From the NCBI GenBank assembly GCA_958299035.1, contig CATQJL010000112.1:80804636-80868635 (forward strand): a DNA stretch of 64,000 bases, written 5' to 3'. Below are positions 1-64,000 of the stretch, in pieces. The stretch is from Cylicocyclus nassatus. Lineage: Eukaryota > Nematoda > Chromadorea > Rhabditida > Strongylidae. The first letter of the stretch is position 1. Each line of letters opens with the position of its first letter. The notes beneath the pieces were generated by a model, which saw only the letters and a program-made list of their open reading frames with translations, searched no databases and was not told the origin of the DNA. The position numbers and the translations under genes were made by a program.

Positions 1-2159
1 ATGCATTTCCTCTTCTCTAGCTATAGACAAAAAGCTTGCTACACTGCACTTTGCGACAAGCAAAAACTGGAGAATGTTCTGTGCTTAATGCAGAACTTAT
101 CATATTATAAGAGAGGACAATGTAGACATTAACGCCGATAAACTTAAAGTCAACTTCAATATATTTTTCAAACTAACATCAACTAAATTGATCTCATAAA
201 TTTTCAGGTCTATTCGCTTAGCGATGTCAGAAATCAGTAGAGTGATAGTTTCCATATGCCAGTGACAAATGATTTTGTTGTATTCGTCACCTCTATCTAA
301 TCTGATGTTACTGTTATACTTCTGATTTGATATACTCTAAAAGGACGAAGTACGAGCGTCCTTAAATCACACTGACTAGCAACAAGAACTTGCAACAGCA
401 ACAAGAATCGTCGGAAACGTCTCGTCTTCTGTTTGGAAGAATATATATTTTATTTGGGTTCCGTTGTTGGAAGGTTACTTAGTAAAATGAGTGCTGACTT
501 TTCTGAAGGTTTACAAGTCACCATTATGAAAACCTGTCTGTAAATGAGCAGCTAAACAAGGAGTGTCACGGAAACCGCCTTTTCTTTCGCTTTTAGAATG
601 AACCGTTATCAGGTAATATATGTGTATGCTCTGGAAACGAGATATTTCGATACATTCATATCATGAGCAATGCCGCTTCGTTTTTTTCCTTCTTGTCAAA
701 GTCAGATCATACCTCCGGTCGAATTGGCCACTTTAAAATGGATGAACAAAAATTATGTGCTGAATAAATGAAAAAGTAAACATGTGGGAAAATACTAAAA
801 TCGTGTTAATTTTGCTTCAATAAAAAAATACCAACATTAAGTTCGTCTGCATAAATTGAAAACGCAAGATAACGTGGATAGCTGATAGCCAAGATGTAGC
901 GCATCGCCAATTGAGAACGGAGACCTTGTTTTTTTTGTAAGCTTGACCCTACTTGTTTCAAGCGGTATTGTCTTGAACGACGACATTGTTTTTTAGGAAG
1001 GAGAAGTTTTACAAAGCAGACAACCGAAATTGCGCGGAGGATGGGACAACATCACGACAGCGTCACCGAGAGCCACTGTACAAACTCTACGCAACTTGGC
1101 TATCCATGTGCCAACCCATCCATCAGCATTGTACTTTGTCATAACTTTTGTAGAGGTGTAGTCGCTTCCGTGATAAGATGCGCTTTCAACCGAACAAAAT
1201 GGAGGTTGCTTGGAAATGCGATTGAAATCTCAAGAAATTCCTGATGTCAAAGTTTCTGAATCAAAGTTCTAAACCCGAACAATGGCGTATGACTGTAGAG
1301 GGAAACACCTAAGCGCCTATGAGCTGTTAATATAGCACTGATCCAAAATCTGCAAAACATGATCCTCCTGGTGTGCCTATTGCTGCGCATTTACTTGCAA
1401 AATCGAATTCGCAACGAGTTTTTATCTTTAATGTATCTTCCATAAGGCAAGAGCGGCCAAGCAGCGTAGTGCCTCGTTCCAGTGACCTCGTTCCGGCAGG
1501 TTACTGGTTCAATATAAAGTGTGGCTCGATGGCTCCGATACTGACACCAACGATTTCCTTCCTATAAAAGCATGAGACGAGCCGGCCAATGAAGACCTAG
1601 ACGCTCCGTGTCATTTCTACATCAAGAGAACGTGGACCCTGCACAAGCGGGAAAAACGCGAGGATGAAAAATTGTATCTCCATGGAGCCGGTAGTAGGTA
1701 CTTTGAAGGCTCTAACTGGGCAAAATCAAAATTTTCAGCAGTGCGTGCTTACGCGGGCCGGTAAATCTAAAACTTTGAGCTGCGGTAGCATAGGCAACTT
1801 ATTGCTGAGAACTAAAAACCGGTAGGCATTTACAAGCTTTAGGCTTGGACCTAGACTCGCTCCATGTTCAGTAGTAAATCTTTGTTTTGAGGTCTGATAT
1901 TTCCCGATAAACTCTGCCTGAACCATCTTGCCAGCCATCTTCTAAGTTAAGGTCAACAAACCAATCAAATTTTTCTCAAAACTTTGTCTTGGATTCCTCA
2001 ACAGGCATGCCGATTACAATTATGATATCGAACATTGCGAGAAAAGTGCGTGTCAGCTAATCTGATGCTTCCATACTTTCACGTTGAAGCTAATAGGAGG
2101 TACCCTTTGATTTATCTGGATTGGAGGCTGAAGGCAGTGCTTTGTCTATTCAAGACTAA

Positions 2160-2255
2160 AGAATGACCAGAGAGCAAGCGTCAAGAGAGATGCAGATTGC
2201 GTCGCGGGCGCGACGGGTCGCCCTCCAGTCGCCGATCTCGTAGAATCAATGAGTA
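2160..2255 (-). repeat. Interspersed repeat, copy 1 (GCCCGCGACGCA family)
   Basis: The reverse complement contains a TTGATTC...GGCGACTGGAGG...GCGCCCGCGACGCA core that is shared with the stretches near 61950-62085 and 63585-63715. The three copies are diverged but keep the same order of landmarks. No coding potential is seen. Confidence 0.45.
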
Positions 2256-4150
2256 AACGACTCCCGGTCTTTTATAATCTTGGATGTGCGCCCAACGCAT
2301 TCTGCTTCATAATCAAAGAGGCTACTGATGTGAGTGGTGCCATTTTTTACATTGAATTGCCTAAATCAGTCAGTTATCAAGACGTGCTACTCTCTCCCAG
2401 ATTACTCTGATACGAATACCTCCTGGAGGGTAGAGGGCTTGATTGGCCCAAGGGTAGGATCGAACTTGGTCCGACCGGGTCATAGCGCATCTCACACTAC
2501 TCGTTGCCATGTGAGCAATTACTCGCAAGTAATTTTACGTCATTGCGAGATCGGTTATCATTTAAGTCGAATGTGGTGTGTGGCTGATCTGCTGCTAATC
2601 TTCTTGTTTTGGAAACCTTTCTCTATGTAATCATCACAACGTGCAATTGCTTCTCTTATAGGCAGCGTCCTAAACTTCGTTTCTCTTTTTGTCATGCAGA
2701 GGCTTTCCGTGGTCCTGGTTACAGTTATAAAGTTCAAATTGTCCAAAGCCCTCAAAAAACCCGATTTCCGGTGACCCTGTTTTAAGGGCTCTGACGAGTT
2801 TCGGTATTGTTCATCCCCTCAACTTGCCAGCGGAGAGGAACTGCAACTGCATGGATGCAGTTGCAGCTTTTGCATGAGCACTCGTCCTCAGGGGGAGATT
2901 TGTGATACGAGGGGCGGTTTGTGACGTATCACAGGCTCGTATCTTTTTTTAGAGGCCACGTCAAAGGATCGGACCAACGCAGATCGGATAGCCTTGGGGA
3001 CCGCTCTACATCTATATGCTAAACTGCTCAGACAATCGTCGGGGGTAGGCTGCCATGGGTATGGGCGGGCGGGCACCGGAAATATAGTTCGCTGATTTCT
3101 TTCGGTCCGCTTGCAGATATTTGGAAGAATTTTAGCGAAATTTTAGACGAATGCTGAGAACAACTGCGGTTTCCTTGTCGATTAGCTGCGGCGCAGTGGC
3201 CGCATTCTTGCGGACTTTCCGCGAGAATGTGCAAAAATTTCGCGGGCCGCACGGTCCTTTGTGGAGGACCGCGCAGCCTCCAGGTACTTTCTGCTGAGAG
3301 AAAGTACCTCAAACTTGAGTAATTAAATCAGCGGTGACACCTCTGCCACACAGAGTCTTACCTGTGCTCGACGTAAGCCCGAAACTGCGTAAAAAGAGTC
3401 CGAGCACCTGCTGAAAGTTCGGCCAGCGTTTGCTGAAAGAGCTTACTTGACGAGCGCCTGCAGAAAATTCTGTGTTGCTGCCCGCTGGCAAAACATTAGA
3501 CAGTAAAGGAAGTACCGCTCGCTGAAGGTTTGGTTGGCAGTTGGCCACGCACCAAAACTCTGCTGAGTTTGCGGACCGCCTGCCCCGGCGATTATCAGTG
3601 AGTGGATGGATCTTGGGTAGACGCTGTCTTAAACGTTCCGTATCCTTTGAATCAACATTCGCCCTCGCAGACACGTCGCAAAATCATACAGGTTGTATCA
3701 ACGATGGTGGTCCGCGCAAAAAGATTACGCGCGCAACCCAATGGTAAAGTGCATTTGCACCGTGCAATCTATGCATGGGCCAGAATGTTCTCCACAAATC
3801 TGCTATTAGTGACCTCGTTTGATATTTTCAAGCTGACTAGTTCGAGGTGTCACTCAACGCTGCTTTCTTATCTACTGCTTCCTTTTACTCCAATTTCCGT
3901 ATCACAATGCCAACGCTTCCTGAGTTTCATCTGGATTCAATTTTCCAGATTCTAGTCCTGGATTGAAATAGTTTTCAGTGATATTTAGCAAAGCAGTTTT
4001 TTGAAATTCAGATGCAAATTTTTGTAAGTACCTCCTCCAATGTTCGTCAAAAGCGCTTTTTTCATAAAAACGTTATATTTGTCATTTCGCGTGCTCTCTA
4101 CAAGAAATTTTTCAAAGACACTGGCTCGGCAGAATGGCTGTTGTTAGCTT

Positions 4151-4345
4151 TTGGTGGTATCAGGTAGTAGACTCCTTAAACACACAAAGCCTCAACCACA
4201 CCCTTCAAGTCCTAAAAAACGCCTTTCAGAACTTAGCGCATGGATTGGCAAATGGGGTTTGAGCTACAGTGTACAAGGAGGGTTGGTCTATTATCTAACA
4301 CCACTGAAATCATTCAAAGTCCATTTTGACGAGCCCCCTTCAAGA
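4151..4345. repeat. Degraded copy of the 57.1-kb inverted-repeat element
   Basis: The segment with GCGCATGGATTGGCAAATGG followed by a TACAGTGTACAAGGAGG-like run and GTCTATTATCTAACACCA resembles the half-element at 57280-57345, which has GCGCATGAATTGGAGGATGG and GTCTACTATCTAACACTACC. It is too decayed for its ends to be defined. Confidence 0.35.
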
Positions 4346-5218
4346 TTCTTCTTAGAAGCAGTTGGAAGCTTGTTTGTAGCTTTCCGCTGCGCTCAAGCAC
4401 CTGTGCGTAGTCGCGTCACAGGAACTACCGCGACTGGTGAGCGAAACATTATAGCTCTTCCCCTTATTTCAAATTTTTCGCAAAACAGAATTATCAAAGC
4501 AGCGTTTGTACAGTTTTATGTGTCGATAGAAACTTTTATAGGATTATAATATTTACGGCGTCATTATTTTCAGCATTCTGGCGCGAGGTTCAACAATCTT
4601 CTGTGTTATTTGTTAATGGCTTATAACTTGCACAAAAGTCATGTATGACTTCAGTTACATGCGAGAAGTTAATGTTTATTTACTCAACGCGATTATCCGT
4701 GCCGCATAGCACACTTTGATACATCGTCATTGTCAAGTGCGCAGTATACAAAAGAAAGATAAAAAGCATAGTGGACGTTTTCCTGGTCATAACGGCTGGC
4801 TTAAGACAAGGTGAGCAGAATCTTTTCTGCGAAGTCGATATAAAATTCAAAAAGCGGAGGACTCCGTAAAAACAACTCTTTTTACGCATCAAATTCGGTC
4901 GTAATATCTTTGCTCATTAATTAAGGCGGGGTGTTGAAAGGACCGCAGGTTTGATACGTTGCTCCCACGATGCTTCCTTCCCTAAATTTCGCATTACGTC
5001 AGTTTCTCTTAGTGAGTCCGCATTACAACTATCAACGTTTCAGACTTGATTGCGTCCGGCTTTCCAAATCGTTGAACGATGCCACGCTGTAGCCTGTCAA
5101 GGTACAGACACGCCGCTTAGCTAGCAATGGGAAGAGATTCTGTCAACAGTACATAACAAGTACGTAAGTAGTAAGTAACAAGTATACATCCCAGCATCTC
5201 CAATCTCGGACATTGCTT

Positions 5219-5646
5219 AAAGGCAGCGTCCCACCAGACTGGAGGTACCTGGCTCTCGTAATGATGTAATAGTAGACCCCATACCTAAGCGATGACTGAA
5301 GTTCGGAGCGAAAAAGGGGTCTACCAAGCCTGAAATTTGCTTCGAAAGTGGGCCGAATCTTACGGTAGGCTCGGGCGAGTGCGAGGTGCATGCAAGGTAG
5401 AGACGCAAAGTCGTTGCGGGTCCCTGCGCTCATGTTGTGTGCGCTATACGCACTCTGGCTTTGCAAATTGATATTGCCGTGTGGGCGGCGTCCGGCCCTA
5501 CCGTAAGATTCGGCCCACTTTCGGAGCAAATTTCAGGCTTGGTAGACCCCCTTTTTCGCTCCGAACTTCAGTCATCGCTTAGGTAGGGGTCTACTATCAC
5601 ATCATTACGACAGCCAGATACCCCCAGTCTGGTGATACACTGCTTT
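5219..5646. repeat. MITE-like palindromic element, AAAGGCAGCG family, copy 1
   Basis: The element begins TTAAAGGCAGCGTCCCACCA and ends in the complementary TGGTGATACACTGCTTT. Each half carries a GTAGACCCC...CTAAGCGATGACTGAAG block and its inverted counterpart, so the whole 428 bp can fold back on itself. Related copies lie at 23420-23869 and 62626-63059. The ORFs inside are by-products of the palindrome. The short terminal inverted repeats and lack of a transposase suggest a non-autonomous DNA element; the superfamily is not assigned. Confidence 0.7.
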
Positions 5647-7110
5647 CAAGATATCTGTCTGTTTTCTACCTTTTCTTCGAAAAATTTTCTAAAATGCACG
5701 GCCCGTTGTCTCTTATAAAGGTAGTTCAATGTTTTAGGAAAATAATTAATGAAAACTTTTTGAAAGTTTTTCTTACCTAGAGTGCACTTGCAAAAAACGG
5801 TATGGAAAGTTTACCAATAATTTTCAAAGTTTCTTGATTTTTCTTGTTTAAAATTTTGAGAAAAGGCGCGAGAATATTAAAAAAATTAATGTATTAGTTT
5901 TCGATTCTCGACGCGAAATAGTCAAAGGAAAGTCTCAGTTGTAATTCTATACCTTTATCTATAAGAGCTTGTCTGACACAGTTCAAGAAATTGAGTCAAA
6001 ATTACGAGGCTTTACTTGCGCACAGTTACTGCGAAAATATGTAGGGTATTTAGGACATATAAAAAGATTTTCCATGGAAATTTTGCTGATGCATTTTTTT
6101 GCGTTAATCTGACAAAAAATTCAATCGCATTACTCGTAACAACATTGAATAACGGCGTTAAACTTTTGATTATCCATCATTACAATAATAAAAACACAAC
6201 GAGGGCGAAAGAGGGCACATTCGCATGCATTGACGGCCTTGTGTTCTCGTAAAAGATTCCGTAAACAGTAGCATGAAATTTCTTTTCCTTTTTTGGTTTG
6301 AAAGAAATGATTGAGCATCTTCTCATTACTGAATTTTGGAAAAAGATTCTGTAAACAGTAGCATGAAATTTTTTTCCCTTTTTTGGTATGAAAGAAATGA
6401 TTGAGCATCTTCTCATTACTGAGTTTTGGAAAAAGATAAGTGTAGGCCAAAGCATGATTGTGGATGACCTCACTTCTTTCAAGAAACTTAAACGCAGTAA
6501 CAGGTGTGCCATACTCAGATAATCTCCGGGGTAGGCGGGCTTTGAAAAATTCGCCTTGCTGACGTCTCGCACTCCGCTCGCAGTTTTCAAAAAAGGTTAG
6601 CGATTATTTTAAAGACCGCTTGCTAAATATTTTTGCGCTCTGACTTTTCGTGGATATATTACTAATTTTTTAACGAAGCAAGAAAGAAGCGGCATTGCAA
6701 AAAGTCGTAACCGCTTTCAAAATCAGCAAGCAAAACGCGAGAAATCAAACATCTATTTTTCCGGTTCCCGTCTATCCCCGGCAACTGTCTGCATCATAAA
6801 AGTGAGCCAAGCAGTAGAAGTGTAGCTCATTTAACAAAGAGCCAGGGCCTTAGTGATTAGGTCATGATGATGTGTATCTTAATAAACAAGAACTTTATTT
6901 CCTTTAAATCTATCCCTTAACTTCAACTTGATTTTTGCCACTCTCAAAAATCATCGGCGAATACGCAGTTCCCTCAAACTATAATAATCTTCACGAACGT
7001 GACGTACGAGTCTGCAACATAAGCTTGAGCTCAGCTTCATACCATGGACCATTATTCGCCGGCTAGGTTTCAACACGTTCACGTGATCGCGTCAACCACA
7101 ATACGCGACT
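5647..7110. other. AT-rich intergenic DNA with a 91-bp tandem duplication
   Basis: No gene is recognised. The only structure seen is the two-copy direct repeat listed at 6250-6434. The minus-strand ORFs here read through that duplication and repeat a FPKFSNEKMLNHFF peptide only because the DNA is duplicated. Confidence 0.6.
6250..6434. repeat. Direct tandem repeat, two copies of about 91 bp
   Basis: The stretch AAAGATTCCGTAAACAGTAG through CTCATTACTGAATTTTGG (6250-6340) is followed at once by a near-identical second copy (6341-6434). The few differences are single-base changes and a length change in a poly-T run. Confidence 0.85.
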
Positions 7111-7114
7111 TAAG

Positions 7115-8580
7115 CTGGTGCTAAAGTTGTGGTCTCACAAGGGAAGGATACTCGGTGTTTGTGGCCTTTTGAGATGAGATCTATGCCATTCACTCGTTTT
7201 GAAAGCTGACGTTCCTTTGGGAGAAGTTAGAGGAGTTTTCACAGCAAGTTTGTCCGTTCATGGGAAACACGATAGGAGAGCAAATAGTGCACGTACGTTG
7301 TGGTAGTGATTAGTGCTTGACCTCATGATATAATGAAGGATGTGAGTTCAATTTTTTTTGCGTCTTTTAGTTTTGCATTGCCTCAACCAATTTCTCTTAC
7401 CAATTTTACCATTATTTTCGGACAAAACATTTTGCAATTAGAGGTAGTTCACTGCTGTTCGCTATTTCGCTCACGCATACACAGTGCTCATTAGACGTTC
7501 ATATGTATCGTCCCCTCCACAGTTGTTGCTACCCCTGGTCTGGTCTCACAAGGGTCTCTCATTTCTCTGAAAGAAGTCATGAAGGATTTTCGCGTCAATG
7601 GTCACCTAAGAGAAATAGGTCGAGGATGCCTAATTTTTAGAAAAAAGCTTGATTGACGCCATGCAAAACTGAAAACACATAAAGACTCAAACCTAAACCT
7701 GCATTAACTTGTGAGCCTATCACACTAGTCACTACACCGCATCGTAGAGGCGGTTTCGACATTCCGACTATATTTTCCTTAGCGCAAAAACCCTTCATAA
7801 CTTTTTTCAGAAAAACGATTAGCAAAAATGAGAGTTAGATTCAGAATCAGCACTCCAAGACGAGTGTAATGGTGTACATCTCATCTCAAAAGGCCACGGA
7901 TACAAAGTATCGTTCCCTTGTCAGACCTGCCATGTGTGGCTAACATGTTGGCCGCTGGCATAAACATGTTTGCAACATGCCACAACCTGTTGGCAGAACA
8001 TTTTGGCCACGCAGAACATGCTGCATGTTGCAAACATATTGCTTATACGTTGCCAACATGTTAGCCACACGTGGTAAGTGTGAGACCAAGGGTAGCAGCA
8101 ACTGTGGAAGGAAGGATACTGTTGCTGCAATTTTTCATTACCTAGGAATTGAGGCTCCCAGATTCGTGTGGAGGTGTATTGCAGACTTTGCCTGATAACA
8201 AAGTAAACTTACTAAACCTCCACGTCATAGCATTGCTTTTCGTACTCTCTCACTAGCAAAAACAGCCACGCAGTGAGTTGGCAAGACTCCACCTCCACAC
8301 GAATCTGGAAGCCGATGATACATTTTTTACCGAAGTGATGCCGTGCTGTTCTTACACTAATGGGTATAATACAAACCCTTAAAAGTACAATCGTAGATTT
8401 TCAGCTCCATAAGCTCTGGTTTCCAAGAAATTTTGAGTTAAGCGTGAGAACAACAAGTAAAGAAAACTAAATTTGATATTTCTCGGGAACTAGAGCTTAT
8501 GTAGAGCTGAAAATTTACGGTTGTACTGCTAAGGGTTTGTAGTATACAACTGCTATTGAGAAGACAGCACAACATCACTT
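7115..8580. repeat. Nested inverted repeats (compound foldback region)
   Basis: Several inverted pairs are stacked here. GGTCTCACAAGGGAAGGATA...GGCCTTTTGAGATGAGAT (7130-7182) pairs with its complement at 7876-7925. CAGTTGTTGCTACCC (7521-7535) pairs with GGGTAGCAGCAACTG (8090-8104). GTGTGGCTAACATGTTGGC (7934-7952) pairs with GCCAACATGTTAGCCACAC (8052-8070). CCAGATTCGTGTGGAGGTG (8159-8177) pairs with CACCTCCACACGAATCTGG (8290-8308). A further pair joins 8335-8430 to 8480-8580. ORFs inside are not credible. Confidence 0.75.
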
Positions 8581-8919
8581 CGGTGAACTGTAAATCTTCG
8601 TTCTCTCAAAATTTAGCCAACAGAAAAAATAAGCAAGAGTACATATGAGCGTCTGATGTGCGGTCGTGAGCGAGTGAGAGATTGGTAGGAGTTTTTTGAA
8701 CGAAGATATAAAAATTTTTTAACTTTCTGGGTACCAGAAACTTTTTGGATTCTGGTTTCAAACTTGAGGTGAATAGAACATACTGCAAAAGCACACTCAT
8801 CTTATAAGGATTGCTTTGCTCTATCGAATGTTGTTCTAATGTCTATTCAGTATGAGATGTGTATGACTTATCACAGCGGAAACTCAAAATGAAAAGACTT
8901 ATGGGACAAGCTCATATGT

Positions 8920-9245
8920 TTCTGAAGTATACGTCAAAGCAGGAAGAACCGTCGAGTTGAAGAGGTGGGAGCAGAGCTTCATGTTCTTGGTCGTCTTCAC
9001 TACGTCCTCATCGTCTTGTATGCTCTTTATGCCGCTAGTTTCCTTCTGCTCAGGTTCGGATTCAGCGTCTATCAAGTTAACTTCCCATCCGTAGGTGCAG
9101 CTTGAGCGTTCGGTGACTTCGTTCCGTTCATGTAACGGAGCACCAAGCGCTCCCGTTCGTCATAAACATCGTCCTCGCTGGATTTAGTTGCATACCGATC
9201 TTTCCATATACGTCGTCAAACTGGGCCAATTCACCTATTTTGTGA
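8920..9245 (-). pseudogene. Remnant of an RTE-like non-LTR retrotransposon reverse transcriptase
   Basis: Read on the minus strand, pieces in different frames give YGKIGMQLNPARTMFM followed by a TNG motif, then GWEVNL, then KSIQDDEDVVKTTKNMKL and HLFNSTVLPALTYTSET. This order and wording match the C-terminal part of RTE-type reverse transcriptases common in nematodes (KIGL-LN-TKTMFM-NG, YLGRE-N, KNI-LRAHLF-TVLPALTYASETW). Frameshifts and stops lie between the pieces, so this is a dead fragment. No other part of the retrotransposon, such as the catalytic YADD block or an endonuclease, was found next to it. Confidence 0.7.
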
Positions 9246-10287
9246 AGAAATATGCACGCTTGATTTTTTGATCTTATCATTAGATTCCACACAACTATCG
9301 ATGAAAAATCCTATAACGCTCTAGCCAAAAACAAGGAACGGACAATCTTTCAACAAGTCGCAATTCTCACTAAGAACTTCACGGCCTTCAAACAATTCAC
9401 GTACACTAAGTTGCAACATTCGTTCTTTGTCTAATTTGTTGATCTAAACTTTAGGCGGAGGCATATAAGTAAAAATATCGAAGACTTGTTGAACAATTTC
9501 AAATAATCAAACGGAGGCGATCCTCCCTGCTTTCCTAATTGTTTACTCTACAATCTACTCATGCTTACTATTTCCAAATGCTATTGAAAGCAACCTCATC
9601 TTATTATCTTGTCTCGCTTATGAAGAAAATATGCATTGATCGATAATTTTGCAGTGTATCAAAGGGTACTGAAGAGCTTTTTGGTTGAAAGAGATCTCAA
9701 CAATGAGCAGGATGAATTCTGTAAGTAGCTTTGGCTTTTTCTCCACACACAAAGTTACGGTGTTTCAGTCAGATTCAATTCGCAAAAGAAACATATTGCA
9801 CGTTTTGAGTTGCACTCTCTTATTTTACAGACAATTCACCATTAAGTCACATGTTTCGCGGAATAATACGCTTGTTCTGAAGATATTCAAGTGTATCTGA
9901 ATTGTCCTCTACCATCGCAATGGCCGCACTAACTGCACTGACTGCATTGACCCCGATGGCCGCAGCACAAAAATGCAGCAATGATTTCACAAACTGCTGT
10001 TGCCAGTTTTTTTCAATAATCAAAACCAATCCTTATACATGAGTTAAACTATGTTCAAGCTTGCTAGAGCAACGTGCATGCGGTTTTTGACTCCCAATTG
10101 GAGAGGTTGGCTTGTTGCCTTGAGTTATGAGAAGATATAGGGCATAAAGATGTCCAAGGCTAGCCGATACCTGCAGTGCGTTTAACAGGGCCAGCGCCGC
10201 TGGTGTCACACACCTGCGCGCAAGCGCTATCGTGGACTGCAGCGTGCAGGGACCATGCAGCGCGAAGCGACGTTGTCCTTGTTTTAG

Positions 10288-10450
10288 CTACTCTTCCTGC
10301 TTCATTCTTAGCCTCGCTGTCCTGCTTCCAAATTTCTGGGCTTTTAATGTGTGGAATGTGTCTACTTCGGTACTTCCTGAGATCTCTCAAAATATCACCG
10401 CGAGAATGGAAGACCAGGAAGTCGAGGCTCTCAAAGAAGATGTAATCTAA
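10288..10450 (+). CDS. Possible single exon with a hydrophobic segment (unassigned)
   Basis: After a TTGTTTTAG acceptor-like site ending at 10287, an open frame gives YSSCFILSLAVLLPNF, a signal-peptide or membrane-like stretch, then a polar tail with an NIT glycosylation-type site and EDQEVEALKEDVI before the stop. It lies between the outer and inner left arms of the foldback. No start codon or partner exon was identified and no family is recognised. It may be an orphan exon, part of an element, or a chance frame. Confidence 0.25.
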
Positions 10451-10858
10451 ATCATTTCATCTAAGAGCGGCAAATGCTCTTCCTCCTTACCTAAGGGAGC
10501 CTCCAGACCGCGCCGGGACCGCGCCGGTTGTCGCTTTTGCAGCCGGTAGCTGCTTTCGCGCCGGTTGCCGCTATTGCAGCCAAAGCGCATCGGGTCAAAT
10601 CTTGTCCGTGAGGCGCGTAGGATTGACTTATAAGCACTAACGGGATGCTCGCAGCTTTTTTTGTCCTTTTATCCCTGTTCCTTTGCTCTTCTCCTCTATG
10701 TTGTTGTGTAAGCAGCTCCTTTGTAAATATAATTTATTTGACTAGGCTTCCGTTCTTGTTTCTGTTATACTATGCTGCGTGATGTGATTTGTTATCAAAG
10801 GAGGTTTCCTTTTGGTCGATCTTTCTCTACGAAGCTGCAGCTAGCTGATATCAACGAG

Positions 10859-11394
10859 TTATTCACAAACTCGTTCTTCTAGCAATCGTTGCTTTGTGTT
10901 CAGATCCATGCAAAGGTGTTTTGTTACCCTTCCGCTCAATTTGCAGTACACCATCCCATCTACAACAACATGAATGCTTGATTTAGGGAAATGCCCGTTA
11001 AATTTCGCGAGACTCTCGCCTCTCTTGTGGAAGACGAGCCATGTCTCTGGGATCGCACCCGCGATGATTATCACATGAGAGACATCCTCATCACAGCGGT
11101 ATATCCTCACAACTAGACTGATGCTATGTGTGTAAACGGGTTGTGCATTAAAAGCTCTAACAGCCTCTACAATAGGAAATCTCGAAATCTGAGAAAAGGC
11201 AGAATTTCGGATGTGCAAATAAAAATAAAAAGACACTCACCACCAATGCGCGATACTATGTTGCCGTGCAGATCGCTGTAGAAGTGAATAATCAGCGGCT
11301 GCCCATAATCTTTCGATAAACTTCCAAAATCAGGCATACGGCAGCGGTTGTCGATTGGGTTCCATGGAAATTCCCTAAGATTGCAAATGTCCAT
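10859..11394 (-). CDS. Hypothetical two-exon gene inside a foldback element
   Basis: The model starts at ATG 11394-11392 (MDICNLREFPWNPIDNRC), runs to 11241, splices across a 74-nt intron (GTGAGTG donor, TATTGTAG acceptor, 11240-11167) and ends at TAA 10861-10859, giving 153 aa. The phase-1 donor fits the acceptor frame, and both exons are continuously open. The second exon reads EAVRAFNAQPVYTHSISLVV, then a region of alternating hydrophobic and charged residues, ending TKQRLLEERVCE. No domain is recognised. The frame is open upstream to 11460, so an earlier start or another 5' exon is possible. Its position exactly between inverted repeats suggests either cargo of a foldback element or a gene later flanked by them. 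The confidence reflects good splice logic but no family support. Confidence 0.38.
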
Positions 11395-12287
11395 GAAAAA
11401 AGCAAACAAATCACTATTTCTGACGAAGAATAGCTGGAAAAGAGCCAATAAACCCTGCAAATATCGCGTTGGTGCAAACGCTCCTCCCCATTACGTGCTT
11501 CACGGACAAAATCTGACCCGATGCGCTTTGGCTGCAATAGCGGCAACCGGCGCGAAAGCAGCTACCGGCTGCAAACGGCGCGGTCCCGGCGCGGTCTGGA
11601 GGCTCCCTAAAGGTGAATATGTTGATTGTGATTGTATATCATACAGGTTGAAAGAACAGTTTGAGTGAACAGCGTGTTGGCGCTGTTCACCCAAACCTAA
11701 ACGATATACGATCATGCTTGTCGAAACACGAGTCAATGTAATGAATCATGACATTGGAATCAGATCCGAAGAAGGCCTGGATGAAATGAGGGATGTCATG
11801 AGCAAAACGCTGAAAAATTTGAAACCTTCTTTCTATTGCAAAGACAATCATATCCCGTATCAAGACAGATCGCATGTGAGCATAGAAGCAAGAAAAATGG
11901 CAAACCGCTTCTACAAAGACGGAAAATCACAAGTTACAATGATAAAAGCAAGCCCGCGATGTTGTGCGCAGCATGGTCCCTGCACTCTGCGCGTACATAA
12001 CGCTCGCAAGTAAATGTGACTGAACTACGCGGCGCTGGCCTCGTTAAACGCATTGTAAGTGTACGGGAATAAAATAGTGCAAAATTGTAGAGCATGGAAA
12101 TTTTTGGAAATACTGCAGATTTCAAACGCTAGCAGCTTTGAAGACACAATGACTTCAACAAATGAGGACCTACTAGGGTAACACCACTGACGTGCTCATA
12201 GTTAGATGAAAACCTTCAGAATGTTTTCACCACATAAGGGAGTGCCAATTTTAAAAGAAAATTTTATACAAAAATTATACACATTTT

Positions 12288-12420
12288 ATATATAAAGCTA
12301 AATGTCTGCTATGTCTGTGTGTTTGCGTGTCGATTTCATCGATTTTTTGCAAGGTTTGACCTACGTGCTGGAAATTGGCACAGGGTGAAGATAGGTAATC
12401 GAGAATGCCGATTACTAACA
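12288..12420. repeat. Diverged copy of the TATATAAAGC / ATCGATTTT interspersed repeat
   Basis: It starts TATATATAAAGCTAAATGTC, has a TGTCTG-rich stretch, then ATCGATTTTTTGCAAGG, TTTGACCTACG and GGCACAGGGTGAAGATAGG. The same landmarks occur in the same order at 54694-55125 and, in the opposite orientation, at 27480-27690 and 39488-39700. Confidence 0.5.
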
Positions 12421-12539
12421 CAGCGGAAATAAAGAATTGGCATGTAGATGTGGGCACAAGGGAACTTTGTACAGGGAATAGGGATGAGATCTTTATCACA
12501 GTGTTTTGACAGGGCTGGGCGGAGCCGAGTAAGCCAGCT

Positions 12540-14615
12540 AATCTGAAAATGTTGCCGTCTATGAATGAATACTGCTCCAATAGATAACGAAGAGCTTGCA
12601 GCAGCAATCCATTGAACTCACTCCCCATTCCAATGCAGCGGCTGCTGCGGTTGCGGCGGTCAATGCAGTCTCTTGATTCCATATGGGATTTCTCATTTGG
12701 ACAAGAACGGAACGATGCTTTGTACTAAATGCAAAAAGAGGTACCTAACCACTTAAACAAAGTTTATTATGTATGAAAATGACCATTTCACTTGGATGGT
12801 TCAATTTCTATACCTGTTTTAAGGTGGTTATATTTGATATGCTAATTACAAATAAACCACTATCATGCTAGTAGGACCTCATGTTATGCCTACGAATGGC
12901 CGATAGTGTGGGGAGGGGCAGGGGGAGGAGCATCCGGGTGGTCGTATTCGCACTCGGCTTTGGTTATGTGCAAGCGAGTCGCTTCCACCTGTAAATGGCT
13001 AAAAGACTCTTTATATACCTGAACTCTATTAGCTTTCTACAGAATTTTTTCGAGGTTGTAGGACTATTAAAGAACTAGAAAGTTCCCCAAGGAAGGCGCA
13101 ACTAAGGCCACGTCCTTCCAATTAACCGTCGCGACCAAAATTCGGGTCACCACTGAGTAGTAATGACAGTTGACTAAACTCATATCCTTGTAAAACATTC
13201 CCGTTCTCTTGAAGAAGAATGAAGGAGAGAAGACGGAGCTTGCGAAAGCAGCCTACTAAATAAAGAATTAGCAAGTGCCAAATGTGGTCTTTTCTCAATC
13301 GAGCGCACCTTCACCCACTTCATCCAGTTCAAAATAAAAGACGGAATCACTGAATGTCATCTGGCTAACAAAGTGTAAGTGGATAAAGTGGAGCTGTGGC
13401 TTGGTACTTGCCTCCATGTTTAGCGGAGACAGCGTTTTTGGATATTCTATTCTAAAAGGCACTGCAGTAGGAAAAAAAAGAATGTCACTCGTTTTGAGTT
13501 TTTTTTCTACTGAAAATCATTCTCGGGAATTAGAACTTTACAAGGCCAAAATTTTATGTTCAAATATCCGAGGTTCTAGTAACTGCATATAAGGGAGGGA
13601 CTTAGGACTGCTAGGGATAGAGATTGCCATTTTTCGTTTTCTTTTTCCTCGCCTAACAAAAAAATTTGGCAAGTGCTTTCTGATATAGATGAGTGCATCA
13701 TCTCCTATATGCAGAAGAAGTGAAAAACTGTTGAGACCTTTTTAGGTAAAGATACGATTTCTGGTGTAATTTGTTCGAGAATTTTTGCTCCAAACTTTGC
13801 GTAAATCTCGACTTTTGCTAATGTCTAAAAATTATTTTGTAAATTTTGCTTCGCTCTATCGGATGGTACTCCTCGTACAATTTTGAAGTTCGTTTTGTAG
13901 CTTTACCATAAAACTCGTCATCCAAACTTGCGCGATCCCTTTACAACGCTGCAACGCAAATTTCGTGCAACTGATAATGTGCACTTTCAAGTAAATAAAA
14001 TCTACACAAAAGTGATGCAATAATGTTTAATAGCTCTCAGTTTTGTGATCGTCTTACTAGAATCGAAGTTTTTTTCATCATTGACAGAATGAACTTTTTG
14101 TGACAGCTCAAACTCAATGCAAGAAAGCTTTGATAGCTGAGTGGCTTCCTACTAAAAACGCAATCATGAAACGTTTTCTTCAATTATTCGAAAATATAAT
14201 CAACACCAAAGCTTCCGAAATGTATCTGCGCTAGACTATCTCACCATTTCAACAAATTACTTTTAGGGCTTCGTCATCTTTCTGGTTCTACTGATAGGTG
14301 AGCATAACCATATTCAAGGCTGAGTACTTTTCCATTGTGCGGACCCATTTCTTCAAAAAATTCTGTAACATACGTGCTTTAGTCTAGATTTTCCATAGAT
14401 CTCATAAGGAGTGATTGCCTGGCACGTATCATGGAAAGATTAACACGCGTCGCTTCGATATAATTTGTTTTTCTAAAATCATTTCCGGTGAGATACTAGA
14501 ACATTTGAGATCACTCTCAAAAGCTGGTCAGCTTTTATATAAGCAGAAAAATTTTGAATTTTCCCAAGTGCACCTCGCTGCCGCTTGTTTCGTCTTTAGA
14601 TAATGGAACCTTAGC
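12540..14615. other. Intergenic DNA, no gene recognised
   Basis: No supported gene is seen. A short hydrophobic run, FVIFLVLLI, at about 14263-14292 lies between an acceptor-like TTTTAG and a donor-like GTGAGC, but no partner exon was found and it is not called. Confidence 0.55.
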
Positions 14616-16212
14616 CAGGGCCCGGCACGAGGTGACCAAATGGGATTTTCAAAAACGAATTCCCCTTTGATCCCAAATTATTTTACGAATACCCCTTGAG
14701 CCCAAAAACGATGCTTTGTGCTTGTGCAACGAGAGCACCGGAAAAAGCGCTCAAAAGCGCTCAAAATCTTTTGATTATTCCTCAACCTTTATTAAGATAG
14801 CAAATAGGAACAAGAAAGCAAGAAAAATGATGAAGGAATGAAAGAAAAGCAAAGTAATGCAGTTATATTACTGCGAGATGCTGTCGATCGATTGACTGGA
14901 GCGCGCTTTCCTCCTAGAATGCAGGGCTGCTGATGCGATTTTGGGCTCTAACAAAGACAAGATGAGGAGTTTCGGAACCAAAATCCTACCATATAGTAAA
15001 CGTTAGGTGTACAACATATTCATGTGAAAATTTTGAAAAACTTATGTGAATTGAAAGTTTTGCCTACCTCAGGTGGGCATTAGGTGGGCAATTGCCTCTT
15101 CATTCACATAAGTTTTTCATAATATTTTATACTTTGTTTCTACTAGCCTCTCTTCGTTCGCTCAAGTAATTTGGTGCTATATCGTTAAGCCTGCATTGAG
15201 AACCGATCACCTAATCATGCTGCTCAACGGCATCGCTTATGCGACGTCGCGCATGCGGCAATTAGCGGTGGCGCGGCGTAGCTCGCGCGAACTCTATTGT
15301 GCATTGAGGCTTATGAAAACTGCTTCCCAGTGAATTAAATACCAGTGCTTCACCTCTGCTTCGCAGAGGCTCGCACTGGCCCTACTATCTGTATACCTTA
15401 CTCATTCTGCACAATAATGATATTGGAACTCACCGCCGTATGCAGACTATCACGAATGATTTGTAAAAAACTATTTATTCCAAAAGCTTTTCCATATGAG
15501 ATCGGTAATTTCGCATGAACGAAACTTTTCTCGAAAGAACAAATGCAGATTTGAGTCGGTTTTTGGACTTTTCATGGCTTGATATTCGCGTTAAGACGCC
15601 ATAATCACCGTGGCCTACATATCTGTGCAAAAATCTTCTCAAACCATCGGGTAAAATCTTGGCAAATTGAACATTTACGCAACCAATTCTTTTTGGCGCC
15701 GTTTTCGCAAAGCAATAAACTTTAGTTCAATTTTTTAGGCTAAAGACCATGACTTGCACATTCGCATGTCAAAAATATCCTTAAATTTGCAAAAAGTTGC
15801 GCAACAGACTCAATTTCACTGGCCAAAAGCCAAGTGGATCCGGTTGACGCGCATTTTTTGAGGGATTCACACAATGGATCCGCTCATGCTTTTGTATAGT
15901 AGACTCTCATGTTGGTAGCAGGCGCTGTGCAAAAAATCAGCTCAAAACCTTCGTTGGAACTCGCTCCACGAATTTCGTGACAGACAGAGATTCAGACAGA
16001 CAGACAGACAGACAAACGTAAACAACCCTTTGCCCGTTATTATAAGTTATGATATATATGAGGTAATGAGCATGATTCGACCTTCTTTTGCTTGCATTTG
16101 GAATCTTCTTCCGGGGCTCCGTCCTGGATCCCGCGAAAACAATTTCCCCCTTGCTTTTTCCACCAAAAACGATTTCCAGCTTGTCATTCGCCCACCTCGT
16201 GCCGGGCCCTGA
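14616..16212. mobile_element. Non-autonomous DNA element with GGGCCCGGCACGAGG ends, interrupted by a second element
   Basis: The left end CAGGGCCCGGCACGAGGTG (14616-14634) is the exact inverse of the right end CACCTCGTGCCGGGCCCTG (16193-16211). The same ends recur, slightly changed, at 32874-33828 and partly at 56243-56475. This copy is longer because a 0.7-kb repeat (15343-16055) lies inside it. No transposase is visible. Confidence 0.75.
15343..16055 (-). repeat. 0.7-kb interspersed repeat ending in a conserved double hairpin (copy 1)
   Basis: The reverse complement is collinear with 27716-28440 over its full length, from CATAACTTATAATAACGGGC through a GTCTGTCTG run and CACGAAATTCGT, past GGCGCCAAAAAGAATTGG, to CCAGTGCGAGCCTCTGCGAA. 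The far end forms a hairpin (CCAGTGC...GCACTGG enclosing CCTCTGCGAAGCAGAGG). It is nested in the element at 14616-16212, so it inserted later. Confidence 0.8.
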
Positions 16213-17392
16213 CCATAGCACATTTCTCTCCGGGCAAATCTTGTATATTTATTGAAAAGGTGGCATTTTTAGAGTTTTAATGTTGATTCCCGTAATTATT
16301 ACTTGAATATCACTAGTAATTAGAAATACAGATTGAACTTACGTTGGTAGGTAGGCAACACGTAAAACCTGCTTAACATGTAGATGACCCGTCTTACATG
16401 TGACAGGAGGTTAACACTCCTTTCTGTGTTGAGAGCATACAAGTTGCCAGAAAAGATTGGTTTTCCATTGGGTTCGGACAACGGAGAAGTAACGAAAATT
16501 AGTTATGTCAAAACCTATCTTTTTATTTACAGCATGTGCTTGGGCACGCTTGGACACTAAGGTTAGTGTGGGGAAGCATCGTATAAAACTCAACTCAAAC
16601 TTCTTGATTGCATGTATTGCTTTAGTTTCGCAGGCCAATAAGGAACACAGGGACTGCCAAAAATAAGCACAGGTAGGCTTTTATTACCTTAAAGGAGTGA
16701 AAAAAGTATGAAAAATGTAACAACTCGTTTGAAACTGTACCTTATGCAACGTGCGCGTCAGTTTTTGAGATTCACGTTAAAGAGCATTCCAGTTGCCATA
16801 ATCAGAACAATGAAATAGCATGGTTGATGAGCGTGCATGGCTGCTCGAAGCTTCTGTTTATGCTCATGCTTGAAACCCAAAAAGCAGGGTCTTCATGTAC
16901 ATATAGTAAAAAGATATAATAAAAAGATGATATAGTCCCTTGCGGTGACGACAGTACTATTCGATGTATCCTATATTTGTAAGTGCCGACAGCCCCCATA
17001 AGAGAAGGGTCAGAAGTCGCTGTGGCCACTCCAAACAGGTTGCTATCATTGGACTCAGTTTAGAAATAAAGCCAACATATTTTCTTTATCTGCTAAACTC
17101 CTTTGTGGACGAAGCTATGAGCCATCATGCTGCAAAGAAATTACGCATTGAAGGTGCAAAGACATAAAACACACATTTGGTTTGATGCTGAGCCAAAACA
17201 TGCAGGGCTATTTTGTATAGTTTATACACAAAGGTGAGCTAAAAACACAAGACTTGTCTAGTTCCGTGCAATGTTTTACTCTACTTATTGATGCACTATT
17301 CATGAACAGTGCGTCAGATCAAAGACACGCAATGAAACGAACATGTGACATGCTCAATATTCTAGAGAAATAGAAGGAAGTAAATCTCTCTT
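16213..17392. other. Intergenic DNA, no gene recognised
   Basis: Short open frames on both strands lack family motifs, signal peptides or credible splice partners. No repeat family was recognised here. Confidence 0.55.
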
Positions 17393-17753
17393 AAAGGCAG
17401 TGTCTATGCAAATCCGGGCATATGAGTTTTTTGCCTGAAACTGTCGAGGAGGCTCTAGCTAAGGTACTGCCTACACCGCAACGCAAATAATTCATTCACG
17501 GCTGAGAAATCCATCCACAAACACCCCGCAGCTGCACCGTGACCGTAACACTTAAGATTGGTCTCAGTGCGAACGTAGTGTTTAAGTGAGCGAAGTCGTT
17601 TTTAGGTTACGGTCACGGCGCAGTCGCAGGATTTTCGGGGATGGATTTCTCAGCCGTGAATGAATTTTTCTGAGCTGGTGCCTTAATTAGGACCCCCTAT
17701 CAATTTTCAGGCAAAAAAGCCAAGCGACCAAATTTGCCTGGACCTTGCCTTCA
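17393..17753. repeat. MITE-like inverted-repeat element with AAAGGCAGTG ends
   Basis: The left end AAAGGCAGTGTC is mirrored by CCTTGCCTTCAA at the right. Inside, ATTCACGGCTGAGAAATCCA (about 17494-17513) is the inverse of TGGATTTCTCAGCCGTGAAT at about 17642-17661. The ends resemble those of the elements at 5219, 51263, 57062 and 62626, so they may share a transposase source. Confidence 0.65.
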
Positions 17754-18200
17754 AACTAGACGCTTTATCATTTTGTATACACGTTTTTTGCAATAAGCTC
17801 GATTGCCCACCAAGGCACGCACCCAATGTTGAGCAATGTTGAGTTTGTTTGGATCAACCACTTCGATTCGGATCATTTCCATGTAAGTAAAATGCCGAAA
17901 AAGCGTTATTTGAAAGCGTCAAAGCAGTGCAGGAAAACCTTTAGCAACATGAGAACTATAAACCAAATATAACCGCAGATTTCTATTTTTCCTTTGACAG
18001 TTTTCACTGAGTTCACTCTTCTTTAGACCGCTTTCATTGCTAATCAAAGGAAGTAAGTTGGCAATTTCTGCACCTTAATGATTGCTTAACAAGGGTTATC
18101 TGACGTGAATCCCAAGAATCACTTTGGAGAGCGCGCAGAAACGAAAAGAAATATCCCCAAAGCCCTTCAGGTCAAACTTAGAAATGTACAGTTCCTTGCA

Positions 18201-21200
18201 ATGGCTGGAAGGGCAAAGTCGTCGCGGGCATTCATGATTATAGCACTGCAGCATGCGCTTGTAATAGTGCAAGCATCAAAACCATTTTGTGTAAACCGGC
18301 ACAAATTTGTCGGCAACGTGGCAGTGCTGTAAGATCGAACTTGCTTTATTTTCATAATCTGAGATAAACGATCTAGCACACCAAAAATCCAAAAAGTTCG
18401 GTTTTAACTTGTCATTGCCTTCAACTTGATGCACATTAAATAGCATTGTGTAAAAGGATCTAGCTTTGCAGTCGGTGATTTCGATCATAAATACAGGGCT
18501 CATAAAATGATTGTCGCTTGCCCCAGCAGCTCTACTTCCACACTGAACTCTGCGTCTCGTCCGCGAACATGGTTTCTGAGTACTTTTCCAGGCCAAGCAT
18601 AGGAAAGGCGTAGCCTCAAATGATTAGAAGGGATTAAGGAGCATGTTCCGGAAAGAGACGCAGGGTCCAGCGCGGGAGTGGAGATGCTGAGGCAAGCGAC
18701 ACTTCATTTGATAAGCCCTGTAGATAGTATTGTCATTAGCATCCTCATCATGATATATCTTTAAATGGCTTTTGCATTCCGACTTTCAAAATTGAACTCA
18801 AAAGATTGTTTATGGTCGAGTATTTTGATTATCGGGTAAGACAACAACCAACATTTTCAGACGTCCAGCTCCTGTAATACAATGTACAGTAGACGCCGGC
18901 TGCCCTTCATATCCACAGGCGATCTGTGTTGATTCGCTCTGCATCAGACTAGGACAAAGCTGTCGTGTAGGCACTGACTGTCCTCTATTCCCTACCACAC
19001 TCTGCGTAGAAAACCGCTGTATTAGACTAAATCAGCCATGCGCCAGGGATGATGACTGCCCAATGTCACCAAAGGTATACTGTGTACAAAACCGCTGCTC
19101 AGTGCTTGGACAACAATGTAGTACGGACGCACAATGTCCTTTCTACCCTTTGACAAGCTGTGTGAATGCACAATGCGTGAAGCTTGGCCAGTACTGCAGA
19201 CTTGATGCGGACTGCCCATTAAGACCACATACTGTCTGTCACAATCATAAGTGCACCAAACTTAAAACTCCATGTGAGACCCATAGCGACTGCCCAAGAT
19301 CGCGTGATATTTTCTGCGTGGATAAACGTTGCGTTGCACTAGGCCAAGCCTGCAGGACGGATAGCCAGTGTCCATATGCACCACGCACTTCATGTGTTGA
19401 ATTCAAATGCACGTTATTGGAACAGCAATGCTTGGTGGATGCCGACTGCCATCTTTATCCCAAAGTAGTCTGCGTTCATTCCAAGTGCATAAAATTGGGC
19501 CAATTTTGCAGGTCAGACAGGGATTGCTACAACTCTACGAACGTCATGTGTGTAAATAATGAATGCAAACGATTTGATAGTAAGTGCAAATTAGATACAG
19601 ATTGTCAATACTATCCGCAGACAGTGTGCGTGAATCGACAGTGCATGAAGATGGGCAGACAATGTTCTGCCGATGCAGACTGTCCTGGCTCTGAAACGCA
19701 GTGCGTAAGCAAAAGATGCGTGAAATTAGGACAGCTTTGTAAAAGTAATTTGGACTGCCCAGCCTTGACAGGATTTACATGCTATGAGGGTAAATGTCTA
19801 CAACTTGGTGGGAGATGTACAAGAGACGACCAATGCTCTGATAGGATGAGCTGTGTTCGAAATCAGTGCATTCGGCTTGGTCAAGCCTGCAGTTCAAGTA
19901 GTGACTGTCCCTTCAGCACGACATGCATTTCCGGTACATGCAGGAAGAATGATAATCAAGAAGAAACTACAACTGCTGCAAGTACAACTGCTGCGTTACA
20001 TGCTCCAACTCTTACCTCAACAACGGCTAGCACTTATAGAGCTCCTTTACACACTACAATTGCTCCTTTACAAGGTGAGTACATTCTTCAAAGCGTATCC
20101 GACTATCTCAAAAACTTTTATGACATTTGAAAGAGCATTCCCTTCAGTTTCTTGAGAATGCCTTAGGTTTTGTAAATCTTTTCCTTCCCTCCAGAGCTAT
20201 GAGCCTTCAAATTCAGTAGACTAAATTCCAAAATTTTTCCTTCCGCTGCCTTTGCTCTAAATCCGCAAGTAACCATTGAACGTATTTGAAAAATGTGCAT
20301 AACGATTGCGAAACCCTGTGCTATAAAATGCTTTTTTAGATGAGATTATTGAAAGAATTTGAATTGAGGAATTTTATTACAAACTTGGGTGGTCGTTGAA
20401 AGCATTCTTTGCCTTGTAAGACTCGTAAGCAAAACGACTTCAAACCTTCCGCACCATACAGGAAGTGTAAACCCAGCATATTTAGTGGTACAAATTCTCT
20501 ACGGTTTTCTCACTTTTTATCGGTGAATTGAAGATTTGAAAAGGCAATTTCTTGAACCCGCCGCGATGCCCAAAAAAGTACTTTCGAACTTTCTGCAATA
20601 TTTCTTTGTGAAAAAAAAACCCGTAAAATCTGAGTTTGGCACTAGTGCATACCCAACCATTAGTTAGCTACACAACGAGCAAAGTGCTCGTTACCCTACT
20701 ATCTCGAAGTGAGTTATGTCTCTCAAACTAGAAGTTTTCAGAAAAAATTTTTCCAATCTTCATACTAGACAATCTTTCCTGTTATACTTGCAGTCCCCAA
20801 AAATGTAGATTGTAGAATCAAACGTTCGCCTTTTACGCTACCTCACGGTAGGTCTTTAACGCGCTCAGAAAGAGCGTTTCAAAAAAGAGTTATTTTGATT
20901 CAAAATCCCTTCCATTTACCAAGACTTTCAGCTATGTGCAGATTAACTGTGGACGAAAGAAACAAGATCTTGGAGCTACACAATACTTACAGGTGAGCAG
21001 CTACGTTACATAAGTTGATTAACGAATCAGAATAATTATTTGGAAATTTGAGCTCAATTACGAACTTACTAAATAGCAAGTTTGCATTATCAGTGAGGCA
21101 ATGGTAAACCGAAGATAGGGCTGGGGGACCCTCAGGAAAATGGGAATTTCTCAGCTTACTTATATGATGTACAAAAATGTGCAAGTAACTGTGTACACTT

Positions 21201-23027
21201 GTAAATAAATGGAAAATTTCTAAAATTCTTTAAAATTTCAATTTAGCTTTGTAGATAATGTTTTTCGGGCGCGAGGCTGACGCCACGTGTGTTAATTGCC
21301 AACGTCTTGTTTTCCAAATAATAACAGGATATCTAATTTATGGTTTCGTGTCCAAGTTTAGCAACTTTTGCGAGACTTTTATTCAATACCTTCAAAAGAG
21401 CTTTGACAATAATGGATAGAATAAACGAAGTGCAATACAATGAGTTATTTAGATGTCCTCAACTTGCTTTTCAGTATTTTTTTTAAATAAAGCTTTTATA
21501 GCTTCGGCCCTGACTATGTACTGCGCCCAAGCCATCCCAAGCTTCTTCTTCCCCACCTAGCTAAATCTTCTGATTCTAAAAGACTCCGTTTTTCGGTTCC
21601 TTGATCTTTCCTTCCGTATTTGCCATATATTTTTCGTGTAACCTATGATGTCAACTGTAATTATATGTTGAAGATGATAATTTAAAGTGCTATGAGAAAA
21701 CGAGAGACCCCCAATAAGGACTTGTCTTTTCTAGATGAGTAGGAAGTAGAAAGAAAAATGAAAATTCATAAAACTGCTGAGTTCACATAGATTTCAGGGC
21801 ACAGCTTGCACAGGGTAACATAGAAAGCGGAGGAAAAAGTTTACCATCAGCCACCTCAATGTTTGATCTGGTAATCCTTCACTTTGGTATAATTAGAATC
21901 ATTCTATAGCGCTCATCACAGAAATGGGATTGCAAGTTGGAAAGCGAAGCCTATGAACATGCAGTAGGATGTTCGCTGAAAGCATCGGATCCAAACACAC
22001 GTCCTGGTGTTGGAGAAAACATCTTCACTGCCAGAGATATAGGACTCAGTCATACACAAATTGCAGATTTGGTAAGACGCATGCAGACCTCGTATTTTCG
22101 TTTTGGAAAAGTTTTTGAATGTTTAATTCATGTTTTCAAATTCTCGCTCTCTTTACTTCTCGCACTTTCATTCCAAAAGCAGTCTGCTCAACGTACTTTG
22201 GGATGATGAGGTTTTAATGCTTCATAATAGTGAGCTCCCATGCTAAGCAAATGGCAAAAGGGACTGCGAAAGACTGCTTTCAAAGCGAGAAAAACACTGC
22301 GAAAAAGGGTTTTGGTGTTTGTCACTCAGCCCCTGTATCCATTTCGCACCTCTCGCCCGTCAGATAGACTCCTAGAAAACAAGGTTTTCAGTTTCGTGCT
22401 GTTTCATCAGCACCTTGAGGTTAGTGCCATAAAAAAGAGGCGGAAGTGATAGAAATTTTGAAGAGAAAGGTTTGGTTAGACGTTGCCTTCAATCTATCAG
22501 GTTTTCAAAGAGAGATGCAAGTATACGAAGGAATTTGAAAGCACTACGTGCCACTTAGTAGTAAGGCAAGCAAAAAATTAAAAAAATCCAATTGTTGTCT
22601 TTTGTCCACATTTTACTTCGAAACAAATGTGACCTTTCAGGCAACACAAGTTTGGTGGACAGTGCCCAAGAGATATCACATCGATAGTACCCAATACACT
22701 CCAGTGGACACTATATTTTCCCAATGGAGCCAAGTCAGCACGTTTTGTTTTTCCACAATTTTCAAATCAGCCAGTGTTTAGGCAGTATGGGAGACGACGA
22801 CTAAAGTTGGTTGTTACTCGGCAAAGTGCAACGAAAATTTTCTTGTGTGCCGTTATAAACAAAGGTGTTACACATTTTACTTCTTAACAAACTCATAATT
22901 TTACTTCAGAGGAAATGAGCCTGGTCACTATATCTACCGTCAAGGTCCAGTATGCAAAGCATGCAAGTATACTTGCATTCTTAATCAAGCTTCTAAGCAT
23001 TACGGATTGTGCATCACCCCCGACTAA
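18201..23027 (+). CDS. Secreted Cys-module-array plus CAP-domain protein (gene 1, nine exons)
   Basis: The exons are 18201-18328, 18861-20074, 20794-20847, 20932-20992, 21798-21870, 21922-22071, 22641-22733, 22782-22864 and 22910-23027. All junctions use GT/AG and the joined length is an exact 657 codons plus stop. Exon 1 encodes a signal peptide (MAGRAKSSRAFMIIALQHAL..., cleavage probably near VIVQA) and ends on a GTAAGA donor in phase 2, matching exon 2. Exon 2 holds 14 modules of about 26 residues (C-x5-C-x8-C-x4-C, typically ending LGQ), then a Thr/Ala-rich mucin-like linker. The later exons give a CAP domain: LELHNTYR, KWDCKLESEAYEHAVGC, RPGVGENIF, QVWWTVP, SQWSQAVWETTTKVGC, FLVCRYKQRGNEPGHYIY and a four-Cys tail. 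CAP proteins are a major class of secreted nematode proteins; the function of this fusion is unknown. The start is chosen for the signal peptide; an in-frame ATG exists at 18105. The modules resemble EB-type Cys-rich repeats, but that assignment is unproven. Confidence 0.88.
20932..23027 (+). other. CAP (SCP/TAPS) domain block of gene 1
   Basis: Six exons encode about 192 residues, a normal single CAP domain length. CAP signature 2 is well kept (FLVCRYKQRGN). Signature 1 is recognisable as QWSQAVWETT but has Gln where the family usually has His before the aromatic residue. The usual first cavity His between the Cys of VGC and GEN is also absent (the segment is SLKASDPNTRPGVGEN). The Glu of GEN is present. 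The loss of both His residues suggests the metal-binding cavity typical of CAP proteins is not conserved; this is inference from alignment by eye. Confidence 0.8.
21100..21300 (-). repeat. Degenerate copy of the GGCTGACGCCA repeat in a gene 1 intron
   Basis: Landmarks GTGCAAGTAACTGTGTACAC, CTTGTAAATAAATGG and GCGCGAGGCTGACGCCACG match the order seen in the elements at 40561-40859 and 52515-52855. It lies in the 805-nt intron 20993-21797 and explains much of that intron's length. Confidence 0.5.
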
Positions 23028-23419
23028 TCAGCCTGGACAAATTTCAACGAACATTTGTTTACTATGGGAACAGTGATAAATCTAAATTTATCCTTAACTT
23101 TCAATGAATGTTAAATGTGTGAATAACCAATTCGAGCAATCCTTTGTATAGCGGTAATCGCCGTTTTCATACCAAAACTCGTAAAGTTTCAAAAATGGCC
23201 AAAAAGAGCTATAGAACTGCAAATTTAATATAGAGAGGCTTGCAGAGAGTATAGAATTTTTCGTTAGACACAGAATGTGTTTGCTCAAATTGAGGTGTTT
23301 TTTCTCACCGGAACATCCGCTTTGGCAGTATTGGTGGTATGCAAGGGTGAACGATGGCTGGCTATAATCATACTGTACGTCTGCTGTTGTTGATACGCCG
23401 TAAACATTTCGGTTTTCTT

Positions 23420-23869
23420 AAAGGCACTATACCACCAGATTGGGGGGGGGGGGGTGCCTGGCTCGGTATTAATGTAATAGTTGACCCCCTAACTAAGCGC
23501 GACAGAAGTTTGCAGCGCGAAAGGGGGTCTATGAAGTCTACAAATCGCCCACAAGTGGCCCGCATCTTACGGTAGGCTCGGGCGAGCACGAGATGCATGC
23601 AAGGTAGAGACGCAGAGTCGTTGTGGGACCCTGCACTCATAACTGTGTGCGCTATGCCTGCTTTGGCCTTGCAGTTCGAAACTGAGCTGTGGGCGGCGTT
23701 CGGTCTACCTAAGATTTGGGCCACGGGGGGGGGGGCAATTTGTAAACTTCGTAGATTCCTTTCGCGCTGCTAACTTCTGTCGTCGCTTAGTTAGGGAGTC
23801 TATTATTACATTAATACCAATCCAGGTATCCCCCCCCCCACACACACAATCTGGCGGGTCGCTGCCTTT
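23420..23869. repeat. MITE-like palindromic element, AAAGGCAGCG family, copy 2
   Basis: It runs from TTAAAGGCACTATACCACC to GGTCGCTGCCTTTAA. The internal landmarks GTAGGCTCGGGCGAGCACGA, GCATGCAAGGTAGAGACGCA and GGGACCCTGC are shared with 5219-5646. Long G and C runs (around 23442 and 23726) mark slippage at the palindromic symmetry positions. It lies 390 bp downstream of the gene 1 stop. Confidence 0.7.
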
Positions 23870-26800
23870 AATGCAGTAAGCATTTCGCAAATAAGGCAGA
23901 ATCGAAAAGTAACAGACAGGGACGGAGCTCTTAATGTTTTATCTCTCTAGACATAAAGTACCTTAGTTACTTCGAAGAAAACACGATCTATGCAACGCAC
24001 GCAGTTAGCACAACTTATTTTTTATGTTGGCGCCTTTCGCAGTAACTCATACGTTCGTAATTACTACTTTGAAAGTCGTTGGCGTAAGTAGGTTGCTGTT
24101 TGTGATGAAGCTAACTCAGTGATTGTCAGCACTTTGTCATGCGTCTGTGCTGGAACCATCATAAATCTAAACAAACTATCACCGTGATTTGGGTTCTTGT
24201 TGATGAGCCGTCTTTTTCGGCTCTATTGTGCACATGCTAGCCCACCATCCTCAAGACGTTTTCTGTCACGTTAATTTTGAAAGAAGAGAAACAAACAAAA
24301 ATGAAAAAAAATCTGTGAAAGCCTTGCACTATTATAAATCTTTGCTTCCAACAGTGCTGCATATTTCGGCTCTCAAATCTTGTGCAGCTACGTTTTCAAT
24401 TATGGAAAATTTGACATATAACTTGCCGTCTTTTTCAGAAAGAAATGGCCATTTATTGCTTCAAATAGCATCGTAAGTTGATTCGCACCAATAAACAGCT
24501 GGTTTGAGCCGTTATCAAGCTTTATTCATTCAAAATGAAGATCTAAAATCCTCTGAGCCTTCTCCATGACTGTGATGAAGGAGGCTCTCATAAACTTTGC
24601 GTAATCGCTGATGATGACGCACAAACATCAACCTCATCATAGGGTTGTCACACCTTTACATCATTAGATTAGATTTTCATTCCCAAACAGTTCTGTAATG
24701 TGGCTGTACAAAAATCACCTTTCAAAGGTGAGCAACGCCAATCGAACAGATCCCGCGTGCATCTTCAAACTAAATTGATCATAGATATCGCATAAAAGCT
24801 GACTTGAATCAGAGAGGAATATAGTGGATATATGATTATGCCAAATGCACTGTCACGGAGAAGAAAGAAAGTGGAAAATGTTTCAGAGTCAAAACTTGAC
24901 TGTGTCCCTAAAAAATGAAGTTGTCGCTAGCTGCATCATTATATGGCATTGTGATAATTAATTTTGGCACCTTAAACATTTAACAAAATGACTTTTAGTG
25001 TAAAAGAGTAGCATTTCCGAGATGAGATTTGCGTGAAAATCAGCGATCTTGCCAAATTTTCTGAAAGCACAGTCACCTCATTCATAGAAAAAAAAACTCA
25101 GCGGAACGACAGCGAACTCTCATAACAGCTGTTCGGCTCTGTGGACTCAGCACCCCCTAGTCTCGCTTGACTGCCATGCACGACTAACCGCGGACCCTAG
25201 GCAATGGCGCTCCAAGGATTCCCCTTTGGGGCGGGAGAGGGGCAAATTTTTTCGAGTGAAAATGCGTGGCCTTAGCCACGCAATCCGAAAAATTTTTTGG
25301 GTGCTTCTCAAAATTTCAGCGGCTTCATAACCTTCTGATAGAAGAAGGGAGTGGCAGCAGCCGAAAGAAATTTTTTACAAAGTTATTTTGAATTTCTAAA
25401 AAAATTATTCTTTTTATTTTCAAGAACTACTTCGCATGCGCACCGACTAGCGCGTCCATCGACGCGATCACCCTTCATCAAAGTCAACCCGTACACAACG
25501 CGCGTCTAGTTCAAATGAATTTATGCACCAAATAATGAAACATAAAATATTTAATAAAGTTATTAAACTACGAAACTACTAACCTAAGGGCAGCTAAAAC
25601 AATAACACGGGACAAGCTACTCGATCTGTGCTGCCGATGCTTTCCTGGCTCAATCAACGTAAAGGACGTCTGGCGGCGGCTACAAAAAGCGCGACAGGTT
25701 AAAGCGGCATACAGTGCTCCAGGCATCTGTTCCAAGGAGCTGCTCTGCATCGAGGAGCCGCGACAACAGCAGTTTCTTAGAGTAGATTGATTTTGAATGC
25801 TTTCGGCAGAAATTGAAATGATCATCTTCTGAACAGGACGAGATGTTGCAAATGTCTCATACTTCAAAAATAGCCATACCCTCGATAAATAGAGCCACAT
25901 ACTCTGATAACCTTCACTTTACAATGAGGGGACACAACCTTCACCCGGAAAAAAACAGAAGTATCCGGGTCTTCGCCCCGGATGTTATTATTCTGACTAT
26001 ATCGGAAGAATGTGAATGAACCAAATATAGGAAAGAATATCTAAAGAATATTTCAGCGAAACCGAGAAATTGCTTTTTTGAAGTCTTTTTTACGCTGAAA
26101 AGAGAATTTCTGTGAAAGTTTTCTCAGAATTCAGGACAACGTTCCTCAGTTAGCCTCTTACTTGACCAAAAATGAGTTTCAAAAGTTTGGGAAAACTGTT
26201 GGAGTCGCATTAAAACGAGAAACTGCGCTCAAATGTGCGCAGAGAGTCGCGCACGAAAATGCTGGTCTATCTCGTTAGTAAGTGACTTTTAAAGCCTGGA
26301 ACGTTCTCAGCTCTCCTCGTCCGTCGTGACGGTCAGAATGATATATATGTTACAGGGTTTCGTTGAGACCCCGACAAGACCCACGACCAGAGCCAAATGC
26401 CCCTTCGGCTCTGGTCTGTCTCCGCTTCTCGTCTGCGTCTCCGCGCGCTGCGCACTACCTCGCTACCCCAAACGTGGGGAAAGGGGCATTTGGTTCTGGT
26501 ATCCTTTTCTCCGCTGTTTCGAACTCAATTTTGACAACTTATATATCGTTTTCAAGCTCTTGATCACTACTTTTACGCTGACAACGTCCCAAAATCACAT
26601 TTCTTGATTTGGACGAGAAATCCGGCAAAAACCTTGTTTTCGAAAATCTCTTGTTTTTTTTTTCTAGTTTACCTTTTTTTACGCGGTTTTTTCGTGAATT
26701 TTATAGATCTTGCTTCTGTTCATAATGCAGACAACCAGCCCAACCTTCATCTCTTCGATTATTGTGGAATTTTTTGCGAGAAATCGTAAAAGTGCGTTTT

Positions 26801-27479
26801 TCTTTACCTTGTTCTGTTTCAGTGCTTTCGCATCGATTTATTTCCAGGTTGGGTAATTGTTGCTCAGAACAATAAGCGCAACAATTCAGACAACGTCCCG
26901 GGTAACAGGAACGTCAATGCGGGGGTAAAAATTCGAAGGACGCATCAAAAATCAAAACCCCGTGTTGCGAATTGCTGGTCCTGAAGCGAAAACTTGCACT
27001 TTGAAAAGCCGCCACATGAAAGATTTCAAGCCTCATTGCAGCGTTTTTATCCGGTTTTCAGCAGTTTCTTTTGCTTTTTATATCTGTTTTATGTCATTTT
27101 CTCTTCTCTGATCATCTTTGAACAATCTTCACTATTTATGACGTCAGATGTTCAAACAACCTTCACTTTCGACGCCCTATCTCTAGACTATCTAAGGTAT
27201 GGAAATAGCTGTACGAAATAAATTTGAGAGTCAAAGAATGCACCGGATGCAAGTAGATTAATAAAAATGCCCAGCTTTTTAAACAAGTTTTCATAGTTCT
27301 CCGGTTTTTCTTCGAAATCAGTATGATAAAGGCCTGCACAGTACAGCTGTTTTTGATTTAAGACAGCTTCATTTCGAATTACGGCGTTTTTTGTAGCGTA
27401 CCAGCTGGCTTACTCGGTTCCGTTCGGCCCTGTGAAAACACTACATACCAATTCCATATTCCGCTTTGTTTTCGTAATC
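23870..27479. other. Intergenic DNA, no confident gene
   Basis: One plus-strand frame at 25538-25782 is open for about 80 codons without a Met start (it includes RDKLLDLCCRCFPG and DVWRRLQKARQVKAAYSA) and overlaps a minus ORF at 25568-25900; neither can be tied to a gene. A diverged repeat copy sits at 25220-25430. A GC-rich stretch at 26350-26500 contains an inverted GCCAAATGCCCCTT / AAGGGGCATTTGG pair about 100 bp apart. Confidence 0.5.
25220..25430 (+). repeat. Diverged copy of the GTGGC-TCAGCCACGC repeat family
   Basis: GGGGCAAATTTTTTCGAGTG, then a GCGTGGCCTTAGCCACGCA hairpin, then CTCAAAATTTCAGCGG recall the 52540-52700 segment, where TCAGCCACGCACTCTGAAAA occurs. The ends are not preserved. 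Confidence 0.45.
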
Positions 27480-27690
27480 AGCATGCTTGATTACCCCTCT
27501 ATGCTAACTCTCAGCCCCGTTGCTCAAACTTTGCAAAAAGTCTATAAAAATCGATAAAAACGATATCGATCGACAACGAAAAGTAGCTTATGACACCCAC
27601 CCGCCCCGAAGTTCATGCGTGTAGAGCCTTGTCCGAATCGGTTCTGAGATGAAATTTTCTATTTGGAACATAACAATCAAAAAAGATAAA
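27480..27690 (-). repeat. ATCGATTTT interspersed repeat, inverted copy
   Basis: It contains GCTTGATTACCCCTC, TCTCAGCCCCG, TTTGCAAAAAGTC, AAAATCGATAAAAACGATAT, CGACAACGAAAAGTAGC and TATGACACCCACCCGCCCCG. These are the inverse of landmarks at 54694-55125, in the opposite order, so the copy is reversed relative to that one. Confidence 0.65.
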
Positions 27691-27715
27691 ATGATGTTAC
27701 AGATGTAGTCTAAAA

Positions 27716-28440
27716 TGATCATAACTTATAATAACGGGCTAAGGATGTTTACGTATTTTTGTGTGTATGTGTGTCTGTGTGTAAGTCTGTCTGTCTGTCA
27801 CGAAATTCGTAGAGCGTGTTCCAGCCAACCTCCTGAGCCCAAATTTTGCACAGCGCATGCTACCAACATGAGAGTCCACTACACAAAAACATGAGCGGAT
27901 CCGTTCTGTGAGTCCCTCAAGAAATGCGCTTCAATCAGATCCATTTGGCCTTTGGCCAGTAAAATTGAGCCTATAGCACCACTTTTGCAAAGTCACTAGT
28001 ATGATTGAGAAGTTGAAGTGCAAGCCGTAGACCTTAGCCTGAAAAACTAAACTAAAGTTTATTACTTTCCGAAAACGGCGCCAAAAAAGAATTGGTTGCG
28101 TAAATGTTCAATTTGCCAAGATTTTACCCGAATATTTGAGAAGATTTTTGCACAGAGACGAAGCCAACGGTGATTATTGCATCTTATGGCAAATACCAAG
28201 CCATCAAAAGTCCCAAAACCGACTCAAATTTGCGTTTGTTCTTTTGAGAAAAGTTTCATCCACGCGAAAATACCGATCTCACACAAAAAAGCTCTAAAAA
28301 TGAGTGATTTTTCACAAATCATTCGTGATAGTCCGCATAGCGCGGTAAGTTTCAATGTCATTATTGTGGGGAATGAGTAAGCGTACAGATATTAGGACCA
28401 GTGCGAGCCTCTGCGAAGCAGAGGTGCGCACTGGTAATAT
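27716..28440 (+). repeat. 0.7-kb interspersed repeat with double-hairpin end (copy 2)
   Basis: It is collinear with the reverse complement of 15343-16055. It starts at CATAACTTATAATAACGGGC and ends with CCAGTGCGAGCCTCTGCGAA... closing as CGCACTGG at about 28435. The 45-bp hairpin end also occurs alone at 55652-55696. The ORFs here are not coding. Confidence 0.8.
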
Positions 28441-28599
28441 AATAATAACAAACATGTTGGAACTAGTTCTAACATGTCCTCATTCTTTCTCCACTACACA
28501 CAAAAGATCGTCCAATTTTTCACAAGGAAGGACCCCTGGTCGAAGTGGTGTTCTCACACGTAATGCAAATCATTGTGCTGGTCTTAAGGCAGTTATACC

Positions 28600-29045
28600 A
28601 AATCCATTTTCCTTAACTGATCAATTATCTTCTGGAAAAAGCTACAAGCGATGGTTTCCCCCGTATCACCAGGGATCACTTGAGTCAACGCGCAGAAAAA
28701 TGTTGTCAGCTGTGGAGGGATCCGTAGATAGCTGCGGAGACTATGGAGTGGAAAAGAATTTGGAACTCATGTTCCAAACATTCTTACATATTGCAGATTC
28801 TTTAATATGTATCCTTAGAGATCCCTAGTAAAGAAACCTCGGCACCCTCTGTACAATTTGCAAAAATGCAAAATATTTGGAACATAAGTATTCAAAACTC
28901 TTTACCACTTCCTCTATAATGTCCGCACCTATCCACCCGCCCATTTCTCCACAACTGACATCTCTCGGCGGCAAACTTAAGCGATCCGTGGTCATCCTGA
29001 AGAAACCATCGCTTATAACTTTTCCCAAAAAATCATTGAGCAGCT
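28600..29045. repeat. Diverged inverted repeat with arms of about 100 bp
   Basis: TAAGCGATGGTTTC-type sequence on the left (GCTACAAGCGATGGTTTCCC, near 28640) is the inverse of GAAACCATCGCTTATAAC near 29000. The match continues through GGGATCACTTGAGT / CTTAAGCGATCCGTGG and CAGCTGTGGAG / CTCCACAACTG. The 157-codon ORF at 28355-28828 crosses this arm and is discounted. Confidence 0.65.
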
Positions 29046-29049
29046 AAGC

Positions 29050-30704
29050 AGCACGGATTTAGTATTAGTGCAGCAAGACGAGCACAATGATATGCATCAA
29101 ATGTGGGAACCCCACTTCGACCGAGGGTGCTTCCCTTGTCAGAAGGCTCTACATTTGTAGAAAGATTTTGCTCTCTTTAGAGACTTTCATTCAAAATTGT
29201 CTAAACCCTCCCTTCTTATTGAGAAATCCCAGATATTTCTTAGAAACTAAAACTCCGTCCAAGGCCTCGGGGAGTTCACGCGATTTCATCGCCGCGATTC
29301 TCCCAACAAGACAAACATTACGAGTCCATTGCCTTCCGATCATCTTGCATTGCGTGTGATAATTAGTCACGATTGGTCGTGTTGGAGAACTATCACAAAC
29401 GAAATGCAAGAAGATCGACATGCAATGATATTGTTACAAATGTCTTGTCGCAATCAATCGCGACGATGAAATCGCGTGGACTCTGCCCGTGGCCTAAGCG
29501 AAGGGAGACGGAAATTTATAATTTTCCTTTATATACATACAGACATATAAACAAGCATTCAGCTTGTAAGATTTATATAAGTGTCCAGGTGTATTAGGGT
29601 GGGCATCGTGCGCTTCTGATCAAATCCTAATTCGTTTGATAAAAAAACCAGCTTTTAGTCCAAAACTCATTCAATAACCACTACATGAGTTTCCTTGAGA
29701 TGTCAAAGTTAAAAAATTCTTATTCTCTACAACTGTTTGCGATGTTAGTACAAATGAACAGTCAAGAACATAACTCATCTTCGACTTCGATCTAGGGAAA
29801 AAAGCCCAGACATTTCAATTTCGGTCTGCACTCCCAACCTTGCATCAATGTGCAACGAAATACGCCCAAAACTGCCCGAGAGAATTTAAGCCTATATCTC
29901 GAAAAGCGCCTGATCCTTTTTCAACAATTCTTAAAAATTATGGTAGCAGTAAGTATGGCAACGACACCATGTCAACGTTGCATTTCCATGTTTGCGATAA
30001 CATTCAGCATGCGTGTGATTTTACGTGCGAAGTTTTCGCAAAACTATAAAACACAGGTGATACAGGCTATCAAAAGCAACATTATTCAAACTTTATTCCC
30101 TATAAAATGTTAGAAAAGGTTCGATCTTTGCTCGTAACACTCAACTGTGCGAAAACACCTACCATTAAATCGAAAACGATTGATTTTTGGAAATTTCAAA
30201 TCTCATTATTCCACAACAGCGTCACTTAAATTTGTATAAAGCGCTCATCTAATACGAAAAGTAGCTATGGAACATTGCTGACATTCCGTCCTCACTCAAA
30301 TGCAGCTGTTTACTTTTCATGCTTATTATGCGTGATTTAGCCAAGCTGTAAAGGTTGTTCAAACTTTTTTCAATTTTTGACGCACGTTTTTGCAGAGCAG
30401 GGACAGGCAGACTCAGCGCTATCGCGATATGACTAAGGAATGGACGGTAAGTGGGCGAATAGCACTTATGAGTCGTCATTAACTCTTTTCGCAAAAAGAT
30501 TTTTCCATACAAGGAAAGTTTACCGACTCGAGTATCCATTTCCAGCGAAATTTATTATTCGTTGCTCACTGTATGCAACCTAAAAACAGGGTTCCGAATC
30601 TGCCAAGGGGACCTTAGGCCAATATATAAGCGTTCAAACTATCCGATAACTTTACACAAGTAAACTAGATTGCTTCAACGCAGCTGACATCCAAGCAAAG
30701 TAAG
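29050..30704. other. Intergenic DNA, no gene recognised
   Basis: Open frames are short and mutually overlapping, with no family motif. No repeat family was recognised with confidence. Confidence 0.55.
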
Positions 30705-32001
30705 TACGGGTTGAGAGAAAGTCTTTGAACAACATTTAGATGCTATCTTGTTTGATCATATCATGTCATATCTTATCTTATCTTTGGTGTAAATAATCTT
30801 TGAACTGTTTTATAGAAGCCCTCCAGAAATCGGATTGATATTCTTAAGCCTACCGGAATATGTCTTCTCAATCAGAGCGCGAGCTGATCGTGAAGATGCA
30901 CATGGAAGGGAAGTCACGCAGATAGCTCAACTCGGAATTTCGCGAAACACAGTGTGGTACAACTTGCGCCGTTTCAAGGAGACAAGCAGTACTCAGGACC
31001 GTCCTAGGGACGGTTGACCAGTCACAGCGAACACTGTCGCGAACCGGAAGATCATCCGAGAACGCATACGTCGTAATCCGCTAAGGAGCTTGAGTGAGCT
31101 GGCATCAGAGCTGTCCATCAGTCGTAGGACCACATCTCGGACATTGTGAAAGTGAAACTTGGGATGAAGCTCTACCGGATGCAGAAAACGCATGCACTTC
31201 AAAACAATATGAAACTGACCCGACTTCACAGGTGTCGCCGATTGCTTGAGCGTTTCTCCAAGGCACGCCACCGATCGATCCTTTTTTCTGATGAGAAAAA
31301 TCTCACCGTGGAGGAGGTTTTCAATCGCTAAAACAGCAGGATCATATCCAAGTCGGTCGAAGAAGCAAACGGCAAAGGTCGACTTGTGGAAAGTAAGCTC
31401 CATTCGGCTTCTGTGATGGTTTGGGCGGCAATCACTTCCGACGGCAAGACGCCGCTGATTTTTGTGCCTTAGAGCATCAAGGTAGACGCTGCTGAGTATT
31501 TGGATGGCATTTTGAAGAAGGTGCTGCTACCCTGGACCAGTACCCATTTTGCCGGTAGGGATTGGTGCTTCCAGCAGGACAGCGCACCTGCCCACAAGGC
31601 GAAGGTTGTTCAGGCATGGCTTCAAAGCAACGTAAAGAACTTCATTACTCCTGCAGAGTGGCCTCCGTGTTCGCCGGCCTCAATCCCCTCGACCACAGCG
31701 TATGGTCAGTTCTTGAGGCCAAGGCTTGCGCTCACCCACACAAGACTTTGGAGTTCCTGCGACGTGCTCTTCAGAATGCGTGGGAAGAAATCGACGTGGG
31801 TACCTCCGTGTCACCGTGAACAGCTTTCCCAAGCGTCTTCGAGCCTATATTTGCGCCGAAGGAGGGATCTTTGAAATGTAAAGGCACTTTTATATAGCAG
31901 AGTGTTTGATAAACATGATATATTTATTTCATGTGAATATGTTGCCTAGTTTCGTAACAACGACAAAAAACCGTGTTCAAAGACTTTCCCCCAACCCTGT
32001 A
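30705..32001 (+). mobile_element. Decayed Tc1/mariner-superfamily transposon (maT/DD37D-like)
   Basis: The left end TACGGGTTGAGAGAAAGTCT (from 30705) and the inverse of the right end AGACTTTCCCCCAACCCTGTA (to 32001) match over about 26 bp including TTTGAAC. TA dinucleotides lie at both edges, as expected for this superfamily. The 1.3-kb length is normal for a single-ORF Tc1/mariner element. The transposase inside is broken. Confidence 0.88.
30860..31881 (+). pseudogene. Tc1/mariner-type transposase pseudogene
   Basis: The frame starts at ATG 30860 (MSSQSERELIVKMHMEGKS), keeps a helix-turn-helix-like N-terminus (RNPLRSLSELASELSISRR) and shows catalytic-core landmarks: ILFSDEKNL with the first Asp, WCFQQDSAPAHKAKVV with the second Asp, and NPLDHSVWSVLEAKA, whose Asp position fits a DD37D (maT) arrangement. 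It ends KRLRAYICAEGGIFEM at 31881. It is dead: there are in-frame stops soon after the start and near 31147, 31331 and 31471, and frame changes near 31676 (within the SPDLNPLD region) and near the C-terminus at about 31800. The element carries no other gene. Confidence 0.9.
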
Positions 32002-32873
32002 AATGGTAAGTTGGGGCTCATGATTTTTGAGGTCTAAGCTTTAATCTTTCATCATTCTTGATTTGTCCCTTTTGTCTTCAATGGTAAGCTGAACGTCCTC
32101 GCATCATCAGAAACAAAATTTCTTGCAAAAATCAGCTACTATCTTTCATCTCAAAAATAAGCCAGTTGTATGCTAAGCAAAAGATTTTGCGTTGATTGAA
32201 ACAAGATTACTATCAAGAGATAACACTATTACGATCACTACCGATAATGCAAGTCACAGTCCACAGTATCAGCTTAAATCGTGAGGAACAAGCTTTTTCA
32301 TGTTTGACAAGTAGCTGTATTGCAACAGTGTTTCTGATGATGCCTATTTACATTCTGTCTGGAAAGGCCACAACTTATTACGCTTACTTGGTTAGCTCCA
32401 AGTATCATTCGGTAGAGCAGGCTCTAACTTAGCTTTACATCACTCTCATGATTATATCGATGAAGGTGAAATTTTTAAAAAGGGTTTGAGGCATCTAGCT
32501 ACATTTTGCCCCAGAATAGAAACGCAACGGGCCAAAAATTTTACTATTGATGTAAAATGAATCGCTGATTATTAATATGAAACTCTCGCTTCACCGCAAG
32601 TTTTTTTATAAACTTTGTCAGGTAAACCGCAAGAACGTTTTTTCAGTAATTTTTAATAACGTGAATTTGCCATTTGGGTCGCTTTTAAAATTTGTAAAAA
32701 GTTTTCAGTGAAACCAGTATGTCAGGAGACATTGCGCACAACTTTTCAGATTTTTTGAACTTATTCTCAAACGGTCCATATCACGATAGCAACGTATGCG
32801 AGAGGCTTCTACCGTAATTTTACAATAATGGAAAGCGATGGGTGATTAAGTCCATGACCTGTTGCACTATGAT
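32002..32873. other. Intergenic DNA, no confident gene
   Basis: A plus-strand frame at 32196-32432 contains a membrane-like run (SCIATVFLMMPIYILSG) followed by a polar tail. It could be an isolated exon, but no splice partner was found. Confidence 0.45.
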
Positions 32874-33828
32874 CAGGGCTCGGCACGAGCTGGCACCGAA
32901 GAATCTTCAAATCAAAATCCTTTTTGATTTACAATTTCGTACGAGGTAGTCCCTTTTGATCCTAAATCCTATAAGTAAAAAACTCTCAAAAAGCGAAACT
33001 TTGACTAAAAAACGTCGAAATTTTTGTGTCGTTTCAGCTAAAAACCGTGATCCAGCTTGACCCGTGCCAGCTGTTGCCTGTCCCTGATCAGTGCCCGGCA
33101 CAGATCGTCTGGAAGCATGCTGGACTTCGTTTTTAGAGCAAAAAACAAAGGAGATATTGTATGAGGAATCGAGGCCGAGCACCAAAATCAAGCGCCACTT
33201 AATCGAACACAGGCTTTTCGCACAGGTTATACGATCGACATGCTGTGTTGTGTATGACAAAAAGTGGGCGCGATTTGAAAGCAAGGCTAAAATGAACAAA
33301 TTGCTTGTTGGCGCAAACAGAATCATACGACACCAAAATTGAACTGTAAACATAGAAAGTTATTTGCAAAAGAATTATTCAAAAAAGTTTGAAAACTTAT
33401 GTGAAATATTACCTTTTCCAAAATTAGACCGTTTCCACACGGTCGCCAGACGATCTGAGATCGTCTGGAGCATATTTCTGTCACTTTATATAAGTTTTGG
33501 ATTTTATATCACGGACGGATTACCCGGTCAAAAATCTATCCCTAAACATGAAAACATTCTCATATCATTGCCTTTCCTTTGTTTTTTGACTTGATTTCTT
33601 TAAATCGCTTTGTCAAATATCGCGCTCTATCACCTCTTGAGCAAGCGTAGCATTCAGCTCCAAATTTTACCCTTATCTCACGTTTTTTCTTTCAGATTAG
33701 TAAATGTTTCTTGTTTTCAACTTTTCCTAAATAGGTAGTTCAAAGAGGACTTTGTAAAACTTCCGAACGTCAGGGGAGACTTCGTTTTCAAAAACCCTAG
33801 AAACCGACTCATGCCGGGCCCTGGCCGG
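32874..33828. mobile_element. Non-autonomous DNA element with GGGC(C/T)CGGCACGAG ends, uninterrupted copy
   Basis: The left end ATCAGGGCTCGGCACGAGCT and right end ACTCATGCCGGGCCCTGG are imperfect inverses and match the ends of the element at 14616-16212. A secondary GTGCCCGGCACAGATCGTCT motif at 33091 and GATCGTCTGGAG at 33461 hint at internal reuse of the same termini. No transposase is seen. Confidence 0.65.
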
Positions 33829-34344
33829 GCCCTGAATGGAGCCCTAATTTTGCAATCATCAGTTGAAAAAACGACCGCCCATCTTCCCATGCTCTAAAAT
33901 GCCCATCTGAACGCAGCTGACCGGCAGGTCAAAGCTTTTTATTTTGAAAATACAAATTATCGCCGCAGCAACTTTGCAGCGCTGCCGTAAATAAAGGATG
34001 GCTTGGAAAGTGAAGCGTGGTAGATAGTGTGCTATGTTGAAGAATTAGAGAAAAGTCTCGTTAGTTGCTCGTGAATAACTTAGTCAATGTTGACATTCTC
34101 TTGCGTTGCAAAAATGGGAAATCTGCACGATTTTGGCGCTTGAATGGAAGAGGATCGATGAACAGCTGACTGCTGCGAGAATATGGATAAAAAGGTTTTT
34201 TTCGCATTTTGTTGCAGATGGTGCTTTTTTTTCTCAGAAAAACCGCTTCAGATATTTTTTTTCTTTGTTTGCTGGGTGAGATCTCCAGTAGCCATTATTA
34301 TAAATTTTTCCATAGCGGCCGTTATCGTAAATCGCCTGGCTAGG

Positions 34345-35392
34345 GCTGGGTCCATACTGATTCCCATGTTCCGAACCTGTTCCCGCATTGTGCTGAAATT
34401 GTTCCGGATGTGCTGCATGCGCTGCACTAGCCCCACACGCGTTTTGAACGGCGGGAGTTGGAGATGACAGTTTTCAACGGTTTTTCTTCCAGATTTCTTT
34501 GATTTCAGCCTTATTCCTCTACCCCGCTTCCCTTTTTGATCAGCAGGACTTCGAACTCAAAGCGGAGTTGAAGAATAAGCGCTTTTCTGCTCTGCGTATG
34601 CGACAAAACGTGTGTTCTTGTGCTCGTCCATTTTCTCTTCGCTATATTTTTATCAAACCCATTCCAACTGTTCCAGGAAGCCGCTTAGTTTCCATAGCTA
34701 TCTGCTATGAATTAGAGCGTGTGAGCAATTCTGAAATTGCATAAATCGGGACTTTTCTCTTGCTTTCTGATGAGCGTTTTTGGGCCTTCTCAGCCCCTTT
34801 CCATGTTCCATATCGTTGCTTCTCCGTTCTTTATTCTATCCCGCTTCTTCTTGTGATGAGAAAAGCTCTGGACTTGAAGCGGGAATGAGGATTGAACGCT
34901 GTTCTGCTTCATGTATCCGGGAAGATGGGCCTTCGTGCTCGTCCATCTTCTCTTCCATTTTTGTCCAGGCCTATTTCATATGTTCTCAAGACCTGTCTAT
35001 GTCCTTTTAATATAGATTCGAGAATACGGCGCCTCACCAGCGCCTTCCTGGAACACACGAAGTAGGACTGAACAAAAATGAAGAGAAAATAGACGAGGAC
35101 AAGAACACACGTTTCGTCGCATACGCAGAGCAGAAAAAGCGCTCAATCTTCAACTCCGCTTCGAGTTCGAAGTTCTGCTGATCAAAAAGGGAAGCGGAGT
35201 AGAGGAATAAAGCCAAAATGAGAGAAATCTAGAAGAAAACCGTTGGAAACGCTCAAAGTTCTTCAACTCGGCCGTTCAAAACGCTGCGGGGCGGCTGCAG
35301 CGCATGCAGCACAAATCCGGAACAGTTCCAGCACGGTGCTGGAACTGTGCTGGAACAGTTCTGGAACATGGGAACCAGTATGAACCCAGCTT
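34345..35392. repeat. Foldback element with arms of about 350 bp
   Basis: The left arm (34345-34690) and right arm (35040-35392) are inverse copies. GGGCTGGGTCCATACTG is mirrored by CAGTATGAACCCAGC, TGCTGCATGCGCTGCA by TGCAGCGCATGCAGCA, and TATTCCTCTACCCCGCTTCC by GGAAGCGGAGTAGAGGAATA. GCAGAGCAGAAAAAGCGCT on the right pairs with AGCGCTTTTCTGCTCTGC on the left. The right arm also has a small direct repeat, CAGTTC(C/T)... GCTGGAAC(T). The spacer (34690-35040) carries further near-repeats of the arm text. It ends 275 bp upstream of gene 3. Confidence 0.85.
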
Positions 35393-35666
35393 AAGTAGTA
35401 GAAATTGTGTCGCCAGCCGCACTCGAACTACGGCTCTGCCGGTTGAAACGCATTCACTTGACTATACCTGCACAAATGGCAAAACTGTTCTTTCCTCGGA
35501 AGCGTCTACAAAGCTATCCGCCAACGATTAATCGCTCTTTTGGCAGCGCGCTGAGTCAAACTAGGCCCGCCTCAGTCGCGTTAGAATATTAATAAGGGCC
35601 TTTGTCTTCTTCCAATAGATAAGACAAGAATTTATTGCTTTACTATTATGTGTTCTTCGTATACTA

Positions 35667-36749
35667 ATGTTAAAACTGCGTTTACAGGCATTCCTACTGC
35701 TCATGCTGTGCATCTTAACAAAAGGTATCATGTTTTGTATCTTTTCACTGTTACAGAACTATGAGTTTCAGAAGTACACAGTCTAAAAACTGACACTCAA
35801 GTCGTGTACTACAAGTCAAAAGAAAAAACAATATCCAGCCCTAATCAAATTGTCTACTATGATGATAAAATAAAAAGAACATCAATTTCCAATCCTTCCC
35901 GATTTGTCTACTACGGTGATAAAAGAAACATTCTCGAATCTTCACCAAGCAGGACCATCTATTATGACTATGGAAGACCAGTAGAAAGGACGGTAATTGT
36001 TCCACAGCGGGTATGTCACGTTTTTAGTCTGCAGATTCTGTACCCCTACCAGAATATACTGTTTCATTTTTTTAAGGAATTCCTCATACAAAATCTCACA
36101 AACATCACTATTGGAATGTGAGTTTAAACTCTTCTTAGATAACTCAAAATATATAGCCTACAGTACTTGCCACGTCTATGGTGCTAAAATACCAGATTAG
36201 TAAGAAGAGCTGAGTGTGAGTACTGAAACAGGATTTTATATATTTTCAATCAAGGTGCAGAGTCGGTTAAACTGTTGAGCTTTTGATAGAATTTCCATAT
36301 GTGACGTATTTTGCGATTTGACAGCCGGTTTCACCGAAGTTTCGGGAATAACTTTGATCAGTAAATTTTGATCTTGTAGTGGAACGGCCTCATCTTCTCT
36401 TTTGCGGAAAGAATTCCTTTTCTTACATGGAATTCTTAGCATGTCTATAGCTGAAGGCATTAGACCATTGGAAATCCACAACGAAAGCTCTCTAGATTTG
36501 ATTAAATTTTTTCATAAACAGCAACCTCAAAATTACCCTTCTTGAAACTTGTTATTAATTTTTTCAACTGACACTTGTCTCAAACTCGCACTGCCAGCCC
36601 ATTATTCGCATCTAGAGCCCTTTCTGTTCTTCAAAAGATTCTTTGGATTTGCGCGAAACCAAAAAAGCAGAGGTCTGTATGCCCAAAGTCTGTATGCTGT
36701 TGACTATGTACAATCTCAGCTCAAGTCTCAACTGCTTGAGAAAGAATGA
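35667..36749 (+). CDS. Small predicted secreted protein with Tyr-Tyr repeats (gene 3)
   Basis: The exons are 35667-35724, 35772-36010, 36077-36117 and 36638-36749. Exon 1 is a clear signal peptide (MLKLRLQAFLLLMLCILTK) ending on a GT donor in phase 1; a 47-nt intron joins it to exon 2 in frame. Exon 2 holds four copies of a motif of about 17-20 residues: VVYYKSKEKTISSPNQ, IVYYDDKIKRTSISNPSR, FVYYGDKRNILESSPSR and TIYYDYGRPVERT. It ends on CGG|GTATGT in phase 0. Exons 3 and 4 (EFLIQNLTNITIG, then FFGFARNQKSRGLYAQ to a Lys/Gln-rich end) fit by phase, giving about 149 aa, but these two are less certain; exon 3 could instead end the protein at the TGA at 36119. No known family is recognised. The YY repeats suggest a structural or cross-linkable secreted protein, which is inference only. 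Confidence 0.6.
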
Positions 36750-38443
36750 GAGTGGTCAAACTCTGCACAAGTATGTATAGAGATTGTTATTTTCACTTAG
36801 ATGAAGTTGTCCTAATTTGAAGGCAATTCATGTGTTCTTTGTTTCGAAAATTCTTCTACTAAAGCATACATTTTTTCAAAGCTGTTATGGATACAAACAA
36901 AGAAAGTAAACAAATCGCAGCAACCATCCAAATTGAGATGTGTATGAATTGCTTGAAGTAGAATGATTTATCCAAAACTGTACTCCATTTCTGCTAAACG
37001 ACATTGGCTAATAAGTTACAAGCATCTATAGCAGCTGCGAAGCGCTGCTGATCTCACTGAAGCTGCTTCACTGTCTACAGCACTCTCTTAATCGTGAATT
37101 TGTTGGAGTACTCCGTAATGAACCTTCTCTTGCGATCCTCATATCAACTCTTTTCCCAGTAAAATTCGAACGCTAAGTTGCTTATTTTTGTAGCATGAAA
37201 AAAATCTAGACGTACACGCAAAAACGTTACAAAGCTTACCAACCATTCGACCATCCGGGTTCCAAAATCTCAAAGCCATGCATTTCTTTAAACTTTGCCT
37301 GTAACTAATAGGGTAATGTACAAACACAAATTTGCTTAAGTTGTCTGCGTGTATGTTTTCTACCACGATGTTCTGACATCGACTGCGCATTCAAAATCTT
37401 GCGTTCCGCGGTTAAGAAAGTTGATAATTGCAAGCGCCATGACTTCACCAAAATCCTCTTTTGTCATTGTCGCTATCGTAGTAGCACGCTAAAGACCTGT
37501 GTACAAGAGTTTGAGCAAATCCCAAATTTGACGCACATACCGTACACCCACTGTAGGCCAGAATACAGGGTACGCCAAAATTAAAGGTGCGTGTTTGCTT
37601 GAGTGCTAGAAGGATACAAGACGGGCTTGATGACGGTTCAAGCATGTACCTGTTTTCAGCAGCAATTAGCATTGTAATGCTAATGTCAAATCAGAATTTG
37701 GCTGCTTAAGTTTTCGCAAAAAAATCTCAAATCCCTCGACAGCCAAAGTATGCTCTGTACGCAGATCCAACTTTGAAAATTGACACGATATTCCTTCAAG
37801 GACCTTTCCTCTCGTTTTGAGATTGGGCACCAAAGTAGAGCAAGCCTTCGCCTTCAACACCGTTAAGTATGAAAATCTGGGAACTGATTCCAGGATGGAT
37901 CTTCGATTTTTTAGAAACATGCTTGGAGGCACTATATCAAAAGTCAGTGGTATTTTGGCCCTGCTGAGTGCGCCTAAGAATCAGAAAATGTCTTCTCAGT
38001 CAGTTTCAAAACTGTTTTCATGGACAGCTCTTATAATATACGCTCTTCTACACGTCTCATAAATAAAGAAATGCCTGTTACCTGGAAGGTTTTGCGCGTC
38101 TGAGTTTTGCTATCGATTTTGAACATAAATTGTTGTTCGTACGCAGGTATTTTTTGCAAACACATCTTTGTATTCCGTAAAAGAACAAATTTATGTAAAT
38201 GCAACTAAGACTATGTGATAGCGCAAAGTGTGCTCTCAACATCAGCTTAGAATGACTCAAAAAGGCTTCGAGTTCATTTAGTTGCAGAGCAAAGTATGAA
38301 GTTAAAAAAATTCCATTGCTTCTTTTAAAAACGGTTAATCTGATTCTTTCAGTCCCCGGAATCTTGAAAAGAGATCTCTTTTAATTCTGTAGATACCTCT
38401 TGTATTTTGGCACCCTGCAACGCTACCGTGCAAAATTGATAAT
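36750..38443. other. Intergenic DNA, no gene recognised
   Basis: No supported gene. Two frames start like signal peptides (at 37988, MSSQSVSKLFSWTALIIYAL, and at 37121, MNLLLRSSYQLFS). The second ends on a phase-2 GTAAAA site that would fit gene 2, but its hydrophobicity is weak, so it is not joined. Confidence 0.45.
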
Positions 38444-38900
38444 TAGGTTGAACCGAAAGTTCTGTCGCACCATTTTCAAAAAATCATAACTTCTTTCCCT
38501 CACAACGATTTTGTGCAATTCAAATTTTGTCGGAAAGCGTAAAGCATGTAGTTTCCAAAAGTTCCTAGGGAGCTTTCCAATATGCTCGGGTTGCAGAGAT
38601 AAAAATGAAAGAACGAGATCATTCGGAATTCGGATTTTTAAGCAAAAATTCTAGAAATCTAGAACTGTGCGATTGAATCCAAAACAGCCACCATCTTAAC
38701 TTTTCTCATAGTTTATTACTAACTGAGTTAAGTTTGTGCTGATCGAGCTCTTCTTTCAAAAGTTATGATTTTTTGAAAAAAATGCCGATAAACCAGTTTC
38801 TTAAGAATCCTTACGAAATTGATTTTTCGGCATTTTTTTCTGAGTGAAAGAAGTTATGATTTTTTTGAAAATGGTGCGACAAAACTTTCGGTTCAACCTA
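38444..38900. mobile_element. Mariner-like MITE with 55-bp terminal inverted repeats
   Basis: The left end TAGGTTGAACCGAAAGTTCT continues through TGTCGCACCATTTTCAAAAA and ATCATAACTTCTTTC. The right end is the near-perfect inverse, finishing CTTTCGGTTCAACCTA at 38900. TA lies at each edge. The TTAGGTTG-type terminus is typical of mariner elements. The 457-bp length and absence of any transposase frame make it non-autonomous. Confidence 0.85.
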
Positions 38901-39487
38901 ATATATTTTTTGCTTAGGTTCCCGATAATCCCAATAGATCATCATCACCCAAATTTGTTACTTTTTCCTACTGCATATCCATCGTTAACAGGTAATGGTG
39001 ATTCTCTCCGCAGTAAGAGCGCGGTATTCGTGACTAGCATTGTCAGATAAGCCTCACAGGCAAAAATCGAGTTACATCACAATTTTCAGATTTTGGGGCT
39101 GAGATAGCTTGTTGGCCGATAAGCTTCGCAGTTCTCAAATAGAACAACTTTTTGCTGTATGAATGGTGGAAATTAAAATTCTTTGCTGCTTCGAAAATAA
39201 ATAATTTAGCAGAACAAAATATTTGCGAAGAAATAAGAGGTTGGTGGTAATATTGCAGAAGAAGCTCCATCGTATAGTCAAAATAACCTCATGATTTGTA
39301 AACAAAACCTTTTCCTACTATATTGCATGTAAGGACGCCTTCAGAACGTAGCTAAACCAGCCACGCAACTGGAATTTTCAACGCTCATAAATTTTTAGCC
39401 TATGATGCCTAACAAAAATGAAATATACTCTTGTATTTACCATCCTAATACGAGCGATATGGTATGCACCTCATTTTGGTTGATGGT

Positions 39488-39700
39488 GAACTCAGCAAAA
39501 AAATCGATAAAAATCGATAAAATCGATATCGATCGATGACGAAAAGTAGCCTATGACACCCGCCGGGGCCCGTAGCGTATGTGTGCCAAGTTTGGTCCGG
39601 ATCGGTTCAGAAATGGAATTTTCTATTCGGAACATACGTACATACAGACATACATACATACATACAGACATACAGACATTCAACTTTATATATAAGATAG
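39488..39700 (-). repeat. ATCGATTTT / TATATATAAAG interspersed repeat, inverted copy
   Basis: AAAATCGATAAAATCGATAT, CGATGACGAAAAGTAGCC, TATGACACCCGCCGGGGCC, a CATACAGA run and TTATATATAAGAT are the inverse of 54694-54880. Identity in this 190-bp part is high, indicating recent spread. Confidence 0.85.
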
Positions 39701-39719
39701 CGCGCGCTCAGGCAGGCGT

Positions 39720-40520
39720 GTGTCAATAAGGTGCGCACCGTTAGCCCCGCCTATCGCAAGATGGACGAGTTCTCTGCAGTACAGCTCTAGCACTGGTTCA
39801 TGGCCATGTTCCATTGTCAATCGAAAGCAACTTCTGATAGTGAGCTATAAGTTTGTTGCAAGCTAGGAGAAAGCCTGACTATTTGACTACAGAATTGCTT
39901 CAATTTCTTATCTTTTTTTTTGCCAGTCAATGAACAGCGTGAATTTCAAAAAATTTGCTGTTCTACCTATAAACGACCAAGTGACTCCTGGATATCCAAC
40001 TTTGGAGTGTGAAATCAACCTAGAAGACCTCAGGCATGATTGTCTGAGTGACCTCACATCTTACGACAACTTCACACGCAGTTTCGATTGTGTTACAGAT
40101 CCATCTATATTGAAAATAGCAGTTTTTGGAAGCAAAATAAAAGAGTTTTGAATTTAGAACACACTCGAAAAAAATATAAGTGCAGTGTGATTTTCCCTTT
40201 TCCTGAAACCTGAAAAAATTTGTGTGATATAACCGCATATTTGCAAAACGAGTAATATATGATTATGCGAAACATTACCAAATGTAATGATATATACAAG
40301 TCATTGAAATTAGCTTACTTGAAAAAAAAATTCGCCTTGTTTTGAATTCTCGTCGCAGTGAAATCTGTTTGCTATGATTAGGGTTTCAAAACTTACTTTT
40401 TAAAAGAGATAATCCTGTTGGTCATTTCAGCAATGATAATAACATTTCTCAGTAAGCTGAATTCTTCTTGAACTAGACTTGAGAGTGCACAATAATATTC
40501 AATTCAGTATAGTAACAGAT
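39720..40520 (+). repeat. 0.7-kb repeat shared with 54060-54690 (contains a 73-codon frame)
   Basis: AACTTTTGATAGTGAG-type sequence at about 39830, a frame starting MNSVNFKKFAVLPINDQVTP at 39930, and downstream AGTGCAGTGTGATTTTCC are repeated in the same order at 54060-54690. In that copy the frame is broken by stops. The intact frame here ends VFGSKIKEF at 40151 and follows a TTTTTTTGCCAG acceptor-like site, so it could be an old exon carried by the repeat. No family is recognised. Confidence 0.7.
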
Positions 40521-40560
40521 GTGAGTAAAAAAAACACTTTTTTTATGAACGAAATATTAG

Positions 40561-40859
40561 CAGTGGCGTACCGAGGGCCCCCCCCCCCAAGAACGGGTCG
40601 CGAAATTTTTGAAAGTTATTTACATGATTTATAAAAATGCGCAAATGACTTGTATGTAATTGTAAACAATTAAAATATTTTTTAAAATTTTCTAAAAATT
40701 CATTTTGGTCTTGTAAAAATATTTTTTTTCGGTTCTGAGTTCGCGAAAATCTTAGGAAGCATACCAAAAAAATTTCGGAGTGCGTGAGTGACGCCATGCA
40801 CCTTTATCGAAAAAATTTTTGTCGCCCCCGAGCCGAAATCCTGGGTACGCCCTGTATAG
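40561..40859 (+). repeat. MITE with CAGTGGCGTACC ends, copy 1
   Basis: The left end CAGTGGCGTACCGAGGGCC is mirrored by GGGTACGCCCTG at about 40840-40851. The interior has ATTTTTGAAAGTTA, AAAATTCATTTT and GTGAGTGACGCCATGCA. The inverse copy is at 52515-52855, and degenerate copies lie near 21100 and 25220. CAGTGGCG-type termini recall hAT elements, but target duplications were not checked. Confidence 0.65.
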
Positions 40860-40869
40860 GAGAGTTTTC

Positions 40870-40985
40870 CAATGGCTGCAACGCATTCCTAGGCTAATTA
40901 ACAAGGGGCGGAGCGATCAGCGCACTGCGTACGGTACCCAGCTGGCGGCTGGCACATGCTATCGTTCATAACGTCACACATCCGG
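40870..40985 (+). repeat. Short repeat shared with 55965-56075
   Basis: GCATTCCTAGGCTAATTAAC, GGGGCGGAGCGATCAGCGCA and ACGGTACCCAGCTGGCGGCT recur at 55965-56075 with few changes. A decayed inverse piece may sit near 53950-54020, where GATGAACGATAGCTGG occurs. Confidence 0.75.
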
Positions 40986-41587
40986 GATAGTGCGTACTTA
41001 AAATCCTCGTACCTCTTCGTTATTTCGGAAATTTTCTTGCTTCCAAAGTTACTTTTGAGCCGCAATTTAGGCACGTTACAATAGGAGGCCTTGGTATCGT
41101 ACTAATGCCCAAGTGCGGATCAAAATGTAACTGATGTCAAAAGCGCAGAACCTCTAATTCAAAGTGGACGTTGCCTTTGAAGCTGTCATGTAAGATGTAC
41201 GGGTGCATACGCAGTTATTTCATCCTAGAAGCCTTGTCCCGGCAAAATTTGCTCTCGTTTTTCACATCTCCGTAGCCTTTCCGCCATGCTGAAGCCATAT
41301 CTAAGCTTTTAGCGCTTGAAAACGGCGAAAATGGACTTTTTTTGAAGCTCTCTTTGTCCGCGTTTTCTCCAAATTAAGTTTAAGAAATGGGCAGAGCCTG
41401 GAAATGGGCGGCATCTGTTAGACCCGGAGCGAATTTTGGCTTCACAAAAGCGCTTTTTCGCCCCAGCCTTCACTAATAGAATAGCTGGAATGTCTACCAT
41501 GCAGCACCGCAAATGTCCGCTACCCATCATTTTGAGGGACGCTGCCGTTAAGGGCCACACTTTACAACGCGCCGCGTGGGCCCGCTC

Positions 41588-41957
41588 AAAGGCACCGTCC
41601 ACCTTGAATTAGGAGTTATGAGCTTCTGGCATCATGCGATAGTAGGGCATTCTATCAAGCCATTGCTTGAGTCGCGGCTCAAAATGTCATTTCCAAAGCG
41701 AGAAGATCGCTCCGGAATAACGGAGAGGCACGAGGACCCCAAATCTGCACTGCCCTCTTTCAGTAATGCCCGCCCATCCTTGCCTGATCAACCAATCACC
41801 GTTAACCCCTACAAGTTTGTGCGTTCCACTAAACCTGAACCCGCAGGGTTGTGGCAGTTTTCGTGAATCCTCGACTCCATAGTCATTGCTTAAGAGACAT
41901 GAGAATGCCCCGTAACGACAACATGGAAGTCGAGAATTTGTGTGAACGGTGCCTCTA
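41588..41957. repeat. MITE with AAAGGCACCGTCCA ends, copy 1
   Basis: AAAGGCACCGTCCACCTTGA at the left is mirrored by GTGTGAACGGTGCCTCT at the right. Interior landmarks (CGCGGCTCAAAATGTC, CGAGAAGATCGC, GGAATAACGGAGAGGCACGA) match the copy at 59678-60008. A partial copy lies at 53876-53960 inside gene 2. The overlapping ORFs on both strands come from the element. Confidence 0.75.
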
Positions 41958-42271
41958 ACGCTTCCCACGGCAGCAGATTATATATGTAGTATAGTCACAT
42001 ACAATCGCAAGTAGGCATACAGATTCTAAAACTAACATTATGAAATCTCCTCAAAACAAGCTGATTTCTCTCATAGATGTACCATGTGCTTAAAGGTGCG
42101 GAGGAGTAAGGGCGTCGTTCAGGCAGTTTTAAAGGGTAGAATCGTTTTTGGTGCGTGAGCTTGTCGTTACGCTTTTGGTTGGTATTAAACCTTCTCTTAC
42201 AAGACAAGTACGAAGGCTATCACGCGCGTGCAAAGCACTTGGGCTCTTAGTCTCAAATTAATAATTTTTAG

Positions 42272-45200
42272 GATGCATCCCCCTCCAGAACATAGACGCT
42301 GCAAGTCAGATTTGGATTGTCACGGCCTTCGTAACGGAAGATGTTTTCACAACATCTGTGTGGAAGGAGGAACGAGATGCTTGACAGATGCTCAATGTCC
42401 GAAGTTTCCATTTTCGCAGTGTGTTGACGCATTTTGTTTGAGACTCGGTCATCAATGCACACTAGATCAGGAATGTCCGTTATTTCCCCTAACGGTATGC
42501 GTACACAATCGATGCATCAGATTGGGGCAAAGTTGCACTCGTTCCGAAGAATGTCAGTCGTATCCACACAGCACGTGCATTAATGGCGTTTGCGAAAAAG
42601 CGATAATAAGGAGATGCAGCAAAGACAGTGAATGCGATGGATCCTTCAATCAGTATTGCGAGCGAGGGTACTGTGTTTCGTACGGGCAATATTGCAGCCA
42701 CAATTGCCCTTGCCCTAATTATCCTCATGTAAGCTGCATCGATTCACGATGTAGAAGATTTGGTCAACTATGCCGCACTTCAAAAGATTGTGCACATCCC
42801 CTTATGACTTGCCGGAGTTCCATTTGTCAGTTTGTGAGCAGGCATGGTGTTATAAAAAAATGTCAAGCAGATAATCAATGCAATCCCAACGCATACAGTT
42901 TCTGCATCAGAGGGCGTTGCGTTAGCCTCGGCCAGGACTGTAGAACAGACAGCGAATGTAGCTACGATTCACAGTGCGTCAACTCACGCTGCGTAAAACT
43001 TGGGCAGCAATGTACCAACACCATCGACTGTCCCTTCCCCATGTACACGATGTGTAAGAACGGCATTTGTCAGAAGAACTCAGGAAGTGGAGGTAGATGC
43101 TATTCGGACAAGCAGTGCAACCCTTCGGCTTACAGTTTCTGCATCAGTGGAAGTTGCATTAGCCTCGGCCAGGACTGTAGAACAGACAGCGAATGTAGCT
43201 ACGATTCACAGTGCGTCAACTCACGCTGCGTAAAACTTGGGCAGCAATGTACCAACACCATCGACTGTCCCTTCCCCATGTACACGATGTGTAAGAACGG
43301 CATTTGTCAGAAGAACTCAGGAAGTGGAGGTAGATGCTATTCGGACAAGCAGTGCAACCCTTCGGCTTACAGTTTCTGCATCAGTGGAAGTTGCATTAGC
43401 CTCGGCCAGGACTGTAGAACAGACAGCGAATGTAGCTACGATTCACAGTGCGTCAACTCACGCTGCGTAAAACTTGGGCAGCAATGTACCAACACCATCG
43501 ACTGTCCCTTCCCCATGTACACGATGTGTAAGAACGGCATTTGTCAGAAGAACTCAGGAAGTGGAGGTAGATGCTATTCGGACAAGCAGTGCAACCCTTC
43601 GGCTTACAGTTTCTGCATCAGTGGAAGTTGCATTAGCCTCGGCCAGGAATGTAGAACAGACAGCGAATGTAGCTACGATTCACAGTGCGTCAACTCACGC
43701 TGCGTAAAACTTGGGCAGCAATGTACCAACACCATCGACTGTCCCTTCCCCATGTACACGATGTGTAAGAACGGCATTTGTCAGAAGAACTCAGGAAGTG
43801 GAGGTAGATGCTACTCGGACAAGCAGTGCAACCCTTCGGCTTACAGTTTCTGCATCAGTGGAAGTTGCATTAGCCTCGGCCAGGACTGTAGAACAGACAG
43901 CGAATGCACCTACGATTCACAGTGCGTCAACTCACGCTGCGTAAAACTTGGGCAGCAATGTACCAACACCATCGACTGTCCCTTCCCCATGTACACGATG
44001 TGTAAGAACGGCATTTGTCAGAAGAACTCAGGAAGTGGAGGTAGATGCTATTCGGACAAGCAGTGCAACCCTTCGGCTTACAGTTTCTGCATCAGTGGAA
44101 GTTGCATTAGCCTCGGCCAGGACTGTAGAACAGACAGCGAATGTAGCTACGATTCACAGTGCGTCAACTCACGCTGCGTAAAACTTGGGCAGCAATGTAC
44201 CAACACCATCGATTGTCCCTTCCCCATGTACACGATGTGTAAGAACGGCATTTGTCAGAAGAACTCAGGAGGTGGAGGTAGATGCTACTCGGACAAACAG
44301 TGCAACCCTTCGGCTTACAGTTTCTGCATCAGTGGAAGTTGCATTAGCCTCGGCCAGGACTGTAGAACAGACAGCGAATGTACCTACGATTCGCAGTGCG
44401 TCAACTCACGCTGCGTAAAACTTGGGCAGCAATGTACCAACACCATCGACTGTCCTTTCCCCATGTATACGATGTGTAAGAACGGCATTTGTCAGAAGAA
44501 CTCAGGAGGTGGAGGTAGATGCTACTCGGACAAACAGTGCAACCCTTCGGCTTACAGTTTCTGCATCAGTGGAAGTTGCATTAGCCTCGGCCAGGACTGT
44601 AGAACAGACAGCGAATGTACCTACGATTCACAGTGCGTCAACTCACGCTGCGTAAAACTTGGGCAGCAATGTACCAACACCATCGACTGTCCCTTCCCCA
44701 TGTACGCGATGTGTAAGAACGGCATTTGTCAGAAGAACTCAGGAGGTGGAAGTAGATGCTATTCGGACAAGCAGTGCAACCCTTCGGCTTACAGTTTCTG
44801 CATCAGTGGAAGTTGCATTAGCCTCGGCCAGGAATGTAGAACAGACAGCGAATGTAGCTACGATTCACAGTGCGTCAACTCACGCTGCGTAAAACTTGGG
44901 CAGCAATGTACCAACACCATCGACTGTCCCTTCCCCATGTACACGATGTGTAAGAACGGCATTTGTCAGAAGAACTCAGGAAGTGGAGGTAGATGCTACT
45001 CGGACAAGCAGTGCAACCCTTCGGCTTACAGTTTCTGCATCAGTGGAAGTTGCATTAGCCTCGGCCAGGACTGTAGAACAGACAGCGAATGTACCTACGA
45101 TTCGCAGTGCGTCAACTCACGCTGCGTAAAACTTGGGCAGCAATGTACCAACACCATCGACTGTCCTTTCCCCATGTATACGATGTGTAAGAACGGCATT

Positions 45201-48200
45201 TGTCAGAAGAACTCAGGAGGTGGAGGTAGATGCTACTCGGACAAACAGTGCAACCCTTCGGCTTACAGTTTCTGCATCAGTGGAAGTTGCATTAGCCTCG
45301 GCCAGGACTGTAGAACAGACAGCGAATGTACCTACGATTCACAGTGCGTCAACTCACGCTGCGTAAAACTTGGGCAGCAATGTACCAACACCATCGACTG
45401 TCCCTTCCCCATGTACGCGATGTGTAAGAACGGCATTTGTCAGAAGAACTCAGGAGGTGGAGGTAGATGCTACTCGAACAAACAGTGCAACCCTTCGGCT
45501 TACAGTTTCTGCATCGGTGGAAGTTGCATTAGCCTCGGCCAGGACTGTAGAACAGACAGCGAATGTACCTACGATTCACAGTGCGTCAACTCACGCTGCG
45601 TAAAACTTGGGCAGCAATGTACCAACACCATCGACTGTCCCTTCCCCATGTACACGATGTGTAAGAACGGCATTTGTCAAAAGAACTCAGGAGGTGGAGG
45701 TAGATGCTACTCGGACAAGCAGTGCAACCCTTCGGCTTACAGTTTCTGCATCAGTGGAAGTTGCATTAGCCTCGGCCAGGACTGTAAAGCAGACAGCCAA
45801 TGTACCTACGATTCACAATGCGTCAACTCACGCTGCGTAAAACTTGGGCAGCAATGTACCAACACCATCGACTGTCCCTTCCCCATGTACACGATGTGTA
45901 AGAACGGCATTTGTCAGAAGAACTCAGGAAGTGGAGGTAGATGCTACTCGGACAAGCAGTGCAACCCTTCGGCTTACAGTTTCTGCATCAGTGGAAGTTG
46001 CATTAGCCTCGGCCAGGACTGTAGAACAGACAGCGAATGTACCTACGATTCGCAGTGCGTCAACTCACGCTGCGTAAAACTTGGGCAGCAATGTACCAAC
46101 ACCATCGACTGTCCTTTCCCCATGTATACGATGTGTAAGAACGGCATTTGTCAGAAGAACTCAGGAGGTGGAGGTAGATGCTACTCGGACAAACAGTGCA
46201 ACCCTTCGGCTTACAGTTTCTGCATCAGTGGAAGTTGCATTAGGCTCGGCCAGGACTGTAGAACAGACAGCGAATGTACCTACGATTCACAGTGCGTCAA
46301 CTCACGCTGCGTAAAACTTGGGCAGCAATGTACCAACACCATCGACTGTCCCTTCCCCATGTACGCGATGTGTAAGAACGGCATTTGTCAGAAGAACTCA
46401 GGAGGTGGAGGTAGATGCTACTCGAACAAACAGTGCAACCCTTCGGCTTACAGTTTCTGCATCGGTGGAAGTTGCATTAGCCTCGGCCAGGACTGTAGAA
46501 CAGACAGCGAATGTACCTACGATTCACAGTGCGTCAACTCACGCTGCGTAAAACTTGGGCAGCAATGTACCAACACCATCGACTGTCCCTTCCCCATGTA
46601 CACGATGTGTAAGAACGGCATTTGTCAAAAGAACTCAGGAGGTGGAGGTAGATGCTACTCGGACAAGCAGTGCAACCCTTCGGCTTACAGTTTCTGCATC
46701 AGTGGAAGTTGCATTAGCCTCGGCCAGGACTGTAAAGCAGACAGCCAATGTACCTACGATTCACAATGCGTCAACTCACGCTGCGTAAAACTTGGGCAGC
46801 AATGTACCAACACCATCGACTGTCCCTTCCCCATGTATACGATGTGCAAAAAGTCAGTTTGTCAGAAGCTAGAAAGTGAAAAACAATGCTACTCTGACCG
46901 ACACTGTAATCCTTCAAATTACAGCTTTTGCATTGGTGGAGGTTGTGTGACCTTAGGTCAGTACTGCTCATCGGACAGTGAATGCAGTTATAATGCACAG
47001 TGTGTAAATTCACGGTGTGTAAAACTGGGACAGCAGTGCAGCAACACCGTTGATTGTCCTTTCCCTCGGTATACAAAGTGCATTGGCTTAGTTTGTCGCA
47101 AAAGAGAGTACGGTACAACTTGCCGCTCCGATCATGATTGTAATCCTGGACTGTATTCTTTCTGTGTGCGTGGGCTTTGTGTCAGACTCGGTGAGCGGTG
47201 CTTATCTGACACTGAATGCAAATTGTATCCAAGCGCCTTATGCGTTAATAGGCGTTGCATCAAAGTGGGACAGCATTGCATTAAGAGTATGGATTGCCCA
47301 TTCTATCCACATCTGAACTGCATAAACTCGCGCTGCCGGAAAACTAAAGGCAAAAGTTCGTGTTATTCAGATCGCGAATGCAATCCTTCACATTACAGCT
47401 TCTGCATTGATGGTCAATGCACAACTTTGGGTCAGCAATGTCTTGCTGATGAACAATGTCCGTACCGTCCTCAGACCGTTTGCGTCGATTCCCGTTGCAT
47501 CAAAATTGGACAACCATGTTCGATAGCGAAAGACTGCCCTTTCTATCCTTCTATCGTATGTTCCAATTCGCTTTGTCAAAAGCCTGGGGAGCAAAAATGT
47601 ACTTTGGATCGAGATTGTAATCCCAAAGATTACATTTTTTGCATCAGTGATCGTTGCACGAAACTGGGAGATCAGTGTTCTATTGACACAGAATGCAAGT
47701 ATTACCCCAGCACAGCCTGCGTAAAGTCACGATGCATCAAAATAGGGCAACGGTGTAATAATGCACAAGATTGCACTTTTTATCCCTGGGTAACTTGTAG
47801 TAATTCACATTGTCAAAAATCTGAAAATGAAAAGTGTAGTGCAGACAAGGATTGTAACCCTATCAATTATAGCTTCTGCATCAATGGTGGATGTACTAAA
47901 CTTGGTCAGCAGTGTTCTGCCGATCGTCAATGTCCTTACCATCCCCAAACAGCATGTGTTAACTCGCGCTGCATAAAAATAGGACAGCCATGCATCAGCG
48001 TAAACGAATGTGTGTTCCACCCCTATGTGACTTGTGTGAACTCACTTTGTCAAAAAGCGAGAGAAGAAAGGTGTTACACAGATCAGCAGTGCGATCCTTT
48101 CTCATATAATTTCTGCATTGATGGTCGCTGTACTCAATTAGGACAAGACTGCTCAAGCGACAATGAATGCCCGCATCAGCCTCATGCAGTTTGCATCAAC

Positions 48201-51200
48201 TCGCGCTGCATACATCTTGGGCAACCGTGTAAGCATAACATAGATTGTCCAATGTATCCTTTCACGATATGCTTGAATTCACTGTGTCAAAGAGCTGGTA
48301 ATCAGATATGTACGTTGGATAGAGAATGTAATCCATCAGCGTATTCTTTCTGTATGCGCAGAAAATGCAGAGAACTTGGCCAACCTTGCTCTATCGATAC
48401 AGACTGTCCATTCTATCCGGTGACAGTGTGCGCTGATAGACGCTGTATTAAGGTCGGACAGCACTGCAGCAATACGCTGGATTGTCCACTTAGTAAACTA
48501 ATGGTCTGCGAAAACTCGATTTGCCAAAAAAGATCAGGCCCTACTTGTACAAAAGATAACCATTGCAATCCATCAGCATTAAGATTTTGTATAGAACAAC
48601 GCTGCGTACAACTTGGTCAAGAATGCGATGAAGACGACCAGTGCCCGTTCTACCCTCGCACGGCATGTGTCAACTCTCAATGCATAAAATTGGGACAGCA
48701 TTGTCGAAGTTCAATAGAATGCCCACTTTATCCCTATACAACATGCTCTCAATCTAGATGTCGAAAACCAGTTGAAAATAGATGTTACTCTGACAACGAC
48801 TGTAGCCCGCATTCCTATGTCTTCTGTGTTTCTGGACGTTGCAAACGACTTGGCCAAGAATGTACTTACAACAAGCAATGTCCATTCTACCCGCAAACAG
48901 CCTGCGTCAACTATAGGTGTATGAAGATTGGTCAGAGGTGTCGCTCAGGACGAGATTGCCCCTTATATCCTCTGACCACCTGCTTGAACTCCGCATGTGT
49001 CAAGGCGGATAACAGCTGCAGCATGGATCATGACTGTCCTGCAGAAATGATATGTGTTAGCCATACATGCATGCCCCTTGGCAAAACGTGTGAATCTGAC
49101 AATGACTGCCCTCCGTCTCCAGACATTTTTTGCATAAGGAGAAGGTGTGCAGTTTTGGGACAGCATTGCACCAAGGATCGGCATTGTCCATTCTATCCAA
49201 TAACACTCTGTATCAATAGAAAGTGTACGAAAATGCAAAATGAGAGATGCATGTTCGACAAGGAATGTCCTCCGCCAACAGTCTGTATTCTTGGAAAATG
49301 CACAAAACTTGGAGAATGCAAAGTTGATTCAGACTGCCCAGCTAAGGAACTTTCTTGCGTGAATTCGACGTGTGTCAGATTAGGAGTGCCTTGCAAGTCT
49401 GATAAAGAATGTCACTATCCACATACAGCTTGCATAAACTCCAAATGTGAAAGAATCGGTCAAAATTGCTCAACAGATAGAGATTGTGGAAGCAGCTCTG
49501 AATTGTTATGCATTAAGTCGAAATGTAGAAAAGTCCCACATTGCACAAAAGACAGCGAATGTCCACCAGGGAGATACTGTGTGGCTGGAGTCTGTACAGA
49601 ATTGGGCCAACCATGCGAGAGGGACAGCACCTGTCCAGGCTACCCTGACTATGCCGCTTGCATAGAAGGAAAGTGTGTTAAAGTTGGTCAAAACTGTAAA
49701 AAGAATGCGGACTGCCCTCGCACAGAGCTATCTTGTGTCTCTTCAAAATGTATCAAACTTGGATCTTGCAATTCCGACAAAGAATGCCCAGAGACGACTT
49801 ACTGTATAGCGAACCGATGTATACAAATGGGACAAGGATGTGAACGAGACACTGATTGTCCATACTATCCGAACAGTGCATGTGTTGCAGGAACATGTGT
49901 TCGTGCCGGTCAGCCTTGTACAAACGACAACGAATGCTCAAGCCATTTAATGTGCATTTACTCGAAATGTAGACCTGTTGGCGAATTTTGTACAGTAGAT
50001 ACGGATTGCAAGTATTACAATGTGACTGTATGCATCGACTCCAAATGTCTAAAACAGGGGCAGTCGTGCACAACTGATACCGACTGCGCTACACCATTGA
50101 AATGCTTGCAGTCAAAGTGTTCAAAACCAAACGACATAATGAGAAATCCGAGAGGATCAGGATGTTCGACAAGCGATGAGTGCCCCGATAATTACATTTG
50201 CAAGGATAGAGAGTGTGTTAGAGATGGACACTGCAGCTCAAACAATGATTGCAAAACGAATTATTTGTGCGTTAGTGGCACTTGTGAACTAAGTCAGGGT
50301 GAGCGTGCTACGAATCCATCTGTATCGCCTTCAACACCGCCAACAACAACAACAACAACAACAACGACGACGACGACAACGACAACAACAACAACAACGC
50401 CAACAACAACAACGACAACAACATTAACAACCAGGCGTTGCAGACGTCGACCATGGCAAGCAGTACCAAATCAGTGTGGATCAGGAGGACAAGGAGGGAG
50501 AGGAGGAAGAGGAGGACGAGGAGGAAGAGGAAGAGGACGAGGAGGTCGAACAACGAGAAAAACAACCACCACAGCAGCAACCACAACATCAACAACGCGA
50601 CAATTATTGTTAGGTGCGTCAAAAAATTCTTCCTATCTCATGAAAGAATTTTTCTGCGGCATACAAATTGTAAAAATCTCCATAATTTGACTAAAAGTTA
50701 GGAATGTTTTCTGCTACAATAGTGCTTGTAATTTGTTTAAAAAAAAGAACGTGACGCCCGAAAAGCACATATAGCTTATGGCAATGCGACAAGTTCGGCG
50801 TACTCGAACGGCCGCTTCCTCATACAAATTACGAACGGATTGACTATATTAATAAGATCAAATTTGTCTCAAAAGTTAACAAAGCAGAGATAAAATGCAG
50901 GTCAGTGAATTATTTTGTCACTATACGTAGAAAAACTGTTTTGCTAATGCGTTAACATGCATTTTGCCAAGCAAGCCGGAAATCCTATGTGTCGCAACAG
51001 AGTGTGTTTTCATCGTTTGATCGAGCACCTAAAAGCTAGGAGCTACTCGTACACCGTGCCCTTGATCACTGCCAAGGGCTAATCCACCTTGATATGCACC
51101 ACTGATAAAAGCTAAACAAATTTGTAAGTCGTCAGAAACGCTAGCAAACTTATCTTCGCTCCTCTAAGGGTTTTTCGCTCAAAATACTTAGTTTCAACAG

Positions 51201-54200
51201 CTTCTACTATACAGGGAGCCCAAAAAAGTGCACCTTGTTTGGTCGTTGATGAGTCTGTTGCATTAAGGGCAGTGTCCGGGCAATTTGGGAGTTTTGGGAT
51301 TTTACTGCTAAGCGAAAGTGGCTCTCCTCAGACATAACATCGCGCAAGTGCGAGGTCATAACGCTCGAACTAAAGCAGGGAAACGACCAGAAAGCGTGGA
51401 AGTTGCGCATTAGGGCGGGGTCCTCCAACCTGTTCTTCCTGCTAAACGGCAGGGTGCACATGCCGCCACAGTCAAAATCATAGGGTCCCGCAGTGACTCT
51501 GCGTCTCAGCCTGGCGGGGACCATCGAATTTCAAATTGTAAGGCTCTGGAGAACGCATGTTCTCGCCGTTTCGCGCCTTCTAATATGGATTTTCGGATTC
51601 AGCGTTGCGGATAACCCCCGGTAAGTGGATTTTCCAGAAATCGAGTTTTTCACTGCCTTTAATGTCTTTCGCCAATCTTTGGATGTTTCTTTATAGTGGG
51701 CTTCATCCTACATTTACGATAGGGAGCAAATTACTTCATTACTCTTCATTACTGGAATTGCTGTAGGAACTTCCAGCATAGAAATTTGTTATAAAAAAGG
51801 CCGTATTTCAAAAAATCTGAAGAATGGTAACAGATTTTTCGTAACTGCTGACTTCGCTAAATTATTTTACGGTTTTCAAGAGTTTTTAAAGGTGTAAGTC
51901 ATATTTCTGACAAACATTAGGAAAAAATTGTTACGATTTGACTAGATTAGTTCAGGAAAGAACCATTACAGTGAACTGCAATTTTTCATTTGATTAGCGA
52001 CTTTGATTAGCCTATTATACGATTTTTTGGCATGTTTGGTTTTCTTTCTGTGCCAAAATATGGCTCTCACTGACCTACATCATTCGAAGTTCCTACCGTA
52101 ATCCTACTGTAATAAAGAGTATGGGCGATTTGTCTCATACTGTAAATCTGAGATCGAAAGAATGGCAGGACTGGCGAAAGATATACCCTCGATATCATCC
52201 CATATGTCTTCCCTCAACATGACGTGGATTACGTGGCTTGATGAGGCGCCGCCTCGCCTCGGGCTTGCGCCACGTTGCGTGCGCATCTTCGGCGTGATGT
52301 GGCAACAAGAAGAACGTGGAAAAGCCTGCGCCACGTTGTGTTGAGCGCCACGTCGAGCCAAATGATGCGCTCGCAACGTGGCGCAAGCCCGAGGCGAGGC
52401 GGCGCCTCATCAAGCCACGTAATCCACGTCATGTTGAGGGAAGACATATGGGATGATATCGAGGGTAAATGCGAGAGGTTTTTAACGAATAAACAGTGTG
52501 CGTAATTTTAGAACACCCGTACGTCGGTGGCGCACCCAGAATTTGGGCTTGAGGGGGGGGGGACAAAAATTTTTTTCCAATAAAGGTGCTAGCGTCAGCC
52601 ACGCACTCTGAAAAATTGTCTGGTATGATCCCTAGAATTTTCGCAGGCTCGTGACTCCGAAATTTCAAAAAGGAAGCATGGCGTCAGCCACGCCCCCGAA
52701 GATTTTTTTTCTAAGGCTAAAATGAATTTTTAAAAAGTTTTAAAATTATCTTAATTATTTACAAGTGCAGACCAAAATTTTATAACCCATGTAAGTAACT
52801 TTCAAAAATTTCGCGACCCGAGGGCCCCCCCCTCTCGGTGCGTCACTGCTGTAGTGGATCTCTAACAACTGGTTTCTAGCAGATAACAAAATTTTTTTAT
52901 TTGAGAATCGTTGCCCTTCAATCTAAGCGATGATTGCTTTTATGCGAGCAAATCTGTATATAGAAATCTTAACTCGTGTCTTACAGCGACTGATGCAGCG
53001 ACTCCTGCGATGAATACTGAGCAAACTCGGTCTTTGGCGCAAGCTCAGTTCCTGACGCAAGCGGGAAAGAAGAAAGTGCTTGAGCTACATAATCGCTACA
53101 GGTAAAATAAGGGTAGCCGTTCCTCTTAGTCTGTTTGCACACTACCTGATACGATTCAAAATGTAAAGCAGAATGTCGATTATGTTCACCCATTATTGGA
53201 ATCTGCGGAAATCGAATTTAGCAGATAGCAGGCTCTAAGAGGGGTAAAGAACATGGGCCGCCAATAGGCTCCACCTGCGCGGGCAGCTGACATGAGCTGT
53301 GATGGACAGAAGTGTCGCAGATGTCTGTGCGGGACCTCCTCTTTCGGCTACCTAATGTTCTCTTACCCTCCAAGAAAATCCCAAAACTACAGTAATTTAG
53401 GTCTGATGTTGCAACTGGCAGAGTGCAAGGACAAGGTGGAGCTAGGCTACCAACAGCTACTACAATGTTCATTATGGTACAAACCAACATGACTGCTTAG
53501 TTTTTTCCTCACTGTATTTGCGTTGCAGCGATACGACGATCAGCTCGCAAACGATGCAGGAGATCATGCTGTTCAATGTACAATGACAGGCTCGGAGCGT
53601 TCACAAAGGCCTCGTGACGAAGGAGAAAATTACTACCAAGCTCAAAAAGGTAGAAGTGAAATCGAGATGGTGACAGAGGTATGTTCAAGGAATTTTCCCA
53701 AAGAGATCTTTTTCACTAAAAACGTGCCTTCCACAGTGAAAAAAAAAATGACTCAGTGTAGTAGTCGTTTCTCATTCCACTTTCGCTCTAGGAATTGATA
53801 GTCTTAGAAGTTGGATAACATATATGGAGCAGTGGACTGACTGGCCTCCGCATAAAATAGAATATTCGGCGCCTTTGAAGGCACCGCTCACCCAAATTCT
53901 CGACTTCCGTGTTTTTGTCGCTAGAGGACTTTCTCGGGTATGTGTCAAGATGAACGATAGCTGGTACCAGTGGCGCGCGGGGTTATGAACTGGCAATAAT
54001 GTATTCGCTCGAAGCTCCGCCCTACTGCGGCGGACGAGTTTCTCGGACGATCCCGTTAAGTAAAAATAACTTTTGATAGTGAGATATATGCTTGTTGCAA
54101 ATTGGGTGAAGCTTGACTATTTACAAGATCTTGTTTTGATTTTTTTTGGCTGTCACTGAACAGTTGATGTGTTGGTCGTAAAATTCGAGAGATTTGCTCA

Positions 54201-57200
54201 TTTACCTATGAATGACCGTGACTCCTGGATACCCAACTTCGAAGTGTGAAATCATCTAGAACAACTCAGGCATGATTGTTTGAGTGGCCTCACATCTTAC
54301 GACTAGTTCACACGCAATTTCGATTGAGTTACAGATCGATTTATATTGAGGATAGCAGTTTTTGTAAGCAAAATAAAAAATTTTGATATTTAGAGCAGAT
54401 TCGAAAATTTAAGAGTGCAGTATGATTTTCCTGAAATCTGAGAAAATTTATGTGATATGACCTCATATTTGCAAAACGAGTTAGTTTGCTTGGAACAAAA
54501 GTCGCCTATAATGCTTTTTTTGAATTCTCGTCGCAATGAAATCTGTTTTTAGCTATGTTAGGGTTTTCAAACTTACTTTTCCGATAAAAGAAATAATGGT
54601 GTTGGTCATTTCAGCAATAATAATAGTATTTCTCGATAAGCTGACTTCTTTTTGAATTAAATTTGAGAGTGCACAACAAAGTATCATCTTATATATAAAG
54701 CTGTATGTCTGTATGTCTGTCTGTATGTGTGTACGTATGTTCCGAATAGAAAATTCCATTTCTGGACCGATCCGGACCAAACTTGGCACACATACACTTC
54801 GGGCCCCGGCGGGTGTCATAGGCTACTTTTCGTCATCGATCGATATCGATTTTATCGATTTTTATCGATTTTTTTGCAGAGTTTACCTACGGGGCTGGGA
54901 GTTGGCACATGGGGATAATCAAGCATGGGAATTCCGAATACAATATTAGTGTTCAGGATTATCGATTACTTTTGTCGATTTTATCGATTTTTTTACAAAG
55001 TTTGAGCTACGGGGCTGGGAGTTTGCACAGGGGGGTAATCGAGCATGGGGATTTCGAATACAATATTAGTTCTCAGGATTATCGATTACTTTTAACGATT
55101 TTATCGATTTTTTTGTAAAGTTTGACTACAGTTAGTTACTGCGAGTCTGCAGTAACTGTAAGACTTTTAACTTGGACATCTTTTAAGCCCTGGAGTTCAA
55201 TGCAGATACATAGCAAAAAGTTAATTACGTGCAAAAGTGGCGTCAAAAAGAGATGACTCAATTGATTGTTGATTTTTGAAAAACTCACTGTAGAGCTGAA
55301 AATATTCTAGGGTGGAAATGCAGTGTGCATCTGTTGTTGTTCTAATTAGCCAACATTGCTTCAATAAAACGGACTCAAAATTACACTAACCGTTCACCAA
55401 AAAGTAGCTCCACGCTAATTTTACCGGTTTCACATGAAAACCTCGCAGAAGTTGTTTACATCATATTCTTCATGATCAGAATTTTCCGGGGAGGTTCAAA
55501 GCAGTTTGAGGCGCTGTTTAGCTCTGAGGACAAGCATGGACGCGCAGACGCGCACGGTACGATATTCATGGGGTGCATAAAGCCAGTACCTGCTGTGGGC
55601 GTGCCACACTTTGCCTTCCTTAAGAGAAGATGTTGCTCAAAAACTATAGAGTAGGACCAGTGCGAGCCTCTGCGAAGCAGAGGTGACGCACTGGTATTCA
55701 ATATGGTAACAGATGCGGATAGGTAAAAACACTTTTCCAAGCATATTCGAAACAACTTCCTCAGACCTGCAAGAAAAAATCATTTTGGACAAGCTTACTA
55801 GGAACAAATAATTGAAGTACATTAGAAAGAGCTGGCGAACTAATTTTATATTGAAAAATGATCTGAACTGTTTTCCATTTCAACTGAAATCTTGAAATCT
55901 ATTGTTATCCAAATTGCAACCAACTGAATAAGCATGAACGAAGTATTAGAAAGTTTTCTAATAGCTGCACGCATTCCTAGGCTTATTAACAAGGGGGCGG
56001 AGCGATCAGCGCACCGTGTACGGTACCCAGCTGGCGGCTGGCACATGCTATCGTTCATCTTGACTGCCACCCGACTTTCTCATGTCCCTGATTCCGAATA
56101 TCAAATCGAGAATCCGCGAAAACCCCGACAATCCGCGTTCCTCAGAACTCGGAGGGCGAGTTCTCCAGAATGGATTGCTTGGGTGCGCACTCGCACGGAT
56201 GGGCGGGACAAACGCCCATTAAAGGGGAGAAGCTAACTTCAGGGCCGGCATGAGTTCGTTTCTAGCTTTCGTGCTTTTTAGAAACAAAGCCCCCTCCTCC
56301 CTTAATTTTCGCAAATTTTTACGAAGTCGCCTGACCCTTATCGGACACGTCGACTAAAAACCCCTAAACTAATTTGCATCTTTAAGAACCTAGGAAACGA
56401 TATCCCCCTTGCTTTTTCGCCCCGAAAGCGAAGTTCAGCCTGCTTCCAAATGATCTGTGCAGGGCCTGGCTAGGAAGCAAATCGTCATCCGAAGCGTTTT
56501 GAAGCTTTTCTAGCTTCGAATGCAACTTTTGATAGCGTGACTTGGGTATCATCAACATCTCATCGACCCCATTTTTGGTGGACGATGCCATTGATACCCT
56601 CTGCAGATGTGAGCCAAATGCATTCTACTTCGTGCTCGAAAAAGCTATAAAATGCATCTTAACCTTCGCAATGACTTGCAAAGTTCAGCAGATAACCAGT
56701 TCAGCGCTGCAACCCTCCCAAATCGTTTTTTTACTACTTCACCGTCTCCGCGAGTGCTAGGTCGGCTCAGGAGAAGGACAGGTCCAGTTATCTTACCGAG
56801 TCATAGCGGCGCCTCATACAGTACGCCATTCCTCTTCAATGGTTCACGCTGAACCCCATCATTACATTGTAGGTTACAGACGGCTATTCCTAGTTTCACC
56901 TCTCAACTATTCGAAGGCAGCAAGCAGGAATTTCAATATCTGGGATTTCATGTAAACACTGATGAAGGCAGTGACTAAGCGCTTATCCTAGGGGTAGCTC
57001 CTAAGATTTTCTACGGCTTCATCATTCGAATGTCACATTCAGCCGGATTAGTTCATACCGTACTCAAAGTCAGTGGGTCAGCGAAATGGAACCCTGTCAG
57101 ATTTTGATAGTTTCAGATAGTAGGTCCCCCGCCTAATACAACGTACACCGGAACTCCAACCCCATCCTTCAATTCATGCGCTAAGTTCGGAAAAAGCGCC

Positions 57201-58116
57201 GAAACTCCACCAATGACGCCCACTCAATGGAAGTGGGCGAAGGTGGAATTTTGAAGCTCCTTTACCAGGACTCAGCGCATGAATTGGAGGATGGGGTTGG
57301 GGTTACGGTGTACTAGGGGGGTCTACTATCTAACACTACCATATCTGACAGGGGTTTTTGCCGATTCACTGCCTTTCAAGACATTGATTGTCTCGCAAAG
57401 TACGGTTTAAGACTGAGCCGAGAATTTAATTTCTCAGCGATGAATAAACCGTATGAGCTGTAACTTCGGCAGTGGCTTAGCTGAGACCCCTCAAAAGATT
57501 CTACATAAAAAGTTTAGAAACTCAGATTGTCTAGGCACTGTTTTTGAGCAAATCATTGCGATAATCTGCCAGCTGACACCTATAAGTATGCTTGTCCATC
57601 TTGCCCCTCGATCGCAAACGAAGGCGAAAGCCACAGAACATATAGGGCAATGTTGTTGTAATTAATCTCTTGCGGGAGACTCCTATATCTGAAACCGAGA
57701 GAGAGAAAAGAACATCTTTTTAGGCTGTAAATAGTTGGTATAATGCAGCAAGTACTTATGGTATGCCAACCAACGTTATATATCACGATTCTTTTGGGAC
57801 GCAACTAAAATTCTTCACACAGGTAACTCTCAGAACTAATCAAAATCAACTAGAAATAACATTACGTTTTAGCTAGCAAGTGCATGGACCTACAAAATCG
57901 GATGCGCATACGCCGACTGCGGTTACTCATATTTCTTAGTATGCAGATACTTCCCCAAGTGAGCTTAATTCTTCAAGATTTAGTAGAATTTCACAATTCC
58001 GCTTTTCCAGTGGTAACCATGAGGGTAAAATTCTTTATCCTTCTGGAAGTCCGGCGGTATCGTGTTCAAATGGAAAAGCCTACGAATACAATAATCTCTG
58101 TGTGGGCCCCCAATGA
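42272..58116 (+). CDS. Giant Cys-module-array plus CAP-domain protein (gene 2), 5' exon not found
   Basis: The exons are 42272-50613, 52987-53101, 53401-53476, 53529-53678, 57724-57822, 57873-57958 and 58011-58116. All junctions are GT/AG and the phases give one open frame of about 2990 residues. The 8.3-kb exon follows a TTTTTAG acceptor and carries about 102 modules of C-x5-C-x(6-8)-C-x4-C type. Seven modules come first, then 17 units of three modules at 237 bp, then more diverged triplets and single modules. Next come a poly-Thr linker, a Gly/Arg-rich run and a second Thr-rich run. The CAP domain reads LELHNRYRSDVATG, LPTATTMFIM, RYDDQLANDAGDHAVQC, GENYYQ, AVNSWYNAAS, FFTQLASAWTYKIGC, FLVCRYFPNGNHEGKILY and a short Cys tail. 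The acceptor needs a phase-2 signal-peptide exon like that of gene 1. The product is likely secreted or surface-associated; its function is unknown. Confidence 0.88.
42861..46886 (+). repeat. Coding tandem array: 17 units of 237 bp (79 codons)
   Basis: Each unit encodes three 4-Cys modules: CYSDKQCNPSAYSFC..., CRTDSECSYDSQC... and CTNTIDCPFPMYTMC..., ending KNSGSGGR or KNSGGGGR. Unit starts fall at 42861 plus multiples of 237; the first and last units are the most diverged. Differences between units are single substitutions (Ser or Thr at SECS/T, Asp or Glu at GQD/E, TMC or AMC, SDK or SNK). A +1 reading frame in every unit is also open for 77 codons; it is a shadow of the repeat. Confidence 0.97.
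50341..50430 (+). repeat. (ACA/ACG)n triplet microsatellite coding for poly-Thr
   Basis: About 27 Thr codons, only briefly interrupted by Pro and Leu, follow the last Cys module of gene 2. A mixture of ACA and ACG blocks shows repeat slippage. It is followed by a cluster of GGA/AGA triplets (50480-50545) coding for a Gly/Arg-rich run and then another Thr-rich stretch. The minus-strand Leu-rich ORF here is an artefact of these triplets. Confidence 0.9.
51263..51662. repeat. MITE-like element with TTAAGGGCAGTG ends in a gene 2 intron
   Basis: TTAAGGGCAGTGTCCGGGCA at the left is mirrored by CACTGCCTTTAA at the right. It sits in the 2373-nt intron 50614-52986, together with the elements at 52184-52467 and 52515-52855. 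The ends resemble the 17393 and 57062 elements. Confidence 0.65.
52184..52467. repeat. Near-perfect palindromic element with CCCTCGATATC ends, copy 1
   Basis: TACCCTCGATATCATCCCAT continues through AACATGACGTGGATTACGTG and GAGGCGCCGCCTCGCC, and its inverse closes the element at 52467. Arms are about 80-95 bp, and TA flanks both ends. The GC-rich centre contains repeated CCACGTTG-type motifs. Copy 2 is at 60144-60427. ORFs read through the palindrome on both strands. Confidence 0.92.
52515..52855 (-). repeat. MITE with CAGTG(A/G)CG(C/T)ACC ends, copy 2 (inverted)
   Basis: It ends GGTGCGTCACTGCTG, the inverse of the start of the 40561 copy, and begins GGTGGCGCACCCAG. It shares the AAAATTCATTTT, TGACGCCATGC and poly-G/poly-C segments in the opposite orientation. 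It ends about 130 bp before the first CAP exon of gene 2. Confidence 0.7.
53876..53960 (-). repeat. Partial copy of the AAAGGCACCG element in the gene 2 intron
   Basis: GAAGGCACCGCTCACCCAAA and TTCTCGACTTCCGTG are the inverse of the right end of the 41588-41957 element. The other end is missing or mutated beyond recognition. Confidence 0.55.
54060..54690 (+). repeat. Second copy of the 39.7-40.5 kb repeat, inside the gene 2 intron
   Basis: It follows the 39720-40520 copy from AACTTTTGATAGTGAGATAT, past GACTCCTGGATACCCAACTT and AACTCAGGCATGATTGTTTG, to the TTGGTCATTTCAGCAATAAT region. The open frame of the first copy is interrupted here by several stops. Confidence 0.75.
54694..55125 (+). repeat. 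TATATATAAAGC / ATCGATTTT interspersed repeat with two tandem 119-bp units
   Basis: The element starts TATATATAAAGCTGTATGTC, runs through a TGTCTG stretch, AAATTCCATTTCTGGACC and GGGCCCCGGCGGGTGTCAT, then enters two direct repeats of about 119 bp. Each repeat has TTTTATCGATTTTTTT, CTACGGGGCTGGGAGTT, GCACA.GGGG.TAATC and ATACAATATTAGT. Other copies carry one unit or none, so this one has expanded. Confidence 0.75.
55652..55696 (+). repeat. Solo double-hairpin sequence
   Basis: GGACCAGTGCGAGCCTCTGC then GAAGCAGAGGTGACGCACTGG reproduces only the terminal hairpin of the 15343/27716 repeat family. The rest of that repeat is not next to it. Confidence 0.8.
55965..56075 (+). repeat. Second copy of the 40870-40985 repeat, in the gene 2 intron
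   Basis: GCATTCCTAGGCTTATTAAC, GGGGGCGGAGCGATCAGCGC and TACGGTACCCAGCTGGCGGC match 40870-40985 closely. It ends near TCGTTCATCTTGACTGCC. Confidence 0.75.
56243..56475. repeat. Partial copy of the GGGCCCGGCACGAG element
   Basis: CAGGGCCGGCATGAGTTCG near 56242 resembles an element end, and CAGGGCCTGGC at 56459 may be a decayed second end. Between them lie no coding features. It is in the gene 2 intron. Confidence 0.4.
57062..57379. repeat. MITE-like inverted-repeat element in the gene 2 intron
   Basis: ACTCAAAGTCAGTGGGTCAG continues to ACCCTGTCAG at the left; CTGACAGGGGTTTTTGCCGA and TTCACTGCCTTTCAAG close the right. Inside, CCAACCCCATCCTTCAATTC is the inverse of GAATTGGAGGATGGGGTTGG. It ends 345 bp before the WYNAAS exon. 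Confidence 0.75.
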
Positions 58117-58134
58117 AGTTTTAACGGAGAGTAA

Positions 58135-58140
58135 AATAAA
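58135..58140 (+). promoter_or_regulatory. Probable polyadenylation signal of gene 2
   Basis: A canonical AATAAA lies 18 nt after the TGA stop at 58114-58116, in AT-rich sequence. No equally placed canonical signal was seen after gene 1 or gene 3. Confidence 0.5.
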
Positions 58141-59677
58141 ATTTGATAAAAATGTGGAATCTGCATATTCACTTCCATATTAGAGATTCAAGAAATTATA
58201 ACTTTGAGCTAGACAACAAAGATTCAACCAAAATTTAAAGAAATTCAGGAGAACAAACAAATCATGCACACTCTCTTTCAAATACTAAAAAGATTCTTCT
58301 CTCAAAATTACGAGAAATCTGCTGACGTTGAACTTTGATGTTTGTAAGCCATATAAAAACACTTGAACACATAATGAGTGGACAATTTACTTAGATATGA
58401 GGTCGTTGACGCAATCTAAACCTGAGGTAAACCTTATGACTACTCTTGAGCAAACCCTGATTGTAATTCCCAGTAAAACTTACTGTTCATGCAAAAACAA
58501 CGGAATATTCATCGTTCTCTGTTGAAACGCAAGGACCAACTCGCAGCAAAATGTTCTAATCAGCGTACTTCCCTCCCCCCCCCCCCCCCCCTCCCGCCCC
58601 GGATGGCGAAATTCCTCGCGAGAGCTAATAGGTATAGGGCACTTGAAAAATCGTGACGATGGCGCGGCAGGGCGCGACACGCACGCCGCTTCCGAAAATC
58701 GCATTTTCTTGGCTTTCACCTCTAGTCGAATGGTTTTTTTGCTTGGATATGTATTTTAATATCTAGACACTGGAAGTGATTAAGCTCAACATTAAGGTGA
58801 TGTCTTCTTGTATGAGCGTTTTATGCTCTTCTGGGCGCAAAATCCGCAGTAAAATCCGTCGTCACAATTTTATAAATTAAATAAACTCTCTAACCACTGT
58901 CATGGCATTTTCGTTCTGAAACTATTTTTGATAAGCTTTTGAAAATCTTGTATCTGCTTTAGATTGGGTTTCATTTTGCTAAAACATAGAAATTCAGTCT
59001 TTGTTTTTTGTGAATATCTGTCACATTTGGTCTTTCTAATGTTCCTGAGCGTATGTATGCGTTTCCTCAGAATGTGCACAAAATTCATGATTTACCTTAC
59101 ATGACCAGACTTCAGACTCTTATTTTACTCTTCTATGTGTCTTTAATATGCGTACCAATCTGCAGCAGTCTCGCTACCGTTAAACATAAACTCACTGGTA
59201 CGAATAAGCCCTAGAGCGACGTTTAACACATTCATGACAAAGCCGATTTTTCAATTACTGCCGTTTCGGACCAGAGTCTTTTTCGCTTTGTCAAACTTAC
59301 GACACACCCGTGGGTCGTATTGTCCGAAATGGTAGTCTTTTTGGAAGAATTTCAAAACATGTTTCCGAGAATTTCCCCCACAGGGTTAACGAAGGCGCTG
59401 ATTACCAAACTATGATTTATGTTTTTGGCAGTATACGGTAAGGTTACGGTAGTCATTCTGTGGGAGCCCAGCATCACGGATTTTCATGAAGAATTGCGTT
59501 TTGGCGTTATTTCACATGCTGATTACGAGTGTTACAATTGTAGTGTCCATTTTGTTTACTACTATCCCACAATGGGACTACGGTGGCAGTACGGTGAAAT
59601 TTTCGTAAAAACTAAGAAACTGATGTAAGGAGGTGATACTAGAACTTGAGACCATCATTTTCGTAACCAGCATGCTT
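58141..59677. other. Intergenic DNA downstream of gene 2, no gene recognised
   Basis: It contains a 20-base C run around 58571-58590 and a CACCCGTGGGTCGTATTGTC motif at about 59307 that recurs in altered form near 60650-60710. No coding feature is supported. Confidence 0.55.
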
Positions 59678-60008
59678 AAAGGCGCCGTCCACCCTAAATT
59701 GGGGGTTCTGAGTTTTTGGCAGTATATGATAGTTGGGCCTCCTATTAAGCCAGTGCCCAATTCGCGGCGCAAAATGTCGCTTCGGAAGCGAGAAAAGCGC
59801 TTTGGAATAACGAAGATGCACGAGGATCCCCATCCATGCCCGCCCATTTGTGCGCGCCCATTCAAGAAAGGCCGACCTGTGGGTTCTCCGGAACGGGGAC
59901 TGTCGGAGTTTTCGCGGACTCTCAACTTCATATTCGGAATCATCGACATGAGAAAGCCCTGAAACGACATAAATCTGGAAGTCGAAAATCTGGTTGGACG
60001 GTGCCTTT
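59678..60008. repeat. MITE with AAAGGC(A/G)CCGTCCA ends, copy 2
   Basis: AAAGGCGCCGTCCACCCTAA at the left is mirrored by GGTTGGACGGTGCCTTT at the right. It shares CGCGGCGCAAAATGTC, AAGCGAGAAAAGCGCTTTGG and TGCACGAGGATCCCC with the 41588-41957 copy. Confidence 0.8.
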
Positions 60009-60143
60009 AAAAACCTTTATAGTAAAGTTTGAGCTTCCTGGTACGAACAATGCAACAGTACGAAAAATCAATAAAATTAATAAAATCGATATTTTTGATT
60101 GGCTGACATCAGTCTCGTGTTCTCCCTGTATTCCTCGTGCATG

Positions 60144-60427
60144 TACCCTCGATATCATCCCATATGTCTTCCCTCAACATGACGTGGATTACGTGGCTTG
60201 ATGAGGCGCCGCCTCGCCTCGGCCCCGCGCCACGTTGCGAGCGCATCATTTGGCGCGACGTGGCGCTCAACACAACGTGGCGCAGGCTTTTCCACGTTCT
60301 TCTTGTTGCCACATCACGCCGAAGATGCGCACGCAACGTGGCGCAAGCCCGAGGCGAGGCGGCGCCTCATCAAGCCACGTAATTCACGTCATGTTGAGGG
60401 AAGACATATGGGATGATATCGAGGGTA
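60144..60427. repeat. Near-perfect palindromic element with CCCTCGATATC ends, copy 2
   Basis: It has the same arms as the 52184-52467 copy and the same 284-bp length including TA flanks, but its centre is in the opposite orientation: ATTTGGCGCGACGTGGCGC comes first here, while ATCTTCGGCGTGATGTGGC comes first in copy 1. Identity between the copies is very high. Confidence 0.92.
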
Positions 60428-62625
60428 AACTTGAATTTTCAAAAACAGCATCACTCTGCGAAAAATTTGAGCTAAAGTCTATGCCTTACCTCTATCTACG
60501 GTATACTACCGTAACATTACTTTACAGTATCCCGAAACCGGACCACTATGGCAGGAGCTTCGCCAAGGTGTCCCCAATCATGTGCCAGAACCCCGTAGAA
60601 TTCCATTGTATACTGGCAAAACTAGAGCTTCAGGAATCTTACGACCCACCGGTGGGTGGTATTGTCCGAAACGGCAGAATACGTACGACCCACCGATGGA
60701 TCGTATTGTCGTGAATGTGTTAACAAACTTCTTTCAATTCTGCAGCGCAAAACCATTCAGTCTGTTGACTTGTTTTGCGATGGACGATAAACTAAAAAAA
60801 GGTTTGACTAAATCTTAACTTTATGTTAGGCCTTATAGATTCTTGAGATAGCATGCAAAATTTTCGAGGTATATTTTTATGAGCTTTGCCTTCCTGAAGG
60901 CAGGTTCACCCATTTTAACTCTCGTGATTAATTGTTACAGGGTCTTGCCGTGGCCCTGATTTCGTTTATGAGGCGTAATACAGTAAAGTTCCAAAACTGC
61001 CTCTTTTTAGCCCTATTTTGGCAGATATGGACGAGTTCTCCGGCACTAGCCACATACAGCAGTGTCACATCACACAGTATGCGTGTTGACGTTGATCGCC
61101 ATGTCAGAACGCTTCATCGGGCAATCCGTGTGTGGGTGGAGCGCAAAAAAGGGGCGGAACGCAAAAAGGTTCCTGTCCGTTTTTTCTCCTTTTGTAGGCA
61201 ACATGAGGGGATAAATGCACATGGACGAGCATGCTCAAAGATTAAGCAGTGATCTGGGATGCATGATTCTTTGGATGCCGGTTATAAAGGTGCATAGAAT
61301 TTGTGATGATGCACTGTCAAATGGTTAAAAAGAAATAGATCTTGTGCATGCTTATGGAAATTACATGGTTGACAAATAAATGACCTGACTCCGAGACATT
61401 TCTTAGAACTCCGATGCCCTGCACAATAGATATACCCTTTATTTAATTCTAGAACTCAAATGTAAATTTCATGGAAAAACTAGCCTCAGTTTTGGATGAA
61501 ATTGAATGATTTCAAGGCGTTACGAGAATTGAAGCTTTGCCGTCGAAAGGCCAAATAAATTGAAGTAGACGCCAACCGCTTATATATACTTTTCTTGACA
61601 GGTCTCCGCTTGACTTGACAGGAAAATTCAAGTAAGCTTCAAAGTTTCATTCAACCGTATCATACCCAACGATACATTTGCTTATTTTGCATGGCAGTTT
61701 CATTAAAAAGTTTGAACCAATCATAGAATTAAACAAAGGCAAACTGCGGAGTGTCAGATTTTATATTGAAATCTAACAAAGCACTCGACTGATGCTCGAA
61801 GAGAGCTGAAGATATAAGGGTCGTTACGGCGGTGCTGTGAGGGGAGATCATCCGATAAATCAATGAAGATAAAACCGAAATTGTATTGAAAAGAGCTTGT
61901 TTGGAGCTTTTAATTGATTAAATGAAAGAATTGGTTTTGCGCAAACTATCCTTTGATTCAGATGGCTTGGCGGCTGGAGGGCGGGGCTTTGTGACTTAAT
62001 TAAGGCTAGGTAATGAGAGAGTGAGCACGCTCGTGGGAGAGACACAACAACGTCGCGGACGCAGGCGGCCTTAATTAGGTTACAAATCCCCACCTTCTAG
62101 AAGCCAAGCTAGTTGAATCTAAGGTAACATTACGGTGTATTAAAAAGCCCCAACTTGAAGCACAAAAAGTATAATTTCGGCTAATTCTACATTATGTATT
62201 TGACGTCTTCCTTAAATTATTTGATTCTGATATACTAAATCTGATTCTGAGAATACGAAGCCCGATTTTATTGTTAGTGTACATAAAATGAAAGGAACAC
62301 TCAAAAAAAAAAGATTTATTGGTGAACCACTGACATAAATTTCAAGATTTCAGGAAAACCAATATTTTTATTCCAAATTATTTTCGCTTGTTTGCAGCTG
62401 GAAGGTGTGAAACACGCTTTTGCAAAAATTTTTAGCTAAGAAAGGCCTGCAAAGAAATTTTTTCGTTGCTAGAGAAGTCGATCGAAATGTGGTTTCTTTT
62501 TTGAAACTGCGTCAAAACCGCTAAAACGCCTGCGATTAACTATGGAAACCAGGGTTGCTTGCTTTTTTGAAGCATTTGTACTCTTTAAAAATTTCTTTTT
62601 AATTCGGTAAGATTTGACTCTTTTT
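60428..62625. other. Intergenic DNA, no gene recognised
   Basis: The ORFs are short and without motifs. A GTGGGT(G/C)GTATTGTC motif is duplicated at 60650-60710. The repeat at 61950-62085 is listed separately. Confidence 0.5.
61950..62085 (+). repeat. Interspersed repeat, copy 2 (GCGGCTGGA...GTCGCGGACGCA family)
   Basis: TTGGCGGCTGGAGGGCGGGG, CTTTGTGACTTAATTAAGGC, GTCGCGGACGCAGGCGG and CCTTAATTAGGTTACAAA correspond in order to 63585-63730 and, inverted, to 2160-2255. Confidence 0.6.
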
Positions 62626-63059
62626 AAAGGCAGCGTCCCGGCAAAAAGATGGGTGCCGGCTTTTGTGGCAGTGTTAAAGTAGACCCCCTACCGAAGCGAT
62701 GACTGAAGTTCGGAGCAAAAAAGGGGGTGTACTAAGCCTGAAATTTGCTCCGAAAGTGTGGCTCGGATCCTACGGTAGACCCGGACGCCGCCCACACGGC
62801 GATTTCGAACTGCAAGGCCAGAGCACGCATAGTGCACACAGTTATGAGCACAGGGTCCCGCAAAGACTTTGCGTCTCTACGTTGCATGCATCTCGTACTC
62901 GCCCGAGCCTATCGTAAGATCCGGGCCACTTGGGGGAAGATCTGTAGACCTCGTAGACCCCCTTCGGCGCTGCAAACTTCTGTTGTCGCTCAGTTGAGGG
63001 TCCACCATTACATTATTGCCAGAGCCAGGTATCCCCCATTCTGGTGGGACGCTGCCTTT
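62626..63059. repeat. MITE-like palindromic element, AAAGGCAGCG family, copy 3
   Basis: AAAGGCAGCGTCCCGGC at the left and GGTGGGACGCTGCCTTT at the right. Relative to copy 1, the central GCATGCA / AGAGACGC block lies in the opposite orientation, with GCGTCTCTACGTTGCATGCA after the middle. Outer halves keep GCGATGACTGAAGTTCGGAG. Confidence 0.75.
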
Positions 63060-64000
63060 GAGAGAAGTAAATCATTCTGCTTTCCCTCTTCTAAGCGAAT
63101 TCTTAGAGAGTAAAAAGCAGCAAATGAAAATTCACATAGAACTGTGATTACCGATACAAATCATGTTTAGATAAGGCCTGCTACCTAGTAGGAATATATC
63201 ATGTTCGTTTTTTGCATTGTCAGCATTGCAAAATCGAAAGATGGTGTTAGAATAGTCACTGTTATCACTATCTCAATAAAAGTATAACTAGACTATTCTC
63301 TTTCAACTTGGAACTTTCAGATGGAGGATCTCTATCTGAAATTTCTAAGTTAAAGGAGAATTTTCCTTTTTCGGGCTTATGTAAAGAAAAAAAACAAAAA
63401 ACACGAGAAAAAAAACAAAAAACAAAAACACGCAAAGCATTACGAGTCTTCTCAATCAGGCTAAGAAAAGTATATTTCATTTTGAATAGGTTAGCCAGAA
63501 AATTCTTAAACATTCAAAATCATAATTTCTGGGACTGCATTGCATGTACAATTAAAACAATTGCATTTGTTTCAAAGTATGTAATCTTTGATTCAACTAG
63601 ATTGGCGGCTGGAAGTCGGAACTTTGTGGCCTAATGAAGACCGATAGGCCGATAGCGCCCGCGACGCAGTCTGCGTCTCCCCCGCGCGTGCTTTCTGATG
63701 ATTACCTAGTAATTAGGTTCCAAAACCTTATTTAGCAAGTTAAGTCGATTCGAAAGTCTGTTTCATTTTCAAAAATTCGTAACATTGCGCTATCCCTGCG
63801 GATTTGCATGTTTGTAATTTTTATAGGAAAAAGAATAAGTCTTTGCTTTCAAATGCTCTTCTTGATATGCTTATGTTCTACACTGACTACAGAGATAATG
63901 GAAAGTAAGACTAAAGCTTTGATTATTGAGTTAAGTCATCATAACCTGGAACGCTGAAGAAAAATCAGAAATCATCAGTATACGATTTTTTGACCTACTA
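63060..64000. other. Intergenic DNA, no gene recognised
   Basis: An A-rich stretch (63385-63435) of AAAAAACAAAAAACA-type repeats and the repeat copy at 63585-63730 are the only structures seen. Confidence 0.55.
63585..63730 (+). repeat. Interspersed repeat, copy 3
   Basis: GATTGGCGGCTGGAAGTCGG, CTTTGTGGCCTAATGAAGAC, CGCCCGCGACGCAGTCTGCG and AATTAGGTTCCAAAACC match the copy at 61950-62085 and, inverted, the one near 2160. Confidence 0.6.

Follow-up and report, generated by a model that had tools for sequence, protein, structure and literature searches.

Here we describe two predicted genes of the nematode Cylicocyclus nassatus, in each of which a long exon encoding an array of four-cysteine modules is followed by six small exons encoding a CAP domain. 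Both lie in the window, the stretch of 64,000 nucleotides that was analysed (C112:80804636-80868635), and were compared with the 514.7-Mb assembly (369 contigs) in genome searches. Gene 2 is the larger of the two. Gene 1 (18861-23027, + strand) is a smaller paralogue that was absent from an earlier note on this DNA, and it provides the best support for a fusion of array and CAP domain. The features are listed in Table 1.

Table 1. Features of the two genes and of the neighbouring arrays (window coordinates unless a contig is named)
Feature	Position	Strand	Content	Basis
Gene 1 array exon	18861-20074	+	14 four-Cys modules with a Thr-rich linker; phase 2 at the 5' border and phase 1 at the 3' border	
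Gene 1 CAP exons	20932-20992, 21798-21870, 21922-22071, 22641-22733, 22782-22864, 22910-23027	+	CAP domain	Borders, phases, Pfam CAP
Signal-peptide-like exon	35667-35724	+	Best upstream candidate, with the following exon	
Tyr-Tyr exon	35771-36010	+	Four Tyr-Tyr repeats	
Gene 2 array exon	42272-50613	+	102 four-Cys modules with a Thr-rich/RGG linker; phase 2 at the 5' border and phase 1 at the 3' border	Open frame, module count, Pfam EB/DUF7107, splice borders
Recently amplified part	43098-46868	+	Near-identical 237-bp units of three modules each	
Older, diverged part	46887-49016	+	Nine units; three-module period of 78-80 residues as in the recent part	
Gene 2 linker	50286-50612	+	Thr-rich (41/109 residues), Arg-Gly-rich, pI 12	
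Gene 2 CAP exon 1	52987-53101	+	HNRYR inside	Borders, Pfam CAP
Gene 2 CAP exon 2	53401-53476	+		Borders, Pfam CAP
Gene 2 CAP exon 3	53529-53678	+	GEN inside	Borders, Pfam CAP
Gene 2 CAP exon 4	57724-57822	+	Tetrad His replaced by Phe (KFFTQ)	Borders, alignment
Gene 2 CAP exon 5	57873-57958	+		Borders, Pfam CAP
Gene 2 CAP exon 6	58011-58116	+	Stop codon inside	Borders, Pfam CAP
Eight upstream array exons	L012-L015 (C112:80754636-80794635)	-	14 or 18 modules by pattern; no CAP detectable	

The array exon of gene 2, with likely borders at 42272 and 50613, lies in a stop-free open frame of 2833 codons (42189-50690). It is preceded by TTTTTAG and ends in AG/GTGCGT. Position 42272 has the look of an internal 3' splice site and not of a start. 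The module region holds 409 Cys, which form 102 groups of four once one extra Cys is dropped; the figure of about 102 four-Cys modules in one 8.3-kb exon, proposed earlier, is thus exact. The proposed size of about 3000 residues likewise agrees with the gene 2 model, which without its N-terminal exon(s) comes to 2990 residues and 328.5 kDa. A Pfam search of the exon returned the EB module (PF01683) with 42 stretches (E 5.7e-90, 295.7 bits), and two single 79-aa units scored 38.6 and 34.1 bits (curated cut-off 24.3). The best EB stretches shown span positions 16-40 and 17-39 of 52, none of them a whole module. The EB label of the earlier note is therefore upheld by scores above the cut-off but covers only about half of the model, so that "EB-like" is the safer name. 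DUF7107 (PF23416) was matched in 25 stretches (E 3.3e-80, best 1-46/48), with no match in one old triplet (47361-47597) searched alone. The stretch 49284-50266 passes the cut-off for the Dickkopf N-terminal Cys-rich region (PF04706; 26.9 vs 25 bits), and in this match lies the likeness to Dickkopf proteins, which are short signalling proteins and not long arrays. In a structure prediction for six modules (mean pLDDT 85.1), each module is modelled as a three-residue helical turn and a hairpin; at a pTM of 0.50, the geometry from module to module may be that of a rod or of a coil.

So Cys-rich a product could be a gel- or matrix-forming protein, whose interchain Cys would crosslink arrays into a coat or lining. 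The Thr-rich linker with its Arg-Gly patch and pI of 12 would suit such a protein, as would the weak likeness to the DPY module of Dumpy (E 0.0046, 17.3 bits, cut-off 27). The Cys nevertheless come in fours (102 modules, one over), suggesting pairing inside modules, and neither a mucin nor a VWD domain came up when the array exon was searched against Pfam; we regard a gel or matrix as rather unlikely. Dumpy itself, a giant extracellular fibre of insects with DPY modules and not known to have a CAP domain, may be analogous as a secreted modular rod of giant size, but with a DPY score below the cut-off gene 2 is no member of that family.

In the gene 2 array, Tandem Repeats Finder reported a 237-bp repeat in 16.8 copies (97% matches), a number to be read with the reservation that an assembly can miscount near-identical units. 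The three-module period (79-aa unit) is present in both halves of the array, which grew by tandem repetition of the three-module unit; one half is old and diverged, the other stems from a recent burst. The 15 units from 43098 differ pairwise by 0-9 bases. Units 1 and 2, 3 and 8, 9 and 13, and 11 and 15 are identical, and units 10 and 14 show one difference; this pattern probably reflects the duplication of a block some four units long. Twenty of the 79 codons vary among the 15 units, 11 nonsynonymously and 9 synonymously, which with 192.7 nonsynonymous and 44.3 synonymous sites amounts to about 0.057 and 0.203 per site (ratio about 0.28). This low ratio, together with the retention of every Cys and the absence of stops, points to constraint during the recent growth.

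The six small exons of gene 2 have AG/GT borders, are phase-compatible and join in frame up to the stop codon into 210 residues. They had been described as six phase-fitting exons with a complete CAP domain, and the Pfam search bears this out with a match to CAP (PF00188) over positions 1-117 of 117 (E 1e-13, 52.6 bits; cut-off 21.1). Among solved structures, hookworm ASPs come closest (3nt8, E 2e-29; 1u53, E 1.7e-23). According to the motif definitions in a legend of PMC10433639 (CAP2, CAP3 as HNxxR, and CAP4), CAP3 is present in gene 2 (HNRYR) and gene 1 (HNTYR). By eye, CAP2 fits in gene 2 (FLVCRYFPNGN) and is off at one position in gene 1 (FLVCRYKQRGN), and CAP4 fits in gene 1 (GENI), with GENY of gene 2 deviating in its final residue. 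The CAP1 His is absent from both genes, which have KFFTQ (gene 2, by alignment) and IFSQWSQ (gene 1) against GHYTQ of Na-ASP-2; one His of the metal tetrad is thus gone in both CAP domains. The CAP cavity "may contain" this tetrad (excerpt of PMC7773830), and given that "may", an intact tetrad marks a subset of CAP domains. The fourth intron of gene 2, between CAP exons 3 and 4, measures 4,045 bp and holds repeats, so that an alternative end of gene 2 is possible. At 54850-55126 this intron contains a 120-bp tandem repeat with ATCGATTTT stretches.

Gene 1 has the same organization. Its CAP exons match the whole Pfam CAP model (1-117/117; E 1.5e-16, 61.8 bits; cut-off 21.1), and an alignment of 192 columns gives 33% identity between the CAP domains of the two genes (E 6.8e-31). 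All six introns are phase-matched between the genes (1, 2, 0, 0, 0, 2), and both array exons open in phase 2. On the strength of sequence comparison, the exon with 102 modules and the six exons for the CAP domain likely constitute one gene. The earlier note had joined array and CAP in a single gene; this now has indirect backing from a paralogue that agrees in exon order and in phases. The two parts could instead be adjoining genes, a CAP-less module-array gene like the copies on the opposite strand and then an ordinary CAP gene. The eight upstream array exons without a detectable CAP indicate that an array does not require one, and CAP matches are common elsewhere in the genome (at least 25 listed after scoring 150 of 314 candidates). 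A CAP gene standing alone would, however, require a signal-peptide exon in the gap between array and CAP exons, which measures 857 bp for gene 1 and 2,373 bp for gene 2. When these gaps were scanned for exons that start with ATG, encode a hydrophobic core and end in a phase-1 donor, gene 1 gave no candidate and gene 2 gave three, from two ATGs and all with poor donors; the lack of a convincing signal-peptide exon in either gap favours one gene. The order of array, linker and CAP with six identical phases is moreover seen twice, and the CAP-linked arrays end in phase 1, whereas five of the seven opposite-strand arrays examined at their 3' end have an AAG/GT donor in phase 0. We therefore consider two adjoining genes improbable and retain the single-gene model.

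Four of the eight opposite-strand arrays are copies of the other four, with 93.8-97.6% identity over stretches of 1.1-2.5 kb. Their acceptor-like site nearest the first module is in phase 2 in five of the eight by pattern and in a sixth by eye; additional acceptor-like sites in other phases are also present. Apart from genes 1 and 2 themselves, a tblastn search of 184 kb with both CAP domains found no CAP at E<=0.1, and so none near these arrays. At its end, the array exon at L012 23-2362 (minus strand) carries a Cys cluster and a long repeat of Pro and His (HHPKPPRPRP); in its duplicate at C112:80776845-80778875 a CGGCGPSHRPCH repeat takes that place. In the whole assembly, all 68 repeat-unit matches and all 37 matches of the gene 1 array at E<=0.001, in searches that detect close relatives only, fall within C112:80755447-80854920, a cluster of about 100 kb. 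EB genes of other kinds are found on other contigs (27 matches listed at E<=1e-5), among them a large one with a 1217-aa open frame (G000:C326:28267639-28270383, minus strand). None of the 25 CAP matches listed lies within 300 kb of the 27 EB matches listed, but this exon-by-exon search misses genes 1 and 2 themselves; their absence from both lists makes the result a weak one, as spliced or EB-like genes escape. The gene 2 CAP finds its own six exons as its best genome matches, followed by one at E 0.0014; no close copy was found, which is only indicative, the gene 1 CAP itself being missing from the list at E<=0.1.

The best upstream candidate for the N-terminal part of gene 2 is the signal-peptide-like exon at 35667 with the Tyr-Tyr-repeat exon, the latter unique in the genome. 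As the start of gene 2 this pair was set aside, its donor being in phase 0 against the phase 2 needed at the array acceptor; it could be a gene of its own or the start of gene 2. The sole candidate for a bridging exon between 36010 and the array (37915-37967) was not convincing. A 14-codon start at 39418-39461 has a phase that fits the gene 2 array and a middling donor. Upstream of gene 1, no convincing N-terminal exon was found. The array paralogue at C112:80776845-80778875 (minus strand) has, by eye, a signal-peptide-like start inside the exon. For gene 2, we infer secretion through a predicted N-terminal exon.

Like the hookworm ASPs (ASP/SCP-TAPS, CAP superfamily), both genes have a CAP domain over the full Pfam span; unlike them, a module array precedes the one CAP domain, the tetrad His is lost, and the CAP domain of gene 2 has 6 Cys. 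Na-ASP-2 has one CAP domain and Na-ASP-1 two (excerpt of PMC7773830), and a single or double CAP domain occurs in 54 of the 198 proteins of the adult N. americanus secretome (excerpt of PMC7274458). With EB and DUF7107 proteins, gene 2 shares many small Cys modules above the Pfam cut-offs, and differs in the partial EB stretch (16-40/52), the 102 modules in one exon and the joined CAP domain. The protein database yielded one relative (1402 candidates), OSTOST_07740 of Ostertagia ostertagi (P0001, 377 aa), an EB-like module array (E 2.1e-42 to gene 1) with no CAP in the predicted protein, the level at which it was compared. Searches of the same database gave no hit for the array (2940 candidates) or for the gene 1 CAP (107 candidates), and no second species with an array-CAP fusion. 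Known ASPs did not come up in the CAP search either, so the database seems nematode-poor and absence from it means little. In the literature searched, which misses most subscription journals, no such fusion was found, and an excerpt of PMC5763927 treats EB and CAP as separate transcripts in Anisakis. The architecture described earlier as unusual remains so by that literature; it is not a one-off, however, with two such genes in the window. EB-like modules and CAP are known separately; what is new is their combination, and the length. In adult A. ceylanicum the most abundant secretion is a protein of 3373 residues, for which conservation is reported in other hookworms only (excerpt of PMC9865600).

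We propose that the product of gene 2 is a long, disulfide-hardened secreted rod bearing a CAP domain, an explanation that as a whole we hold at about even chances. The upstream exon would supply a signal peptide, and the modules would fold independently with paired Cys into an extended, protease-resistant rod of about 330 kDa, the array determining both reach and protease resistance. Repetition of the 237-bp unit would lengthen the array by unequal exchange. The Thr-rich linker would be O-glycosylated and keep the CAP domain away from the rod. At the C-terminal tip the CAP domain would bind a lipid or a partner and not act through a metal site, the tetrad His being absent from both genes. Na-ASP-2 binds sterol and palmitate (excerpt of PMC7773830), which makes lipid a sensible first ligand for the gene 2 CAP. 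Splicing across the long introns and the rod shape of the product are both what we infer, and this mechanism is put forward with somewhat less than even confidence. Alternatively, the secretion could be a multivalent protease inhibitor or knottin-like product, in which the modules bind targets, the array adds avidity and the CAP domain is a passenger; we think this unlikely. For the rod, pharyngeal secretion is a first guess at the site of action, by analogy with dissected pharyngeal tissue of Anisakis, where EB transcripts were enriched 18.6- and 58.9-fold and CAP transcripts 9.7- and 9.3-fold (excerpt of PMC5763927).

CAP proteins are prominent strongylid secretions, and little is known of how they act (excerpt of PMC11745416). 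If the rod model is true, a CAP domain on a very long Cys-rich stalk means that some CAP proteins act from a tethered or extended position. More tentatively still, strongylids may secrete a new class of giant rods, EB-like-array CAP proteins, in which the 237-bp coding satellite is a length dial whose copy number alters the reach of a metal-less CAP tip. The near-identical units predict length variation, and if the length-dial reading is true, array length should differ between worms of one species. Gene 1 with its 14 modules and gene 2 with its 102 lend themselves to a comparison of what length does.

Two further open frames were noted. One near the cluster (L011 1559-4183, + strand), of 875 codons with reverse transcriptase and endonuclease domains, belongs to a LINE-like element. 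The other, in the window at 31473-31871 (+ strand), had no Pfam match at E<=0.01; by eye and by its motif it resembles the end of a Tc1/mariner transposase.
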